Source of the DNA: Parabacteroides faecis | GTDB lineage: Bacteria; Bacteroidota; Bacteroidia; Bacteroidales; Tannerellaceae | Direction: 5' to 3' | Length of the DNA stretch: 64,000 nucleotides | NCBI RefSeq assembly: GCF_014647375.1 | Contig: NZ_BMPB01000001.1 | Span: 434,001 to 498,000, forward strand | Part shown: positions 1 to 64,000 of the stretch, piece by piece | Position numbering within the stretch: position 1 is the stretch's first letter | Layout of the letters: every line of letters begins with the position of its first letter | Position numbers and translations under genes: made by a program | The notes under the pieces: model-generated | The model's input: the letters and a program-made list of their open reading frames with translations, nothing else | The model's database searches: none | What the model was told of the DNA's origin: nothing

Positions 1-1892
1 TTAGGAGGCGCCCCAACTACAGTAGCCCCATCCCTGATCAATTGCCGAAGTTTCTTGATTACTGGCAGAGACATGGCATCCGAAGGATCAGATAAAACCT
101 TCAACTGTTGATAATGCCCAACTGCCTTACATATCTCTTCTACAGGAGAAACACAATTCTGAAGATATAAAAGACGATAACTCATACCATCTGGCAATAC
201 GATCCTTCCATCTTCGACGGACATACGTGTCAGTAGTACTTCTGCATTCGTATAATCACAGTCATAGCCTACCCCGAGAGTCGGCACAACATATTTAGGC
301 GGGACCAGCGTCGGCGGTCGTTCACCCAAAAAGAAACAGACATCGGCCACAAACTTACCCTCCTGCAATAAAGACTGGCAACGAGACAAATAAGAAAAAA
401 AGGCTGAAGACTGTTCCCACCAGGTTATATTAGGAGTAAAATGCTGACCGGCACAAAATTCATATCCGGGTTTCCCATCTTCCGGAGGCTGGCAGGTTGC
501 CTGATGTAACATAAAACGATTTATACCTTCACAAAAAGCATCATTCGCATAGGGTTTTAACTCGTAGGGACCCAGAGACCAATGCGTACGGTCCTGTTCC
601 ATCTGTGTGAAAGCTTCCGCCTGCGCTTCACGCCGGCCATATATATGTGCAGCCGAAGCTGTTTGTTTCAAATTAAGTCTTGCGCTTTTACGCGAATTCA
701 TTCCGTCTTCAGGCAATTTGTAATGTACCCAAAATTCGCCTGCCGGAATATCACAACGCCCCAAATTTTTTAGTGCATCCTGAGGAGGCGTATCATTCGG
801 TCCTCCCGCCTCATTACCTACATCCATGCCATTCTCATGGCATAATTCATAGAAATGTCCATAAAAGTTCTCTGCGACACAATCCTGTATCGTTCTGTCA
901 AAATCATCCCGGAAACGAGCCGAAAAGACAGAATCATTCACTGTATATCCCGCTAATATAGCCATATATGGCTTTAAATCATATCCCCGGAAACGCCGGA
1001 ATTGCTCCGGGAAATCCTGAGTCCATGTCAGTTTTCCGCATTCCCAGCTATCCGACCACAAATAAGCCAATTTACCGCCGGCCTGTCGGGTCTCTTCAAT
1101 AACTAACTTACCTAAATGATCAAAATGATCATCCAAAGCAACCGTACTCAAATAATCTATTTCATATCCGTCTCCTCCTTCGAACGTATCGCCTTTAGGA
1201 TATGCATACCATTTGCTCCAGGGATGACCTGTCAATGTATATCCTGTCCGTAAAATGAGCCAGTCGCCTTCCGGAACATCCCAATGCAATCTCCCTTCAG
1301 AATTTATACAGTCCGTGATATCTATAGCTGTTTCCGGATGTACTGTTTTTGTTTGGCGTTCTATTTTAAATGCCTGAACCCATACATCATGGTAATAATT
1401 ATCGACAGTTTCAGGTTGAGGAAATTCTTTGGAAAAGGTTACAGGTCCGGTAACGAGCTGTTCACTCTGAACTACTTTCTTCATCGCTTTATCCGGTGTA
1501 ACCCAAGGCCCCATCATGGTCCAGCCTCCCGCCAGGTTAAATCCTATTTCAATATTCAAACGTTTAGCTTCCCGGATAGCATGCCGATAAAGAGCACGCC
1601 ACTCAGGACTCAGCCATTCAACACCTAATAAAGCCCCTTCCCCGGCATATCCACCCGTACATATCAGATTGACACCACTGATCCCTTTTGCTTTAAACTC
1701 TTCCAAATCACGGGTAATAGAGCCTTCATTTACACGATTATAGAGCCACCACCAATAGACTCTTGGCTTTGCATGATCCGGCGGTGAGACAAACAAGTCA
1801 CTAAGATCGCCTGCTCGCTGACCTACAACCGAATTGCAGCAGAGAAATATGACCAGTAAAAAGAAGATAGACTTTAATCCAGTATGTTTCAT
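1..1892 (-). CDS. GH106-type alpha-L-rhamnosidase, 3' end cut by window edge
   Basis: The frame stays open from ATG at 1892 to the left edge, giving about 630 N-terminal residues. The protein starts with a signal peptide (hydrophobic stretch IFFLLVIFLCC, then VVGQ). Next comes PRVYWWW, followed by GSITRDLEEFKAKGISGV, the opening typical of GH106 rhamnosidases. A later segment, AYLWSDSWECG, carries acidic residues expected in the TIM-barrel active site. GH106 enzymes remove terminal alpha-L-rhamnose from plant glycans such as rhamnogalacturonan and run to roughly 1,000 residues or more, so the C-terminal part lies outside. It sits 75 bp after a SusD gene on the same strand, with a strong hairpin between. 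Family assignment rests on recognised motifs; linkage specificity is unknown. Confidence 0.82.
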   Translation of the reverse strand, partial: MKHTGLKSIFFLLVIFLCCNSVVGQRAGDLSDLFVSPPDHAKPRVYWWWLYNRVNEGSITRDLEEFKAKGISGVNLICTGGYAGEGALLGVEWLSPEWRALYRHAIREAKRLNIEIGFNLAGGWTMMGPWVTPDKAMKKVVQSEQLVTGPVTFSKEFPQPETVDNYYHDVWVQAFKIERQTKTVHPETAIDITDCINSEGRLHWDVPEGDWLILRTGYTLTGHPWSKWYAYPKGDTFEGGDGYEIDYLSTVALDDHFDHLGKLVIEETRQAGGKLAYLWSDSWECGKLTWTQDFPEQFRRFRGYDLKPYMAILAGYTVNDSVFSARFRDDFDRTIQDCVAENFYGHFYELCHENGMDVGNEAGGPNDTPPQDALKNLGRCDIPAGEFWVHYKLPEDGMNSRKSARLNLKQTASAAHIYGRREAQAEAFTQMEQDRTHWSLGPYELKPYANDAFCEGINRFMLHQATCQPPEDGKPGYEFCAGQHFTPNITWWEQSSAFFSYLSRCQSLLQEGKFVADVCFFLGERPPTLVPPKYVVPTLGVGYDCDYTNAEVLLTRMSVEDGRIVLPDGMSYRLLYLQNCVSPVEEICKAVGHYQQLKVLSDPSDAMSLPVIKKLRQLIRDGATVVGAPP

Positions 1893-1918
1893 GGTATTTT
1901 TCTTTAAAAATATGAACA

Positions 1919-1956
1919 AAGCAAGGAGATCGTTCTTTATAACAATCTCCTTGCTA
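1919..1956 (-). terminator. Intercistronic hairpin between SusD and GH106
   Basis: An inverted repeat pairs 1921-1934 with 1941-1954 (core GCAAGGAGAT / ATCTCCTTGC, one wobble pair above it) around a 6-base loop. On the minus strand it follows the SusD stop by 14 bases and is followed by a T-rich stretch. It could end most SusC/SusD transcripts or protect the mRNA 3' end. Confidence 0.7.
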
Positions 1957-1967
1957 TTATCTATTTA

Positions 1968-3512
1968 TCAATATCCCGGATTCTGTTCCAGCAAATAATT
2001 GATCTGTCTTTCTCTTAACGGGAAAGCGAATACCAAACGGTTTTCCGTTACCTCAAATGCGGAAGGAAGAATCCACTGATACTTCGCCTTCATCGTCTTT
2101 CCGAACGCGGTCATTGTTTCTATCGCTTTACCTGTACGAATCAGATCTGTCCAACGATGGTTTTCAAAGGCCAGCTCATGACGCATCTCATCAGCTACAT
2201 CCTCTGCAGTAACGCTGGTCAGCGACTCCAATCCGGCACGGGTTCTTACCTCATTAACATAAGGTAAAGCCTCTGCATTTCGATTCTGCGCTACCAAGTT
2301 TTCTGCCAGTAACAACAAAGCACCTGCATACCGGTAAACCGGGAAGTTATCTCCTGCACGCCCAGCATACTGATAAGGAGGATGATAATACTTCCGGATG
2401 AAGTAGTAGAAATTTTTACCAGTTGTCGGAGTAAAATCCGATACCGTCTTGACTTCTTCGCAAGTAAACTGTTCAGCGTCATCTGTCTTACCTTCTGCTA
2501 CAGCAATGGAAGCATCCAAACGCTTGTCACCCGGTTCGTAAGACTGAATCATCTCTTCCGTAGGAACACACCAGCCACCGCTTGTACCTGCATAGTTCGA
2601 AAAGGTGATACCCATCAGGAAGTCATTATTACTACATTTCGGAATCAAACGCCAAGGAATATCATTATGTACGCCTGCATTAGAGCCATCTTCGATGTAC
2701 TGTATTTCAAAAATAGATTCTTTCGAGTTCTTATTGGCAGGATTAAATACAGCTTCATAACTGTCCAAAAGACCGTAATTCATCTGTGTGATATCTTTCA
2801 AATCCTGTTCAGCAGCTTTGTAATCACGAGTAGGTTGTGACATATAACAATAAGCACGCAGCATTTTAGCAGCTCCCATCGTTGCCCGGCCACTCTGCGG
2901 GAAAGTGCTTGCTACCGGCAATCCCAAAGAAATCGCTTCCGAGACATCGGTAAGTACTTGTTTATAAACATCTTCTGCCGGAGATTTAGCAGCAAAAGCT
3001 TCTGCTTCGGTAGTAACCTCTTGCAACATAAGAGGAACACCGCCCCAATGCTGTACCAAATCGAAATAATAGAAGGCTCTCAGGAACAAAGCTTCTGCTT
3101 TTACCGTTTTCTTCTCTTCTTCCGTCAATTCGGAAGCATCCAGTCTACCCAAAATCGTATTTACCTTGGCAATACTAGAATAAACGCCTTTATAACGGTC
3201 CGGACTCCAACCGACAGTTTCGTCATCTAAAAACAAAGCTAGTTTTTCAGTCGAGTTATAAGGACCTCTATCACCGCTATAGTAGGTATAAAATGTATTA
3301 TCCGAACGCATCTCATCCATAAATATACCACTTAAGGCGATATTTCTCAAACCTGTATACGAAGCAACCGTAGCTTGCTCGAAATGATCTGCAGTCTTAT
3401 AGAACGTTTCCGTCGTAATAGTTGTCTCAGGAGTCAGATTCAGGAAAGAGTCACTGCAAGAAGAAAGAGACAACACACTTGCCGCAAAAATATATATATT
3501 TAACTTTTTCAT
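1968..3512 (-). CDS. SusD/RagB outer-membrane glycan-binding lipoprotein
   Basis: This 514-residue protein is the surface lipoprotein partner of the SusC transporter encoded 13 bp upstream; it caps the barrel and binds oligosaccharide. The N-terminus has a lipoprotein signal with lipobox LSSC at residues 16-19. SusD features follow: helical repeats containing ALFLRAFYYFDLVQHWGGVPL (around residues 143-163), and a C-terminal region with YAGALLLLAENLVAQN and FENHRWTDLIRTGKA, the latter typical of the family end. Length is normal. Together with the preceding SusC it forms a standard pair, here without an adjacent sigma/anti-sigma pair. The glycan bound cannot be read from sequence, but the flanking GH106 and GH78 suggest a rhamnose-containing one. 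Confidence 0.95.
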   Translation of the reverse strand: MKKLNIYIFAASVLSLSSCSDSFLNLTPETTITTETFYKTADHFEQATVASYTGLRNIALSGIFMDEMRSDNTFYTYYSGDRGPYNSTEKLALFLDDETVGWSPDRYKGVYSSIAKVNTILGRLDASELTEEEKKTVKAEALFLRAFYYFDLVQHWGGVPLMLQEVTTEAEAFAAKSPAEDVYKQVLTDVSEAISLGLPVASTFPQSGRATMGAAKMLRAYCYMSQPTRDYKAAEQDLKDITQMNYGLLDSYEAVFNPANKNSKESIFEIQYIEDGSNAGVHNDIPWRLIPKCSNNDFLMGITFSNYAGTSGGWCVPTEEMIQSYEPGDKRLDASIAVAEGKTDDAEQFTCEEVKTVSDFTPTTGKNFYYFIRKYYHPPYQYAGRAGDNFPVYRYAGALLLLAENLVAQNRNAEALPYVNEVRTRAGLESLTSVTAEDVADEMRHELAFENHRWTDLIRTGKAIETMTAFGKTMKAKYQWILPSAFEVTENRLVFAFPLRERQINYLLEQNPGY

Positions 3513-3525
3513 ATTCTAATGCTCT

Positions 3526-6500
3526 TTAAAATTTAACATTCAAGCCAATTGTATAAATTCTGGCAACAGGATATGTTGTATGATCCACTCCCTGATATAA
3601 TCCGCTTGTATTCTTATTTACTTCCGGATTCATTCCCGGATAAGAACCTACGGTAAACAGGTTTTGAGCACTTCCATAAACACGTATTCCCTTGATATAA
3701 GGATTTGATTTCATCGGAATCGTATATCCTAACGTGATATTCTTCAATGTTATGTAATTATTCTTGAATACCCAACGAGAATTGGTATATCGGAATAATT
3801 CCGTCGTACCTGTTCTTGTTCTCGGAATATTACCGTTACCTGGATTATCTTCTGAGCGCCAACGTTCTGCAACTTCCTTACGAACATTGAATACACCGTC
3901 TATATTTTCCGTCCATTCATAAGTTCCGTCTATAATGTCTCCGCCTAATGAACCGGTAAATACAACGCTCGCGTCAAAATCTTTCCATGAGAAAGTATTC
4001 GTCATACCGAAAATACAATCCGGATTCGGATCCCCGATGAAAGTACGGTCATTGTTATCGATAATACCATTTCCATCCAAATCTTTCATGCGGACAGTAC
4101 CGACCATAGAAGAGGCATGCTTAGGTCCGGCTTCATATTCTTCCTGAGTCATGAAAACACCATCATAGACGTAGCCGTAGAACAGACCTAACGGTTTACC
4201 GACTTCCGTACGGTTGTAATCTTCCTGATTGTTATTACCGCCAATCGGCGTATTGTTCGTACCCAGCTTCATTGCTTTATTACGATTAAATGTCAAATTC
4301 AAGCTGGTATTCCATTTAAACTTGCCTGTCATATTCTTCGTTTCCAAGCCAACTTCATGTCCCCAGAATCTGAATTCACCAATATTGGATTGGATGTTTT
4401 CGAATCCGGAAGAATAAGGAATATCAATCTGATACAACAAACCATCCGTTTTCTTCCAATAGTAGTCATAAACCAAGAATACACGGTCATTGAATAATCC
4501 TAAATCTACACCGAAGTCGAGTTGTTTGGTTGTTTCCCAGGTAAGGTCCGCATTACCGATACCACTTGTTCCACGTCCGGCAGAAATTCCGTTATTGAAG
4601 ACATAGTTGTAAGTTCCGATCGTAGCCAAATGATTATAGTTACCGATATTATAGTTACCTACGATACCATAACTTCCACGTAATTTCAAATAACTCAACC
4701 TATCGAATCTCTCCATGAAGCTTTCATCCGAAGCAATCCAACCTGCAGAAACAGAGGGGAAATTAGCCCACTTCGCATTCATACCAAAACGAGAACAACC
4801 ATCCCGACGGAAAGATACAGACAGTAAGTATTTACCCATATAATCATAATTGGCACGTGCCAGATAAGAGATCATTGCCCATGAACTTCTGTCACCTTCA
4901 CCTGTTTTTGTCGTGGCAACATTGAACCACCCCACTTCATCATCAGGAAAATCTGATGCATTGATTTTTGCATTTTCTGAGGTTGTCTTCTGGGTTGAAT
5001 ATCCAAGCAAAAGATCTACATTATGCTTATCCGCAAATGTCTTATTGTAGGTCAACGTATTTTCGATCAACCAGTTCACATATTTACTGGTACCATAAGA
5101 ACCGACAGCCGGTTGAGGAGGAGCAGTGAACATGGCACCATTTGCAATAGAAGGCACCCAGGATTCGGTTTGATCCGATCCTAAATCGGCATTCGCACTG
5201 ATACGATATTTCAATCCGTCTATAATCTTGACATCTGCATAGGTGTTAAGCGTTCCTCTCATTTTCCTTTTAGGATCGTCACGTTCACTCAACACGAGAT
5301 AGAAGTTCGGATTGGCAAACATACCTGGTTGTGAATAAGATATCGGATATGTTCCGTCATCATTCTTATATTTCAACTGTGGATCCATCAAGAAGGCAGA
5401 ACCAATTATATAACGTCCGCCACCCAATCCGGGGATAATCTGCCCGCTCATATAAGAACCTGATAAATTCAAGCCAAACGTTACGCGGTCCGAAGCTTCA
5501 TATACATTATTGGCACGTGCCGAGAAGCGTTCCGAATAGGTATTGATAATAACACCATCCTGCTTGTTGTAGTTCAGGTTCACAGCCGATTTCACTTTTG
5601 TGGTTCCTGATTGTAAACTCAGGTTATAATTCTGCGTCAATGCAGTCTGCAAAAGCACATCGTACCAGTCTGTTCCATTCTGTAACGAAGAAGGATTCCG
5701 ATAACATTCAGGAACTCCTCCGGTATAGCCTTCATACTTAGCCTGATCTTCGTAATATTCTTTTTTGAACTGAGCAAATTCCTGAGCATTCATCACATCA
5801 GGACGTCCTCTTTTCGATACTTGTGTTGCACCGAAATAAGCACTGAACTCTACATCTGTTTTTCCTTCTTTCGCCCTTTTGGTCGTTACCAAGATAACAC
5901 CGTTGGCAGCCCTGGAACCATACAAAGAGGTAGAAGCAGCATCCTTAAGAATTGTAATATTTTCAATTTCTTCAGGACTTATCGACTCCAGTCCCGTACC
6001 TTCGTTCGGAGTGATCGGGAATCCATCTACTACTACAAGAGGACTGTTACCACCATTCACGGAAGCAGCGCCACGGATACGGATAGCCATACCACCGCCG
6101 GGTTCACCGTTTGCCTGAGTGATCTGTACACCCGAGAATTTACCCTGCATCTTCTGGCTGATATTCGGAACAGGAATGTCTTCCAGTTCTTCATTATTCA
6201 ATTTACTCATAGAGCCGGTTACCGAACGGGCTTTCTGAGTACCGTAAGCCACAACAACGACTTCATCCAGCGCTTCTGAATCTTCCGATAGCTTTACTGA
6301 AAAAGTTGTTTGATTACCTACTACGATGTTTTGTGTATTATAACCGAGATAAGAAATTTGCAATGTCGCATTATGAGAAACTTCTAAAGAAAATCGTCCG
6401 TCTACATCGGTAACGGTTCCGTTCGTCGTGCCTTGTTCCAGCACATTTGCACCGATAATCGGGGTTCCTGTTTTATCCGTCACAACACCCGTGATTTTCT

Positions 6501-6657
6501 TTTGTTGCTGGCTAATCGTCACAGACGCATCTTTTAAATTGGAGCCATTAGCCGCAGATACATTTGCTCCTGAGAGCACGCTTAAAAGTAATAATGGGAG
6601 TGTAGATCTTAATATAGGAGTATATATACCCCCCCCCCCCGTTAAACATTTTTTCAT
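3526..6657 (-). CDS. SusC/RagA TonB-dependent transporter with poly-G tract in the signal peptide
   Basis: A 1,043-residue outer-membrane importer. Domains: signal peptide (1 to about 36), a carboxypeptidase-D-like beta-sandwich (about 54-130, ITGVVTDKTGTPIIGANV), a TonB-box-like DEVVVVAYGTQ, a plug with the SusC signature LVVVDGFPI, and a 22-strand barrel ending in aromatic F. It lacks the STN signalling domain found in the other two SusC proteins of this window, so it is not expected to talk to a FecR anti-sigma. Codons 6-10 (ACG GGG GGG GGG GGT) contain 12 consecutive G at 6629-6640. Eleven G give a stop after 15 codons and 13 G a stop about 38 codons in, so the gene is ON only in this register. 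ATG at 6657 is the only upstream start I see. Confidence 0.95.
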   Translation of the reverse strand: MKKCLTGGGGIYTPILRSTLPLLLLSVLSGANVSAANGSNLKDASVTISQQQKKITGVVTDKTGTPIIGANVLEQGTTNGTVTDVDGRFSLEVSHNATLQISYLGYNTQNIVVGNQTTFSVKLSEDSEALDEVVVVAYGTQKARSVTGSMSKLNNEELEDIPVPNISQKMQGKFSGVQITQANGEPGGGMAIRIRGAASVNGGNSPLVVVDGFPITPNEGTGLESISPEEIENITILKDAASTSLYGSRAANGVILVTTKRAKEGKTDVEFSAYFGATQVSKRGRPDVMNAQEFAQFKKEYYEDQAKYEGYTGGVPECYRNPSSLQNGTDWYDVLLQTALTQNYNLSLQSGTTKVKSAVNLNYNKQDGVIINTYSERFSARANNVYEASDRVTFGLNLSGSYMSGQIIPGLGGGRYIIGSAFLMDPQLKYKNDDGTYPISYSQPGMFANPNFYLVLSERDDPKRKMRGTLNTYADVKIIDGLKYRISANADLGSDQTESWVPSIANGAMFTAPPQPAVGSYGTSKYVNWLIENTLTYNKTFADKHNVDLLLGYSTQKTTSENAKINASDFPDDEVGWFNVATTKTGEGDRSSWAMISYLARANYDYMGKYLLSVSFRRDGCSRFGMNAKWANFPSVSAGWIASDESFMERFDRLSYLKLRGSYGIVGNYNIGNYNHLATIGTYNYVFNNGISAGRGTSGIGNADLTWETTKQLDFGVDLGLFNDRVFLVYDYYWKKTDGLLYQIDIPYSSGFENIQSNIGEFRFWGHEVGLETKNMTGKFKWNTSLNLTFNRNKAMKLGTNNTPIGGNNNQEDYNRTEVGKPLGLFYGYVYDGVFMTQEEYEAGPKHASSMVGTVRMKDLDGNGIIDNNDRTFIGDPNPDCIFGMTNTFSWKDFDASVVFTGSLGGDIIDGTYEWTENIDGVFNVRKEVAERWRSEDNPGNGNIPRTRTGTTELFRYTNSRWVFKNNYITLKNITLGYTIPMKSNPYIKGIRVYGSAQNLFTVGSYPGMNPEVNKNTSGLYQGVDHTTYPVARIYTIGLNVKF
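6629..6640 (-). repeat. G12 homopolymer tract, candidate phase-variation switch
   Basis: Twelve consecutive C on the plus strand (G in the coding strand) lie 16-29 bases inside the SusC reading frame, directly next to an alternating TATATATA. Mononucleotide runs of this length are classic slipped-strand sites. I noticed no other C or G run of comparable length while reading the window. Confidence 0.85.
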
Positions 6658-7006
6658 ACTTATTTCACATTTATTATGTTATTAAGAATAGAGTATTTTA
6701 TCAGTCTTACCTGATACGTTTAAGATTATCAAAATTGTACTTTACATAAATTTGATACTAGTGTTTTCAAAAGGAATTAAACCATAGGCATATTATATTA
6801 ATGTTAAACATCTTCAATTCTTTATTTCACATGGCTAGCGCATTTATTGCAACAAAATTATTCACTTAAAAATAAAGAATGTTTAGAAAAATGACTTTAG
6901 ATATTATAAAAATGACAGAATAGTTTATATCATACAAAACCCACTTATCCGTTAAGCTTCGTAGACATTAAAAGACTTTTATAAAGAATGATGTAATAAC
7001 ATATAT
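6658..7006. other. AT-rich gap upstream of the STN-less SusC
   Basis: No gene is supported here. The stretch is strongly AT-rich and should hold the promoter and leader of the phase-variable SusC. The only Bacteroidetes -7 match I see on the minus strand is at 6853-6860. I see no long inverted repeat that would suggest an invertible promoter. Confidence 0.6.
6853..6860 (-). promoter_or_regulatory. Possible -7 box (TAATTTTG) for the SusC/SusD pair
   Basis: On the minus strand TAATTTTG matches the Bacteroidetes -7 consensus TAnnTTTG. No TTTG is visible at the usual -33 distance, and it would give a leader of about 190 bases, so this is tentative. Confidence 0.3.
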
Positions 7007-7043
7007 TCACACTTCCCGGTGAAGGCATCACCAGGGAGTGTAA
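7007..7043 (-). terminator. Terminator hairpin after GH78
   Basis: A 16-bp stem (7007-7022 with 7028-7043, three mismatched or wobble pairs) encloses loop AGGCA. It lies about 60 bases past the GH78 stop on the minus strand and before the next SusC leader. The following sequence is AT-rich rather than a pure T run. Confidence 0.65.
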
Positions 7044-7099
7044 GATGATCCAAAGGATTGAATCACATACGACACACAGCTAAAACCCGAATAAGACTA

Positions 7100-10000
7100 T
7101 TAACGCACCTCTACCTGACCGTCCTGTACCAGGAACTCGAAAGAGCCGGATTCCAGTTCATAAACAGCAACAGGTATTCCATTACGAGAAGATTTTCTTA
7201 CAAATTTCACTCCTTTAATTTCTTTACAATCAGAAACAGACTCAGAGACAGGCAAATAAAGGGTTGCCGTCGTATTTGCCGGTACTGTCGTGCGATAAGC
7301 GGTCAATGTACCCTTCCCATCGGCAGTCCAGGCACTATGGATAACACCGTAGCAGGAGACATAACTTCCTGCTAAAGAAAGATAATCGGCACCGGCTGAA
7401 GGCTGCAGAACAAAATGCTTATATCCGGCTTCTCCCTGACCGTAATCGCTTGTAATACCTAGTTGATATTCATACATCCATTGCCCGACTGCACCTAAAG
7501 CAAAATGATTGAATGAATTCATAGCATTACTATGACCTTTAGCAAAGGCGACTTCATAACCGTTCCAACGCTCCCAAATAGAAGTAGCCCCTTTAGTAAC
7601 CGGATATAACCAGGATGTAAAATCAGTACAGGTAAACATCCGATATGCTTCTTTAACATGACCGGAACGACTCAATGCAGGCAGGATATTCGGTGTTCCG
7701 GAGAAACCGGTCGTAATCGTATAAGCCGGATAGCTGGCGTCACCCAGACCACTTGCAGATGGATTAGCAGCCAATTCTGCCAAATAGGCTTCCGCCCTGG
7801 CCTTGTTCCTATCGGAAAAACAATTGAAGTTCAGCGGTGTGGCATAAGAAGACTGTGAATGAACCAGTTTTCCGTCTACATTTTTGGTTTTACCTGTGGC
7901 TTCATCTACATATGCCTTATTCCATTCCTCTTTTACCAAGGCATGGCGCTCACGGAGCAACTCCGCATAGTCTGCCCGACCGATCGCATCGGCCATACAA
8001 GCGGTCACTTCCATCATATACATATAAATAGCATTATTAACCAGATCAGCAGGAGTATTCGGGTCCATTGCCAGCCAGTCAGACAATCCGCTTGCTTTGC
8101 TCGACAAATGAGGATAGGTCTCACTAAAATCATAAAAATCCATACCGTTCAACCAATCCATCATCGCTTCCATATTTTCCTCTATGACCTGTTTGTTGCC
8201 ATACTGGATATAGAGTTGCCAGGGCACCATGCAGACAGCAGCCGCCCAAGTCGTACCATCGGCAAACGTCGTATCGTCTGCCAGGTTATAAGTCGGGACC
8301 GTACTGCCTATTCCACCCGGAGCTTCTGTAGCACTACCCACTCCCTGGTCTGCCCGCAAGGTCACCATCCATTGCCGGAAGAAATTCTGTACATCCGAAT
8401 TGTAAGTAGCTGTACGCGTGTAAGCCTGTGCATCGCCAGTCCACCCCATACGTTCATTCCGTTGCGGACAATCGGTAGGGATCGTAAAGAAATTACCCAT
8501 CTGGCTACGCTGTATATTTTTGAATAACTGATTTACCAGTTTACCAGTCCTGCCATCAGCCGTAACAGCCTCATACTTTCCGGAAGGCAAGTTGTCTGAA
8601 GAAAGGACCAATCCCTTCACACTGCTGACGGGTAAAGCCCCCGAATGAGACGGCAACGTAATCTGTATATACTGATAGCCCCGGTAGGTCGTCGAAGGCC
8701 GGATAGTCACTTCTCCGTCATCTTTCGCAATATAAAAATCAGAAACCAGCGCAGCACGCATCGTTTCATGCAACGGCCGGCCGGCTATATTTCTTCCCTT
8801 CTTCCCGTATTCACCGATATACCAGGCATCATCTCCCTTTAAACCTGGATAGAGCTGTTCTGCATAACGCATGATAACAACATCCCCTTTTTTCAGCCAT
8901 CCTGCCGGAATAGTCACTGACGGAACACCGACCATATTCACCCCCATATCATATACATAGGTATGCTTATCGGCACTATGTACCGGCATAACCTGTCTGG
9001 CAGTCAATACTTCACGGACGCGTACCGGATCATCGTAGCGTGATACTATATCAAAATGTATCCAGTCTCTTTTTTGTATGATATCCGGTTGCCCCCATGC
9101 CGAATCGTTATAGGCCGTAGTAGTCCACCCTTCTACAGCCGGTTCCCGGTTCGCATCATAACGTTCCCCATGGAAGAAACTACCGGAGCGGACCGGCCCT
9201 TCTTTGTAAATCTTCCAGGTATCCTTATCGGTCACTACCACCTGTTCGCTTCCATCTTCATAAGATATGACGAGACGGGCCAACAGAGCTTCGTGATCTC
9301 CAAAGAAATTAAAATTAGGCATCGTAAAGGTCATATAGCCGGTATACCACCCCGGATTCAACCGGGCAGCAATGCAGTTATCACCTTCCGCCAACCGGTC
9401 GGTAACATCATATGCATAATAGCCCAATACCTCCCGGTACTGGCTATTACCGGGTGCAAACCAATCTTCACCGACACGGTTCCCGTTCATAAACAACTCA
9501 TAAGCACCCATGGCCGTCACATACAATTTTGCCCGGGTCATTTTCTTCCCATTCCGGGTCGAGAATGAAGAGCGCAGCATCGTCAAAGCGCCATGACTTG
9601 GATCGGCATACCCTATTGTCATCTTTTCCGTATCGTTCCGGACAAGAATATCGTCTCCTTCCACACGGACATTCGGCAATGTTTCAAAAATGTTATAATG
9701 CTGTTTATCAAAAGTTACGTTATCCTCACTACGTCCGCAGTTCTGTACCCGATAACCGGAATAACGGACCTCACAATCCGGCATAGCCGCAAAACCGATC
9801 GAGGCCAGATGCGGTAATGTATTCTGGTCATGTGTATCTCCCCAGGGACCGACATTAAAACGAGCCGGTGTATTTCCGGAGGCAGCAGTGGTAGTCAATG
9901 CCTTTCCGTCGATAGTAAAAGTGAGATTGCTGGATTCGACTTTTACGGTTATCGTATGTTCCGTATTTTTATTGTCTGATGTAAAAAGGGAGTTGATATT

Positions 10001-10741
10001 GGTTTCCGGATATTTCTCTGCGGAAACAGTCAGGAAAGGAATATCGGCACGGTCGGATTTCGCATAGCCGACACGGTAAATATGTAAAGCTGCCCCCTGA
10101 GCACTACCTACACCGGACAGATCCAATTCGACACGCACATAGTTTTCCCCTTGCAGGTTATCAGCATTCTGAAAAGAATCGATCAGGCGAAAGTCGTTTG
10201 CCCCTAATATGAACGAAGCCCTATCCCCCTTGAGTAATTTGAACCGGGTCGAGATCATAAAATAGTTGGTAGCCGCAGCATCCAGTATCAACTCTTTCGA
10301 GCCGATCCATTCCGCACCGTCCCAGGCCGAAATATGGGGATTCATCAATCCGGTTTCAAAAAAGGAAGATGCCGTATAACTTTTACCTTGTGCATCCCAG
10401 ACCGTCAGGTTCCAGTCATAGGCCATCTCAGCCTGCAATGCCACTCCCATATATTTTATCTGGGTAGAAATATCCGAATCGACTTTACGACTGTCCCACA
10501 CCACCCGGTTATCGCTTTTACGTGTGACGACTATCCGGTAGGCAGTTTGCTTTTGTCCCACTTCATCCGATTGCATCTGCCAACTGAATACCGGATGTTT
10601 ATCTTCGACAGCAAGTGGCTCCACCTTATTTTGTACCTTTAGAGAAAGAATGGAAGTAGTGCACCAGGCATATGCCGGACAAAGAAACAGACAGCCTACC
10701 AACAAATATATCCAATGTAGTTGCAATAATGTGTATTTCAT
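7100..10741 (-). CDS. GH78 alpha-L-rhamnosidase, large secreted form
   Basis: A 1,213-residue exported enzyme that hydrolyses terminal alpha-L-rhamnosides by an inverting mechanism. A signal peptide ends near residue 25 (PAYAWC). N-terminal beta-sandwich domains follow, with a concanavalin-like insertion at about 145-330, then the rhamnosidase N domain (KLYVTAMGAYELFMNG, 405-420). The (alpha/alpha)6 catalytic domain is marked by DCPQRNERMGWTGD; Glu763 is the expected general acid and Asp770 a conserved acid. SIWERWN carries Glu1057, the expected base. All catalytic residues are present. The protein is longer than typical GH78 because of the insertion. It sits alone between two hairpin terminators, so it probably has its own promoter in the 10742-10853 gap. 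Confidence 0.93.
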   Translation of the reverse strand: MKYTLLQLHWIYLLVGCLFLCPAYAWCTTSILSLKVQNKVEPLAVEDKHPVFSWQMQSDEVGQKQTAYRIVVTRKSDNRVVWDSRKVDSDISTQIKYMGVALQAEMAYDWNLTVWDAQGKSYTASSFFETGLMNPHISAWDGAEWIGSKELILDAAATNYFMISTRFKLLKGDRASFILGANDFRLIDSFQNADNLQGENYVRVELDLSGVGSAQGAALHIYRVGYAKSDRADIPFLTVSAEKYPETNINSLFTSDNKNTEHTITVKVESSNLTFTIDGKALTTTAASGNTPARFNVGPWGDTHDQNTLPHLASIGFAAMPDCEVRYSGYRVQNCGRSEDNVTFDKQHYNIFETLPNVRVEGDDILVRNDTEKMTIGYADPSHGALTMLRSSFSTRNGKKMTRAKLYVTAMGAYELFMNGNRVGEDWFAPGNSQYREVLGYYAYDVTDRLAEGDNCIAARLNPGWYTGYMTFTMPNFNFFGDHEALLARLVISYEDGSEQVVVTDKDTWKIYKEGPVRSGSFFHGERYDANREPAVEGWTTTAYNDSAWGQPDIIQKRDWIHFDIVSRYDDPVRVREVLTARQVMPVHSADKHTYVYDMGVNMVGVPSVTIPAGWLKKGDVVIMRYAEQLYPGLKGDDAWYIGEYGKKGRNIAGRPLHETMRAALVSDFYIAKDDGEVTIRPSTTYRGYQYIQITLPSHSGALPVSSVKGLVLSSDNLPSGKYEAVTADGRTGKLVNQLFKNIQRSQMGNFFTIPTDCPQRNERMGWTGDAQAYTRTATYNSDVQNFFRQWMVTLRADQGVGSATEAPGGIGSTVPTYNLADDTTFADGTTWAAAVCMVPWQLYIQYGNKQVIEENMEAMMDWLNGMDFYDFSETYPHLSSKASGLSDWLAMDPNTPADLVNNAIYMYMMEVTACMADAIGRADYAELLRERHALVKEEWNKAYVDEATGKTKNVDGKLVHSQSSYATPLNFNCFSDRNKARAEAYLAELAANPSASGLGDASYPAYTITTGFSGTPNILPALSRSGHVKEAYRMFTCTDFTSWLYPVTKGATSIWERWNGYEVAFAKGHSNAMNSFNHFALGAVGQWMYEYQLGITSDYGQGEAGYKHFVLQPSAGADYLSLAGSYVSCYGVIHSAWTADGKGTLTAYRTTVPANTTATLYLPVSESVSDCKEIKGVKFVRKSSRNGIPVAVYELESGSFEFLVQDGQVEVR

Positions 10742-10853
10742 TGAGACAAAAAGATTAAGAGGTTATTTTACAAATACAAAGTTAACATAGCACAAAGTTA
10801 TCCGACATTCAATTTTGATGTTTATCTTTTCATTTTTGACAGTAGCAGAAATA

Positions 10854-10892
10854 GTCAGCCCTGTTACCGGTAAAGCCGATAACAGGGCTGAC
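10854..10892 (-). terminator. Terminator hairpin after the DUF5107/TPR gene
   Basis: A perfect 13-bp stem, GTCAGCCCTGTTA (10854-10866) with TAACAGGGCTGAC (10880-10892), lies 24 bases past the stop at 10917 on the minus strand. Its loop is 13 bases. It separates the upstream enzyme operon from GH78. Confidence 0.8.
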
Positions 10893-10916
10893 AAGAACCA
10901 AGCCTTTTATACCGGA

Positions 10917-13900
10917 TTATAATCCGGCTATTGAAAACAGGCGTACGATCAGGTCAAAATCGGAATCACGGAAAGAGGTTTCCCAGGGTGTCGTATCCGC
11001 CTGATCATTCCGTGATTTAATCATTCCCGCAGCTTTTTCTCTTTCTCCCCGATAAATAGCAGTACACCATTGTACAATACGGTTTTCCGGAAAATCCGTA
11101 CTCCAGGCAGTTACCATACGGTCTGCCTCCGGCTCCTTTCCTGACTCACGCAAAGCCAGCGCACTTAACAAGTTACCGGAACCGAAATACGAACGTGATG
11201 TCTTATATCCGGCTACAGCAGCGAATAAGGCAGCAGCTTTCCGGTCATTCCCCTGCCCTGCCATCGCTTTCGCTTCCATATAATCTTCCAGACGGCTGTC
11301 GATCATGTTGTCATAAGGTTTCCCGACCCCCAGATTTTCCGGCCATTCCTTAGAGGCCTCCACGCTTTTCATCGCTTGCTTATAATTTTTACGGCCCAAC
11401 TGTTCCATTGCCCGATATAGATTAGCCTCCCGGTAAACAGCCCGTCCGGCATACGAGCCTTCATTCGGAAGTACCTGCATCCGGCTCAACAAGGAGATAC
11501 ATGACTGATACTCGCCCGTTTCACACAATGCCTTCGCATATTTCAAACCGATATAATAGTTCGACGGATACTTCTTCATATACTTTTTTCCCGTCTCGAC
11601 TGCTTTCTGCCATTGGTTGCCGGCTACATAATAGTTGATCAAGGCAAAACCGGTACGCCATGACAGCCCGACCTGTTCCGCTTTCAACAGATCGGCCAAC
11701 CGGGATTCACCTTCTTTCAAAGAGGCACGGGTCAAATAGAACGGTGCATAGTCCACGTCTCCACAACGCTCAAACAACGCGAACGCCTTTGCCTTATCCT
11801 GATTAGCCCACCGGATCAGCCCTTCATAATAATCGATCTTCCAGTCCGGGCGCACTGTCCTCGCCCATTCCAGCGCTTTCAAAGAGGAGGGACGGAAAGG
11901 GAATACCATCGCGGGGGACATCCCGGCAGCTCGTTGCAACATCTGCCGACTTTCATCCTCGTTGCCTGTCCGGTGCAACAAGTAAGCCTGTTTGTAAAGG
12001 GCAACCGGATAACTACCCGCGCATGACAAAAGAGACAGCGCTTCTTCCGTGCACCCAACCGACTCATACCATTCAGACAACTCCATATAGGTTTCAAACG
12101 GCAGTTCATTACGTATCAACGACTGGAAATCATCGATCGGATGTCCGGAACCTTCACCCAGATAGAGCTGTTCAAAACGTGCGGCATGATATAACGGAAG
12201 GTCTTCCAACAACGACTCGATAAGTGCTTTTGCTTTTTCCGGTCGATCAGTCTTACGGTAGACCACCATTAACACATGGTCGGCAGTCAGGTTCATCCCG
12301 TTGAACTCTTTACTCTTCAATGCATAATGTTCCGCCTTCGCCCAATTCTTATCGATCAGGAACATTTCGGCTAATTTTTCATAAGCAACACTGCGTACGC
12401 CCGGCGAATAGGATGCTATCGAAAAGCCGTCTTTGGCATCCGTGTTATTCCCCAGCGCCCTATTGCATAACCCATACAGATAATTGACGTCTCCATCATA
12501 CGTGTTAATGCTCAACGCCGTTTTACAACGGGCAAGAGCCTCGTCATAACGCCCCTGGCGATAATACAGGGAAGCCAGGTCTGTCAGCGCAGGTACGAAA
12601 TAAGGATCTTTATCCAGAGATGCCAACAAAAACGTCTCTGCTTTATCAAGTACTTTTTGATTCATCCACTGTTCTCCCTGCGTATAAAGACCATACACCG
12701 AGTTCCAGTCAAAGTCGGCAGGCAGCTGTTTCGGACGATTGATTATATTATCCGACGGGACTTCCGAATACACCAATAAATCTTCTCCCACCACCACTTT
12801 CAGTTTTCCGGCAGCCACTGCTTCACTCAAAGGGATTGAATCTTTCCATGTTTCAAGCACACCGCAATTCAACGGGACGGAACGTACTTCTTTGTCTCCT
12901 TCACAGACCTTCAGCGTCGTAGACAGTTTCTGCAAAGGAGAAAAATACAACTTCAGGAAGCCATCTTCCCTCAACACGTTAAGCGCCCCGACACGGCTGG
13001 CTTTCGAAACTCCTTTTATTCCTTTTACCGGGAACCAATACTCCGTCCACCGGTCGGTACCCTGCGGACCGAATGCCGTATGTTTATAGGGAGTAAAGCT
13101 GCTATTGGAAGCCGGTTGGTTATACATACGTCCGGATTGCAATTCGATATACTGACCGTCGGTATCGGTCAACAGATCTTCCCAGATGCCTCCTTCACGG
13201 GAAAGTCCCCAAAGGAAGATCTTCATACCCAGCTTCTCGTCATAATCGGCATGATGGATCGAACCGAAATCATACTCATGCCAGTAAGCACCATAGAAAT
13301 CGTTATATTTTCCTACTATATGGTATGATTTGGAATTGCCGAAATCATTCTTTTCATACCAGGAGATATCCCGGCCCTGTTCATCCAAAGGAAACGAATG
13401 GAGTTCGCCGCCATGCCCGATATAATTGGTTCCCGGATAACAGAACTGCGCATTCCCTGCTGCCGCATATCCGGCATTCATCCACTGATAGTAAGGCTGA
13501 TCGATGGAAGAACCGTTATGCCAGGTCGTCGTTGTCGTAAAATAAGCTTTATCTTTCGGCAGATTCACTTCCACGGTCCAGAGTGTCCGGGTAACCAGTT
13601 CATAAGAGGATACATAACAACTCACACTTCCGTCCGGCTTCTGCCGGGTCACATAGTCTACCGGCGTACTGGAAGTCGGAGCATGGCCGATAATACCGAA
13701 ATTAAACTCGATCCCCCCCGATGTCCAGGGACCGCGCATGGCTATATCGCGAAACTTCACGACATGGTTGTTATAGATAAACTCCTTTTCGGTCGTTTTG
13801 TCCGTCGCCCCCCATATCTTTCCTCCGATTTCCGGGAAGAGCGTCAGCTTGATATAGTCGTTTTCAAGCGAAACGACTTTCCATTGTTTATCGATCCCTT

Positions 13901-14084
13901 CAGCGGAGAAACCGTCAAAGCGGAAATAGGGATAGAACAGATCGGAAGGATCTGCCACAGGGTCGGGATCAGAGAACGGATAGGTTTTAACTGTCTGTAC
14001 CGTCTCTGTCACAGTCGCTTGCTGCTGTGCAAATAAAGGTTGCAACAAAGAGGTTGCACAAAGAAGGATGAGAATCTTTTTCAT
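10917..14084 (-). CDS. Exported DUF5107 and tetratricopeptide-repeat protein
   Basis: A 1,055-residue protein with a signal peptide (LCATSLLQPLFAQ). Residues about 30-370 form a DUF5107 domain, a beta-rich fold recognised by NDYIKLTLFPEIGGKIWGA and the HNG/WMNAG region, which resembles aldose-1-epimerase or galactose-mutarotase folds. From about 450 to the end it is helical with TPR-like repeats (ALTDLASLYYRQGRYDEALARCKTAL is the clearest). No glycosidase motif is evident. Such proteins recur in Bacteroidetes glycan loci and are usually annotated only by these domains. Its place after a GH123-like enzyme suggests a part in glycan degradation, either binding sugar through the DUF5107 fold or organising partners through the repeats. 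The function is not established. Confidence 0.85.
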   Translation of the reverse strand: MKKILILLCATSLLQPLFAQQQATVTETVQTVKTYPFSDPDPVADPSDLFYPYFRFDGFSAEGIDKQWKVVSLENDYIKLTLFPEIGGKIWGATDKTTEKEFIYNNHVVKFRDIAMRGPWTSGGIEFNFGIIGHAPTSSTPVDYVTRQKPDGSVSCYVSSYELVTRTLWTVEVNLPKDKAYFTTTTTWHNGSSIDQPYYQWMNAGYAAAGNAQFCYPGTNYIGHGGELHSFPLDEQGRDISWYEKNDFGNSKSYHIVGKYNDFYGAYWHEYDFGSIHHADYDEKLGMKIFLWGLSREGGIWEDLLTDTDGQYIELQSGRMYNQPASNSSFTPYKHTAFGPQGTDRWTEYWFPVKGIKGVSKASRVGALNVLREDGFLKLYFSPLQKLSTTLKVCEGDKEVRSVPLNCGVLETWKDSIPLSEAVAAGKLKVVVGEDLLVYSEVPSDNIINRPKQLPADFDWNSVYGLYTQGEQWMNQKVLDKAETFLLASLDKDPYFVPALTDLASLYYRQGRYDEALARCKTALSINTYDGDVNYLYGLCNRALGNNTDAKDGFSIASYSPGVRSVAYEKLAEMFLIDKNWAKAEHYALKSKEFNGMNLTADHVLMVVYRKTDRPEKAKALIESLLEDLPLYHAARFEQLYLGEGSGHPIDDFQSLIRNELPFETYMELSEWYESVGCTEEALSLLSCAGSYPVALYKQAYLLHRTGNEDESRQMLQRAAGMSPAMVFPFRPSSLKALEWARTVRPDWKIDYYEGLIRWANQDKAKAFALFERCGDVDYAPFYLTRASLKEGESRLADLLKAEQVGLSWRTGFALINYYVAGNQWQKAVETGKKYMKKYPSNYYIGLKYAKALCETGEYQSCISLLSRMQVLPNEGSYAGRAVYREANLYRAMEQLGRKNYKQAMKSVEASKEWPENLGVGKPYDNMIDSRLEDYMEAKAMAGQGNDRKAAALFAAVAGYKTSRSYFGSGNLLSALALRESGKEPEADRMVTAWSTDFPENRIVQWCTAIYRGEREKAAGMIKSRNDQADTTPWETSFRDSDFDLIVRLFSIAGL

Positions 14085-14143
14085 GGTAATTCATTTATAT
14101 ATAAGGAGTACATTCCGGATAAATTATACTATGTCGGAAGACT

Positions 14144-17128
14144 TTATTTCACAATAATTAATAGTCCCTTACCTTTGGGTACAACCATTTCATCACCGGG
14201 TTTCCAACTGGCTTCCTGTTGGAAATTCTCAACAGAGGGAGCATGTAATGTCACTTTAGAAGCATCCAGACCGAGTTTAGCCCAATCGATGGAAAGTGTT
14301 ACTTTCGCATCTGTATCTTCCCAGGTTGCCAATGAGATCAACGTCTTATCTCCCATATGACGGTAAACGGTAGCCAACGTCTTTTCACTGTTTGTCTTCA
14401 CCGGATTATCTTTCACCCAGTAACCGATCATTTCGCTCTTTTGCATACCGAATGAATCCCACAATTTCCATAACGGTCCGTTATCCACACGGGGACTACG
14501 TCCTGTCATTCCATACAGCATACCGCGCCACGGGTTACCGCCACCTTCCAGCATTTCCCCCATCAGACCGTAAGGGATACCTGAAACCTCTATCAACCAG
14601 AACTCGGGAGGATAATCATAGTTGAAATACTCACCGAACCACAGGCGATCGAGATAAGGAAAATGTTCGAGATAAAGATTCGCACTATTGGCAAAACCAT
14701 CCCTCGGATTATACTGGTTCGCCGAATGCAGATCGATCATCGCTCCCGGATTCGAACGGTTCAGTATCTTACGGATGCGTTTCATCGTCATACGGTCGAA
14801 CGCCAGGTCGTCGATATACAACCCGTCGATACCAACGTGCCGAACCAGCCAATCCAGACCCTCCAGATAATAATTGTGCCAGCGGGAAACACCGCTGTTA
14901 ACGATTGCCGCATCTTTCAGATGAGGCACAAACCAGGCACCTATATAATTCGGATCCAGATGTTCCTGCAACCAGGAGAAGCCTCCGCCGGGCCCCTCCG
15001 AAAATATTTCATTCCCCAAACTGCGCAAAGCGTACATCTCCACACAACTATTAGACAGTTCACGCACCGTATTATAAATTTTCACCTTCATATCCCGTGC
15101 ATGAGCACCGTCGATATAAGCTTTCATCTCCTTTGTCCGCAGGAACGGATAGTTAATAAAAGGATTGATGCCGTTTGCATGATGTATATTAATCACATTA
15201 GCACCCACCTTTTCAACCTTCTCTATAAAATCATAACTATGATAGTAGCGTTCACGCCATTGCTTATCCGTATCGATCGTACGGAACGGAGTAATAGCCA
15301 CATTGAAATAATAGTACAACTTATCGCCTTTCTTCACCTGCCGCTTACCGGAATAAGCATTGATGCGTGTCCCGTCGGCAGCCTGATTGATATCGATACC
15401 TCCGTTCCCGTTGTTACACCAGGAAACAGGCATGTGCAACGGTTTCTGGTGGTAGAAGTTCGTATTCAACGGACGTTCGTATGTATCGTCATAGAAACGG
15501 ATCTGAAGTCCGGCGTTGACATCTCCTATCCACGGTCCATCCTGATTCTTTTCCACATCCCATTTCCAACGGATATCTTTCGGACAATAACCGCCTTTTT
15601 CACCCAACCCCATCATATAACGGCCAATACCGGAAGCCAGATGAGTTCGCAGGCCGATATCTTCCACAGCCGCATCTTCGCGGGCAACCAGAGTCACTTT
15701 ATATTCGATATTTCCATCCGATTCCATCTTTCCTTCCAGATCCATCAGGAAACGACTGTTCTGATTCAGAGCCTTCCAGGCAATAGCTCCCTGTTTATGT
15801 TTCGTAATCTCAAAATTCAGGTTCTCCCACGCACCGCCGTCAGCTGCCAGTACCATCGGGGCTGCCAGTATGGAACGGCCGTCGCTGCCGATACCGGTTA
15901 TCGTTTCTTTAAAATAACTGGTAATATTTGCAGGCAAGCCTAAAGGAGAGAGCGTCACTTCACGTCCCAGGCAACGAATGGTTTTATCCTTCAGTACCAA
16001 CGGTGTATACGGGGCGATCACTTCATCGTCAAAACCGATCTGTGAGTTCAGCCAGCGCAGGCGGGAATGACGCCAGGGTTCGTTGTCCCCATGATCGGCA
16101 ATCACATTCTCCGAAACATTCAAAGCGACCTGTACCGTTTTAGTTTCCGCATTCGCAGCAGACACGGTTACTGTTCCCTGATAAGTTCCCGCAGAGAGAT
16201 GTTCCGGCAGCTGGGTTCCGATCCATAAGGCCTGGACCTTCCCTTTATCCACCGAACAGTTCTTTTTGAAGACAGTACCGGTCACGTCTGTCCCTTCCGT
16301 ATTGAAGCAAGTGAAAGAAGAAGCCGGGATTTGTTCGCCCGTCGCCGCATTAGCCAGGCCGGAAAAGTCGACATGCAGGTTCTCCACATTGGAACGGGCC
16401 GCCCATACTCCCAACTGGAACACATAATATTCGCCTTTATCCGCCTGCCCGGTGAATCGGTCATGACGGTCTTCCTCAATCCATTTATAGGGAATATCGG
16501 TAGTCATCCGGATCGGATATTTCCGGTCTTCGGTAAACAGGATATACTTCCCGGAAGGATGTTCTTTCAACAATCGGGCAGTCTCTGCTGCCGTTGCGAT
16601 CACCTCCATCGGGTAGAAGCTGTTCAACTGATCAATCGCCTGGAATTGCACCACCTTAGCCGCAGGCAGCGAAGGGGCTTTCTTCCCTGACAACTTATTC
16701 TTCTTCATCCACTCGGGTGAAGCCGTATTTTCAAAAGGAGGGTAATCGACGGTCGGATAATAACGACTGCCGCTCATCACATTCTTCAGGTAATAAATAT
16801 AATAGGTTCCCGGAACGGTCTGTGGCTGGAAAGCGATTTCTCCTTTCTCCCGATTCATTGTAAAGCGGCAAACGTTCGTAACCTGCTTCCCGGTAGCTGC
16901 ATCCACAACGATCAGGTTCTTATCTTCCGGATTCAGATCGCGGCGGCGCCATTCTACAGTTGCAAACACTGCGTCTGCCGGCTTCTCCACCGATACGACA
17001 ACGCGGTGATTTCCCAACGAGTCGGCATCCCAGGAACCCAAACCATACAGTTCGCCGGCAGGTATGCTCTGAGCTTGCAAGCCTCCGAAGGTTAACAAAC
17101 CCAACAAAGTAAATAGTAATTGTTTCAT
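14144..17128 (-). CDS. Exported TIM-barrel glycoside hydrolase-like protein (GH123-like, DUF6067 type)
   Basis: A 994-residue protein with signal peptide LLFTLLGLLTFGGLQAQ. An N-terminal half of beta-sandwich domains is followed from about residue 640 by a barrel with VGANVINIHHANGINPF, MKVKIYNTVREL and HVGIDGLYIDDLAFDR. The Asp-Asp pair in the last motif resembles the neighbouring acidic pair that GH123 enzymes use in substrate-assisted hydrolysis of beta-GalNAc. I recognise the general family (DUF6067, GH123-like) but cannot assign a sugar. It lies 59 bp upstream of the DUF5107 gene and is probably cotranscribed with it. A terminator precedes it at 17362-17398, so this pair likely has its own start of transcription. 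Confidence 0.7.
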   Translation of the reverse strand: MKQLLFTLLGLLTFGGLQAQSIPAGELYGLGSWDADSLGNHRVVVSVEKPADAVFATVEWRRRDLNPEDKNLIVVDAATGKQVTNVCRFTMNREKGEIAFQPQTVPGTYYIYYLKNVMSGSRYYPTVDYPPFENTASPEWMKKNKLSGKKAPSLPAAKVVQFQAIDQLNSFYPMEVIATAAETARLLKEHPSGKYILFTEDRKYPIRMTTDIPYKWIEEDRHDRFTGQADKGEYYVFQLGVWAARSNVENLHVDFSGLANAATGEQIPASSFTCFNTEGTDVTGTVFKKNCSVDKGKVQALWIGTQLPEHLSAGTYQGTVTVSAANAETKTVQVALNVSENVIADHGDNEPWRHSRLRWLNSQIGFDDEVIAPYTPLVLKDKTIRCLGREVTLSPLGLPANITSYFKETITGIGSDGRSILAAPMVLAADGGAWENLNFEITKHKQGAIAWKALNQNSRFLMDLEGKMESDGNIEYKVTLVAREDAAVEDIGLRTHLASGIGRYMMGLGEKGGYCPKDIRWKWDVEKNQDGPWIGDVNAGLQIRFYDDTYERPLNTNFYHQKPLHMPVSWCNNGNGGIDINQAADGTRINAYSGKRQVKKGDKLYYYFNVAITPFRTIDTDKQWRERYYHSYDFIEKVEKVGANVINIHHANGINPFINYPFLRTKEMKAYIDGAHARDMKVKIYNTVRELSNSCVEMYALRSLGNEIFSEGPGGGFSWLQEHLDPNYIGAWFVPHLKDAAIVNSGVSRWHNYYLEGLDWLVRHVGIDGLYIDDLAFDRMTMKRIRKILNRSNPGAMIDLHSANQYNPRDGFANSANLYLEHFPYLDRLWFGEYFNYDYPPEFWLIEVSGIPYGLMGEMLEGGGNPWRGMLYGMTGRSPRVDNGPLWKLWDSFGMQKSEMIGYWVKDNPVKTNSEKTLATVYRHMGDKTLISLATWEDTDAKVTLSIDWAKLGLDASKVTLHAPSVENFQQEASWKPGDEMVVPKGKGLLIIVK

Positions 17129-17361
17129 ATACTTAGTATTTAAGATTCAAATCCGGCTGACCAGTATCATAAGTGCCTTATAAAAGTGTTTATCCTCTGC
17201 TTACCGGATAAACTTTTCTTTCGATAATTCTATTCATCAAAGATAATAATATCTTCTTAAGTTGCTTATGCAAAACTTATTATCATTTACTTTTTGTTGG
17301 CGGAATAGCTGTTTCAACTCCTTTTGCACTACTATTCCGACGGTGCTCACATACGCATGTA
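17129..17361. other. Spacer with no gene, probable promoter region
   Basis: No coding region is supported between the GH123-like gene and the terminator at 17362. The stretch is AT-rich and must carry the promoter for the GH123-like/DUF5107 pair, but I see no clean TAnnTTTG match on the minus strand. Confidence 0.5.
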
Positions 17362-17398
17362 AAAGGGACCAGGACTGCGTATCAGTCCTGATCCCTTT
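17362..17398 (-). terminator. Strong terminator after the NPCBM enzyme gene
   Basis: A 16-bp stem with one mismatch, 17362-17377 with 17383-17398 (AAAGGGACCAGGACTG paired across loop CGTAT), lies 48 bases past the stop at 17446. On the minus strand the stem ends in TTTT. It closes the GH97/propeller/NPCBM operon. Confidence 0.85.
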
Positions 17399-17445
17399 CA
17401 TTCTATCACAATATAAAATATATGACGTTGAAAAAACAAGGTAAG

Positions 17446-20277
17446 TCATTTTTCAACCACCAGCCATGTATTTCCTCGGGCGGGAATAGTCACCTTGATA
17501 TCTACCGTATAGTCTCTGTTCAGCTTATAGGTAACCGGAGCATTCTCTTTCTCCCTGATCTTCGCCACATCGGAGAGGCCGGTGTAATAAAGCGGAAGCT
17601 GGATGGTACGGGTGATAGCCTGGTCGGTCGGGTTGAACAACAAGGCAAAGCCTTTCTCCTTTCCTTGCGGATCGACATGCATAAAGCCATCCCAGTCACG
17701 TCCGTCGGCACGGCGCAGGTGGATCAGTTCGCTGTTCAGAATATTCCGGTATTTCTTGTACCAGTCGATCACCTCCACCACGGCAGCTTTCGTCTCCGGG
17801 GTATCGTACAAACGGGGACCACGGTAACAAGCCTGTACACCGGCCCCATAGTTCTGGATCATATGTGCTTTATAATCGGGGATATGATCTTTCAAAGGCT
17901 CGAGTGTGGCGGCTGCCCCACCGCCATGATATTGGGTTAGCGGAACGAATGTCCAGCACATACCCGGCAGACGTTCCCACAGGCCGTCGTACATCACCTG
18001 GCGTCCCAGAACCAACTGCCGCTCACGCGGAAGCGACCAGTTCACCTCCCGGTAACCGATACCGACCTTCGTCCCACCGTTCAGCATATAACCGAAGTCG
18101 GGGATATTCGTATAAATACCTTTCTCACACATCCATTGGTACAGGTTCACGATCTGCTGGCGTTGTTTCCACTGGGAATCTTTCAAACCCTTATGATGGG
18201 CATGGCTGGTCGAAGCACAGACGTTGCCCGGGTAAGAGCCGTCGTTCTCAAAGACCGTCATTCCCGTCTTCTCGTAGAAAGAGCGTATCTTGCGGAAATA
18301 GTCATACCCCCACTCGCTGGAAAGACAAGGCGAACTACCGAAGATCATGCCTCCGCGCTTTCCTGTTTCCGGGTTGATAACATCCACCTCATCGCTGATC
18401 CAGCGGCTCGACAGCAGGGAATAACCGCCCAGTTCGATGCCTTTGGAATTGGCATATTCGGTAAATTCCTTAAACTTGGCAATGTTGGCTTCACTCTCAT
18501 CCTCCATATTCAGTCCGGAGCCGAAACTGAGGATAACCATCTCATAACCGGTCTCCGCACACTGGTCGATAGCCGTCTTCACCACCTTCGGGTCTGACGA
18601 TACACAATGGAGGAAGATCGGGTTCTCAGTCGTCCACGGAGCTATCTTACGGTACATCCGTTTCAGGAAAAGACCTTTCCGGTCACGGTCATCGCTATCG
18701 AAAGGCATCAGCCAGGTGCGGAAACTCCTGAACTTGCCACCGGCAGCAATATCTTCATCCGGTCCCATCGGGAGCTTTACCTCCAGCAGGCAAGGGGTGA
18801 GCAAGGGATAGTTGCACTGGGAAGTATAGCGCGGGTCGGTATTCCAGAACTCGGTCCGATCGGCTTCCCGCTCGGTAAAGCCCAGGAACGCCCAGTCGCT
18901 TTCGACATGGATATTCGGTTTCAGGAATTGTTCGGGACGCTTGGCTTCCACCGGAGACTCGGGTTCCGCCATAGCCAACTGCTCCAGCGTAAATTCGTCG
19001 AGCGTAATACGCATGTCGCTTGTATTCTCGATCTCCATCCATTTGCTGATGCAGGGGATGCCGTCATAGAGGGCGTAGTTGAGTTTCACCTTTACCCCTT
19101 TCAGGTAGTCCGGTCCTTCGAGATAGAAAGAGAGTACCTTCCCGGTCGTTTCACCCGGCTTCACCAGCGACCAGCGTTTGTTCGCCCAGTCGATACGAGG
19201 TGCCAGTTCGGTAATATCGAATCCTGTCACCCGGAACGAGTTCGGCAGGATGGTCAGGCTGTCGATCCATTTATATTGGGTATATCCGTATTCGAACTGC
19301 CCGTCGAGGCCGCCCAACGTATACACCTTATCGTCTATCTTCAAAATACCTTCATTGCTGACGGCACGCAGCATGCTTTCACCGGTCATCTGATTGATCA
19401 GGTCGACCGTTGCCAGGTTCGGGTAGACACGGAAGATACGGCTTACCAGGCCGTTGGAAAGGACAATATCTTTTCCATTATGCGTCTGGAAGATACCGGC
19501 TTTCACCCCTTTGGCATCGAGCAGCCAATCCTTCCCGGGACGTGCCACCGGCAGATCGATAACCGGTAATGCGGCGATCTTATTACGTAATTTCTTTTCC
19601 ACCGCTGCCGGCATCGTTTCGACAGCTCCTTTATAATCGGCATTAACCAGCGATGGTTTGATCTCGTTGTAAGAGAAGACCGGCTCGATCCAGTCGGCAT
19701 GGTCGCCGCTTACACCGTCTCCGCCATCTTCCACGATCAGCTCCAGGACATCCACCCCGGATACGTTCAACGATACTTCACGGGCTTTCTCGCCTCCACG
19801 AACCATCCCGCTGTTATACATCTCTTTCCCGTCACCTACCAGGCGGAAGACAACACTCCCTTTCCCCAGGGAACCGTCACCGGAACCTACTCCGACAAAC
19901 TGTTTCTTCCCTCCGGTACCATCTGTCCGGTAGAACAGCATCGTCCCGTCCGTCATAGGTATCTTACTGAAATCTTCTTTCCTGTAATCGAGCGAACGAT
20001 CGTTCACCCCTACTTTGCAGGTAAATTGGGAGGTGTTGTTACGCAGGCTCAGTTTGATCTTACTGTTTGCCTGTACGCCGACTCCTTGTTTAAACTGTTC
20101 ACCGGCTATCGTCAACGCTTCGCCGGTAACTGCCATATTCTTCATAGGCGAGCCGTACTGCTGATAGGCAAGAGATAAATCCATCTCCGGCAAGGAGAGG
20201 GTATTCTGGGCGTTAGCAGTCAGCCCCGATAAGAAAAATCCTCCCAGAAGGAGAAATAAAGAGATTGTCTTTTTCAT
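17446..20277 (-). CDS. NPCBM-containing exported alpha-galactosidase-like glycosidase
   Basis: Translation from ATG at 20277 (MKKTISLFLLL) gives 943 residues with a clean signal peptide ending ANAQ; an upstream in-frame ATG adds an implausible 14-residue leader. Residues about 30-205 form an NPCBM carbohydrate-binding domain (FKQGVGVQANSKI, then FTCKVGVND and VVFRLVGDGK). After a beta-sandwich, a TIM barrel contains YEMVILSFGSG, KGIELGGYSLLSSRW and TVFENDGSYPGNVC. The layout resembles clan GH-D (GH27/GH36-like) alpha-galactosidases; in the last motif Asp would be the nucleophile. Residues 880-943 form a C-terminal beta domain. The sugar specificity is inferred only. It is downstream of, and probably cotranscribed with, the propeller lipoprotein and GH97 genes. 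Confidence 0.68.
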   Translation of the reverse strand: MKKTISLFLLLGGFFLSGLTANAQNTLSLPEMDLSLAYQQYGSPMKNMAVTGEALTIAGEQFKQGVGVQANSKIKLSLRNNTSQFTCKVGVNDRSLDYRKEDFSKIPMTDGTMLFYRTDGTGGKKQFVGVGSGDGSLGKGSVVFRLVGDGKEMYNSGMVRGGEKAREVSLNVSGVDVLELIVEDGGDGVSGDHADWIEPVFSYNEIKPSLVNADYKGAVETMPAAVEKKLRNKIAALPVIDLPVARPGKDWLLDAKGVKAGIFQTHNGKDIVLSNGLVSRIFRVYPNLATVDLINQMTGESMLRAVSNEGILKIDDKVYTLGGLDGQFEYGYTQYKWIDSLTILPNSFRVTGFDITELAPRIDWANKRWSLVKPGETTGKVLSFYLEGPDYLKGVKVKLNYALYDGIPCISKWMEIENTSDMRITLDEFTLEQLAMAEPESPVEAKRPEQFLKPNIHVESDWAFLGFTEREADRTEFWNTDPRYTSQCNYPLLTPCLLEVKLPMGPDEDIAAGGKFRSFRTWLMPFDSDDRDRKGLFLKRMYRKIAPWTTENPIFLHCVSSDPKVVKTAIDQCAETGYEMVILSFGSGLNMEDESEANIAKFKEFTEYANSKGIELGGYSLLSSRWISDEVDVINPETGKRGGMIFGSSPCLSSEWGYDYFRKIRSFYEKTGMTVFENDGSYPGNVCASTSHAHHKGLKDSQWKQRQQIVNLYQWMCEKGIYTNIPDFGYMLNGGTKVGIGYREVNWSLPRERQLVLGRQVMYDGLWERLPGMCWTFVPLTQYHGGGAAATLEPLKDHIPDYKAHMIQNYGAGVQACYRGPRLYDTPETKAAVVEVIDWYKKYRNILNSELIHLRRADGRDWDGFMHVDPQGKEKGFALLFNPTDQAITRTIQLPLYYTGLSDVAKIREKENAPVTYKLNRDYTVDIKVTIPARGNTWLVVEK

Positions 20278-20354
20278 GGTAAAATTCAACATATGTATAA
20301 GTCCCCCAAAGATACTCAAATATATATCCGGCGACCTTATGATTAATAATCGTT

Positions 20355-21590
20355 TTATTTCCCTGTCATTCGTTTCAGCGGGATCTGTACATTAAAACAT
20401 CCTCCGTCCGTACGTGGATTGACATCGACAACTGCACAGGCAGCATATAATATCAAAGGATTCCCCTTGTCATCCAACAATAGTTGCGGACGTTCCAGAC
20501 GGTCTACCCGAATAGTATCGCCGGAGTCCAGTATCAACTCTTTTTTGAGGAACCGGGAGTGCTCAGGCTGTAACCAGTCGATACCGTCTTTCGAATACAT
20601 CAGGGCCAGAGAAGGCTCTCCTTTCGTGAACTTCCCGGTAAAGTCCTTGAATATGGCATAAAAGAGTTTGTCGGTCTGATTATACCAGACATAAGGATCT
20701 TCGGCAGATAACTTCTCGCCACCTGTCGTCTCTACGGTAAATATCTCCCGGTCGAGGGGGACGAACGGCCCCACCGGCGAATCGCCAATAGCCACTCCGT
20801 GCACACCTCTCCAGGTAGGGTCATAGATATTCCCTTTGAAATAAAGCAGATATTTCTGATCGGAAGGACGATAAACGACCGAAGGATTCACTACGATAAT
20901 ATTATCCGGCAACGGTTTCGTTCCCTCGGGGGAAGGGTCTACGATAGCATCCTGTTTCACCCGGGTTCGGGGTGTCAATAAAGGCCGGTCGAAATGAGTA
21001 TAGTCTCCTTTCAACAGGCGATCGAACGACTCGAACTCTATTACCCCGATTTTCAGCCACTGCTGGATACGGCTACGCCGGTCGAGCTCACCGGAAGAAC
21101 ATCGTATGGGAACCTGTCCTGCAGGATCAGTTCCTCCGATATAATACAGATAATATTTACCGTTGAACCGCCGTATATGCGGGTTATGGACTGTCTGGGC
21201 ATCCCATGATGAGGTATCGGGGGCATATCCGTCCGGATTCAGGAAGAACCCGAGAAAACGGAAACCGCCGTCGGGCCTGTCGGATACGGCAAGTCCCAGT
21301 TTTGAACCCAATACCCAGGCATCGGAAAACTTATAAGTACCCGCCTCAAACCCGGTAAAAACAAGATAGTATTTACCGTCTTCCCCCTGAATAGGTGATG
21401 CCCCCCAGACAAAATGCCCGTCCACCTGAAAGCAGGAATGCCCGGTCACCCGGGAACTATCAGCCGATATGATCCGTAGACCTACCGCCTCCGACTGATA
21501 CCGACAGTTCTCCTCCGGAGATAAAGACCGGCAACCGCCACCCAGTAGCAACCCGGTCAGTGCTATAATGAACAAACTTTCTTTCTTCAT
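20355..21590 (-). CDS. Beta-propeller glycosidase-like lipoprotein (GH43/GH117-like fold)
   Basis: ATG at 21590 gives 411 residues beginning MKKESLFII with lipobox GGGC; an in-frame start 60 bp upstream would bury the signal. Repeated blades carry the motifs GEDGKYYLVFTG, FNGKYYLYYIGG, DQKYLLYFKGN and KLFYAIFKDFTG. The motifs VHNPHIRRFNGKYY, VNPSVVYRPSDQKYL and AEDPYVWY resemble the acidic and aromatic sites of five-bladed clan F/J glycosidases (GH43, GH117 and relatives). I cannot fix the family or the catalytic triad with confidence. Attachment to a membrane by lipid and its place between GH97 and the NPCBM enzyme suggest it trims side chains of the same glycan. Confidence 0.72.
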   Translation of the reverse strand: MKKESLFIIALTGLLLGGGCRSLSPEENCRYQSEAVGLRIISADSSRVTGHSCFQVDGHFVWGASPIQGEDGKYYLVFTGFEAGTYKFSDAWVLGSKLGLAVSDRPDGGFRFLGFFLNPDGYAPDTSSWDAQTVHNPHIRRFNGKYYLYYIGGTDPAGQVPIRCSSGELDRRSRIQQWLKIGVIEFESFDRLLKGDYTHFDRPLLTPRTRVKQDAIVDPSPEGTKPLPDNIIVVNPSVVYRPSDQKYLLYFKGNIYDPTWRGVHGVAIGDSPVGPFVPLDREIFTVETTGGEKLSAEDPYVWYNQTDKLFYAIFKDFTGKFTKGEPSLALMYSKDGIDWLQPEHSRFLKKELILDSGDTIRVDRLERPQLLLDDKGNPLILYAACAVVDVNPRTDGGCFNVQIPLKRMTGK

Positions 21591-21721
21591 CTGACAATTT
21601 CTGCAAATTCTATTAACCAGACTGGCTGTACCCAGGGGTAATATCTGCATGATATTTAATACAAAAATAGGTCTTCATCTTCCTCCCGGAAATAGCAAAT
21701 AATTGCCTATTACGTGGATAA

Positions 21722-23698
21722 TTATTGCTTACCGTTTACGGATATGCGTGCCACAAAACCTCCTCCCGACATTAGTTCTTCCTTTATTCGCTGTCCGGAA
21801 CGTATTTTACTCTTCTTTACCCCGATCTGTTTCCGGTTACCGGGAGTATCCGAGGCTATTTCCATATGATATTTACCTTTTGGCAAGAAATCCAGCTTTG
21901 CATCAAACGTCCTGGCGGTCTCTCCGTTGAGAACGGTCAGATACCAGACATCTCCCTTTCTCCGTGCTAAAGCAGCCAGTTGCCCGATCTCGCTTTCCGG
22001 CAACACGATTGTCTCATCCCAGGTCACCGGGACACTTTCTATGAACGATCTACCGGGGCACGACAGCATATCTTCCATGTCTGCCGCAAAGATCAACATC
22101 GGAGAAGTGAACATATAGATCGATGACAGTTGATGGCCAAAAGTTACGGACGGATGACAAAAACCACGGAAATTCAAAGGTGTATAGTCAGCCGGACCTA
22201 CCAGCCAACGGGTAAACGGCAATACCGTATTATGATAAGGCCAGGGCGGACCCGGAGCCCAGCTATTCTCTCCGCCTACACACTCCAGTCCTCTTACTGC
22301 TTCTTTCGCCAGTAAGTTCGGATAGGTATACGAATCACCTGTCGGTTTATTCACGCCGTGAAAGATGACCATTAATTTTTCTTTGGCTGCAGCTTTCAGA
22401 ATATCTTCCATCAGATTGACCGTAAAGACATTCTCCGTATGGAAGAAGTCTATTTTCAGACCTTTCACTCCTACTTCCGCACACTTCTTCATAAAATCGG
22501 CACGCTCTTCCGCATCTACCAGACCCACATCGGATTTATTTCCAAACCGGGGAGACGAAGAACGCCATACCCAGATATCTACATTCTTTGCTTTGGCATA
22601 ATCTACCAGGTCTTTCAACATCTCCCACTTGGTTCGTCCGTTTGCCTCTTTTTCCGTTTGCTGCCACAACTCCCAGCCGTCGTCTACCACAACAGACTCG
22701 ATACCCAGTTCGGCACATCCGTCCACATATTTTTTATGATTGGCAACACTCAGCCGATCATTGCCTTCCACCAACCAGGTAAAGGTCGCTCTGCCCGGTT
22801 TGATCCAGTCGGTCTTCGCCCCGTCAGGGAAAAGCGTTTTATCCGGTTGGTCGGATACCTGAGCGATAATCCGGTTGTTCACCAGACCATTCAGATCTTT
22901 TGCCAGCATAAGAACGCGCCAGGGAGTTACGATTTCCCCGCTTTGCCCTTTCGGAGAGATGGTCCACGGTACATTACGTACAGCTTCATGCCAGTATTTT
23001 GCAGGTGGAAGGCCGGTTATTATCCCCGTTTCCATATGCCCTTTATTCTCTACATAACCGAATTGTACCGTGTTCGGAGCTGTTCCAAATAGTACGGCTC
23101 CATGATAATTGAACAGATTCGCTTCCGTGATCGCTGCATAAATCCCATTCGGCAGATGGAAAGTGGCAGGCGGAGCCAGTAGTTCACCTTCTATACGGTC
23201 GGTCTCCCGCTCCTGGTACTCTTGTAACCAGCCATATTGGAAAGGGCCGCTGGCATACCAGACTTTCGTCTGTGACGGAAAAATAAATGATGTTTCCTCT
23301 CCGTAAATACAGACTGGTCCCTCTGCCGGAACACGGTAACGCAAGGCGATACCGTCCTGAAATATTCGGATATCCATATAAAAACGGCTTCCGTCGGCTT
23401 GCTGTAACTCATAGACAAGCGTATTATTTTCCTTTTTTTCCTTGTTAAGCAGCTGAACGTCTTTCCCCAGCTGACGGTGGTCGATATTCAGCCCCAAAGG
23501 GGCTTCCCGGATAACTGGATTTTCCTCATAAGAGACATCCAGCACCAATTGCTTATCGGCATTCGCCTCTACTTTCAACTTTACCGGGGTAGCACCAGAC
23601 ATGGCATCAACCCCCTCTGCATCCTTCCCTTTTACGAGCTGATCAACACTCAGTAAAAGCAATGCTATCACTAAAATTTTCGATACATGATTATTCAT
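21722..23698 (-). CDS. GH97 glycosidase, retaining alpha-galactosidase-like subgroup
   Basis: A 658-residue exported enzyme with a signal sequence in residues 1-24. The N-terminal beta-sandwich is followed by the barrel: FTWLVEGNDRLSVANHKKYVD, IESVVVDDGWELW, VKGLKIDFFHTEN and VRGLECVGGENSW. Asp417 and Glu472 occupy the positions of nucleophile and acid/base in the retaining GH97 alpha-galactosidases (Asp415/Glu470 in the Bacteroides thetaiotaomicron enzyme BtGH97b), whereas inverting SusB-type enzymes lack this Asp. Length is normal for the family. It starts an operon with the propeller lipoprotein and NPCBM enzyme, and a strong terminator upstream isolates it from GH31. Confidence 0.9.
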   Translation of the reverse strand: MNNHVSKILVIALLLLSVDQLVKGKDAEGVDAMSGATPVKLKVEANADKQLVLDVSYEENPVIREAPLGLNIDHRQLGKDVQLLNKEKKENNTLVYELQQADGSRFYMDIRIFQDGIALRYRVPAEGPVCIYGEETSFIFPSQTKVWYASGPFQYGWLQEYQERETDRIEGELLAPPATFHLPNGIYAAITEANLFNYHGAVLFGTAPNTVQFGYVENKGHMETGIITGLPPAKYWHEAVRNVPWTISPKGQSGEIVTPWRVLMLAKDLNGLVNNRIIAQVSDQPDKTLFPDGAKTDWIKPGRATFTWLVEGNDRLSVANHKKYVDGCAELGIESVVVDDGWELWQQTEKEANGRTKWEMLKDLVDYAKAKNVDIWVWRSSSPRFGNKSDVGLVDAEERADFMKKCAEVGVKGLKIDFFHTENVFTVNLMEDILKAAAKEKLMVIFHGVNKPTGDSYTYPNLLAKEAVRGLECVGGENSWAPGPPWPYHNTVLPFTRWLVGPADYTPLNFRGFCHPSVTFGHQLSSIYMFTSPMLIFAADMEDMLSCPGRSFIESVPVTWDETIVLPESEIGQLAALARRKGDVWYLTVLNGETARTFDAKLDFLPKGKYHMEIASDTPGNRKQIGVKKSKIRSGQRIKEELMSGGGFVARISVNGKQ

Positions 23699-23791
23699 CT
23701 CAAGTTATATTAGGGTTCCAAACTTTGAAATGGTAAAAATAGGAAACAATCCGGTTGAGACTTTTATAAAATACGAGTATTATTTTGCAAA

Positions 23792-23837
23792 ATCCGGGAT
23801 TAGGGAGATCTGTTTCACTACCGCCCTAATCCCGGAT
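23792..23837 (-). terminator. Terminator hairpin after GH31
   Basis: A perfect 14-bp stem, ATCCGGGATTAGGG (23792-23805) with CCCTAATCCCGGAT (23824-23837), lies 60 bases past the GH31 stop. On the minus strand it is followed by TTTTGC. It closes the SusC-SusD-GH31 transcript. Confidence 0.85.
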
Positions 23838-23896
23838 ATAGATGTTTTATAATTTGCAGCTCTGGTCACCGACAGACTATTAGCAGTTGTCGATAC

Positions 23897-26047
23897 TCAC
23901 TTGACAGTCATAAAGCGGAAATTATAATCACTGAATGACCAGACTTTAGCCCCTTCAGGAATGACAGCTCTTCCCGTTTTATTTCCATCCGCATCTACAT
24001 CCACTTTCAGAACGATACGGGAGAAGTCTCCTTTCTCATAGTCAAAACTTTTCCCGTCATCATCATACAAATTATAAGAAGAAGCTGCTTTGCCATAATG
24101 ACGTACTTCCAGCGGCAGTTTTTCATCCTTCACCTTTGTCACGACCGGCCATAGAGGAATAATACCTCCATCTTTCACATATACTGGAATTTTTGACAAC
24201 CCGGGAGAAACTGTTATCACCTCTCCTTCTCCAGCAAACTCTCCTGTATAGAAATCATACCATTTACCTTGCGGCAGGATCACCTGACGTTCTTTCTCAC
24301 CTGCAAACAGAGGGGCGACAAGCAGGTTCGGACCCACCATAAACTGGTCCTTCACCTCTTTCCTTACAGCCATCGCATACGGATTGGCTGTCGCATCCAA
24401 CACCCCTTTTTCTGTTTGGGCATCCGCCTGATAACCTTCTTCCAGATTCATGGCACGAACAGGAGGTATTCCTTCAAAAGCATAATCGGCAAAAGCCGTA
24501 TAGAGGTAAGGAATCAGTTGCATACGTAATTTTGCAATCTCATTCACCTCATCCGTCACATCCGAGAACGACCAGGGCTTTGTTCCGTCTGCCCAGGCAT
24601 TCAGCATTGCCAAAGGAGAAAAACAAACCGTCTGCATACGACGCAACCACTCTTCTGAAGTCTTAGAAGCACGCACCTCAGGAGTCCACAAAACTCCGAT
24701 AAACGAACTATTAATCAATGCTGTAATAAAATCTTTATGATTATAATAGTCATTATAAATTACATACGGATAAGAAGACGTTCCTGCATTACCGGCACGA
24801 ACCAGTCCGTATGTTCGCTCATTCCGTTTATGATACATTTGCGTGGTTATATCCTGCATCAGGGAACCGTAAATCTGACGCATTTGTTCGGCTGGATGTC
24901 CGGATGGGAAGGTTGCAACATCAGGCCAAAGCCAAGAATCGAAGCCATCGTTTTCATCCATCTTATATCCGCTAACACCTTTATCCAGCTGGTGCTTTTC
25001 AAAATGTTCCGTCATGATCTTTTTTGCTTCCGGCATTGAATAATCGGGAACGATACCACACCAGACAGTATGGGAGCCGGTATAGGGTTCTATTTTATCA
25101 TACAGTTCTCCATCAGGAGATACATATGGGTTTATCCAGACATTTGTTTTGATATTCTTATCATTCAATCCATTCACAAAGCCTTCCGGGTCTGGGAAAC
25201 GTCCCGGATCCCATTCATAGGTACAAGGATATGAACGGCTCATCCAGCCAGGTTCAAGGCCAATCACACTCAGAGGAAAACCACGCTTTTCAAATTCGGC
25301 AACTTCATCATTCACATCCTTATCAGAAAATAAGGAAGGTACGCGATGCCAGAATCCTAATCCCCATCGGGGCGGCAATGTTCCTCCCCCGTTATAGAGG
25401 TTAAAACGGCGTACCACATCTAACATCGTCGGTCCGCCGAAAAGAATGACTTCAACACCATCTGACGGTACCAGAAACTCCAGATTATCCGAATAAGGCT
25501 GAGCTTCCCAATTCTTATCACTATTCCGGTCTCTCACAACCGGAGGATTTTTACTGTCTTTACGCACGGAAGTACCCACCCATACATCTATATAACGGGC
25601 TGAGTTGATTAATGCACCATACCCCCGGGAAGAGACAAAGAAAGGAACAGGTGCATGCGTACGGCCATCGTCCTTACCACCATAATGGTCCACATGTAAA
25701 CGCATGATACGCCCTCTCTGTTCTACCGTTTTAAAATTCAATCCTAAACCAAATATCTTTTCCCCTTTCTCCAGCGGAAAACGGATATAGGTCTTTCCGT
25801 CGATCTGCTCAAAACTGATATCCTCTTCAGATACCGGCAGTGAAACATCTCCCATCTTTCGGATAGCATCCAACTTCGGAGTTATGTGTAATTCACTCAA
25901 TAAATTAACCTTCTCAGGCGTCCCGACAGAAATATTCCATACTCCAGCCGCTTTTTCTTGCCATTCTACTCCAGTCTTTTTCTCTGTAGAATGATTACAT
26001 GCACTTAGAAAACCAAGTACACAAATTAGTGTCAGGTATCTTCTCAT
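23897..26047 (-). CDS. GH31 alpha-glycosidase lipoprotein
   Basis: ATG at 26047 gives 716 residues starting MRRYLTLICVLGFLSAC, with a lipobox; the longer in-frame start would overlap the SusD gene and hide the signal. The N-terminal GH31 beta-sandwich (KIFGLGLNFKTVEQRG) precedes a barrel with LPPRWGLGFWHR and IGLEPGWM. GYKMDENDGFD carries the expected nucleophile (Asp364 from this start), and YPYVIYNDYYNH the expected acid/base (Asp433). The second motif has Asn-Asp where most members have Gly-Asp. GH31 members act as alpha-glucosidases, alpha-xylosidases or alpha-galactosidases by a retaining mechanism; specificity here is open. It follows the SusC/SusD pair by 59 bp in the same operon. Confidence 0.9.
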   Translation of the reverse strand: MRRYLTLICVLGFLSACNHSTEKKTGVEWQEKAAGVWNISVGTPEKVNLLSELHITPKLDAIRKMGDVSLPVSEEDISFEQIDGKTYIRFPLEKGEKIFGLGLNFKTVEQRGRIMRLHVDHYGGKDDGRTHAPVPFFVSSRGYGALINSARYIDVWVGTSVRKDSKNPPVVRDRNSDKNWEAQPYSDNLEFLVPSDGVEVILFGGPTMLDVVRRFNLYNGGGTLPPRWGLGFWHRVPSLFSDKDVNDEVAEFEKRGFPLSVIGLEPGWMSRSYPCTYEWDPGRFPDPEGFVNGLNDKNIKTNVWINPYVSPDGELYDKIEPYTGSHTVWCGIVPDYSMPEAKKIMTEHFEKHQLDKGVSGYKMDENDGFDSWLWPDVATFPSGHPAEQMRQIYGSLMQDITTQMYHKRNERTYGLVRAGNAGTSSYPYVIYNDYYNHKDFITALINSSFIGVLWTPEVRASKTSEEWLRRMQTVCFSPLAMLNAWADGTKPWSFSDVTDEVNEIAKLRMQLIPYLYTAFADYAFEGIPPVRAMNLEEGYQADAQTEKGVLDATANPYAMAVRKEVKDQFMVGPNLLVAPLFAGEKERQVILPQGKWYDFYTGEFAGEGEVITVSPGLSKIPVYVKDGGIIPLWPVVTKVKDEKLPLEVRHYGKAASSYNLYDDDGKSFDYEKGDFSRIVLKVDVDADGNKTGRAVIPEGAKVWSFSDYNFRFMTVK

Positions 26048-26106
26048 TATACTACATATTTGATAAGAAGGCAGGAACGCCGTCCCCGCCTCCATAATTA
26101 TTAAAA

Positions 26107-27816
26107 TCAATCTAACGGATTGAATGTTCCGCCGCTCCATCCTTGTGTCTGCTCCATCTTGGAATTAGTTTCCAGATATTTGTTCGGTATGGCATAAAAA
26201 TAATAGTTATCTTTAAAATCGATTGTAAACTTCTTATCCAGAACAACCAATGAGTCTCTGAAGTAAGTGCCATAATCATTCTCAAAGTCAACCGTATCCT
26301 TTATTTTATTGAATTCTTCTTCAGGAATATTCAGTTTTGGCTGAACGCCGTGACGAACTTTACCATTCAATTCCGAAGCAAACATACGTCTGCGTCGCAA
26401 ATCCCAATAACGTTTTCCTTCAAAAGCCAGCTCGATCTTTCTTTCAAGCATGATTGCATCAATCATCTGATCCGATGTCATCCCCTCCTTCAAACCATAC
26501 ATTCCATTATTTCCGGCAAGTATTCCTGCCCTTTCTCTGATCGCTTTCAAAACAGCGTAAGCTTCATCTGTTCTGCCTAACATAGCTGCACATTCTGCAT
26601 AGTTCAACAACACTTCAGCATAACGGATTTCGATCCAGTCCGTACTGCTTCGTTCCGTATAATAGGGTGTGTAAGACGGATCGACAGCCTTTCTGCAATA
26701 AAATCCTGTTGCAGTTGGCATATTTAATTCAGCACCAACGTAAGTCCACTGCTTTCTTCCGCTTTTACCGCTTAATTCCCATGTACAACTATTATATGCA
26801 ACTGTTGTTTTAAACCGCGGATCACGGTTTTTCCAATATAGAACAGGATCATAGTCCTTCGATTCTGAAATAGGTACTCCTGTAACCATCGGATAAGACT
26901 CAACCATTTCCAATGTCGGATGATTTGCTCCCGCATGATTCTGTGCCTCAGAAATTGGACGTGTAGATGCATTCCAATAATTTACAGCACCCGGTTCCTG
27001 GTATCTGCGTCCCCAAACGACTTCTTTGTTCATTTCATCATACCACAAATTCTCGTAACTGGGGTATAGGCCATAGCCATTTGCTTCCAGTTCTTCTTTT
27101 GCTTGTTTATTCACCTTATAGGCAGTTTCCCAACGATCGGTATGATTATCCGGATTAAACTGCGGACTTGCATAATACAACAACACACGTCCTTTGAATG
27201 CAAGTGCAGCAGCCTTAGTAGCCCTGCCGAGATCATCACCAGTCCAGCTCCAAGGTAAATTTTCATAAGCATAATCCAGATCCTGCAGGATAATATCTAT
27301 ACATTCGGAGGTTTTATTACGAGTCACCAACAGATCATCCGTCAGTTTCTGTGGTCTGAGGATCATCGGCATACCACCGTAAACGCGTACCATACCGAAA
27401 TAGCGCCAGGCACGCAAAATAGAGGCCTGTGCTTTCAGGCTGGTACAAGTCTCAGCATCTATAGCCGGATTATCTTCCAGTTTCTCAAATAACAAGTTGA
27501 TATTACGGATACAGCCATAGTACCAATAATCCACAGATGCAGTCGTCAACTGACCATACAGATAAGCATCCCCTCCTTCTGACTCATCCGAATAAGCTGA
27601 AAAATAGGGGATAGCGGCATCAGCATCTCCATCTGCTTCTCCATCCCATTTGGGCAGATTCCTTTCATATAACCGGTTCAGATAAGCAGTCGCATACTTA
27701 GCATCACCCCACACCTGGTCGTCCGTAACGGCAGACAAATCTTTTTTATCAAGGATATCTGAACATCCCATACTCACTGTTAATAATGAGCCGAATAAGA
27801 AATATTTTACATTCAT
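26107..27816 (-). CDS. SusD/RagB glycan-binding lipoprotein
   Basis: From ATG at 27816 the protein has 569 residues and begins MNVKYFLFGSLLTVSMGC, a lipoprotein signal with lipobox SMGC; an ATG four codons earlier is possible. Family features include SILRAWRYFGMVRVYGGMPMIL (near 125-145), DWIEIRYAEVLLNYAECA and IELAFEGKRYWDLRRRRMF, the last being the usual SusD C-terminal helix region. The C-terminus ends TQGWSGGTFNPLD, close to the end of the other large SusD at 56675. It starts 20 bases after its SusC partner, so the two are translated from one message. The pair belongs to the sigma/FecR-controlled locus. Confidence 0.95.
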   Translation of the reverse strand: MNVKYFLFGSLLTVSMGCSDILDKKDLSAVTDDQVWGDAKYATAYLNRLYERNLPKWDGEADGDADAAIPYFSAYSDESEGGDAYLYGQLTTASVDYWYYGCIRNINLLFEKLEDNPAIDAETCTSLKAQASILRAWRYFGMVRVYGGMPMILRPQKLTDDLLVTRNKTSECIDIILQDLDYAYENLPWSWTGDDLGRATKAAALAFKGRVLLYYASPQFNPDNHTDRWETAYKVNKQAKEELEANGYGLYPSYENLWYDEMNKEVVWGRRYQEPGAVNYWNASTRPISEAQNHAGANHPTLEMVESYPMVTGVPISESKDYDPVLYWKNRDPRFKTTVAYNSCTWELSGKSGRKQWTYVGAELNMPTATGFYCRKAVDPSYTPYYTERSSTDWIEIRYAEVLLNYAECAAMLGRTDEAYAVLKAIRERAGILAGNNGMYGLKEGMTSDQMIDAIMLERKIELAFEGKRYWDLRRRRMFASELNGKVRHGVQPKLNIPEEEFNKIKDTVDFENDYGTYFRDSLVVLDKKFTIDFKDNYYFYAIPNKYLETNSKMEQTQGWSGGTFNPLD

Positions 27817-27835
27817 ACTATTGTGCATTATTAAA

Positions 27836-30800
27836 TTAGAAACTAAGGTTCACACCGAAAGAATAACTTCTCATTAGAGGATATGCCCTGATGCTTGAAT
27901 TTTCAGGATCATAATATTTCATTTTATTTTGCAGCAGACATAAGTTGTTGCCTGTCAGGAAGAACTTCAGCTGGGCAACACCTAATTTGGTCAAAACAGA
28001 TTTAGGTAAAGCATACGCCAGATTCACATTTTTCAAACGCATGAAAGAGCCGTCACGTACCCAAAACGTCGATTCTTCACCTGCCGCATTACGGGATGCA
28101 CGCGGAAAAGCAGCATTCACATTCTCCGGAGTCCAGTGGTCAGTCCAGAAGTCGAAATTCGTTTCCTGCGGCCGTGCCTGCGCACCTCTCATATCGATCA
28201 TAATATCATTACCGGCAACACCCTGCAGGAAAATATCCAGAGAGATCCCTTTCCATGAGCCCCCCAAAGAAATACCATAATTCAAAGGAGGAGTCGTGTG
28301 ATTAATAATCCAGTCTTTATCGTTATCATCGATCACGCCGTCGGGTTCGTCACTATTGGCGCCACGTAAATCCCGATAATTCAGCATACCCAGTTCCGGT
28401 TTTTGTCCGAAAATGGTATAGCCCTCCGGCAGTGCATCCAGATCCGCCTGTGTACGAAGAATTCCTGTTGCGATATATCCCATTTTTCGGTCCGTACTAT
28501 AACCAATTTCCGACTTATAGGAACGAAGATTTTCTGCCTCATCTTTCGTAATCACCTCATTAACAGCATATCCCAGATTTCCCTTTACATAATATTTGAA
28601 ATCATCACCGATCTTGTCATTATATCCCAATTCCACTTCAAAACCTCTTGCATCGATGACCGCATAGTTTTCAGACGGCATTTTTGCCCCGAAAGTAGCC
28701 GGGACACTGGCGGCACGATCGCCGAGAATGTCATATGTATGTCTGTAAAATGCATCTACGTTTAGTGAAAGCTTATTATTCAGGAAAGTAGCATCAAGAC
28801 CAAAGTTATACGTCAAAGACTTTTCCCAGGTAATATCCACATTCGGAATTACATCGGCAGCAACACCACTGCTCAATGAACCGAAATAAGCACCGTCCAC
28901 CAGATTATAACGCTGCATCCATTGCCATCCGCTAACAGCATTCTTGTCTTTCAACACGATACGGTCATTCCCCAGAAGGCCGATGGAGGTTCTCAGTTTC
29001 AGGTAATTCATAAACCGTACATTTTCTTTAAAGAATTTCTCTTCCGAAACTCTCCATGCCAATGAAGCAGAAGGGAAGAACCCCCAGCGATTCTTAGGTG
29101 CGAAGTTCACCGATCCGTCGTAACGGAAGGAAGCCTCCACCAAATATTTATCATCGTAACCATAATTCAAACGACCGATGTAAGAGATACGTCCCGTTTC
29201 TTCTCCCTTTCCGTCAACTGTCGAATTCTTTGAATCCGAACTACCTGCAAACAGCTGATCTACAGCAGATGAGATGAAATAATTTCTTCTTCCGTTAAAC
29301 CAATCTACAGTTCCTTCCGTCTGCTCATAAACAAATAGTGCTCCTACATCATGTTTTCCGAATTTATTGGCATAAGTGATATAACCATTCAACTGGTAAC
29401 TATCCTTCGTATCATATTTTTCTTCCAGATAATCACCGTCATTTCTCACCTTAACAAAATCAACTACATCTGTTACAATATGGTTATGGCCGCCGGTCAT
29501 TTTAAACTCATACAACGAATAAGGACGGTTAAACTGTTTGATAAAAGTATGTCTGTTATACTTGTTGAACAATAGTTTCAAACTCAGTCCTTTTACAAAC
29601 GGCACATTATATTGCAACGAAATATTCGCTTCATAGTTAGAATATTTCTTTCTGTTATAACCTGTATTATCGCCTAATATCTCCAACGGATGCCATTCTA
29701 CAAAACTGCCTGTCGGCAAGCCATTGACATAAGGAGGAACCTGTCCGGTACGGAACAACAGGGCTTTATACAAGTCATTCATCGTATCATTGTCATTATC
29801 ATATCTCCAATAAGGTTTATGATCATTCCTTATATCCATATTCAGGTTTAATGTAGCAACCAAATCCTTAGTAATATTTGCTTCGATGTTACTTCTCAGA
29901 TTATATTTTTTGAAACTAAGATTATCAAAAGATCCGGTTTCATAATAATAGTTACCACCTATAAAATAACGAACACGTTCGTTACCTCCGCTTACATTCA
30001 GCGAATGTCTGGTAACCAACGGCTGTTTCCATGCTTCATCCAACCAGTTATAGTTATTTTTCCTGAAATATTCTAATTCATCATCCGTATAATAACTCAA
30101 ATCTGTTGGATCCACATTTTCCACATCGCGGTTGTGGTTTATAAAAAGAGCCTGGTTATAAGCATTCTGTGTCTCCGGTATTTTAGTAGCATCCGACAAA
30201 CCGATAGAACCTGTATAGGAAATGACCGGTTTTCCCATTTTCCCTTTCTTAGTCGTAACTAAAACAACCCCGTTAGCTGCACGTGCCCCGTAAATAGCAG
30301 CCGAAGCACCGTCCTTCAAAACAGACAAATTCTCTACTTCACTGGCATCCAAACCATCAAAAGCAAATTTATCACGTATGATACCGTCTATTACATACAA
30401 CGGTTCCGTATCATTCCAGGTACCTTTTGCACGAACCGTCATATCGGAACTGGCTCCAGGTTTACCTCCGGATTGTGTCAGCAATACACCGGCTATTTTA
30501 CCGACAAGTGCATTCGACAAACTAGAAGCCGGTGTATCCTGTATCTCTTCTGCGCTGACAGAAGAAACTGATCCGGTAAGGTTCACTTTTTTCTGGATAC
30601 CATATCCAACAACCACCACTTCTTCAAGTTTCTGGGTGTCTTCCAACAGCTTCACATTAACAGGAGAACCATCGCGTACAGTCACTTCCTGACTGATATA
30701 ACCGATATAAGAAACCAAAAGACTTTTACCGGAAACATTATCCAAAGTATATTTACCATCAACATCTGTGATCGTTCCGTTCGTAGTACCTTTTTCCACC

Positions 30801-31270
30801 ACGTTGGCACCGATAACCGGTTCTCCATTAGCATCCATAACCACACCTGTGATAGTAACTTTCTTTCCCTGTGCCACAACCGGTATTCCCGGACCATCAC
30901 TCTTTTCCGCCGGGTTGATCAGGATCAGGTTATTCTCTGTGATCTCATACTTGATCCCTTCCTTTGCAAACAGACGGTTCAGGATCGTTTCGACACTCTG
31001 GTCTTTCTCGCGGACAGAAACTTTCTTATCCAGGTTGATTTTTCCACTCTCATAAATAAACCGGAACTCGGACTGGTTCTCTATCAGGAAAAGGATTTCC
31101 TTGATGGACTGATTGCTTACGTCCAACGACAACTTCGTCTTTTGGGAATAAACGGTAGCCGAGATATTGAGCGAGAAAGCAATTAAAGCTAATGTTGTCA
31201 ATCTCATAATAGCGTATACCTTTTTAAGGGCCGGAGACGATTCCGGTCTTGACAAATTAAAAAAATTCAT
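27836..31270 (-). CDS. STN-type SusC TonB-dependent transporter and signal transducer
   Basis: A 1,144-residue outer-membrane importer. After a long signal region (about 1-42, ending TVYSQ) comes an STN domain at about 47-118 (SLDVSNQSIKEILFLIENQSEF ... ILNRLFAKEGIKYEI). This domain passes substrate occupancy to a FecR protein across the periplasm. A carboxypeptidase-like sandwich (VTITGVVMDANGEPVIGANVVEKG), TonB-box-like LEEVVVVGYGIQ, plug motif LYVIDGII and a barrel ending NLSF follow. Its neighbours are a FecR and an ECF sigma gene immediately upstream, and a SusD downstream. This is the standard trans-envelope signalling arrangement for one glycan locus. Confidence 0.96.
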   Translation of the reverse strand: MNFFNLSRPESSPALKKVYAIMRLTTLALIAFSLNISATVYSQKTKLSLDVSNQSIKEILFLIENQSEFRFIYESGKINLDKKVSVREKDQSVETILNRLFAKEGIKYEITENNLILINPAEKSDGPGIPVVAQGKKVTITGVVMDANGEPVIGANVVEKGTTNGTITDVDGKYTLDNVSGKSLLVSYIGYISQEVTVRDGSPVNVKLLEDTQKLEEVVVVGYGIQKKVNLTGSVSSVSAEEIQDTPASSLSNALVGKIAGVLLTQSGGKPGASSDMTVRAKGTWNDTEPLYVIDGIIRDKFAFDGLDASEVENLSVLKDGASAAIYGARAANGVVLVTTKKGKMGKPVISYTGSIGLSDATKIPETQNAYNQALFINHNRDVENVDPTDLSYYTDDELEYFRKNNYNWLDEAWKQPLVTRHSLNVSGGNERVRYFIGGNYYYETGSFDNLSFKKYNLRSNIEANITKDLVATLNLNMDIRNDHKPYWRYDNDNDTMNDLYKALLFRTGQVPPYVNGLPTGSFVEWHPLEILGDNTGYNRKKYSNYEANISLQYNVPFVKGLSLKLLFNKYNRHTFIKQFNRPYSLYEFKMTGGHNHIVTDVVDFVKVRNDGDYLEEKYDTKDSYQLNGYITYANKFGKHDVGALFVYEQTEGTVDWFNGRRNYFISSAVDQLFAGSSDSKNSTVDGKGEETGRISYIGRLNYGYDDKYLVEASFRYDGSVNFAPKNRWGFFPSASLAWRVSEEKFFKENVRFMNYLKLRTSIGLLGNDRIVLKDKNAVSGWQWMQRYNLVDGAYFGSLSSGVAADVIPNVDITWEKSLTYNFGLDATFLNNKLSLNVDAFYRHTYDILGDRAASVPATFGAKMPSENYAVIDARGFEVELGYNDKIGDDFKYYVKGNLGYAVNEVITKDEAENLRSYKSEIGYSTDRKMGYIATGILRTQADLDALPEGYTIFGQKPELGMLNYRDLRGANSDEPDGVIDDNDKDWIINHTTPPLNYGISLGGSWKGISLDIFLQGVAGNDIMIDMRGAQARPQETNFDFWTDHWTPENVNAAFPRASRNAAGEESTFWVRDGSFMRLKNVNLAYALPKSVLTKLGVAQLKFFLTGNNLCLLQNKMKYYDPENSSIRAYPLMRSYSFGVNLSF

Positions 31271-31339
31271 ATATTTGTAATTTGATTGTTAGTTAACAAT
31301 AGTGCTGGACACACTGTGTATTAATGATCAAAAAATAGG

Positions 31340-31365
31340 ACGGGAAGTGTTGCTGCATTTCCCGT
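31340..31365 (-). terminator. Terminator between fecR and SusC, possibly bidirectional
   Basis: A 10-bp stem with one wobble, ACGGGAAGTG (31340-31349) with CATTTCCCGT (31356-31365), has T-rich flanks on both strands. It lies 35 bases past the FecR stop, so it separates the regulator operon from the SusC operon. Confidence 0.8.
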
Positions 31366-31399
31366 TTTTGTGTTTTATGATAGTTTCTTCATAGGCAAA

Positions 31400-32380
31400 T
31401 TATTTAGAGGTTATACTTATATTTTTTCCCTTCACGTGATAGGCAATATTACTTAAATGGGACAAAGCCTCCAGTACTTCCGTTATAGTTTCTTCCTGGA
31501 TAACGCCATTGTAATGTATTTTTTCTCCCAGATTCTTCTGAATAGTGATATTGACATTATACCATCTTTCGAGATATTTACAGACATCCCCTAACGACAT
31601 ATTATCCATATAGAGCTTATTATTCAACCATCCGTAGGCATGAGACAAATCACCATCCAGCTGTTTCAGCTTGTTGGTCCGTTTGTCGAATTCCACCATT
31701 TCGCCGGCCTTCATATTCAGTTTGTTAGTGTGATCTCCCAGTTCGATATGCCCTTCCACCAAAGATGCCTGTACGGTCGGATCGTCAGCATAAGCTTTCA
31801 GATTAAAGGTCGTACCCAACACCCTTACCTCCACTCCGTTTGCCATTTTCACGACGAACGGGGTTTTACTTTTCGATACGTCAAAGAATCCTTCTCCCTG
31901 GAAACGGACCTCCCGGACTTTCTTTTTCGAATTATATACATAGGTAATATCTGACCCCGAATTCAACTTAACGATCGAGCCGTCGGGTAAGGCTATTTCC
32001 GAACGGTTCCCGTAATCAGCCGTCAGACTGACCGAGATATCCTGTTCCTCTTCAAACACTCCACTCAAGGAAAGGACGACCATTAATAAGACAGATGCTG
32101 CGATACCCGATAAAGTATAATACATATTATTCATACGTTTCCGGAAGATATTCTTCTGCCGGTTGACCGTATCGATCTTCTCCCAGGCGCGATCCGTATC
32201 GAACAGGCCGATATCCATATAATGTCCGGATTCCTCCCAGATCCTACGATACCGGTCCAGTTCCTGCCGATTCGACTCATTCCGGTCCAGCCATTCCTGC
32301 AGCACCGGGTCGGTGATCTCTTTCCCACCACTGAGCAGGTAGTCTACTATATGATCGCTTATGAGTCCTTTTCTCTCCAT
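31400..32380 (-). CDS. FecR-family anti-sigma factor
   Basis: ATG at 32380 gives 326 residues (MERKGLISDHIVDYLL). The N-terminal cytoplasmic helices bind the sigma factor and contain the usual WEKIDTVNRQ region. A single membrane segment lies at about 85-105 (GIAASVLLMVVLSLSGVF). The periplasmic FecR domain has ALPDGSIVKLNSGSDITY and EGFFDVSKSKTPFVV. The C-terminal DUF4974 region (NMSLGDVCKYLERWYNVNI ... ITEVLEALSHLSNI) is an STN-like fold that contacts the STN domain of SusC. It follows the ECF sigma gene by 64 bp and precedes an STN-type SusC, so it most likely holds that sigma factor until the substrate is bound. Confidence 0.95.
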   Translation of the reverse strand: MERKGLISDHIVDYLLSGGKEITDPVLQEWLDRNESNRQELDRYRRIWEESGHYMDIGLFDTDRAWEKIDTVNRQKNIFRKRMNNMYYTLSGIAASVLLMVVLSLSGVFEEEQDISVSLTADYGNRSEIALPDGSIVKLNSGSDITYVYNSKKKVREVRFQGEGFFDVSKSKTPFVVKMANGVEVRVLGTTFNLKAYADDPTVQASLVEGHIELGDHTNKLNMKAGEMVEFDKRTNKLKQLDGDLSHAYGWLNNKLYMDNMSLGDVCKYLERWYNVNITIQKNLGEKIHYNGVIQEETITEVLEALSHLSNIAYHVKGKNISITSK

Positions 32381-32444
32381 AAATATTCCTTTTATAAGTA
32401 AGACACCACAAAACAACAAAGGTCCTATACGGACCTAAAAAAAA

Positions 32445-32987
32445 TTATGCACCCTTTACTTCCAGACACTTTTTCAGTCTCTGAAGGGATACCCATATCT
32501 GATTTTTAATTGTCTTGACAGAGATGGATAACTGGTCGGCAATCTCTTTCTGTTTCAGTCCTTTTACACGGTGGAGGAGTAATACCTCTTTACACCTGCC
32601 GGGCAGCAGGTTGATACAATCGTAAAGAGCCATGCGGAATTCTTCAGACTCGAGCGGATTTTCCTCATAATAGGGAAGCTGTTCTTCCCGATTTTCCAAA
32701 AGTGTTCTGTAATTTGTTTGCGTACGGATATGGTTCAGTGCCAGATTTCTCGCCATCTTATACAAGTAGCCGGAAACATTCTCCCCGACCACAATCTTCT
32801 TTCGGTTATTCCAAAGCGTAAGAAACAGCTCCTGCACAACATCTTCGGCATCCTCTTTATCCTCCAACAGACGGTACGCATAACAGCACAGGCGGCTGTA
32901 GTAACGGACAAACAGCTTATTGTAACTACTGTAATCATCTTTTCCGATTGCAGCAATCAGTTTTTCATCTGTTATAGAGGCATTCAA
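32445..32987 (-). CDS. ECF sigma-70 factor of the rhamnose-type locus, TTG start
   Basis: A 180-residue sigma factor with region 2 at about 20-85 (YYSRLCCYAYRLL, DAEDVVQELFLTLW, YLYKMARNLALNHIR) and region 4 at about 125-175 (LPGRCKEVLLLHRVKGLKQKEIADQLSISVKTIKNQI). It directs RNA polymerase to the operon beginning with the STN-type SusC when FecR releases it. The start is unusual: an in-frame TAG lies only two codons upstream of TTG at 32987 (TAG TAT ATA TTG), and no in-frame ATG occurs in the N-terminal region before domain 2. TTG is therefore the best start, which should make translation weak. Confidence 0.93.
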   Translation of the reverse strand: MNASITDEKLIAAIGKDDYSSYNKLFVRYYSRLCCYAYRLLEDKEDAEDVVQELFLTLWNNRKKIVVGENVSGYLYKMARNLALNHIRTQTNYRTLLENREEQLPYYEENPLESEEFRMALYDCINLLPGRCKEVLLLHRVKGLKQKEIADQLSISVKTIKNQIWVSLQRLKKCLEVKGA

Positions 32988-33258
32988 TATATACTAGATT
33001 AAATATTTAACATGTAAAGGCAATACTATTTCTTTTCTTACTTTATGCATACTTATCGGAATTAGAATTACACAATAGTCGTTTCCCATTCACAAAATAA
33101 ACATTTATATTTGAATTCTATTTATTATATTAACATATATTATTTATTCAATAAAATTCCCAAAGAAGAACCTTCGTTTTTATACGCACAAAGATAATAA
33201 GAATACATATACGCTCAGCTATTCTCTAAAAGAAATCTTTCTTTAACAAAAAAAGAAG
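32988..33258. other. Divergent AT-rich intergenic region
   Basis: This gap holds the control region for the ECF sigma gene on the minus strand and the small XRE gene on the plus strand. It is very AT-rich. I see no clear TAnnTTTG box or long hairpin in it. Confidence 0.5.
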
Positions 33259-33483
33259 ATGACGGAAATAGAAGACTTTGTAATACAGAGAGTAAAACAA
33301 CTACGAATTGAGAAAGGAATGTCACAAAGAGAATTTGCTGATAACATTAACCTTAGCCAAGGTTTTATCCGTGATTGTGAAAGCCCCCACAAAAGGGCAA
33401 AATATAATATAAATCATTTGAATGAAATAGCGAAAGTATTCGAATGCAGTTTTAGCTATTTTTTTCCAGACAAGCCTTTTTAA
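33259..33483 (+). CDS. Small XRE-family helix-turn-helix regulator
   Basis: A 74-residue single-domain DNA-binding protein. Residues 8-65 form a Cro/C1-type fold: RVKQLRIEKGMSQREFADNINLSQGFIRDCE is the helix-turn-helix, followed by INHLNEIAKVFECSFSYFFP, the usual fourth and fifth helices. No effector domain is present. It stands alone with no cotranscribed partner, and the next 730 bp are non-coding. Lone XRE proteins of this size often regulate themselves. Codon use is AT-rich compared with neighbours. What it controls is unknown; the repeat cluster at 33741-33822 in the following spacer is one candidate site. Confidence 0.82.
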   Translation: MTEIEDFVIQRVKQLRIEKGMSQREFADNINLSQGFIRDCESPHKRAKYNINHLNEIAKVFECSFSYFFPDKPF

Positions 33484-34212
33484 TTCTTTTCAAACATCAC
33501 ATTTCAGTCTCCAGGTTGTCTTTATAACTTATCTTTCAAAGCTAACTGAAAGAAGAATAAGATGAATTAACAATGTGATTATTATCTGAAGACATAATGA
33601 TTTAAAAAACAAATTTTAGGTTTCAATATGTAAGACAATATCTTAATCTGACAACTCAACAATCTGCCGAAAGGTAACTTCCAGGAATCTTATTATCACA
33701 ATAATTAACAATTTAAACATCTTACTTCCTACTTCCAGTTTGTCTTAAACAAATTTCCACTTCGTTTAAAACGAATATTTTTTTGTTTTAAACGGAATGA
33801 AGGTTTATTTTAAACCAAAAACAGTGTAAATATACGTTAATATGTCTCTGTTTGGTTCTTTTTTTATCCTCAAATTCTATGTTTTATAGCTATTTCTTGC
33901 TCTGGAAGCTCTCAAACCAGAGCCACGATAGCAGCGACATAATTCTCAATAATATCTTTTATCAAAGAAAAAAACTCCGTATTATCTGTTTTTTGGGTGC
34001 AATTTGGAATGATCGACCATGCTGTTGCATCTAATATGACAATATGGGACTTTGCTACGTTTGCGTAAAAATAGTCACAACTGTCCCCTGGTTCATACAG
34101 CCTCTTCAGGAACTACTTAAAGTAGCATTTTGACAATTTGACTCAAGCAATATTTTGTAATAAAATCAGTATGTAACCACTATGGTACTACTTCGTTATA
34201 CCTGAATCTCCC
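33484..34212. other. AT-rich spacer between the XRE gene and mutS
   Basis: I see no gene that I can support in these 729 bases. Visible structure includes a cluster of TTTAAAC-type repeats at 33741-33822, a short palindrome CTACTT-A-AAGTAG at 34113-34125, and two similar segments CCAGGTTGTCTT (about 33511) and CCAGTTTGTCTT (about 33735). No tRNA-like cloverleaf is evident. Confidence 0.55.
33741..33822. repeat. Cluster of TTTAAAC repeats and an inverted repeat
   Basis: GTTTAAAAC at 33764-33772 and GTTTTAAAC at 33785-33793 form an inverted repeat around an AT loop. Similar CTTAAAC and TTTAAACC copies flank them at about 33744 and 33809. The arrangement looks like an operator cluster or a weak hairpin. 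Confidence 0.5.
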
Positions 34213-36861
34213 TTATTTCCCTGTAATGATCTTCCGTATCTCACTTAATTTGTTAAGGGCTTCGATCGGAGTAAGGTTGTTGACATCGAGATTCTTGATC
34301 TCATCGCGAACCTGGCTTAAAACAGGATCGTCCAGTTGGAAGAAGCTGAGTTGATAACCTTCGGCAGCAGAAGCAATTTCCCTGACCGGCTTCGCTTTTA
34401 CCTTACCTTTGCCTTTTGCTTTCTCTTTGCAATCGATACTCTCCTGCCGATTATCCGTTTCCAGTTGTTTCAGGATTTCACTGGAACGTTTCACGATACT
34501 TTTAGGCATACCCGCCATTTTCGCCACATGGATACCGAAACTATGCTCGCTACCACCGGGAATCAACTTACGCAGGAAGATCACCTTATTGGAGACCTCT
34601 TTCACCGAGACATTATAATTCTTTATCCGTTTGAAAGAACGTTCCATCTCGTTCAGTTCATGGTAATGAGTGGCAAAAAGCGTCTTGGCACGGGCATCCG
34701 GATGCTCATGGATATACTCAACGATCGCCCAGGCTATCGAGATACCGTCGTAGGTACTTGTTCCCCGTCCCAGCTCATCGAAAAGAACCAGGCTGCGTGA
34801 AGACATATTGTTCAGGATATTCGACGCCTCGTTCATCTCCACCATAAAGGTAGACTCACCGACAGAGATATTATCGGAAGCCCCCACACGAGTAAATATC
34901 TTATCTACCATACCGATACGGGCAGACTCGGCAGGGACGAAACAACCGATCTGTGCCATCAGCGTGATCAATGCCGTCTGACGCAGCAACGCCGACTTAC
35001 CCGCCATATTCGGACCAGTGATAATGATGATCTGTTGCTGTTCGCTATCCAGATAGACATCGTTGGCAATATAGGCCTCGCCGAGCGGCAGCTGTTTCTC
35101 GATCACCGGATGACGGCCCGACTTTATATCGATCACATCCGAATCATCCACGTTCGGACGGATATACCGATTACTTTCCGCCACTTTGGCAAACGACAAC
35201 AGGCAATCCAGACGACCGATCAGATTCGCATCCACCTGAATAGGGGGTATAAACTCCGCCAGACAAGTCACCAGCTCGGTAAACAGGCGGCCTTCGAGGG
35301 ATAATATCTTTTCCTCAGCGCCCAATATCTTTTCTTCGTACTCTTTCAGTTCTTCTGTAATATAACGTTCGGCATTCACCAATGTCTGCTTGCGTATCCA
35401 TTCGGCAGGTACTTTGTCCTTATGCGCATTACGCACTTCGATATAATAACCGAATACGTTGTTAAAGGCAATCTTCAGGCTCGGGATGCCGGTCTTTTCA
35501 CTTTCCCGCTGTTGTACCTGAATCAGGTAATCCTTGCCGGAATAAGCAATGGCACGCAACTCATCCAGCTCCGCATTGACCCCTTTGGCTATGACACCGC
35601 CTTTATTCAGCAAAGACGGCGGATCGTTATTGATCTCCTTTTCTATCCGGTCGCGTATCTCGGTACAAGCATTCAACTGTTCGCCGATACGGGAAAGGCT
35701 CGGCTCATCACTTGCCATACAAGCCTCTTTGATCGGTTCGATCGCCCGGAGAGCGACTTTCAGCTGCACCACTTCACGAGGGGAAACGCGGCCTACAGCC
35801 ACTTTCGAAATAATACGTTCCAGGTCGCCGATCTGCTCGATCTGTTCATCCAGTATATCCTTTACCTCCGGATGACGGAAGAAATAATCCACCACATTCT
35901 GACGGTCCCGGATCGGTTTGACATCTTTCAGGGGGAACAGCACCCAGCGGCGCAACATACGCGATCCCATCGGGGAAACCGTCTTGTCTATCACATCCAG
36001 CAGGCTGGTTCCCTCATCGTTCATCGTACCGACCAGTTCCAGGCTGCGTACCGTAAATTTATCGAGACGCACATAACGGTCTTCCTCGATACGTGAAAGC
36101 GCTGTAATATGCGAAATATGCGTATGTTGTGTCTGATCCAGATAATAAAGGATCGCTCCCGAAGCGACAACCCCCAGTTTCAGATGTTCCACCCCGAAGC
36201 CTTTCAGGTTCTTCGTCTCGAAATGTTTCAGCAGGCGGTCGTTGGCAGCATCGGCGGAAAATACCCAGTCCTCCATCTCGAAAGTGAAGAAACGGGGACC
36301 GAACACTTCCTCGAATTTCTTACGGTTGTTACGCTCGACAAGTACCTCTTTCGGAGAGAAATTATTAAGCAGTTTGTCGATATAATCGATCGTTCCCTCG
36401 GCTGTCAGGAACTCACCGGTCGAAATATCCAGGAAAGCGACGCCGCAAACATCTTTAGCGAAATGAACGGCAGCAAGGAAGTTGTTTTCCTTATGGTTCA
36501 GAATATTGTCATTGATAGAAACTCCCGGGGTAACCAACTCCGTAACCCCTCGTTTCACCAGTTTCTTGGTCATCTTCGGGTCTTCCAGCTGATCGCAGAT
36601 TGCAACACGTTTACCGGCACGGACCAGTTTCGGCAGATAGGTATCGAGCGCATGATGCGGGAAACCCGCCATTTCGATAAATTGTCCCGGTCCGTTGGCT
36701 TTTTTAGTCTGTACGATTCCCAGTATTTCGGCTCCGACCACGGCATCTTCGCCATACATTTCGTAAAAGTCTCCTACACGGAATAAAAGGACAGCATCCG
36801 GATGTTTCGCCTTAATATCGAAATACTGCTTCATCAATGGGGTTTCAACTATCTTAGCCAC
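34213..36861 (-). CDS. mutS: DNA mismatch repair ATPase MutS
   Basis: An 882-residue MutS, the protein that recognises base mismatches and small loops and starts mismatch repair with MutL. The N-terminal mismatch-binding motif is present (DFYEMYGE, Phe32-x-Glu34). Connector and lever domains follow, then the ATPase: Walker [23 protein letters not shown], the Walker B segment [16 protein letters not shown] and the [10 protein letters not shown] motif. Length is normal for bacterial MutS. The start is GTG at 36861 (reads [13 protein letters not shown]); an ATG nine codons later is the alternative. A TACCTTTG box at 36897-36904 on the minus strand fits its promoter. Its activity would normally restrain slippage at tracts such as the G12 run in this window. 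Confidence 0.98.
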
Positions 36862-36896
36862 GGGATATAATTTTTTATCATTTTAGTTAGACCGTA

Positions 36897-36904
36897 CAAA
36901 GGTA
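36897..36904 (-). promoter_or_regulatory. Probable -7 box of mutS (TACCTTTG)
   Basis: On the minus strand TACCTTTG matches TAnnTTTG exactly and lies 36 bases before the GTG start. No clear -33 TTTG is visible. It overlaps the divergent sulfatase promoter region. Confidence 0.5.
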
Positions 36905-36919
36905 CAATAAAAAAAAATA

Positions 36920-36927
36920 TAACTTTG
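36920..36927 (+). promoter_or_regulatory. Probable -7 box of the sulfatase gene (TAACTTTG)
   Basis: TAACTTTG matches the Bacteroidetes -7 consensus. Transcription would begin near 36933, which argues against translation from the ATG at 36933 and favours the ATG at 36960. No good -33 element is seen. Confidence 0.5.
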
Positions 36928-36959
36928 CCGACATGTCTGACAAGAAACATCTTAGAATC

Positions 36960-38399
36960 ATGAAAAAAACTATTTTACTCGCTTCCGGCCTGATTGCAGC
37001 CGTTCCTTTTGTGCATGCACAGAAAAACAAAGACAAAAAACCGAATGTGGTATTCATCCTGGCGGATGACCTGGGATACGGCGACCTGAGTTGCTACGGA
37101 CAGGAAAAATTCGAAACTCCCAACATCGACCAACTGGCCCAAAACGGCATGCGTTTCACCCAGTGCTATTCGGGAACCACCGTCAGTGCCCCTTCCCGCT
37201 CCTGCCTGCTGACAGGTACACACAGCGGCCATACTCCCATCCGTGGAAACAAGGAATTAGATCCGGAAGGGCAATTTCCATTACCGGAAGATGCACGGAC
37301 CATTTTCCATGTCATGCAGGACGCAGGATATAAGACTTCGGCATTCGGTAAATGGGGATTAGGTTACATCGGTACTTCCGGCGACCCCAGGAATCAGGGA
37401 TGTGAGACATTCTTCGGATATAACTGCCAGCTGCTGGCCCACAGTTATTACCCCGACCATCTATGGGATAATGACCAACGGGTGGAACTGAAAGACAACG
37501 TAGTGGACGTTCAATACGGGACAGGTACTTACTCACAAGACCTGATCCACTCCAAAGCACTCGATTACCTGGATAATATCAAGGAAGACGAACCTTTCTT
37601 CATGTGGTATCCGACCATCTTACCGCACGCCGAACTGATCGTTCCGGAAGACAGCATCATCAAGAAATTCCGGGGTATGTATCCGGAAAAAGCATACAAG
37701 GGAACGGAACCGGGAAATCCGGCTTTCCGTAAAGGCGGTTACTGCACGCAGCTTTATCCGCATGCCACGTTTGCTGCCATGATCTACCGCCTGGATGTAT
37801 ATGTCGGACAGATTATCCAGAAACTGAAAGATAAAGGTCTATACAACAATACGATCATCATTTTTGCCAGCGACAACGGCCCGCATATGGAAGGGGGTGC
37901 CGATCCTGATTTCTTCAACAGCAACGGCATATACCGGGGTTACAAACGCGACTTATACGAAGGCGGTATCCGTGTACCGATGATCATTTCATGGCCGGGA
38001 CATATACAGCCGGGAACGGAAACGAACTTCATGTGTTCATTCTGGGATGTATTGCCTACGTTCGAAGAGATCATCCATCCGAAGGCGAAACAGAAAGAGA
38101 TGGACGGCGTAAGTATGTTGCCGCTGTTGCAAAACCGCAAAGGACAGAAGGAGCATGAATTCCTGTATTTCGAATTTCAGGAAATGAATGGCCGCCAGGC
38201 TGTCCGCCAAGGCCCGTGGAAACTGGTCCATATGAATATCCGCGGCGACAAACCGTATTATGAACTGTATAACCTGGCAGCCGATCCTTCGGAAAAACAT
38301 AATATCCTGGACAAATATCCGGATAAAGTGGCCGAACTGAAAGAGATCATGGTCCGTGAACATATCGAAGACCCGAACTGGCCGCTGCTGAAGAAATAA
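36960..38399 (+). CDS. Serine-type sulfatase, exported
   Basis: A 479-residue sulfatase that removes sulfate esters, probably from glycans. ATG at 36960 gives a signal peptide ending VHAQ; an in-frame ATG 27 bp upstream coincides with the predicted transcription start. The metal-binding segment NVVFILADDLGYGD is followed by the active-site signature SAPSR-x-x-LLTG, with Ser76 in the position converted to formylglycine. Serine at this site requires the anaerobic maturase anSME, common in gut Bacteroidetes. IIIFASDNGPH supplies further metal ligands. No maturase gene is in the window. The gene stands alone, divergent from mutS, with a terminator three bases after the stop. Confidence 0.95.
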   Translation: MKKTILLASGLIAAVPFVHAQKNKDKKPNVVFILADDLGYGDLSCYGQEKFETPNIDQLAQNGMRFTQCYSGTTVSAPSRSCLLTGTHSGHTPIRGNKELDPEGQFPLPEDARTIFHVMQDAGYKTSAFGKWGLGYIGTSGDPRNQGCETFFGYNCQLLAHSYYPDHLWDNDQRVELKDNVVDVQYGTGTYSQDLIHSKALDYLDNIKEDEPFFMWYPTILPHAELIVPEDSIIKKFRGMYPEKAYKGTEPGNPAFRKGGYCTQLYPHATFAAMIYRLDVYVGQIIQKLKDKGLYNNTIIIFASDNGPHMEGGADPDFFNSNGIYRGYKRDLYEGGIRVPMIISWPGHIQPGTETNFMCSFWDVLPTFEEIIHPKAKQKEMDGVSMLPLLQNRKGQKEHEFLYFEFQEMNGRQAVRQGPWKLVHMNIRGDKPYYELYNLAADPSEKHNILDKYPDKVAELKEIMVREHIEDPNWPLLKK

Positions 38400-38401
38400 A
38401 G

Positions 38402-38431
38402 GATCATATCGTTGGCTTCAACGATATGATC
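38402..38431 (+). terminator. Sulfatase terminator hairpin
   Basis: A perfect 13-bp stem, GATCATATCGTTG (38402-38414) with CAACGATATGATC (38419-38431), encloses loop GCTT and begins three bases past the stop. No T run follows, so it may act mainly as a 3' stabiliser. Confidence 0.65.
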
Positions 38432-38533
38432 GAGATAGGTAAAGAAGCTTTAAATCTGAAGATTTTCCTGTCGCAGAAAGTATTAAAAAGATACGAAGAA
38501 ACTATCCTAATCAGTCAATGAACCAAACAAATA

Positions 38534-38567
38534 ATAACCATTTCGTCGGAGCAGACGAAATGGTTAT
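38534..38567. terminator. Terminator hairpin between convergent sulfatase and C10 protease genes
   Basis: A perfect 14-bp stem, 38534-38547 with 38554-38567 (core AACCATTTCGTC), has loop GGAGCA. It lies 17 bases past the protease stop on the minus strand and is followed there by TATTTGTTTGG. It could also stop plus-strand readthrough. Confidence 0.8.
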
Positions 38568-38583
38568 CTACAAAAAAATCCGG

Positions 38584-40410
38584 TTATTTCCTTATCAGCT
38601 TATGATTACTTCTCCCTTCGGCAGTCACAACCTCCAGCACATAAATACCGGCCGGATAGCTGTCGTAGGAAAGCGATAACTGCGTATTGCCTGCCGCCGG
38701 TTGCCTTTTCATCAGGCGGCCGTTCATATCGTATAGAACGACCTCTTTAATAGCCACAGGAGCAGTTACCTGAACCGTTCCCGCCGCATCATAAGAAACA
38801 GTAACGCCGGTTCCGGCGGTTATATCCTCCGTCGAAGTAGAAGGGTCGGCAGCCACGACGATCTCGCCGGTCGTATTGCTGTTGCCTCTCACCCACTGCC
38901 ATTCGCTGCCGTCGCTGCTTTTGTAAAGCAGGCGGATACGGTCGCCGGGAGCGATCGTCTGAGTGATCGTACAAGGCACTTCCTGCGCTACTCCGCGTTC
39001 GATCTCGATGGTGACAGGTTCTTCGCCGGAGATAAATTCTTTCGTATTCCCGTCCTTGTCCACAAGAGCAACGACCAGGTTACCCGAGAACGTACGGATA
39101 CTCATATTACCAACATAACCGTACTGGATAGCGAAAAGCTGGTTCTGCTCAAAATCATCCGTCGTCGCAGTCAGGCCGGCAAAGACAGTACCTTCGTTTT
39201 CACCATAGAAAAATACCAGCATGTCCTGATAGGCGGAACCTTCCACCGGTTTTCTCATGCTGATGATGGCATCCTGTCCGAGCGAGAAACCGCCTCCGCT
39301 GTTCCCGCCGGTCCCCTGCACTTCGGGTTCGAGGACGGATAAGAGGTAATAGCCGTTCGCCAGTCCGCTCCAACCCCAGTTCACGTGATAATAGTCGGCA
39401 TCATTATAGCCGTCGATGATAAACTGATGGCCTTCTTTCTGGTCGTTCTCGCCGCCATAGACAACAGGGCGGTTGTCGTCAAGTTCGCCTTTGATAATGG
39501 CTTCCCATTCGTCTTTCTGATAATTATCGCGTTGCAGGACATGGAGGGATTTGTCGTATTTCATATAATTGACAAGCCCCCGGGCGGCAGTCAATGTCAG
39601 GGCACCGCTGTTACCCGGCGCATAATTCATTTCAGAGAAAACACCGCAGTCGTACATCAGGGTGGCAACGTTTTGAGCCTGTGCGCTGGTATACTGGCCC
39701 ACCGTATAAGTGGACGGCATATTATCCCACTGGTAAGGCGTATCGAACGTGGCGGATAACGACAAATTATATGTCTGGGAGGTATAGGAATGGCTTCCTG
39801 TCCCTACGTCCGGCCATTTATGATATTGCATGGCAATGGCTGTCGAGGTAGCCACACAGCCGGTCGGCGTACGCTGGTTATCCACGATCGGGCAGAGATC
39901 GTTGTAAGGCGTCATCTGGTCCCACAGCACGGTGGTCAGCTGCACGCCTCCGGACTTCAACTGCATATTACCTTGCCTCAACCGGCTCCAGGCAGCCGTC
40001 ACCTCTTTGGCTGCCATCGACTTATTCTCACGCATCCAGTCGATCTGACGCCGGTAGCCGTCGAACCAGGAGCGCACATTCACCGGCATAGAGTCTTTCC
40101 AGAAAGTCTGTTGCATGCCGTATCCTAAAATAGGATAAGCCAGATCGTCGCCGGCAACGACCACAAAGCCGTTACCATCGGTCTGGCTGAATACATAAAA
40201 GGTAGCATCCTGCGAAGGGTTGCCCGAACGGGTGGCGGCCCCGGCATCCGACCAGACCAATGCCAGTTCCGGAGCAGAAGACCGGGTCTGCAGATGATTG
40301 CTTTTCAAAAAACTGAGCGCAACGCTCCGTGCCTGTTCTACATCGACAGGGGCGGCACTTATCGACATCGTCAACAAGGCGGCGAGGAAAACAAGAGTAC
40401 ATCTTCTCAT
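38584..40410 (-). CDS. C10-family (streptopain/PrtT-like) cysteine protease with type IX secretion tail
   Basis: A 608-residue secreted protease. The signal peptide (residues 1-19, MSISAA) is followed by an inhibitory propeptide with GFVVVAGDDLAYPILGYG (81-98) typical of the Spi/C10 pro-region. The catalytic cysteine is Cys185 in PTGCVATSTAIAMQYHKWP and the catalytic histidine His328 in EGHQFIIDGYN; HVNWGWSG follows, as in SpeB. Residues about 530-608 form a beta-sandwich ending KLIRK with VLYDMNGRLM and YPAGIYVLEV, the type A C-terminal signal for the type IX secretion system. It is monocistronic. Its target may be host or competitor proteins; no inhibitor gene is beside it. Confidence 0.93.
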   Translation of the reverse strand: MRRCTLVFLAALLTMSISAAPVDVEQARSVALSFLKSNHLQTRSSAPELALVWSDAGAATRSGNPSQDATFYVFSQTDGNGFVVVAGDDLAYPILGYGMQQTFWKDSMPVNVRSWFDGYRRQIDWMRENKSMAAKEVTAAWSRLRQGNMQLKSGGVQLTTVLWDQMTPYNDLCPIVDNQRTPTGCVATSTAIAMQYHKWPDVGTGSHSYTSQTYNLSLSATFDTPYQWDNMPSTYTVGQYTSAQAQNVATLMYDCGVFSEMNYAPGNSGALTLTAARGLVNYMKYDKSLHVLQRDNYQKDEWEAIIKGELDDNRPVVYGGENDQKEGHQFIIDGYNDADYYHVNWGWSGLANGYYLLSVLEPEVQGTGGNSGGGFSLGQDAIISMRKPVEGSAYQDMLVFFYGENEGTVFAGLTATTDDFEQNQLFAIQYGYVGNMSIRTFSGNLVVALVDKDGNTKEFISGEEPVTIEIERGVAQEVPCTITQTIAPGDRIRLLYKSSDGSEWQWVRGNSNTTGEIVVAADPSTSTEDITAGTGVTVSYDAAGTVQVTAPVAIKEVVLYDMNGRLMKRQPAAGNTQLSLSYDSYPAGIYVLEVVTAEGRSNHKLIRK

Positions 40411-40561
40411 TACTTGTAATTTTTTTAGTTTAAATTTAGCTTATCTATCAAAGGCCAGGTTAGAGGTTTTTATTAGCGTTTTTTACCTGTAATTACATTG
40501 TCATTCAATAACAAAGCAAATGGGAAGATGGTTGAAAAGGGGCTGAAAAAATACATCTATA

Positions 40562-40595
40562 AGTCCCCAAAGATAATTAAATACCTTCGGGGACT
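40562..40595 (-). terminator. Terminator at the end of the replication cassette
   Basis: An 11-bp stem with one wobble, AGTCCCCAAAG (40562-40572) with CTTCGGGGACT (40585-40595), lies 28 bases past the small membrane protein stop on the minus strand. The strand continues into TATTTTTTC within 15 bases. It marks the left limit of the cassette. Confidence 0.75.
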
Positions 40596-40623
40596 GCAAT
40601 GTACCTGTTTCAATCCGGCCCTT

Positions 40624-40911
40624 TCAGCAGAACAGTTTCACCGCCGCCGCACCGATCAGCAGCCAGCCGAGCAGGTTACCGGCAGTCGGGGACCGAACGG
40701 AGGGTCCGGAGGGTTCGGGGGACGAAGGAGCGACAGGATCGCCCCGATGGCGGCCAGAGCGGCTTCCGTTTGTTTCAGCAGGAGCGACAGCAGTGCTATC
40801 AGCGCCAGCCACGGGATTGCCTGGGCAGCTGTGCCTCTCTTTCAGCCCGCGCGGGAAAAGAGCGTGGACCAGGGAGAGGAGAAAATTGCAAATGACACGA
40901 ATCGTTTTCAT
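40624..40911 (-). CDS. Small two-segment membrane protein, holin-like position
   Basis: A 95-residue protein from ATG at 40911; ATG at 40938 would add nine residues. An N-terminal hydrophobic segment (VICNFLLSLVHALF) is followed by a basic stretch, a linker rich in Pro, Ser, Ala and Gly, and a C-terminal hydrophobic segment (LLGWLLIGAAAVKLFC). I recognise no family. It lies immediately after the glucosaminidase gene on the same strand. Because that enzyme has no signal peptide, a small membrane protein here could help it reach peptidoglycan in the way a phage holin does. That role is inference from position and shape only. Confidence 0.6.
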   Translation of the reverse strand: MKTIRVICNFLLSLVHALFPRGLKERHSCPGNPVAGADSTAVAPAETNGSRSGRHRGDPVAPSSPEPSGPSVRSPTAGNLLGWLLIGAAAVKLFC

Positions 40912-40944
40912 AAAATCGTTGTTTATAAGATTATACATTCAGAA

Positions 40945-41394
40945 TCACACCGGAATAAGTTTACCGATCGCCACAGCCAGACGCGCCAGCAACCGGCAGT
41001 AGACGGTACGGTTATCGCCATTCTTTTCACTGATATATTTGCTGTACGCTATTTCATGCGCAAAAGCAGCGGGATCGTAACTGACTGCGGCCGCAGCCGG
41101 GTAAGCGCTCGTGATCAGCCGGGCATAGTCGAAGAAGCTGTTCTGCGTACCGGCATATTTGCGAAAAGGTAACCCCTCGGGTTTCAATGCCACCCGGCAG
41201 CCATGCCAAAATTCGTTGGACGGGCCGTAGCCGGTAATTCCGAACAAGTTATGATGCAGCCGCGCCAGGTTGCTCTCGCCCCAACCCGACTCGATAGCTG
41301 CCTGAGCCAGCATAACCACCGCATTGATACGGAACAACTTCTCAGCCGCCTGCGCCTCCGGCAGGAAACGTTTTACAAATTCATATTTTGTCAT
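40945..41394 (-). CDS. Glucosaminidase-domain peptidoglycan hydrolase (GH73-like) without signal peptide
   Basis: A 149-residue single-domain enzyme. LAQAAIESGWGES at 29-41 is the signature of the FlgJ/GH73-type N-acetylglucosaminidase fold, with Glu35 the expected catalytic acid. NLFGITGYG and FFDYARLI (near 105) follow as in that family. It would cleave the glycan strand of peptidoglycan. No export signal or cell-wall-binding domain is present, as with many phage endolysins. It is divergent from the DUF4248 gene and upstream of the small membrane protein. In related Bacteroidales cassettes an amidase often fills this slot, from my general knowledge of such loci. Confidence 0.85.
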   Translation of the reverse strand: MTKYEFVKRFLPEAQAAEKLFRINAVVMLAQAAIESGWGESNLARLHHNLFGITGYGPSNEFWHGCRVALKPEGLPFRKYAGTQNSFFDYARLITSAYPAAAAVSYDPAAFAHEIAYSKYISEKNGDNRTVYCRLLARLAVAIGKLIPV

Positions 41395-41434
41395 GGAAAA
41401 TTATCTTACGACGGTGAATAAAACATACAAAACA

Positions 41435-41466
41435 CTTGAATATCAAAGAATTATTTACTACATTTG
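41435..41466 (+). promoter_or_regulatory. Promoter of the DUF4248 gene
   Basis: CTTG at 41435-41438 and TACATTTG at 41459-41466 are separated by 20 bases, close to the Bacteroidetes TTTG-N19-21-TAnnTTTG arrangement. The ATG follows 31 bases after the -7 box. It is the best-formed promoter I see in the window. Confidence 0.7.
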
Positions 41467-41497
41467 GAGTAGATAATCATCCCTGATACGATAAGTC

Positions 41498-41749
41498 ATG
41501 ATAACAGAAGAACAGGCAGACCAATACATTCCGGAGAATGAACATGCGTGGGGTTACCAGGAACTGGCGATCCTCTATTTCCCGAACATCAAACCCGAGA
41601 GTGCTGCCCGGCAGCTCCGCCGCTGGATCATGTTCAGCAAGGAACTGGTAACCCAACTGACCGCCTACGGCTGGAAACCGGGCCGTAAACTGCTGACACC
41701 GAAGCAGGCAACCTGTATCTTCCGTCATCTGGGGCCTCCCGGTAGCTGA
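41498..41749 (+). CDS. DUF4248 protein
   Basis: An 83-residue protein matching DUF4248 by the pattern WGYQELAILYFPNIKPESAARQLRRWI and LTPKQATCIFRHLG. The arrangement of helices suggests a small helix-turn-helix-like DNA-binding protein, but no function is established for the family. It is the only plus-strand gene in the cassette and has its own promoter and a terminator overlapping its stop. In Bacteroidales this family recurs beside HU-like and cell-wall hydrolase genes, as here. It could be the regulator of the flanking minus-strand genes. That is inferred from opposite orientation only. Confidence 0.85.
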   Translation: MITEEQADQYIPENEHAWGYQELAILYFPNIKPESAARQLRRWIMFSKELVTQLTAYGWKPGRKLLTPKQATCIFRHLGPPGS

Positions 41750-41759
41750 AAACTACCGG
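41739..41759. terminator. Short hairpin between convergent DUF4248 and HU-like genes
   Basis: CCGGTAG (41739-41745) pairs with CTACCGG (41753-41759) around a 7-base loop that contains the DUF4248 stop codon. It lies six bases past the HU-like stop on the other strand and could serve both. Confidence 0.55.
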
Positions 41760-41764
41760 CTTTG

Positions 41765-42214
41765 CTACTCGATCTCAGGACGGTCGCCACCGCCCTCTTC
41801 CTTCTCGTCCTCGTTCTTATCGAGCATCATGCGCTCAACCTTGAGCTTCGTCTTCGCCAGCTCGAGCAAGGCCTTTCCGGGCCGGAAGACAACACGGGGC
41901 CGCCTGACCATCTCCGGTTTAAAATCCTTTTTCATGGACGAGCCTTTGCTTCCCAGCACGGCCATGAAATAACCCAGTTCCCCCAACTGTATGGTCTGCC
42001 CGTCGAGCAGTTTCTGTTTCACCACAAACAACACCCCGTCGAGCACCAGCTTCACGTCGCCCGGGGTAGCTGCCGAACGGTCGGCAATGATATCACAAAG
42101 GGTAGCCGTGTCGCACATCCCGTTCGAACTGCTGGCCGCATAGAAGAGCTTTGCATCGGCTGCCGCTCCTTTAGTCATATCCTTCCTCAATACCAATCGA
42201 TACTTTACTGACAT
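41765..42214 (-). CDS. HU/IHF-like DNA-binding protein with acidic tail
   Basis: A 149-residue member of the HU-related family common in Bacteroidales. The N-terminal YRLVLRKDMTKG is typical of this variant. Helices with TATLCDIIADRSAATPGDVKLVLDGV (37-62) and the beta segment LGELGYFMAVLGSKGS match the HU core, followed by the arm region FKPEMVRRPRVVFRPGKALLELAK. The last 20 residues are acidic (NEDEKEEGGGD). HU proteins bend DNA and assist origin opening, so its place next to a primase and a phased repeat array fits a replication role. The repeats at 42300-42372 lie just upstream of its start. Confidence 0.9.
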   Translation of the reverse strand: MSVKYRLVLRKDMTKGAAADAKLFYAASSSNGMCDTATLCDIIADRSAATPGDVKLVLDGVLFVVKQKLLDGQTIQLGELGYFMAVLGSKGSSMKKDFKPEMVRRPRVVFRPGKALLELAKTKLKVERMMLDKNEDEKEEGGGDRPEIE

Positions 42215-42299
42215 AATTTTACGAATTAAAAGTTACTGAATCTGTTTATTCTCTCCTGTAATATTACATCGTAAAGATACCTCCGCCCGCAACCGCCGG

Positions 42300-42372
42300 G
42301 TCCGCCGATGTCCGCCACAGTCCCCGGTTGTCCGCATTTGTCGGTATTTTGTCGGTATTTTGTCGGTATTCG
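42300..42372. repeat. Seven-unit phased GTC repeat array, iteron-like
   Basis: GTC begins at 42300, 42310, 42320, 42330, 42340, 42351 and 42362. The last three units are a near-perfect tandem of 11 bp (TTTGTCGGTAT, 42337-42369); the first four are GTCCGC-type units of 10 bp. The period matches one DNA helical turn. The array fills the gap between primase stop and the HU-like gene. Confidence 0.85.
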
Positions 42373-42379
42373 GTTGTTT

Positions 42380-43915
42380 TTACAGCCACCTCTCCTCGAT
42401 CACCGGTGTCCGTGCGAGGCTTTCGGTGAGGCGGACCAGTTGGGAGATATGGGAGGAGAGTGTTGCCAACAGGGCGGTGCGGGAGGCGGATTCGGTTTTG
42501 CCGACTGTTTCGGCGGGGGCTGTTTTCAACTGCTCCGTCAGGCGGGAAGTGTCGGACAACAGGCGTTCTTCGTAATATTCCAGGCGGAAATAGTCGGCCA
42601 GGTCCGGACAGATCGTTTCTTCCGGCTCACTCAACATCGAAGCGGGCACACCGGGCGGCAACGGCAAGTCCGGAAGCTGTCCCGAAAGTATCTCCGCCAA
42701 CATCCGTTCGCGGGACGGCAATACCGCTAACGGCTGGCGGAGCGACACGAAACGCAACAGATTACGATACGTCTCCCCCGTAAATACCAGATCGTCCTCT
42801 TCAAGCATCCGTTCCACATGCGGAGCCACTGCCGGATGCTTCAGGCAGAAAGCCAGCAGGCGGCATTCTCCGGCCCCGGCCATTTCCGTCAGCAATTCCA
42901 TATAACAGATAAAATCCTCACGTCCCAGGCGGCGGAAAAGCTCATCCGGATCTTTGGCCGACACCAGGCGCAGGCTGCCCAGGGAAAGCCCTCCGGGCGA
43001 TTCTTCCAGCAGACGGACAGTAGCAGCCTGTCCGGCAGGATCATTGTCGAGCAAGAGCACCGCACGATTGCAAAAACGCTGCAATTCTTTTGCCTGCCCG
43101 GACGTGAAAGCCGTCCCTCCCAACGCCACCGTATTGGTAAAACCTGCCGCATGCATGGCCAGCGCATCCTTATAGCCTTCGGTAAGGTAGGCAAATCCTT
43201 TCCGGCGGATCGCCTCCGAAGCCCGGTGGATGCCGTACAGCATCCGGCTCTTGTCGAACAGGAGGCTGTTGGGGCTGTTCACATATTTCGGATCGTCGGC
43301 GGCAGCCGGAAGGTTTGCGTCAGTCCCCACCTGCCGACGTCCGCCGAAACCCGTCAGTTCGCCTTCCGCATTATAGACGGGGAAAACAATACGCCCGCGC
43401 AGGTAACGATAGTCATCCGGAACGAAAGCCGTCGCCTGTCCCACCCCGAAGTCGAGCCAGGTGCCCGACAGTTCCGTATGCCCCGATGCACAGGGTAGCA
43501 GCGAAGCCAGGAAACCGTTGTTCGCACCGATACGCCGTGCCCTTTCACGAGCAGAGGCGGCAACGGCCTCCGGGGAAGGAGCAGGCGGCGTTCCGGAAAC
43601 GGACCCGGTGGAAACGTCGGAAACAGGAGCCGACCGTGATACGGCCAGTTTCTCTTCCTTTCCGCCGAGTTTCGCCACTGCCTCGGCAAAGGAGCAATGC
43701 TCCAGTCCCATCACCAGCCCGATCACATCGCCTCCCGCCCCGCAGGCATGGCATTTGAAATACTGTCCGCCCACATGGATGCCGAGCGAAGGATGATGAT
43801 CGTCATGAAAAGGACAAAGCATCTTATAATTGGCTCCGGAACGATGCAGCGTCCCATAACGCGCCGCCACGACCTCGATCGGATTGGCAGCCTTCAGTTG
43901 TTTTATATCATTCAT
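42380..43915 (-). CDS. CHC2 zinc-finger/TOPRIM DNA primase
   Basis: From ATG at 43915 the protein has 511 residues; an upstream GTG adds four. The N-terminal zinc finger CPFHDD ... CHAC (Cys34, His37, Cys55, Cys58) is of the DnaG type. The TOPRIM core has LTEGYKDALAMH with Glu246 and LLLDNDPAG with Asp290 and Asp292, the metal-binding acids of primases. The C-terminal part (about 330-511) is helical and could contact the helicase. It synthesises primers for DNA replication. It is shorter than chromosomal DnaG (about 600-700 residues) and is next to its own DnaB-like gene, so it belongs to an accessory replicon rather than being the host primase. It is 22 bases downstream of that helicase gene. 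Confidence 0.95.
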   Translation of the reverse strand: MNDIKQLKAANPIEVVAARYGTLHRSGANYKMLCPFHDDHHPSLGIHVGGQYFKCHACGAGGDVIGLVMGLEHCSFAEAVAKLGGKEEKLAVSRSAPVSDVSTGSVSGTPPAPSPEAVAASARERARRIGANNGFLASLLPCASGHTELSGTWLDFGVGQATAFVPDDYRYLRGRIVFPVYNAEGELTGFGGRRQVGTDANLPAAADDPKYVNSPNSLLFDKSRMLYGIHRASEAIRRKGFAYLTEGYKDALAMHAAGFTNTVALGGTAFTSGQAKELQRFCNRAVLLLDNDPAGQAATVRLLEESPGGLSLGSLRLVSAKDPDELFRRLGREDFICYMELLTEMAGAGECRLLAFCLKHPAVAPHVERMLEEDDLVFTGETYRNLLRFVSLRQPLAVLPSRERMLAEILSGQLPDLPLPPGVPASMLSEPEETICPDLADYFRLEYYEERLLSDTSRLTEQLKTAPAETVGKTESASRTALLATLSSHISQLVRLTESLARTPVIEERWL

Positions 43916-43937
43916 AGGAATCGACACATATTTGGTT

Positions 43938-45353
43938 TCACTTTTTCTTGTACGGATAAATCTGCGTAAGGCTGTCGTTGTAGCGGAAGCGTACTTCGCC
44001 GGTAGCGCCGTTGCGGTTTTTGATGACGAAGAGGCGGCCTACACGGTAGTAGGATTCGTGCGTCACGTCATCGTAAAGCTCGTTGTACTGCTCGGGGCGG
44101 TAGACCATCGCGATGCTGTCGGCTATCTGTTCGATCTCGCCCGAGTTACGCAGGTCGCTCATGACCGGGATATGGCTGGGACGCGTCTCGCAGTTACGGT
44201 TCAACTGCGCCAGCACCGCCGTGACAATATTAAATTCAAGGGAGAGCGACTTTACCTTGCCTGCCGCCTCCCCCAGGGCCAGGTCCATCGTGTCTTTCAC
44301 GTCGGCACGGCCGGAAGTGACATTCAGCAGGTTCAGGTAATCGAGCACCATCATGTCGAGTCCGTACTTGCGTTGCAGCAGTATGCACCGCGCCCGGATC
44401 TCTTCGAGGCTGCTGCCGCTACAGTAAATGAGGAAGATCGGCAACTTCCGCAGCTCCTCCGCCGCCCGGTCGAGACGCCGCCGGTCGTCGTCGTCGAGCA
44501 GTTTGAACCGCAGCTTGTCCGGCTCCACCCCGCTCAGGGTACAAAGGATACGGCCGACCAGCTGGCGTTCGGTCATCTCGAGGCTGAAAAAGGCCACCTT
44601 CTTCCCCTGCCGTGCCGCTGCCAGGGTCATATGGAGCGCCAGTGCCGTCTTCCCCATCGAAGGGCGTCCGGCCAGCACGAGCATCTCGCCTTTGAAAAGC
44701 CCTCCCAGATGGCGGTCGAACTCATCGACACCGGTACTGACCTGCAACTCCTCGCCTGCCCGGCGGCGTTCCTGTTCCTCGTAAATCTCGCCCAGCACCC
44801 GCTGGCTCACTTCAGCCGCCGTACGGGTCGTACCGTGCGTAACAAACTCCTCCTCCAGCTTCTCCAGATCCTTGTGCGTCGCCCCCAGCAACCCCACAAC
44901 ATCGGCATCCGCACGCTGTGCCTCGCCGATACGTACCGTCATTTTCAGGATGGCCTGCCGCAACACCCAGCAACGGATCACCCAGGCGGCATAGGTACGG
45001 ATAAAACTGGCGTTGCGTACCTTCAGCATCCGGTCGGCGATGAAGCCCAACCCGTTCAGCCGCGCGGCATGCTCGGGGTCGAGACGCCTCATCTCCCGTT
45101 CGATGCTCAGCATGTCGATATCCGCTTCATGCTGGTAAAGCGCCAGCATCGCCCGGTACACCAGGCAGTAATCGGGATGGCTGAACATCTCCGGACGAAG
45201 CCGTTCGCCCACTTCGCAGATAGAGGTACTCTGTGCCACGACCGACAAGATAACGGCAAGTTCCATCTCTTCGGAAACCGGTGCCTGACTGTTACCGGAT
45301 GCAACGCTGATCGCTGAAGGCTGTCCAGCTGTTTGTTTTGTTTCGTTTTTCAT
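43938..45353 (-). CDS. DnaB-type replicative helicase of an accessory replicon
   Basis: From ATG at 45353 the protein has 471 residues; the in-frame TTG upstream is less likely. The N-terminal DnaB domain (about 25-125, VSEEMELAVILSVVAQS) is joined to the RecA-like motor: Walker A GRPSMGKTA (229-237), VAFFSLEM, Walker B LDMMVLDYL (Asp338), and the QLNR and SDLRNSGEIEQIAD motifs for DNA loops and the arginine finger region. All motor motifs are intact. It unwinds the fork and recruits primase. The gene begins seven bases after the winged-helix gene, so the two are translationally linked. The DNA is markedly GC-rich, giving long spurious frames on the other strand. Confidence 0.95.
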   Translation of the reverse strand: MKNETKQTAGQPSAISVASGNSQAPVSEEMELAVILSVVAQSTSICEVGERLRPEMFSHPDYCLVYRAMLALYQHEADIDMLSIEREMRRLDPEHAARLNGLGFIADRMLKVRNASFIRTYAAWVIRCWVLRQAILKMTVRIGEAQRADADVVGLLGATHKDLEKLEEEFVTHGTTRTAAEVSQRVLGEIYEEQERRRAGEELQVSTGVDEFDRHLGGLFKGEMLVLAGRPSMGKTALALHMTLAAARQGKKVAFFSLEMTERQLVGRILCTLSGVEPDKLRFKLLDDDDRRRLDRAAEELRKLPIFLIYCSGSSLEEIRARCILLQRKYGLDMMVLDYLNLLNVTSGRADVKDTMDLALGEAAGKVKSLSLEFNIVTAVLAQLNRNCETRPSHIPVMSDLRNSGEIEQIADSIAMVYRPEQYNELYDDVTHESYYRVGRLFVIKNRNGATGEVRFRYNDSLTQIYPYKKK

Positions 45354-45360
45354 ATGATTA

Positions 45361-45831
45361 TTATTCAAAGCGTTTATAATTAGGACGTTGGGTAAGAGCT
45401 AACGTAGCGGGTGAGGCAGCAGGAGGCGATTTCGGGCCATCCGTACTTTTCGCAGCCTTCGCCACTACCGGTTCATCGAAATGCAACAGTTGCACCTGCG
45501 TAAACCGTCCGAGGCGCCTGACACGGATACAACCTTCGTCCGCCAGTTTCGCCAGCAGGCGGCTCACCAGCGTTTTCGGCACTTCGGTCTTCTCTTCCAA
45601 CTGCCGTAGGGTCGTGATCCATTCACCGCGGCGACAGGGGATTTTCTTACGCGAGAGCGTAATGACGCCGTCCACAAAAAAAGCATGCCGCAAGAGGCAC
45701 AGGTAAACACGCGCCTTCTTTCTCAACACCGGGTCGTCCGAATACAGGTCGTCCAGTAACTCGTTGGGGACACGCAGGAAGCCTTTTCTCTTTTTTTCAG
45801 GTATAATACCTTGATTTTCCGTGTTTTTCAT
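45361..45831 (-). CDS. Winged-helix protein, candidate replication initiator or helicase loader
   Basis: ATG at 45831 gives 156 residues (MKNTENQGIIPEKKRK); the longer frame to 45897 reads through a repeat array and is rejected. Residues about 16-120 look like a DnaD/Lin1244-type helix-turn-helix: FLRVPNELLDDLYSD, KARVYLCLLRHAFF, RRGEWITTLRQLEEKTEVPKTLVSRLLAKLADEGCIRVRR. The Pro, Ser and Ala-rich tail could be a flexible binding region. Proteins like this stand before dnaB in phage and plasmid replication modules and either bind the origin or load helicase. The GGGACAA repeats directly upstream are the natural site to test. Function is inferred. Confidence 0.75.
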   Translation of the reverse strand: MKNTENQGIIPEKKRKGFLRVPNELLDDLYSDDPVLRKKARVYLCLLRHAFFVDGVITLSRKKIPCRRGEWITTLRQLEEKTEVPKTLVSRLLAKLADEGCIRVRRLGRFTQVQLLHFDEPVVAKAAKSTDGPKSPPAASPATLALTQRPNYKRFE

Positions 45832-46159
45832 ATCTTTCAATTTAGTTAAACAAACCCCATTCCGTCCGGGACAATCCGTGGGACAAGAGCGGGACAAAAT
45901 TCACCCTATATAAATACTTGCTGTTCTGCCACTTACCGGTCTTTCAAAAATACTTGCGGGACAAAGGTGGGACGATCGCCGGTATCTCTCTATATATAAT
46001 AAATATTATATTATAAATATCTTATAAAGGACTCCGTCCGATTTTCAAAAGATCACAGAGGCAAAGATAGGAAAGTGAAAGATACGGATTTGGGGTATTT
46101 TTTCGTAGGTACATATGACATTCGGAGAGAAGCGGCCTGTTTGTTTGACTTTTTATTTA
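45832..46159. other. Candidate replication origin region
   Basis: This 328-bp gap combines the GGGACAA repeats with an AT-only-like stretch at about 45990-46026 (alternating T and A with few G or C), in an otherwise GC-rich cassette. Repeats next to an AT-rich unwinding region, beside initiator-like, helicase and primase genes, are the layout of an iteron origin. Origin activity is not shown. Confidence 0.55.
45868..45975. repeat. GGGACAA repeat array, iteron-like
   Basis: GGGACAA occurs at 45868, 45880, 45891 and 45958, with variant GGGACGA at 45969. Spacings are 12, 11, 67 and 11 bp. A second direct repeat, AAATACTTGC, lies at 45912 and 45948. The block is directly upstream of the winged-helix gene start. 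Confidence 0.75.
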
Positions 46160-46645
46160 CTATTTATGTGATTTACTAGCAGAATAATATCTTCCAAAGG
46201 TTCTCTCCAATGCCTCCTGCAATATTTTGCCCCCGGAGGTCTCTGTGATCAGCCTGTTTTTAATTGTTTTTAACGCAAACCGTGTCCTGTATCCTGCATA
46301 AAGCACGGCAGCCAGTTCGTCGTGCGAGCAATCGAGCATGCCGATCTCGACGGCAGCCCGCATCATATCCAGAAAAAAGTCTTGTTCGACAACGCGGATA
46401 CGTTGAAAATCGTACACCAGGTTCGAGCATCCGCAGTCGCCCGCCAGCATCTTGCCGTAGGCTTTAAAAAAGAGACGCGTGAACCGTTCCTTGAGTTCAT
46501 CGCCGGCAGTATCCGGATTGTTGGTGAGGAAATGGGCACATTCTTCGATGAACCTGCGGCTGTCCTCCATTTTTTCTACTTGGCGTTTGAACCGGGCAAA
46601 CGAGCGGTAATAACCACCGCAAAGATGAGTAATCTGTTCTTCCAT
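46160..46645 (-). CDS. Unrecognised 161-residue protein of the replication cassette
   Basis: I do not recognise this family. The protein is mostly helical by composition, has no signal peptide or membrane segment, and contains several cysteines (LCGGYY, ECAHF, GDCGCSNLVYDF, LDCSHDEL). The end is basic (YYSASKSHK). It begins the cassette in transcription order, 328 bp before the winged-helix gene, with a GACAA repeat group upstream. Candidates are a repeat-binding or copy-control protein, but nothing in the sequence proves it. GC content and codon use match the following cassette genes. Confidence 0.7.
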   Translation of the reverse strand: MEEQITHLCGGYYRSFARFKRQVEKMEDSRRFIEECAHFLTNNPDTAGDELKERFTRLFFKAYGKMLAGDCGCSNLVYDFQRIRVVEQDFFLDMMRAAVEIGMLDCSHDELAAVLYAGYRTRFALKTIKNRLITETSGGKILQEALERTFGRYYSASKSHK

Positions 46646-46721
46646 GATCGACTAATTTTTAGAAAGCCGCTTTCTCCTCATGCCTTCAAAAAACCAGCCG
46701 ATAAAAGTATAGGAAGAAATA

Positions 46722-46794
46722 AGACAATAACCCTAATTTTGTTGACAATATGGTGACAATGCGGTCATGACAGGCAACCTCCCGCATTTGTCAC
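46722..46794. repeat. GACAA/TTGTC repeat group with inverted repeat
   Basis: GACAA at 46723, 46744 and 46755, and GACAGG at 46769, run in one direction. GTGACAATGCGG (46753-46764) is nearly repeated in reverse as CCGCATTTGTCAC (46782-46794), with a one-base bulge. The group lies upstream of the 161-residue gene and marks the right limit of the cassette. Confidence 0.6.
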
Positions 46795-46882
46795 TATAGA
46801 GTCGCCAAAAAGGGCCATTCCATCGAGGATTATGATAAAAGAATATGGATACAGTTGCTTGACGACGTTTACTTCCTGGCCT

Positions 46883-49204
46883 TCAACGAACCAAAATATT
46901 ACCATTCTTATCAATCAACACCTTTATTTTTTCCTTGCTACCAACATCTACCTTCGGCCATTCCAGGCAGGCATTGCATCCCAATGGCTTTCCGGACTCC
47001 ACCTTTGTCTCTGCAAAGACAGCAATCTGCGCCGGAAAATCCGTTGGATTCTCTATTTCAAGCAGAGTACCTTTATCTGTCCGCTCCAGTACCCGGGCAT
47101 TCACATGATCCAGCACCAGTAATTTATCGGTATCCGTTTGTAAATAGATCCCGGGATTCTGCAATATAGACAGCAATGCCACCGTTTCCCAAGCCATATT
47201 AGAATCTCCTGCCGATACGTTTCCAATACCTCCGACACCTTCCCAGTCACTTAAATTAACACGTTCCGATACTGATCCGGGGGCCGATCCATGCCCTAAA
47301 GGATTGGAGGGAGTAGTGACATATTGAACAACATTGTGGGCAATATCTTTAAGCAGTTCCGCATAACGTTCATCGCCGGTAGCCCGGTAGAGCTTCAACA
47401 AAAAATCACCCGAAAGGATATAGATACCCGGAGCACTGTGTTCATTCTGGACACTGGCCCAAACCGAACCGGTCGCTTTCGCACCGATGCGCCCCAGGTC
47501 CGACCCAGCCGGAAATTTATAATCGTAAGAAACAACCCAGCTGGAAAACATGGCAGCCGCAAAACGGGCTTTGTCCAGCCATTCTTTCTTACCGGTTATC
47601 TCGTACAAGACAGTCAGAGACTCCGCCAACTCGGCAGCCGATTCACTATCCGGACATTGCAGGATCTCGGCCGGACCACCTCCGGTATATCCTTGCATCA
47701 GGTCTCTTTCATAATAAAGATTTCCCGCAGCCTCAGCCACTTCCTGATAACGGGGGTCTCCATATTTCCGGGATGCCAAAGCCAACGCAGCAATGTTTAT
47801 TGCTCCTGCCGTCGAGTTGTTTATATCCATCTCCCCGGTTTCCACATCTACAAACTGCCCGAACTGTCCGTAACGGTTCCAAAGTGTAACCAACCCGTCT
47901 GCCGCTTTCCGAAGCATGTTATCCCATTCAGGATCGATCTGCGAACCAAAGCCTTGTTTCTCCAGCAAATCTTCTATTTGCAGACTTTGGTATAAGACCA
48001 ATCCTGTGCGCCTGATCATGGCTATGGAACGCCGTTCGTTCATTTCATTGAAATTATCACCAAACAACTCACCTTTCTTGAACATTCCATAGAAAAGTCC
48101 TGATTTCCCTTGTGCCAGTCGGAGCATATTCAGACTGCTAACGATCCGTGCCACCCGCTGCAGTGTCGGCCGAATCGCCTGCGGAAAAGCATAGACCGGT
48201 ATTCCGCTCCAACCGGTTTGGATATGACCATAAGGAGAGTCCGAATCCGGTTGGTTACAGATATATTTGTACCGCCCATCATCCAACCATTTTGTCCGGT
48301 CGTGATGATCCAGAATAACAGAGGCTGTTTCGCTGAACGGCATCCGGTCGATATACTCGTTCTTGCCGGATAATGCTTTACGCACTTCAAACAACCTATC
48401 GAAAAATATATCTAACGAAGACGCATCAAAATTATACACCTTCAATCGCACTGATACGCTATCTCCTTCATTCCAATCGATTGCATGGTCTTCACTATCG
48501 ACCAGGTTCGTCATAACATACTTCTTTTCCCTCACACCGGGTGCCGCGACGATAAAGGAAGCTGTATGTTCTTCCGGATCTTCCCGGATAGTAAACCCGG
48601 AATTGCCTAACCAGGTATCCTGGGTCGTCAGCAATATAAATCCTTTTTGCCGGGAAGGACTGTAAAAGCTTAACATAGGAGTCGTACAATTACTGGTCAG
48701 CATCTCTATCCGGGAAGGTTCCGGTTGGACAGACAAACGCGGAACTTGCGTAATAGTCACGGGCATATCCGGTTCCTTCTCTTTCTTATCATAGATATAA
48801 GGCGGATAAGGAATGTTCAACGACCGGAACCGGTTGCCGTTATAGACGGCTGCCGGAGCAAATACCTGGTTGGATGTATCCCAGTTTTCAAATTTAAATT
48901 CGATACCTACTCCGGCATTGGACATATGCCCTTTCTTCAATTGAAAACGATATGTCAACTCAGATACACCCTCATTACCGCTCGCTTGCTGATCGATATC
49001 CGAAGCCCATACGGTAACATCATCTATCCGTACGATATCTTTTTGAAAAGGATAAGATTCCTCCAACCGATTCCCGTCATACCGGTAAACATAAGGTAAG
49101 GCTCCTCCATCCAAAGAGCTCAAGAAAGGCTTCGTCTTGTTTTCAGCGGTGCAACCGGATATCAATAATCCCAAAACTGATATTAACCAATGATATTTAT
49201 GCAT
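46883..49204 (-). CDS. Exported lipoprotein, probable (alpha/alpha) barrel glycan-active enzyme
   Basis: A 773-residue lipoprotein (lipobox LISGC at 15-19). The N-terminal third is beta-rich. From about 310 it is helical, with repeated elements such as GAINIAALALASRKYGDPRYQEVA, AAELAESLTVLYEITGKKEWLDKA and KLYRATGDERYAELLKDIAH, the pattern of six-hairpin barrels. I cannot name a CAZy family or its catalytic residues. It is the last gene of the operon that begins with the SusC at 61841, so it probably acts on the same imported glycan. Its final 60 residues form a beta domain. Confidence 0.65.
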   Translation of the reverse strand: MHKYHWLISVLGLLISGCTAENKTKPFLSSLDGGALPYVYRYDGNRLEESYPFQKDIVRIDDVTVWASDIDQQASGNEGVSELTYRFQLKKGHMSNAGVGIEFKFENWDTSNQVFAPAAVYNGNRFRSLNIPYPPYIYDKKEKEPDMPVTITQVPRLSVQPEPSRIEMLTSNCTTPMLSFYSPSRQKGFILLTTQDTWLGNSGFTIREDPEEHTASFIVAAPGVREKKYVMTNLVDSEDHAIDWNEGDSVSVRLKVYNFDASSLDIFFDRLFEVRKALSGKNEYIDRMPFSETASVILDHHDRTKWLDDGRYKYICNQPDSDSPYGHIQTGWSGIPVYAFPQAIRPTLQRVARIVSSLNMLRLAQGKSGLFYGMFKKGELFGDNFNEMNERRSIAMIRRTGLVLYQSLQIEDLLEKQGFGSQIDPEWDNMLRKAADGLVTLWNRYGQFGQFVDVETGEMDINNSTAGAINIAALALASRKYGDPRYQEVAEAAGNLYYERDLMQGYTGGGPAEILQCPDSESAAELAESLTVLYEITGKKEWLDKARFAAAMFSSWVVSYDYKFPAGSDLGRIGAKATGSVWASVQNEHSAPGIYILSGDFLLKLYRATGDERYAELLKDIAHNVVQYVTTPSNPLGHGSAPGSVSERVNLSDWEGVGGIGNVSAGDSNMAWETVALLSILQNPGIYLQTDTDKLLVLDHVNARVLERTDKGTLLEIENPTDFPAQIAVFAETKVESGKPLGCNACLEWPKVDVGSKEKIKVLIDKNGNILVR

Positions 49205-49226
49205 GATACTGATTTAAAAAATACAA

Positions 49227-51812
49227 TTATTCCATTACCGGAGGATAAATCTCCAACAACTTCTTTCCGCTTTGCAGATACTGTCCTCTTCTTCTGTCAT
49301 ACTCCATCAGAAAAGTTTTCCTGACAACTTCGAAGCTAAGCGGCTCCGCTTCGATCTTCAGTTCTTCTTTAGTAAGAAATCCTTCTTCAGCACCGGGAAT
49401 AACGATAAGATAGCAACCGGCATCGGCAGGAGAACGATCTCCTTTGTCTTCCGGACAATCTTTCCAGGCAACGCCCGGTTCAGTCCGATAGCTCTTCAAT
49501 ATTTCCTGGACATAGTTCTTTCCACTTTGCTTATTATCTTTCCAGCGTATCCGTATCTCTTTGGTTTCCGGCGAAAAGACCATATAACCGTCCTTCACTG
49601 TCACCTCGCCAGCATCGGATGTAACCTGATCTATTTGTTTATAGTAAGGGACAGCCATATAGAGATGAGCAGGTTTGAAGTTGGTATAATCACAATTTAA
49701 ACGGATATCCGCACCCTCTTGTTTGCATGTCATTACAGCATTGATCTTACCAAACTCGGAACGGATATCCCGTATCTCTATTTGCTTTCCGGGTTGTACC
49801 CATGAAGGCGACAAACCGGAGAACAGATAGAGTGAACGTTCCTCTTTATTTATACCGGCCTTTCCCCCATATTCCCGTACCAGCATATTCCGGATCAACA
49901 AAGCAGTCTTTGCCGCCGCCCAGGCATGAGGAGCCGGAACCGGGTCCGGATCGCGATCAGACCAGGGTTCTACCATATTTTCAAACCCTTCATGTGTGGA
50001 ACCGTTATGCAGCAATATATGATACATATCCAGAAGCGCTTTCTCCTGATCGTTGATCGCCAAATATTGATTAGCCAGATTGGTCGTCGCATACTGGTGT
50101 AGATGCATACCGTTACGGTAAGTCATAATACCTTCTCTATATTTATGAGTACGGATATGATTTAAGGTTCCTTTAACCCGCCTATCATCCGGTTCCAACA
50201 TTTCAGTCGGATAGACCAGCAGCATATTTTCCCAGTCCTGATCGGTTTGAAATTCCTTGAATCCGCTACGGGCCACTTCACCAATCTGGTATTCATACAG
50301 GCCGGTCGGTACGTAACCATCTGCATGAACACTGGTTTCTATCCCTTTCATGATCGCATTGTAATAGGACTTTTCCAGTTCTTTCCATTTCTTACATTCT
50401 TCGCCTTTTCCCAAATAGTCAGCTAACGTAATAGCACTGCGTAAACCCAATAGACACCATAGGTTATGGCTTGTGTAATACCCTTTGATCATCTCGGCAT
50501 CAAAAGGGGTCGAAGGCCGTACCAGTCCGTTAGGTTCTTTGTTATGGTCGTGTTCGATCATCCCGATCGCCTGGCAGACAGGGCCGAAAACTTCTTCAGC
50601 TAAAGCCCTATTCTGCGTGTAAAGGAAATGGTTGCAGAGACTGAACAAAACTTGTCCGTGTGAAGTCATAATTTCCTGCGAATGGCTGACACTAGGGTCT
50701 ACAAACAAGCCCTCTTCATTTATATTCTTGAACATCCAAGGGAAATTCAGTTCTACAAAATCGGTATGACCGGCCACATCATAGATCAGACGCATGTCGA
50801 TAAAATCATTGAAGAATATGCCATCGTAAGGAAGTCCGCTTCCCTGCCTCCTGGTTCCGTCTTCTTCCATCCGGGTAGCCAGCATCAGATGAACCAAACT
50901 GGCTTTGAAAGAATCCTCCACCCGGTCTTCGGGTATCACAAAATATCCTCTACCTTCAATACGCTTTTTCCAATAGTCGATACAAGCCTGGCGGGATTCT
51001 GAATAAGGGGCCTGACGCAACTTCGACAAAAATGCCGTTTCACGATTACCGACAGGTACACGAGGAAATTTAAACGTCAGTTGATAGCTTTCTCCCGGAT
51101 TCAATTCCTGCGAATAACGTGTCAAACCGGTAACCGTATTAACCTGGATACCCAAATCAGCTGCCAAGAAAGAACCTGTGTAAGGTTTATCCTTAGTTGC
51201 ATACTTTTCCGGCTCTCCTTCAAAAGTATAAAGGAGTTGGTTATCACGAACAAATTCATTCTTATCGAAACGATAATTGAACTGATCGGAGAACTCGGCT
51301 TCGCCCATCCGATGATCGAGTCCGGAGGAACGTGTTCCTGCTGTAAATATAGCTTGTTGCTTTTGATCGGATACATTCCTTATTGAAACACGGACGAACT
51401 GTACAGAGTTTTTACTATCTTCTCCGGGTAAAGAGGAACCGAACATTTCCATATCATACCGGATACCGTCTTCCTGCCAGTCGTATTCCACAATAGGGAT
51501 CCAACCTTCATAAAATGTTTTCTGATAAGCGGCAGTCGGCTTGTTCGAACTGCCGTAAAAGAAGCAGAGTTCGGCATTTCCCGTATAAATAGAACCATCG
51601 TAGGTAACCTGCACCGGAGCCGGCGTGAAAGGTACACCTATCACTGTTGTCGATTTAGGATTATAACTCCATTCCCGCTGGGGATCATTTACATTATCGG
51701 ACAGCATGGTATAAGCAGCAGCTCCGTCAATCGCAGGATTCTGATCGGTCACATGTGCAGTATTGCATGCGGTTAACAAGGAGAATATGAATAATACTAT
51801 GATCTTGTTCAT
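49227..51812 (-). CDS. Six-hairpin-type exported enzyme, paralogue A
   Basis: An 861-residue lipoprotein (lipobox LLTAC). The N-terminal half is a beta-sandwich (KSTTVIGVPFTPAPVQVTYDGS, TFYEGWIPIVEYDW); the central region (about 300-680) is a helical barrel with LVHLMLATRMEEDG, WCLLGLRSAITLADYLG, HADGYVPTGLYEYQ and DWENMLLVYPTEM. The C-terminus is beta-rich. It is clearly homologous to the gene at 54046 through most of its length. I do not recognise the glycosidase family; acids in several conserved motifs are candidates. It starts 14 bases after the previous stop, so all four enzymes are cotranscribed. Confidence 0.65.
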   Translation of the reverse strand: MNKIIVLFIFSLLTACNTAHVTDQNPAIDGAAAYTMLSDNVNDPQREWSYNPKSTTVIGVPFTPAPVQVTYDGSIYTGNAELCFFYGSSNKPTAAYQKTFYEGWIPIVEYDWQEDGIRYDMEMFGSSLPGEDSKNSVQFVRVSIRNVSDQKQQAIFTAGTRSSGLDHRMGEAEFSDQFNYRFDKNEFVRDNQLLYTFEGEPEKYATKDKPYTGSFLAADLGIQVNTVTGLTRYSQELNPGESYQLTFKFPRVPVGNRETAFLSKLRQAPYSESRQACIDYWKKRIEGRGYFVIPEDRVEDSFKASLVHLMLATRMEEDGTRRQGSGLPYDGIFFNDFIDMRLIYDVAGHTDFVELNFPWMFKNINEEGLFVDPSVSHSQEIMTSHGQVLFSLCNHFLYTQNRALAEEVFGPVCQAIGMIEHDHNKEPNGLVRPSTPFDAEMIKGYYTSHNLWCLLGLRSAITLADYLGKGEECKKWKELEKSYYNAIMKGIETSVHADGYVPTGLYEYQIGEVARSGFKEFQTDQDWENMLLVYPTEMLEPDDRRVKGTLNHIRTHKYREGIMTYRNGMHLHQYATTNLANQYLAINDQEKALLDMYHILLHNGSTHEGFENMVEPWSDRDPDPVPAPHAWAAAKTALLIRNMLVREYGGKAGINKEERSLYLFSGLSPSWVQPGKQIEIRDIRSEFGKINAVMTCKQEGADIRLNCDYTNFKPAHLYMAVPYYKQIDQVTSDAGEVTVKDGYMVFSPETKEIRIRWKDNKQSGKNYVQEILKSYRTEPGVAWKDCPEDKGDRSPADAGCYLIVIPGAEEGFLTKEELKIEAEPLSFEVVRKTFLMEYDRRRGQYLQSGKKLLEIYPPVME

Positions 51813-51825
51813 GGTATATATCGTT

Positions 51826-54012
51826 TTATTTAGCTTTTAAAATTACCGGTTTTATAAATTTACCGGCTGCATTCACCCGGTACATTTTCCATGTTTTATC
51901 GTTCAAACGCTCCAGATGGTATTTATTTTCTTCTTTCTGCATCTCTTCTTTTAAAGAGGCGGGAAACACATTGGCTATACGGGCATCTTCCCAGGTACGG
52001 AATGCCTTGAACAACTCATATTTGCGCGGGCATTTCTCCACTGCGGCTTCACTCAAGCCGAGCATATAAGTGGCATCCCAGGCAATAGCTTTCGACTGCA
52101 GATTCTCGATAACCTGTACGGTCCATTCCGGATTGAAGTTCTGGATACCGAAGGTACACGGAAAATAGTTACTCCTGAGAGCATAACGAAAATCTTTTCC
52201 TTCAATGCCCCATTTATTGGTCACAGGGTTGAACATATGATTTCCTCCGCCGATATTGCAAACACTCATATAATGCCAGTTACCTTCGAAGACACAGGAC
52301 CCCATTACCCTCAGGTAACCGCCGCCCAACAACTCGAACGAATCGAACATCCTACGCATAAAACGTTTGAAAGAGTACTGCCCGTGTCCCTGGTAAGTAA
52401 AACTTTCATAACCGTCGAAGTCGATATAATTCATTCCACCGTCGATCAGCCATTTAGCATAAAAGTCGGCGTACTCGTCCTGCAAACGGATTCCGGGAAT
52501 AAAACCGTGGTAGCAGTTTATTTGTAGTTTGACCAATTCTTCCCCGGCCATATGAGATGTCGCCTCGGTTTTGTAAGCGCCTCTCTTTACGCCGGTCAAT
52601 ATGTAAGGTTTTCGGGTGGTCACCCCTTTATATGTAATCAGTTCTTTGCCCAGACGCAATACATTCGTACCATTGTCATCCCAACCACCATGCTCGTTCA
52701 GATAGCTGGTATCTGCAACACAAATCAATGTATCACGGGCATTGACAGACCGTTCGATCCGTGTACGAAGAACCGTACATAAACCCGGATTCGGAATAGG
52801 CTGCACATCACTGCTATGAGGTTGTACAAATTCAGTCAAGGTATGTAACCCGTAAGCAATACCCTCCATATTCAGTTGCCGGGTATATTCGCTGATATCT
52901 ACCTTTTGTCCGTTCAAAGTCACCTTCTTTCCTGCCCAGCGGTCGGCCGGGTTCACGTAGTACTCGCCCAGTCCTTCATCCTGGATCGCCTTTATCCCCA
53001 ACTGACTGGCATAAGACAGCAGACTGTCATGCGCTCCCCACCAGGCTATATCGGTACGGAATGAAGCCGGGTCTTTCACCCAAATGCCATCCCGTGTTAC
53101 ATAAGGAAGACCTTCGTTCAATACGATTTGTTCGATGACTTTCAAACCTTTATCGTCCGGACATCCGTAAAAGGCTATCGAAGAGCCGACATAATCGACC
53201 GGGATTGTGTCTACTATCAGATGCCGGGGAGCTTTGATTGCCGGAAAATCATTGAAATGAGGATACAAGATAGTCTGGGGAAGCGAACGGTCGCGTGCAT
53301 GCAAAGCAATGGAAGTTCCGAACTCTGGCTCCAAAGTTGCCCCATTCCCCAATATGAACCGGTAGTAGTCTTCCGGATGAGAATAGAAAGCAATATCGTT
53401 ATTACCGTCGCCGCCGATCCGGAAACGCTGTCCTTCCTGCAGGCTGTCCGGTAATGGATATTTCTTCGGATCCGGAGAATGGATAATATAACTACTTTGG
53501 TACATATCTCCGTTGCACGGAAGGCCACTGGTCGTATTATCATCCAAAGCCATAATGCCGATCGCAAACTCATCGTCGCGCACTACGGAGATTATCTCTC
53601 CAAGTGTCTTAGAAATAGTCGTGTTATAAGGTCCCCAGACTACATTATCCACACCGTTTGCAGGGGATACCGAGAGCAGTTCCATCCTTAGATATTCTTC
53701 TTTCCGGTCGATCCTGACCTTAGCCACAGAGCCGTTCGGATATGAAAGTATCATTTCTGCCTCACTCTCATCATATGAAGCAGCTTCCGGATGAATCAAC
53801 CGGTCATTCTGATATAGGTTCACGAATGCCGGCATATGTTTTTCAGGAATATACTCTTTACCGGATTTGCTTTTCAGACTTTCTATATATCCTTTGTCAT
53901 TTACGGACAAAATCATATATTTTGTTGTAAACCGGAACAGTTCCCCGGCTTTCAGTGTAGCCAAACAGGACAACAGGAAAATTATTGACAGATATAATCG
54001 TTTCTTTTGCAT
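51826..54012 (-). CDS. Exported TIM-barrel-like protein with an inserted beta module
   Basis: A 728-residue protein with a signal peptide (LSIIFLLSCLATLKAG). The N-terminal third is a beta-sandwich. A barrel-like part has FRTDIAWWGAHDS and GMNYIDFDGYESF, whose Asp residues are plausible catalytic acids. Between these, about residues 415-510, is an inserted beta module with the pattern VLRLGKELITYKGV ... LTGVKRGAYKTEATSHMAGE, which resembles small modules in phage tail and other secreted proteins. The C-terminus (about 690-728) is a short beta domain. I cannot assign a known family. It lies between two paralogous six-hairpin enzymes in one operon and presumably acts with them. Confidence 0.65.
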   Translation of the reverse strand: MQKKRLYLSIIFLLSCLATLKAGELFRFTTKYMILSVNDKGYIESLKSKSGKEYIPEKHMPAFVNLYQNDRLIHPEAASYDESEAEMILSYPNGSVAKVRIDRKEEYLRMELLSVSPANGVDNVVWGPYNTTISKTLGEIISVVRDDEFAIGIMALDDNTTSGLPCNGDMYQSSYIIHSPDPKKYPLPDSLQEGQRFRIGGDGNNDIAFYSHPEDYYRFILGNGATLEPEFGTSIALHARDRSLPQTILYPHFNDFPAIKAPRHLIVDTIPVDYVGSSIAFYGCPDDKGLKVIEQIVLNEGLPYVTRDGIWVKDPASFRTDIAWWGAHDSLLSYASQLGIKAIQDEGLGEYYVNPADRWAGKKVTLNGQKVDISEYTRQLNMEGIAYGLHTLTEFVQPHSSDVQPIPNPGLCTVLRTRIERSVNARDTLICVADTSYLNEHGGWDDNGTNVLRLGKELITYKGVTTRKPYILTGVKRGAYKTEATSHMAGEELVKLQINCYHGFIPGIRLQDEYADFYAKWLIDGGMNYIDFDGYESFTYQGHGQYSFKRFMRRMFDSFELLGGGYLRVMGSCVFEGNWHYMSVCNIGGGNHMFNPVTNKWGIEGKDFRYALRSNYFPCTFGIQNFNPEWTVQVIENLQSKAIAWDATYMLGLSEAAVEKCPRKYELFKAFRTWEDARIANVFPASLKEEMQKEENKYHLERLNDKTWKMYRVNAAGKFIKPVILKAK

Positions 54013-54045
54013 ATAATATATTTGATATAAATAGTTAAACTGATC

Positions 54046-56565
54046 TTACCGGATTGACGGAATGTCGATCATATATTGTTCATAACCTTGCTTTAGTTTC
54101 TCTACACGCCGTCTGTCGAATTCATGCAGGAAGTTCTTCAGTACCAGGTTAAAACTAAGTATCTCTTCTTTATTCTGCTTTTCTGCGGGTAAAAGAAAAG
54201 CTTTTCCTTCTTTCAGGATAGCACAACCCTTTTCATCGACTCCTTCGAAAGTAGTGCAGGCACGGTAAGCGGCAAGCAATTCTTCCGAGACGCCACGCAT
54301 CGGAATATCCTGCCAGTCGATCTGAACAGTCCGGACATCCGGACTCAGCACCAGGCAGCCGTCTTCCACGCACGATTTCCCGGCATCGGTCGTAAACCGT
54401 ACCAACTTCTTAAAATAAGGAATACGGATACGGATAGCCCCCGGCTGTTGCTGAAAGTTCTTCCGGATAGTAACAGTCGCGCCTCCCTCTTTAAAGTCCA
54501 TTCGGGCAGAAACAGTCCCCATCTCTGTCGGAGCTTCTTGAATAACCAACCGTTTACCCGGCTGTACCCATGCCGGAGAAAGAACAGAAAAGAGATAGAG
54601 ATTCCGTTCTTCCGGTTCCAGGCCAAACTTGCCGCCATATTCATAGACAAGAAAATTACGAATTGTAAATGCGATCTTAGAAGAAGCCCAGGCATGGGGA
54701 GGGGGACAAGAAGGTACCTGACGATCTGTCCAGGGACGCACCAGATTTTCAAAACCTTCATAAGTAGAACCGCAATGAAGCAAAATGTGATAGAAGTCGA
54801 TCAATGCCTGCTTCGTATTACCGCCGACCATATATTGTTCTATCATATTAGCCGTAATATACTGATGAAGATATAATCCATGCCGATAAGTCATGATGCC
54901 TTCAGCATATTCTTTTCGTATATGCTGAAGCGTACCCTTTACCATTGGATCATCCGGTGATAATAATTCCGAAGGATAAGCCAGTAACATATTTTCCCAA
55001 TCGGCATTAGTCATATATTCATCGAATCCCCGCCGGGCAGCTTTCCCTGTAAGAAAAGGATAAAGTCCTGTAGGAACATACCCATCTGCATGGACGGAAA
55101 CTTCTATACCTTTCATGATATTCTTCCTGTAGGTCTGTTCCAATGCCGACCAGTCATCCGCATCCTTTTTATTTCCCAGTTCGTTTGCTATGCGGACGGC
55201 ACTCCTTATTCCCAACAATGCCCATACATTGTTTGTGGTATAATGTCCATCGATCATCTCATTGTCATAAGGGACAGCGGGAGGAAGCAATCCATATTTG
55301 TTCTTCGCTATTTCCGTTGCTATAAAGTCCACTGCTTTTTGTAAACTGGGGTAGACCTCTTTCATCGTTGACACATCCCGGGTAAAAAAGAAATAGTTGG
55401 CCAGATTATACATAATATGCCCTTGTGCCACGGGAGGAGTACCATTATCATGTTCCAGGGCAATATCGGCATAACGCCCATTGGGTTGTTGATAAGATAC
55501 AGCATTCAGAATGATCATTTTAGCATAATCATTCAGGCCCATCATCAGGCAAGCCATCAAATGTTCTGGAGAAGAGGTCAGGAAAAAATTCGGATAAGGA
55601 AGACCGTCGGTAACAGTTTTCTTACCTTTTATTGTGCGTGTTGCCAGTAACAAATGAACAATAGAGGCTTTCAAGCCATCCTGAAATTGTTTTTCAGGGA
55701 TTTCGTACCTGATTTTGTTCTCTACTTTCTCTTTCCAATAGGAAATCGTACGATCCCTGTAAAATGAATAATCAGCCTGGTCGATTGCCCGGATCACCGA
55801 AATCTGATTGGTATCTACCGGAACTTGTGGCATTTTAAATACTAACTCTTTCTCTTCTCCGCTTTTCATCGAGAAATGGTAACGTGCTAAAGCAACTGCC
55901 GTTTCTTCATTAATGTTATAATCACTTCCTGAGAAAGATTTTCGATAAGGGACACCATTAACGGCTTCATTCTTTGCTCCTGCGGGGAAAGTATAAAGTA
56001 ACTTGCCATCACGCAATACTTTTCCATCCCTTATCTCAAAAACATTATCAGAAGAAAAACCTTTGACAATTCCTTCCCTGTTATCCGGATAACAAGCCCT
56101 AACAACGGAAGTAAAGTCAACATCCTGATTGCCGGAAGAAAAATTCTTCATTTTTATTTTCACGAAATTAAGAACCTCCCCGTCATCAAGGGCAGATGCA
56201 AAGGTTTCCAGTTCATATTGTACACCGTTATCTTTCCAATCGTACTGAACAATAGGCATCCAACCTTCATAAAATGTTTTCTGCCGTGCCATAAGGGCTG
56301 TATTATTCTTTCCATAAAAAAAGCCCAATTCAGCAAAAGTCGTATAAAGTGAGCCGTCGTAAGTAACCTGAGTTATTCCAGCTTCCTCTGACTGAAACGG
56401 CATTCCGATCACAGTAGTCGATTTAGCCATATAGCACCACTGTTTTGACGGATCATCAATACCAGGATCAATAACCTTTTTATAAGGAATAAACTCTTGC
56501 GCTTCTATAGTTGCCATTTGCAACAGAAGAAGGATAAAAAATAGGATTATTCTGTTTACTTTCAT
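54046..56565 (-). CDS. Six-hairpin-type exported enzyme, paralogue B
   Basis: ATG at 56565 gives 839 residues with signal peptide IILFFILLLLQMATIEAQ; the longer in-frame start is unlikely because it hides this signal. It shares nearly every landmark with paralogue A: KSTTVIGMPF, QVTYDGSLYTTFAELGFFYG, TFYEGWMPIVQYDW, HADGYVPTGLYPF and DWENMLLAYPSELL. Unlike A it has a cleavable signal, not a lipobox, so the two may act in different places (periplasm against outer surface). It is the first enzyme after SusD in the operon. No CAZy family is assigned. Confidence 0.65.
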   Translation of the reverse strand: MKVNRIILFFILLLLQMATIEAQEFIPYKKVIDPGIDDPSKQWCYMAKSTTVIGMPFQSEEAGITQVTYDGSLYTTFAELGFFYGKNNTALMARQKTFYEGWMPIVQYDWKDNGVQYELETFASALDDGEVLNFVKIKMKNFSSGNQDVDFTSVVRACYPDNREGIVKGFSSDNVFEIRDGKVLRDGKLLYTFPAGAKNEAVNGVPYRKSFSGSDYNINEETAVALARYHFSMKSGEEKELVFKMPQVPVDTNQISVIRAIDQADYSFYRDRTISYWKEKVENKIRYEIPEKQFQDGLKASIVHLLLATRTIKGKKTVTDGLPYPNFFLTSSPEHLMACLMMGLNDYAKMIILNAVSYQQPNGRYADIALEHDNGTPPVAQGHIMYNLANYFFFTRDVSTMKEVYPSLQKAVDFIATEIAKNKYGLLPPAVPYDNEMIDGHYTTNNVWALLGIRSAVRIANELGNKKDADDWSALEQTYRKNIMKGIEVSVHADGYVPTGLYPFLTGKAARRGFDEYMTNADWENMLLAYPSELLSPDDPMVKGTLQHIRKEYAEGIMTYRHGLYLHQYITANMIEQYMVGGNTKQALIDFYHILLHCGSTYEGFENLVRPWTDRQVPSCPPPHAWASSKIAFTIRNFLVYEYGGKFGLEPEERNLYLFSVLSPAWVQPGKRLVIQEAPTEMGTVSARMDFKEGGATVTIRKNFQQQPGAIRIRIPYFKKLVRFTTDAGKSCVEDGCLVLSPDVRTVQIDWQDIPMRGVSEELLAAYRACTTFEGVDEKGCAILKEGKAFLLPAEKQNKEEILSFNLVLKNFLHEFDRRRVEKLKQGYEQYMIDIPSIR

Positions 56566-56674
56566 GATTTTAGATTTAAACATACTGTCATAAAAAACAT
56601 GTGGATAATCACATTGTACTACCCACATGTCATAATTTTCAAGTCTGATCTATCTAAGATAACAAGTTATTCTG

Positions 56675-58474
56675 TTACTTCAGAGGATCGAATGTTCCTC
56701 CCCACTCATTATTCTGCTCCAACTTGGAATTACGATCCAGGTCATTTTTTTTAATGGGATAGAACCAATGGTTCATACTCAGATTGAACTTATAAACCGA
56801 TTTATCGCCCTCCGGACATTCTATAAAATCGAAACTAAACATTTTACGTACTTCCGGATCAGACATATCGTTCGTCCAATCGAAAGTTGCGGGATCCACT
56901 TCTTTACCGGCTATCAACCAAAGGGCGTTACGATGCTTCAGGTTGTTCAGAATGTCGAAACGTTTCCAGCGACGCAAATCTCCCCAACGTTTACCTTCAT
57001 AAGCCAATTCAATAAAACGCTCATCTATATATGCTTGCCGGATTTCACTTGTCGCAGAAGCGGTAATGCCATATTTTCCATCTTTATTTTCAATACCGGC
57101 ACGTTTACGGATATCATACAATACCTGAAGTGCTTCGGCTGTTTTACCAACTTCATTCGCACACTCGCCATAATTCAGCAGAACCTCTGCAAAACGAATT
57201 TCAATCCAGTCGACAGCAGCATTTCCTACTAAGGCAACCGTCAATGTTTTATCAAGACCTTTCAATTGATGGAAACAGGTATTAGTAGCCTGTTCGCTAT
57301 CTCCCAACTGGTCTTTTACCATACTGGCATATTGGAAGCCTTTCGGATCATCCGGGTTTTCCACTTTCTTCCAAGCCGGCCAATAACGTTGCCCACCCGT
57401 CAGATCGGGTACAGGGTAAACAGTACCCGGACTGAAAATGGTTGCATAGAAACGAGGATCACGATCCAGATAAAACTCATCTACAAATTGAGCATTATAG
57501 GCAGGATCGGCAGACAGACGGTCTATATCCAATGTCAGTTTCGTACCATCTTTTTTAGGATAGGCCAAAAGTAAAGGCAGAATAGCCTGATTATTATTCG
57601 GATTATCTTTAGTCAGTCGTAACGGACGGATAAGATTCTGATTAAAGGTATGATCCGGATAATAAAACTGGTTAACCATCACTACTTCACAATTACGCTC
57701 ATCATACCAGATATCTTCGAATTTACCCTGATAAAGACCTTTCCCCTGTGAACGGAGGAATTCCAGTGCTTCCTTATTGGTTTCATAAGCAGCTTGCCAA
57801 CGTTCCTGATTATTGGAAGGGTTAAACAGCGGACTAGCCCACCACATCATCAGTCTACCTTTATAAGCCATCGCACATCCCTTATCGATACGTCCATAAT
57901 TTGTTCCGGTCCATGCATCAGGCAACATAGAGATAGCATCATCCAGATCCTTAAAGATTTGGGCCACGCATTCAGATGTGGAATTGCGGGATCTGAATAA
58001 CGATTCCACATTCGTTACATCCTGGGGTTCAAGAATAAGAGGAACGCCTCCGATCACATTGACCATTCCCCAATAAGCCCATGCTCTCCAGAACAAAGCC
58101 TGGCCAACCATTTCCCGTTTTTCTACCTCTGTCAAAACGGAAGGATCGACATTCTCTATTTGCTTCAAAAAGAAGTTTATCTTGTCAATGTTACCGTAGC
58201 TTAATCCCTGTCCATTATTATCTACAGATATTTCACCCCGCTGATAATTGGTCATTGATGCATTCCCATTCATCCCTTCATCGGAATTATTGGCATCACC
58301 TAACGGCCATCCGGGTTTCATTCCTCCTTCTATATCAGCCAAAAAAGCACTGATCATTGTTTTATCCGTCCATACATTATCAGGACTGATCGTTCCCGTA
58401 TTTGTATAATCCAAACTACATCCGTACAGCACCATCGTAAGTAAACCGCACGCTATACTACTTTTTATATTCAT
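56675..58474 (-). CDS. SusD/RagB glycan-binding lipoprotein of the second locus
   Basis: A 599-residue lipoprotein (lipobox MVLYGC at 15-20). Family features include QALFWRAWAYWGMVNVIGGVPLIL (126-149), DWIEIRFAEVLLNYGEC and IELAYEGKRWGDLRRWKRF. The C-terminus ends NNEWGGTFDPLK, parallel to the SusD at 26107. It starts 19 bases after its SusC and forms the surface capture complex. The substrate is unknown because the downstream enzymes are not of recognised families. Confidence 0.95.
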   Translation of the reverse strand: MNIKSSIACGLLTMVLYGCSLDYTNTGTISPDNVWTDKTMISAFLADIEGGMKPGWPLGDANNSDEGMNGNASMTNYQRGEISVDNNGQGLSYGNIDKINFFLKQIENVDPSVLTEVEKREMVGQALFWRAWAYWGMVNVIGGVPLILEPQDVTNVESLFRSRNSTSECVAQIFKDLDDAISMLPDAWTGTNYGRIDKGCAMAYKGRLMMWWASPLFNPSNNQERWQAAYETNKEALEFLRSQGKGLYQGKFEDIWYDERNCEVVMVNQFYYPDHTFNQNLIRPLRLTKDNPNNNQAILPLLLAYPKKDGTKLTLDIDRLSADPAYNAQFVDEFYLDRDPRFYATIFSPGTVYPVPDLTGGQRYWPAWKKVENPDDPKGFQYASMVKDQLGDSEQATNTCFHQLKGLDKTLTVALVGNAAVDWIEIRFAEVLLNYGECANEVGKTAEALQVLYDIRKRAGIENKDGKYGITASATSEIRQAYIDERFIELAYEGKRWGDLRRWKRFDILNNLKHRNALWLIAGKEVDPATFDWTNDMSDPEVRKMFSFDFIECPEGDKSVYKFNLSMNHWFYPIKKNDLDRNSKLEQNNEWGGTFDPLK

Positions 58475-58493
58475 AGCTTAAATTGTTTTTTAA

Positions 58494-61400
58494 TTAAAAT
58501 GAGACATCGATACCAAAGTTAAACGAACGCATAACCGGGAAATCATTTCCCCCACCTAATTCAGGGTCGTAATATTTGAAATGGCTCCAAACAAACAGAT
58601 TAGTTCCGGTAAAGAACAGACGCACGTTATCGAAAACCTTGTTATAACACATATTTTTCGGGAGATCATAACTCAATGTAAGATATTTCAAACGAACAAA
58701 ACTAAGGTCCCGCAACCAGAAATTACTGTCGTAATCTCTGTAAGTACTGCTTTGTCCGGAACTTACCTGACGAGGCAACATGGCATCCGGATTTTCAGGA
58801 GTCCAGGCATTATCATACCATTCCCCCCACATACGTTGCCATTCATAAGCAGTAGCCACATTTCTGAAATTTTTCTTCTGTCCTAACAAACCGGAAAACA
58901 TCATATCCAGACTTAATCCTTTCCAGCTGCCACCCAGATTCAATCCGTAAACTATAGGGTAGTTTTTCTCACGAAGCACTACACGGTCCCAGGAGTCGAT
59001 AGTCCCGTCAGGAACACCATCCGGCCCTGTGATATCCTTATACACCATGTCGCCGACATTCGGCTTCTTCCCATTGATATTATATCCGGGATTAGCAGCC
59101 ATGTACTCATCCAATTCGGCTTGCGACCGAATGATTTTATCAAAGTCATATCCAATCAGGGTATTCATTGATTTACCTACAGGAATATCAACCCATTGAG
59201 CATTTTCTGCATAGTCCTTTTTTATTACTTCATTCCAACCATAAGACATCGTCAAGTTCCCGAAATAAGAGAAATCCCTGCTTTGTCCGCGATACCCAAC
59301 TGTAACATCTATACCTTGCGCATGAATCTGTCCGTAATTTTCAGCAGGCATACTCAAGCTGAATGAAGTAGGCAACGTATTCTGACGATCTCCTAAAATA
59401 TCATATGAATTACGGAACCAATAATCGACCGAAGCATTCCAATTATTCAAAAAGCTTATATCTGCTCCAACATTATAACTCAATGCTTTTTCCCATGTTA
59501 AATTGGGGTTGACAACACTTCCGTAAGTAATACCTACAGACGGAACCGGAGACGTTCCATAATACACCTTGTTTCCTCCTTTATAAGACTCCTGCCATTG
59601 CCATCCTCCAACATTATCATTACCGGTCAAACCTATGGAAGCTCTTAACTTCAAATACTGGACTGCCGATCTGTTAAAGAAGTCTTCTTCCGAAATAACC
59701 CATCCGGCAGAACCTGCGGGGAAAAACCCCCAACGCTGATCCGGAGCAAAATTCATAGAACCATCCTGACGAAAAGAAAAATTCAGCAGATATTTGTCGG
59801 CATACGAATAGTTAAATTGCCCGATATACGACATACGGCCTGTCGTTGCATCTGTATCTCCGTTGCCCCATGTATCCGACCTCGCGTCACTGGCAGCCCA
59901 GAACTGATCGGTCATATATACCGGAAATGTTTCCCTTCCGGCTGTCACACCGGTACTATTAGTTTCTTGCCACTCTGAAACGAGTGCCGCCTGAACACGA
60001 TGTACCTTATTGAATACATTCTCATAATTCAACTGGAAATTCAATTGCTTGTCTCCTCCCCATTTTGATACTCTCTGAATGTAATCTTTTCCTACCCAGG
60101 TCGATTTTCTTGTCCCGATAACTTCTTGTGTACTTACAATACGCCCGTTTGCTCCGTCTTTTTTAACCATTGCCTGGTCATAATTGTGATAAAACTCTTT
60201 GTTTGTATTGTGTTTCCAGCTTTGGCTATATGTAACTTTGGCACTCAGTCCTTTCAGGAAAGGAGCTTTATATGTACCACTGATAAGTACCTGAGGTTTC
60301 AACTGAGAACCAATATTATATCCACCGGCACCAGTAGTAAATGCGACCAGATTTCCTGTCCAACCTAAATCAATATATTCACCATTTTCTGTTAACATGG
60401 GTTCTTCCGGTTTCCATCTTCTTAGTTTCGAATACAATTCTGACGGCCCTTCATAGATCATACTCCCTATTTTATTGTCTGACAATCCAAAGCTGGTAAA
60501 TACTTCAAAATCTTTTGTAATATCGGCCGTTACATTCATTCTGATATTATATTTATCATGGCTCATCGGACTCAGGAATCCCTCCTGTTTCATATAAGAT
60601 GCAGCTGCATAATATTTTACCCGATCTCCACCCCCACTTACACTCAGATTATGAGTTTGTGTTGCCGGATTGTGCCACACAGTTTTCAGGTTGTCATATC
60701 CATAACCTCCATTGATTGTACGCATATGATCTATTTCTTCCTTCGTCCAGGCAGACGGATCATCTCCAACCATCCGATTATACAACTCTGCCGTCTCAAC
60801 ACCACTGGTTAAGTCCATATTTTTCGTCCGTGTATCGATACTGTATCCGTATGAATAATTGAAAGTTGGTTTACCCCTATTACCTTTCTTGGTAGTAACA
60901 ATGATAACACCTCCTGCCGAACGTGAGCCGTAAATTGCAGCGGAGGCAGCATCTTTCAACACGGATATATCCTCAATTTCAACAGCACTAAGATTATTAA
61001 AATCAGCAGCATCCCGTATTACACCATCAATAACATAGGTAACTACCTGTTCATTCCATGACGAAGCAGTACGAATAGTTATTTTCGGAGTAGAACCCGG
61101 AATACCATTGACTGCACCAATATCTACGCCAGCCAATTTACCAGCCAGAAGATTTCCGGTAGCCGTTGTAGGTAATGTCTTCAGGTTATCCGTCACCTTC
61201 ATATTCGAAATAGCTCCTGTCAAAAGCGATTTTTTCTGCGTGGTATAACCAACAACAACTACTTCATCCAATGTTTGGTTATCTTCATCAAGTATTACAG
61301 AAATCATCGTCTTATCACCGATTTTTATTTCTTTCGAAAGATACCCGATATATGAAACTTCAATAACTGCACCTGTCGGTATGTTTATACTAAAGTTTCC

Positions 61401-61841
61401 GTTCACATCAGAAATTACTCCGTTCGTTGTCCCTTTCTGAATAATATTGGCACCGATAACAGGTTCGCCGTTCGTATCCGTTACAGTTCCTTTTAGTAAT
61501 TTCTTCGGACTGATATCCGCATTCAAAGGGTCAGATTCGGTCAGTACCACCTGCGTTTCTCCTTTTATAGCATACGATACCGATATTTGTTTAGTAACCT
61601 GTCCCATTACGGTTTCTATACTCTGATCGTCCGCATCGACAGTGATCGGGATATTCATGCCGGAAAGTCCTTTCTTATAAAAAAAGCGGTATTTACTCAC
61701 CTTTTCAATTTGCTTCACCACTTCCGAAGCGGGTTTGTTGTTCATATGTATGGTTATCTGAGCGTGGATCCCTGTCAATGGGAAGGTTAACAACAATGTC
61801 AGAAAAACCATCTGTTTAAATAAATGCTTCATGTTACTCAT
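58494..61841 (-). CDS. STN-type SusC TonB-dependent transporter of the second locus
   Basis: A 1,115-residue transporter; ATG at 61832 (MKHLFKQM) is an equally possible start. After the signal (ending GIHAQ) comes an STN domain at about 30-105 (MNNKPASEVVKQIEKVSKYRFF). A carboxypeptidase-like sandwich (TVTDTNGEPVIGANIIQKG), TonB-box-like LDEVVVVGYTTQ, plug motif YVIDGVI and a barrel ending GIDVSF follow. The STN domain and the adjacent FecR and sigma genes indicate substrate-responsive control of this operon. It is the sister of the SusC at 27836 in architecture but not close in sequence. Confidence 0.96.
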   Translation of the reverse strand: MSNMKHLFKQMVFLTLLLTFPLTGIHAQITIHMNNKPASEVVKQIEKVSKYRFFYKKGLSGMNIPITVDADDQSIETVMGQVTKQISVSYAIKGETQVVLTESDPLNADISPKKLLKGTVTDTNGEPVIGANIIQKGTTNGVISDVNGNFSINIPTGAVIEVSYIGYLSKEIKIGDKTMISVILDEDNQTLDEVVVVGYTTQKKSLLTGAISNMKVTDNLKTLPTTATGNLLAGKLAGVDIGAVNGIPGSTPKITIRTASSWNEQVVTYVIDGVIRDAADFNNLSAVEIEDISVLKDAASAAIYGSRSAGGVIIVTTKKGNRGKPTFNYSYGYSIDTRTKNMDLTSGVETAELYNRMVGDDPSAWTKEEIDHMRTINGGYGYDNLKTVWHNPATQTHNLSVSGGGDRVKYYAAASYMKQEGFLSPMSHDKYNIRMNVTADITKDFEVFTSFGLSDNKIGSMIYEGPSELYSKLRRWKPEEPMLTENGEYIDLGWTGNLVAFTTGAGGYNIGSQLKPQVLISGTYKAPFLKGLSAKVTYSQSWKHNTNKEFYHNYDQAMVKKDGANGRIVSTQEVIGTRKSTWVGKDYIQRVSKWGGDKQLNFQLNYENVFNKVHRVQAALVSEWQETNSTGVTAGRETFPVYMTDQFWAASDARSDTWGNGDTDATTGRMSYIGQFNYSYADKYLLNFSFRQDGSMNFAPDQRWGFFPAGSAGWVISEEDFFNRSAVQYLKLRASIGLTGNDNVGGWQWQESYKGGNKVYYGTSPVPSVGITYGSVVNPNLTWEKALSYNVGADISFLNNWNASVDYWFRNSYDILGDRQNTLPTSFSLSMPAENYGQIHAQGIDVTVGYRGQSRDFSYFGNLTMSYGWNEVIKKDYAENAQWVDIPVGKSMNTLIGYDFDKIIRSQAELDEYMAANPGYNINGKKPNVGDMVYKDITGPDGVPDGTIDSWDRVVLREKNYPIVYGLNLGGSWKGLSLDMMFSGLLGQKKNFRNVATAYEWQRMWGEWYDNAWTPENPDAMLPRQVSSGQSSTYRDYDSNFWLRDLSFVRLKYLTLSYDLPKNMCYNKVFDNVRLFFTGTNLFVWSHFKYYDPELGGGNDFPVMRSFNFGIDVSF

Positions 61842-61977
61842 TTTTCTTTTAATTAGAAATAAGATGTAGATAAAATAAATGTTTGTAACTTTGTAAGCAG
61901 AAGAGTCCCGTTAACAACAGTCGGTCTCCTACATCGACTGTATCAACTTGTGGGATATCTGCTAAAATTGTACATGT

Positions 61978-62004
61978 GAGGTAGCTCTCTATGAGGGTTA
62001 CCTC
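61978..62004 (-). terminator. Terminator between fecR and SusC of the second locus
   Basis: A 12-bp stem with two wobble pairs, GAGGTAGCTCTC (61978-61989) with GAGGGTTACCTC (61993-62004), has loop TAT. It lies 88 bases past the FecR stop. A T run follows on the plus strand (TCTTTTTT), and an AT-rich stretch on the minus strand. Confidence 0.65.
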
Positions 62005-62092
62005 TCTTTTTTGATTCTTTTATTCCTTTCCCATAGGCAATTCGTTAGATTAGACATATTAGTATTTATTTCCGTAGGGTTAACACCCCCTG

Positions 62093-63091
62093 CTAAGGAG
62101 TTCTCCTTTTCAGGAAAACAGTATCTCCTTTATACTCATAGACAACCGGAGTTGTCAGGTTGATAATGTCGATAAAGTTTTCAAGACTGTTGTTACGGAT
62201 CGTTCCTATGTAACATTCCTTTTTCAACGATTCGTCTTCTATATGGATGGTCGTATTGTACAGGCGGTTCATGATATGAGCGATCTCTTCCAATGATTCG
62301 CCGTCGAAAGAGATTTCATTCTCCCTCCAAAGGGCAATACTGGCCATATTTTCATCCTTATACTGAGTAAAACTCCGGTTCAGCAGATCGACCCGGACCG
62401 ATTCGTGCGGCCGGAGGATCGCCACATAGTCATCATAGCTGACTCGTACAGAACCTGAGAACAGCGAGGCAATCATTTTATTATCATTCCTATAAGCATT
62501 GATATTGAAGGCCGTGCCCAATGCTTCGACCTGCATGCCTTTCGCCTCTACAACAAAGCGTTTCTCCGGATTCTTAGCGACCTCAAAATAAGCTTCCCCT
62601 ACCAACGCCACATTACGCTCCTTCATGCCATAGTCAGCCGGATAGCTGATCTTCGTATCGGAATTAAGCCATACTTTCGTGCTGTCAGGCAGGGTGACAA
62701 AGGCCCGCTGGCCCTTCTCTGCCGATACCGTAAAACTCTGCGCTGCCAGCTGTTTCTGCTTGTGGCTCATATTATAGTTGAGCAGGCTCAAAACGACAAT
62801 GACGCAAGCAGCCGCTACCTGCGGCCAGATCTTCCAGGAAACGCGCGGACGCAACGGAACGGCCTTCACCTCTTTCTTCTTCTCATCCAGATCCAGATTC
62901 AGATTCAACCGGCGATACATACGTTCCTGCACATCACGCGGCATCTCATCCGAACTGTCTTTCCAGGCAGTCTCGAACAACGCAAAGAATTCCTCTTTGG
63001 ATGCACATTCCCGGAACCATTCCATCAGCTGCCGATTTTCCTCCTCGGTAGTAGTTCCTGCTATCAGACGGTGAAGTAATTCTATTCTCAT
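62093..63091 (-). CDS. FecR-family anti-sigma factor of the second locus
   Basis: A 332-residue protein. The N-terminal sigma-binding helices (LLHRLIAGTTTEEENRQLMEWF ... ERMYRRLNLNLDLDEKK) precede a membrane segment at about 95-110 (VAAACVIVVLSLLNY). The periplasmic FecR domain has VTLPDSTKVWLNSDTKISYP and GEAYFEVAKNPEKRFVV. The C-terminal DUF4974 (SLEEIAHIMNRLYNTTI ... LENFIDIINL) would contact the SusC STN domain. It follows the ECF sigma gene by 139 bp, a gap that contains two perfect dyads. That spacing is long for the usual overlapping pair. Confidence 0.95.
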   Translation of the reverse strand: MRIELLHRLIAGTTTEEENRQLMEWFRECASKEEFFALFETAWKDSSDEMPRDVQERMYRRLNLNLDLDEKKKEVKAVPLRPRVSWKIWPQVAAACVIVVLSLLNYNMSHKQKQLAAQSFTVSAEKGQRAFVTLPDSTKVWLNSDTKISYPADYGMKERNVALVGEAYFEVAKNPEKRFVVEAKGMQVEALGTAFNINAYRNDNKMIASLFSGSVRVSYDDYVAILRPHESVRVDLLNRSFTQYKDENMASIALWRENEISFDGESLEEIAHIMNRLYNTTIHIEDESLKKECYIGTIRNNSLENFIDIINLTTPVVYEYKGDTVFLKRRTP

Positions 63092-63115
63092 AATTTAATT
63101 CGTATATATATAATA

Positions 63116-63146
63116 GTCGATTAAGTACATCGGGTACTTAATCGAC
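63116..63146. repeat. Perfect 13-bp hairpin between sigma and fecR
   Basis: GTCGATTAAGTAC (63116-63128) pairs exactly with GTACTTAATCGAC (63134-63146) around loop ATCGG. On the minus strand it lies 25 bases before the FecR start. It may act as an attenuator or an operator. Confidence 0.75.
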
Positions 63147-63147
63147 C

Positions 63148-63165
63148 TATGCAATATATTGCATA
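63148..63165. repeat. Perfect 18-bp palindrome between sigma and fecR
   Basis: TATGCAATA-TATTGCATA is a perfect palindrome of 18 bp with no loop, immediately beside the previous hairpin. Its size and symmetry suit a dimeric regulator, though an AT-rich accident is possible. Confidence 0.6.
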
Positions 63166-63230
63166 TTTAACTTTAATTCACAAAACACGCTGTTATTAAC
63201 AAGAAAGAAGTCAGGCAAAAGAGCGGCGTT

Positions 63231-63812
63231 TCACATGGAAAGATAAATGAGCAGGAAAGCCACAGCCTTATCTCCCAACACCTTACGAAGCTCCTTCAAT
63301 GCATGGTAGATATGCACGGCAACCGTACGTTCGGATATAGTCAGTTTTTCTGCTATTTCAGCGTGCGAGAGATTTTCAAAACGGCTCATGATAAATACTT
63401 TCCGGCGCATTTCCGGAAATGAAGAGATGACATTGAAGATATATTCCCTCAATGACTCGGCTTCGATCGCTCCTTCGTCCGAATTGGTGATCAGATTACT
63501 ATCATTGATATCTTCCACCGATTGGTTGTTATGGAATGCCTTTCTCACATAGTTATAGGCCAGGTTACGGGCGATGGTAGCGATATAGGCCTCAAAATTA
63601 AGTTCCGGCTGTATCTGTCCGCGCCTCTCCCAAATTGTCAGAAAAAGTTCCTGCACGATATCTTCAGCGGCATCAGAATCATTCAGCAGATACAAAACGG
63701 TATTGTATACTTTCGGACTATACCGCCAATAAACGGTATTAAAAGCATCCCTATCTCCCTCTTTAAGGCGATACAAAAGTTTACTATCCATATTTATGCT
63801 GCTATCCCCCAT
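63231..63812 (-). CDS. ECF sigma-70 factor of the second locus
   Basis: From ATG at 63812 the protein has 193 residues (MGDSSINMDSKLLYRLKEG); the 18-residue extension upstream is hydrophobic and unlike the family. Region 2 spans about 25-90 (VYWRYSPKVYNTVLYLL, DAAEDIVQELFLTIWERR, YIATIARNLAYNYVRK); region 4 about 125-180 (FPEMRRKVFIMSRFENLSHAEIAEKLTISERTVAVHI). It would transcribe the SusC-led operon on release by FecR. The C-terminal tail (KAVAFLLIYLSM) is hydrophobic and short, a common ending in this subfamily. Confidence 0.95.
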   Translation of the reverse strand: MGDSSINMDSKLLYRLKEGDRDAFNTVYWRYSPKVYNTVLYLLNDSDAAEDIVQELFLTIWERRGQIQPELNFEAYIATIARNLAYNYVRKAFHNNQSVEDINDSNLITNSDEGAIEAESLREYIFNVISSFPEMRRKVFIMSRFENLSHAEIAEKLTISERTVAVHIYHALKELRKVLGDKAVAFLLIYLSM

Positions 63813-63893
63813 CATTAAACATAAAATCTTATGTTTCACTATGAAATAATATGCCAAAGATAGCAATTTTATTTATCTTATATAAAAACGCTC

Positions 63894-64000
63894 CTATCCT
63901 CCGATAACCGTCACATACCGTAAAAGCTCGCAATTCCCGTCGATATCCAGTATGCCTTTTTTTAATAATTCGCTTTCCAGCCTCTTAAACGACACCTCTC
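63894..64000 (-). CDS. C-terminal fragment of an unknown protein, cut by window edge
   Basis: A minus-strand frame enters from the right edge and ends at TAG (63894-63896) after 34 complete codons, reading EVSFKRLESELLKKGILDI and then DGNCELLRYVTVIGG. It is preceded by no stop within the window. The fragment is too short to assign a family. It lies 81 bases from the sigma gene start, so the promoter of that gene may overlap its end. Confidence 0.5.
   Translation of the reverse strand, partial: EVSFKRLESELLKKGILDIDGNCELLRYVTVIGG

What the first reader, a model, noticed from the sequence alone, without database searches (positions are those of the whole stretch)
3526..6657. Poly-G switch inside a SusC signal peptide
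Twelve consecutive G occupy codons 6-10 of the STN-less SusC. I translated the two neighbouring registers: 11 G gives a stop after 15 codons, and 13 G gives a stop about 38 codons in. Only 12 (or 12 plus or minus a multiple of 3) keeps 1,043 residues open. Phase variation in Bacteroidales is best known from invertible promoters. A homopolymer switch in a glycan importer would be a different way to vary nutrient uptake or phage receptor exposure. The run also sits beside TATATATA.
Basis: partly seen in the sequence, partly recalled or inferred. Interest (0 to 1): 0.85.

Follow-up and report, generated by a model that had tools for sequence, protein, structure and literature searches.

The report
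Poly-G switch in a glycan importer
A gut bacterium's sugar-importer gene carries a run of twelve Gs at its very start that probably lets single cells switch the importer on or off through copying slips, and related bacteria carry similar runs in other importer genes of the same family.

Summary
Twelve C at 6629-6640 (+) are twelve G in codons 6-10 of a full-length SusC (3526-6657, -), inside its signal peptide. It is the longest G/C run in this 6.66-Mb genome. Frame arithmetic holds (11 G: stop after 15 residues; 13 G: after 36), but a second ATG, 8 nt downstream, is in frame at 11 G. No reads or same-species strains were available, so length variation at this site is not shown.

Comparative evidence is strong. 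In 66 genomes of the family, 29 of 132 usable G/C runs of 11 or more lie near a SusC start (3.8 expected; 1 of 73 seven-base control runs). Thirteen are inside SusC coding sequence: 5 in frame, 8 out of frame, and all eight out-of-frame bodies stay open to the end of the fetched DNA. One such pair has dN/dS 0.012. Two further genes share the window's layout: start, G run, hydrophobic core. A 74%-identical relative of this importer carries its own G12 at another site.

Best reading: a slipped-strand contingency locus, one of a recurrent SusC class in this family; a new variant of a known kind (compare Neisseria hmbR).

The parts
6629..6640 (-). Run of 12 G (12 C on +), codons 6-10 of SusC; proposed slippage tract
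   Evidence: longest G/C run of the genome
6621..6628 (.). TATATATA directly downstream of the G run in the coding direction
3526..6657 (-). susC: SusC/RagA TonB-dependent importer, 1,043 residues, no STN domain
6553..6657 (-). Signal peptide region (35 residues, by eye): basic start, Gly run, hydrophobic core LPLLLLSVLSGA
   Evidence: sequence and hydropathy scan; cleavage site is an inference
6655..6657 (-). ATG1, in frame with the SusC body at 9, 12, 15 G
6647..6649 (-). ATG2, 8 nt downstream of ATG1, in frame with the SusC body at 8, 11, 14 G
   Evidence: use as a start is untested
1968..3512 (-). susD partner, 13 nt after the susC stop
6658..7099 (-). Intergenic region before susC; no inverted repeats suited to an invertible promoter found
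   Evidence: in 6500-7200 only a TATATATA palindrome, an 11-nt A/T-rich pair 42 nt apart and a 10-nt pair 309 nt apart

Best explanation
The tract is a contingency (phase-variation) site. Slipped-strand mispairing during replication adds or removes a G, which shifts the frame between the basic start of the signal peptide and its hydrophobic core. At 12 G, as sequenced, SusC is made and exported; at 10 or 13 G translation from the first ATG stops within 36 residues; at 11 G the first ATG fails, but a second ATG 8 nt downstream is in frame and could give reduced or altered expression. The switch would vary an outer-membrane glycan importer, and perhaps its adjacent SusD, cell by cell. It is one of a recurrent set of G/C tracts in SusC genes of this family. 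Shown: the tract, the frames, the family-wide over-representation, and open out-of-frame copies. Inferred: slippage rate, reversibility in this strain, use of ATG2, effect on SusD, and phenotype.
For: Tract and frames. 29 of 132 usable runs of 11 or more in the family lie -700 to +600 from a SusC CTD start, 3.8 expected, against 1 of 73 seven-base control runs, Fisher P 1.7e-5. Leaving out the exact-11 set, which I had looked at before, and the two genes already known (window, G004), 12 of 62 remain, 1.8 expected. 13 of 132 are in SusC coding sequence: 5 in frame, 8 out of frame, all eight bodies open to the end of the fetched DNA. Ten bodies checked are SusC/RagA. Out-of-frame ortholog pair G013/G038: 84 synonymous, 4 non-synonymous differences, dN/dS 0.012. 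L326 and L413 share the layout start, G run, hydrophobic core. Orthologs carry tracts at different sites: window and L416, 74% identical; L382 and L300, 83% identical. A tract elsewhere in this genome is 10 G here and 13 G in G013, the only gap in 1,649 columns.
Against: No read-level or strain-level length variation was seen for this site. The G013/G038 pair has the same length, 11, in both genomes. None of 27 inspected relatives of this gene has a tract near its start. Several of the comparison genomes are fragmented assemblies in which homopolymer errors are possible. Outside the family the association was not seen: 1 of 38 exact-12 runs in 299 genomes of the order, the window's own. A run of 12 in a genome this size is rare, not impossible.
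Confidence: 0.75

Rival explanations
1. Slippage occurs in transcription or translation rather than in DNA, so each cell makes a fixed mixture of in-frame and out-of-frame SusC, whatever the tract length.
For: Would explain why the out-of-frame G013/G038 pair keeps the same length yet is under strong purifying selection. Transcript slippage at homopolymers is described for Buchnera in a passage of PMC2831843, there for poly-A.
Against: It does not need tracts of different length across homologous sites (9 to 14 at the CTD-plug junction), nor does it explain the 10-to-13 change in L166/L175.
Confidence: 0.1
2. Chance or neutral microsatellite: the run arose by drift, is tolerated because glycine in the n-region is harmless, and has no adaptive role.
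For: The tract is not present in the 27 relatives inspected, and the window copy is in frame.
Against: Over-representation at SusC starts, 29 of 132 against 3.8 expected and 1 of 73 in controls; 8 of 13 coding tracts out of frame with open bodies.
Confidence: 0.1
3. Assembly or base-calling error: the true length differs or is fixed, and the out-of-frame copies in relatives are errors.
For: Homopolymers are error-prone; 28 of 160 runs in fetched loci sat in G+C-rich flanks or at contig ends and were set aside.
Against: G013 and G038, two separate assemblies, agree on 11 C; the G004 copy is in a single-contig genome. An error in length would not remove the tract itself.
Confidence: 0.03
4. The G run acts as a structure in the mRNA (for example a G-quadruplex) that tunes translation, not as a slippage site.
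For: Twelve consecutive G near a start codon could form such a structure (general knowledge; not tested).
Against: Three of the 13 coding tracts (L382, L271, L278) are poly-C on the coding strand, and six lie at the CTD-plug junction, far from the start.
Confidence: 0.02

Closest known systems
Neisseria meningitidis hmbR and hpuA poly-G phase variation (haemoglobin receptor systems)
   Same: Poly-G tract inside an open reading frame of an outer-membrane uptake receptor system; ON at lengths differing by 3; ON and OFF isolates found (passages of PMC3786947).
   Different: Other phylum and other cargo; there lengths were measured in isolates and tied to growth, here nothing is measured. Here the tract sits inside the signal peptide and the receptor is SusC/RagA.
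SusC/SusD phase variation by DNA inversion in Bacteroides fragilis (Nakayama-Imaohji 2009)
   Same: On/off variation of SusC/SusD importers in Bacteroidales. Seen only as citations and sentences in PMC12632263 and PMC11868660.
   Different: Works through an invertase and inverted repeats; no suitable repeats were found upstream of this susC.
Homopolymeric tracts as regulators in prokaryotes (PMC2831843)
   Same: General idea of frameshifting tracts near the start of genes; passages only.
   Different: No occurrence of 'bacteroid', 'parabacteroides' or 'porphyromonas' in its main text.
Haemophilus influenzae lic loci with several start codons before the repeat (recalled, from no call)
   Same: More than one start codon upstream of a repeat can give graded expression.
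   Different: Tetranucleotide repeat in LPS genes there; mononucleotide run here, and use of ATG2 is untested.

Membership tests
SusC/RagA TonB-linked outer-membrane proteins | Full-length match to TIGR04056 above its cut-off, with TIGR04057 signature | tested here: met
   908.3 bits against a cut-off of 368.25, model 1-981; signature 62.6 against 46.2
SusC/RagA TonB-linked outer-membrane proteins | Adjacent SusD-family lipoprotein gene | tested here: met
   SusD_RagB and SusD-like_3 in 1968-3512
Simple-sequence contingency locus (poly-G phase variation) | Long mononucleotide run in the 5' coding part, shifting frame when its length changes | tested here: met
   12 G, codons 6-10; stops after 15 or 36 residues at 11 or 13 G from the first ATG
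Simple-sequence contingency locus (poly-G phase variation) | Different tract lengths coexisting in one population or among strains of the species | not testable with these tools
   No reads and no second genome of the species were available; the collections hold one genome per species, and records very near the window's genome may be left out
Simple-sequence contingency locus (poly-G phase variation) | ON and OFF copies of comparable genes in nature, the OFF copies otherwise intact | tested here: met
   5 in frame and 8 out of frame among 13 SusC genes; the out-of-frame bodies open over 499-681 codons fetched. Met for related genes, not for this gene
Simple-sequence contingency locus (poly-G phase variation) | Expression or phenotype follows tract length | not testable with these tools
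   Needs an experiment
Invertible-promoter (inverton) phase variation | Inverted repeats flanking the promoter upstream of the gene | tested here: not met
   only short A/T-rich pairs in 6500-7200

The most novel reading that the evidence does not exclude
Tannerellaceae carry a dispersed phasome of SusC importers switched by strand slippage, beside the recombinase-driven invertons. G/C tracts have arisen repeatedly and independently at three places in SusC coding sequence (signal peptide or its end, STN-CTD linker, CTD-plug junction), and a second set lies 129-552 nt upstream of SusC start codons and may set promoter activity. Orthologous importers carry tracts at different sites, so selection is for switchability of the importer itself.
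Probability: 0.6. Interest if true: 0.84.

Novelty: new variant of a known kind. Interest (0 to 1): 0.72.

Why it matters
Phase variation of gut Bacteroidales surfaces is described mainly through recombinase-driven DNA inversion. A slippage-driven layer acting on SusC would need no recombinase, would be missed by inverton-finding software, and could be read in ordinary sequence data by counting tract lengths. SusC genes that look truncated or lack a signal peptide (as the G004 copy would) may be OFF-phase rather than dead. It would give a testable source of cell-to-cell differences in glycan use, and possibly in phage sensitivity (the last not tested here).

Tried and rejected
Invertible promoter upstream of susC: no suitable repeats. 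Tract as a conserved feature of orthologs at the same place: rejected; of 80 relatives fetched I inspected 27, and none has a G/C run of 6 or more within -300 to +150 of its match start. Tract as a promoter spacer inside the gene: rejected for this locus, since after the tract the first in-frame ATG, GTG or TTG is a GTG already inside the hydrophobic core and the first in-frame ATG is 447 nt in; it stays open for the 16 upstream tracts of relatives. Generalising to all Bacteroidales: not supported; of 38 exact-12 runs in 299 genomes of the order only the window's own is near a SusC. A flank signature (TGTTAA within 12 nt before the G run in 15 of 114 tracts against 0 of 684 control windows; TAA[AT] right after it in 34 of 114 against 0-3 of 114) is real, but the window's tract does not carry it (TTTAAC before, TATATATA after), so I did not use it. 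A standard Bacteroides promoter was not convincingly found: one TANNTTTG match about 195 nt before the ATG. Literature: ten searches listed no paper that, by title and abstract, describes a homopolymer switch in SusC; 'susc' also matched 'susceptib...', and most subscription papers are not held. Of nine papers I saw passages, of the rest listings only.

Rows dropped or not examined: of 73 exact-11 places one, G075:C15, was not fetched; of 29 exact-12 places all were read; of 96 places of 13 or more 51 were read; of the 45 not read, 43 are in G022, G045, G058, G075 and G076. In the loci read, 28 of 160 distinct runs were set aside for G+C-rich flanks or closeness to a contig end; one of the 28 was near a SusC (L390). 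The control was 70 loci with 73 seven-base runs: 30 from as many genomes and 40 stretches from two genomes, G040 and G041. The SusC density rests on 5,869 first-look candidates in 262.9 Mb, of which only 10 per genome were scored; if too high, the test is conservative. The -150 to +200 coding range was chosen after seeing the tracts, so its P value is descriptive.

Full report
What is there. The window is 434001-498000 of contig C1 of a 6.66-Mb, 33-contig genome. The two nearest named SusC relatives are from Parabacteroides records, so the host is probably Parabacteroides (inference). On the minus strand, 3526-6657 encodes a SusC/RagA protein of 1,043 residues with CarboxypepD_reg and Plug domains and no STN domain, followed 13 nt later by a SusD gene at 1968-3512. 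The pair lies between two alpha-L-rhamnosidase genes, 7100-10741 (Bac_rhamnosid domains) and one cut by the window edge (Glyco_hydro_106). A second, STN-bearing SusC with a SusD and an ECF sigma/FecR pair stands at the head of the same run of genes (26107-32987). A rhamnose-rich glycan is a likely substrate (inference).

The tract. Twelve C at 6629-6640 read as twelve G in codons 6-10. The product begins MKKCLTGGGGIYTPILRSTLPLLLLSVLSGANVSA: a short basic start, the glycine run, then the hydrophobic core. From the first ATG, 11 G ends after 15 residues, 13 G after 36 and 10 G after 35; 9, 12 and 15 G keep it open. A second ATG 8 nt downstream is in frame at 8, 11 and 14 G. If it is used, the locus would have two ON states and one OFF state; this is untested.

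Is it more than chance? The genome has 8 G/C runs of 8 or more, of which the window's is the longest. Base models over-predict such runs 9- to 25-fold; scaled to the observed number they leave 0.02-0.04 expected runs of 12 or more. That is suggestive, not decisive, so I asked whether the kind of place recurs.

Relatives of this very gene. A scan of named genomes returned 80 SusC relatives, the best being Parabacteroides sp. SUG742 (74%) and P. distasonis An897 (73%). Of 27 inspected, none has a G/C run of 6 or more near its match start; several have STN-type N-termini. Two Tannerella relatives (68% and 69% identical) have G9 and G14 about 206 nt after the match start (L089, L097). The species itself could not be sampled a second time.

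A family-wide class. I listed G/C runs of exactly 11, exactly 12, and 13 or more in 66 genomes of the family and placed them against SusC genes by tblastn. Of 160 distinct runs in the loci read, 28 were set aside as debris or contig ends. Of the other 132, 29 lie between -700 and +600 of a SusC CTD start; 3.8 are expected from 5,869 SusC-like candidates in 262.9 Mb. Of 73 seven-base control runs 1 does (Fisher P 1.7e-5). The exact-11 set had been looked at before that range was set; leaving it out, and the window and G004 genes too, 12 of 62 lie in the range with 1.8 expected. Thirteen of the 29 are inside SusC coding sequence, at three sites: signal peptide or its end (the window's own gene, L355; L326, L413, L382, L271, L278), STN-CTD linker (L300), and CTD-plug junction (L308, L406, L416, L417, L419, L450). 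Of these, ten bodies were checked and match TIGR04056, eight over its cut-off though cut short, and all ten pass the TIGR04057 signature. The window's was checked whole, L382 is the gene of L173, which has CarboxypepD_reg and Plug domains, and L278 is 99% identical to L271.

ON and OFF. Five of the 13 are in frame and eight are not, close to the one third in frame expected if length is free of frame. In all eight the body is open to the end of the DNA read, 499 to 681 codons. A dead gene would be expected to decay, and an ordinary gene to be in frame. The clearest case is the G013/G038 pair: both have 11 C after the signal peptide and both are out of frame, yet over 955 codons there are 84 synonymous and 4 non-synonymous differences, dN/dS 0.012. 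Against a switch, both have the same length; a slippery transcript would explain that too. G004, a single contig of 4,811,379 bases (the length of P. distasonis ATCC 8503 as I recall it), has 13 C after the signal peptide, out of frame.

Independent origins. L416, from another genus, has a body 74% identical to the window's SusC but carries its 12 G at the CTD-plug junction. L382 and L300 are 83% identical and carry C13 and G11 at nearby sites. Apart from these two pairs and L271/L278, the bodies are at most 41% identical. L326 and L413, 32-33% identical to the window's protein, share its layout of start, G run and hydrophobic core, one in frame and one out of frame. Repeated origin in the same kind of gene argues for selection.

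Tracts change length elsewhere in the genus: a 10-G tract of this genome, in a gene with PglD/hexapeptide and ATP-grasp domains, is 13 G in G013, and that is the only gap in 1,649 columns at 97% identity; both are in frame.

Limits. No reads, strain series or expression data were at hand. The coding range -150 to +200 was set after inspection, so its P value (5e-11 with, 7e-10 without the window's gene) is descriptive; the control for that range was 0 of 73 (Fisher P 0.005). Outside the family the pattern was not seen: 1 of 38 exact-12 runs in 299 genomes of the order, the window's own.

Comparison with the known. Poly-G switching of outer-membrane receptor systems is known in Neisseria (hmbR, hpuA; passages of PMC3786947). 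SusC/SusD phase variation in Bacteroides is known by DNA inversion (sentences and citations in PMC12632263 and PMC11868660). Passages of a P. distasonis phage paper (PMC10773633) explain phase-variable phage resistance by inversion. Ten literature searches listed no homopolymer switch in SusC. The mechanism is thus a known kind, in a gene family and order where the held library, as far as I searched it, does not describe it.

Noticed in passing
L166 (G000:C8:315872-315881) and L175 (G013:C33:261938-261950): A second candidate switch in the window's genome: 10 G inside a gene with PglD_N/hexapeptide and ATP-grasp domains, 13 G in its ortholog in G013, both in frame, the only gap in 1,649 columns.
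   Followed up: partly
L318, L319, L320, L324, L330, L303, L427, L428, L430, L445, L440, L441, L288, L290, L294, L273: Sixteen G/C runs of 11-19 lie 129-552 nt upstream of SusC start codons, several between TGTTAA and TAA[AT]; perhaps phase-variable promoters.
   Followed up: partly
114 tracts of 9 or more G across the loci read up: G runs in this family are often preceded by TGTTAA (15 of 114; 0 of 684 control windows) and followed by TAA[AT] (34 of 114; 0-3 of 114 in controls); meaning unknown.
   Followed up: partly
L368, L370, L371, L372 (G248), exact-12 runs: In another family of the order, 12-G runs sit between TGATTATCA-like and TGATAATCA arms, like a hairpin element; four or more copies in one genome.
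   Followed up: no
L172 (G002:C2:3054872-3054885): 14 G shortly after a possible start (MLTKINGGGGGKPAYC...), in frame, followed by a masked stretch that I left alone.
   Followed up: no
L182 (G015:C1:1539758-1539775) and L197 (G018:C42): 18-G and 8-G runs 53-57 nt before ORFs in L182, and two 10-G runs between similar-sized ORFs of about 380-390 residues in L197; possible switches of other surface genes.
   Followed up: no
L367 (G228:C812): A 12-base run 9 nt into an ORF of more than 670 codons that no SusC query matched; the gene was not identified.
   Followed up: no
window 34213-36861 (-): A full-length MutS gene lies 28 kb from the tract, over the NCBIfam cut-off, so nothing here suggests a mismatch-repair mutator.
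   Followed up: no
G022, G058, G045, G075, G076: Many runs of 13 or more G clustered or at contig ends, probably sequencing debris; a trap for homopolymer surveys.
   Followed up: no
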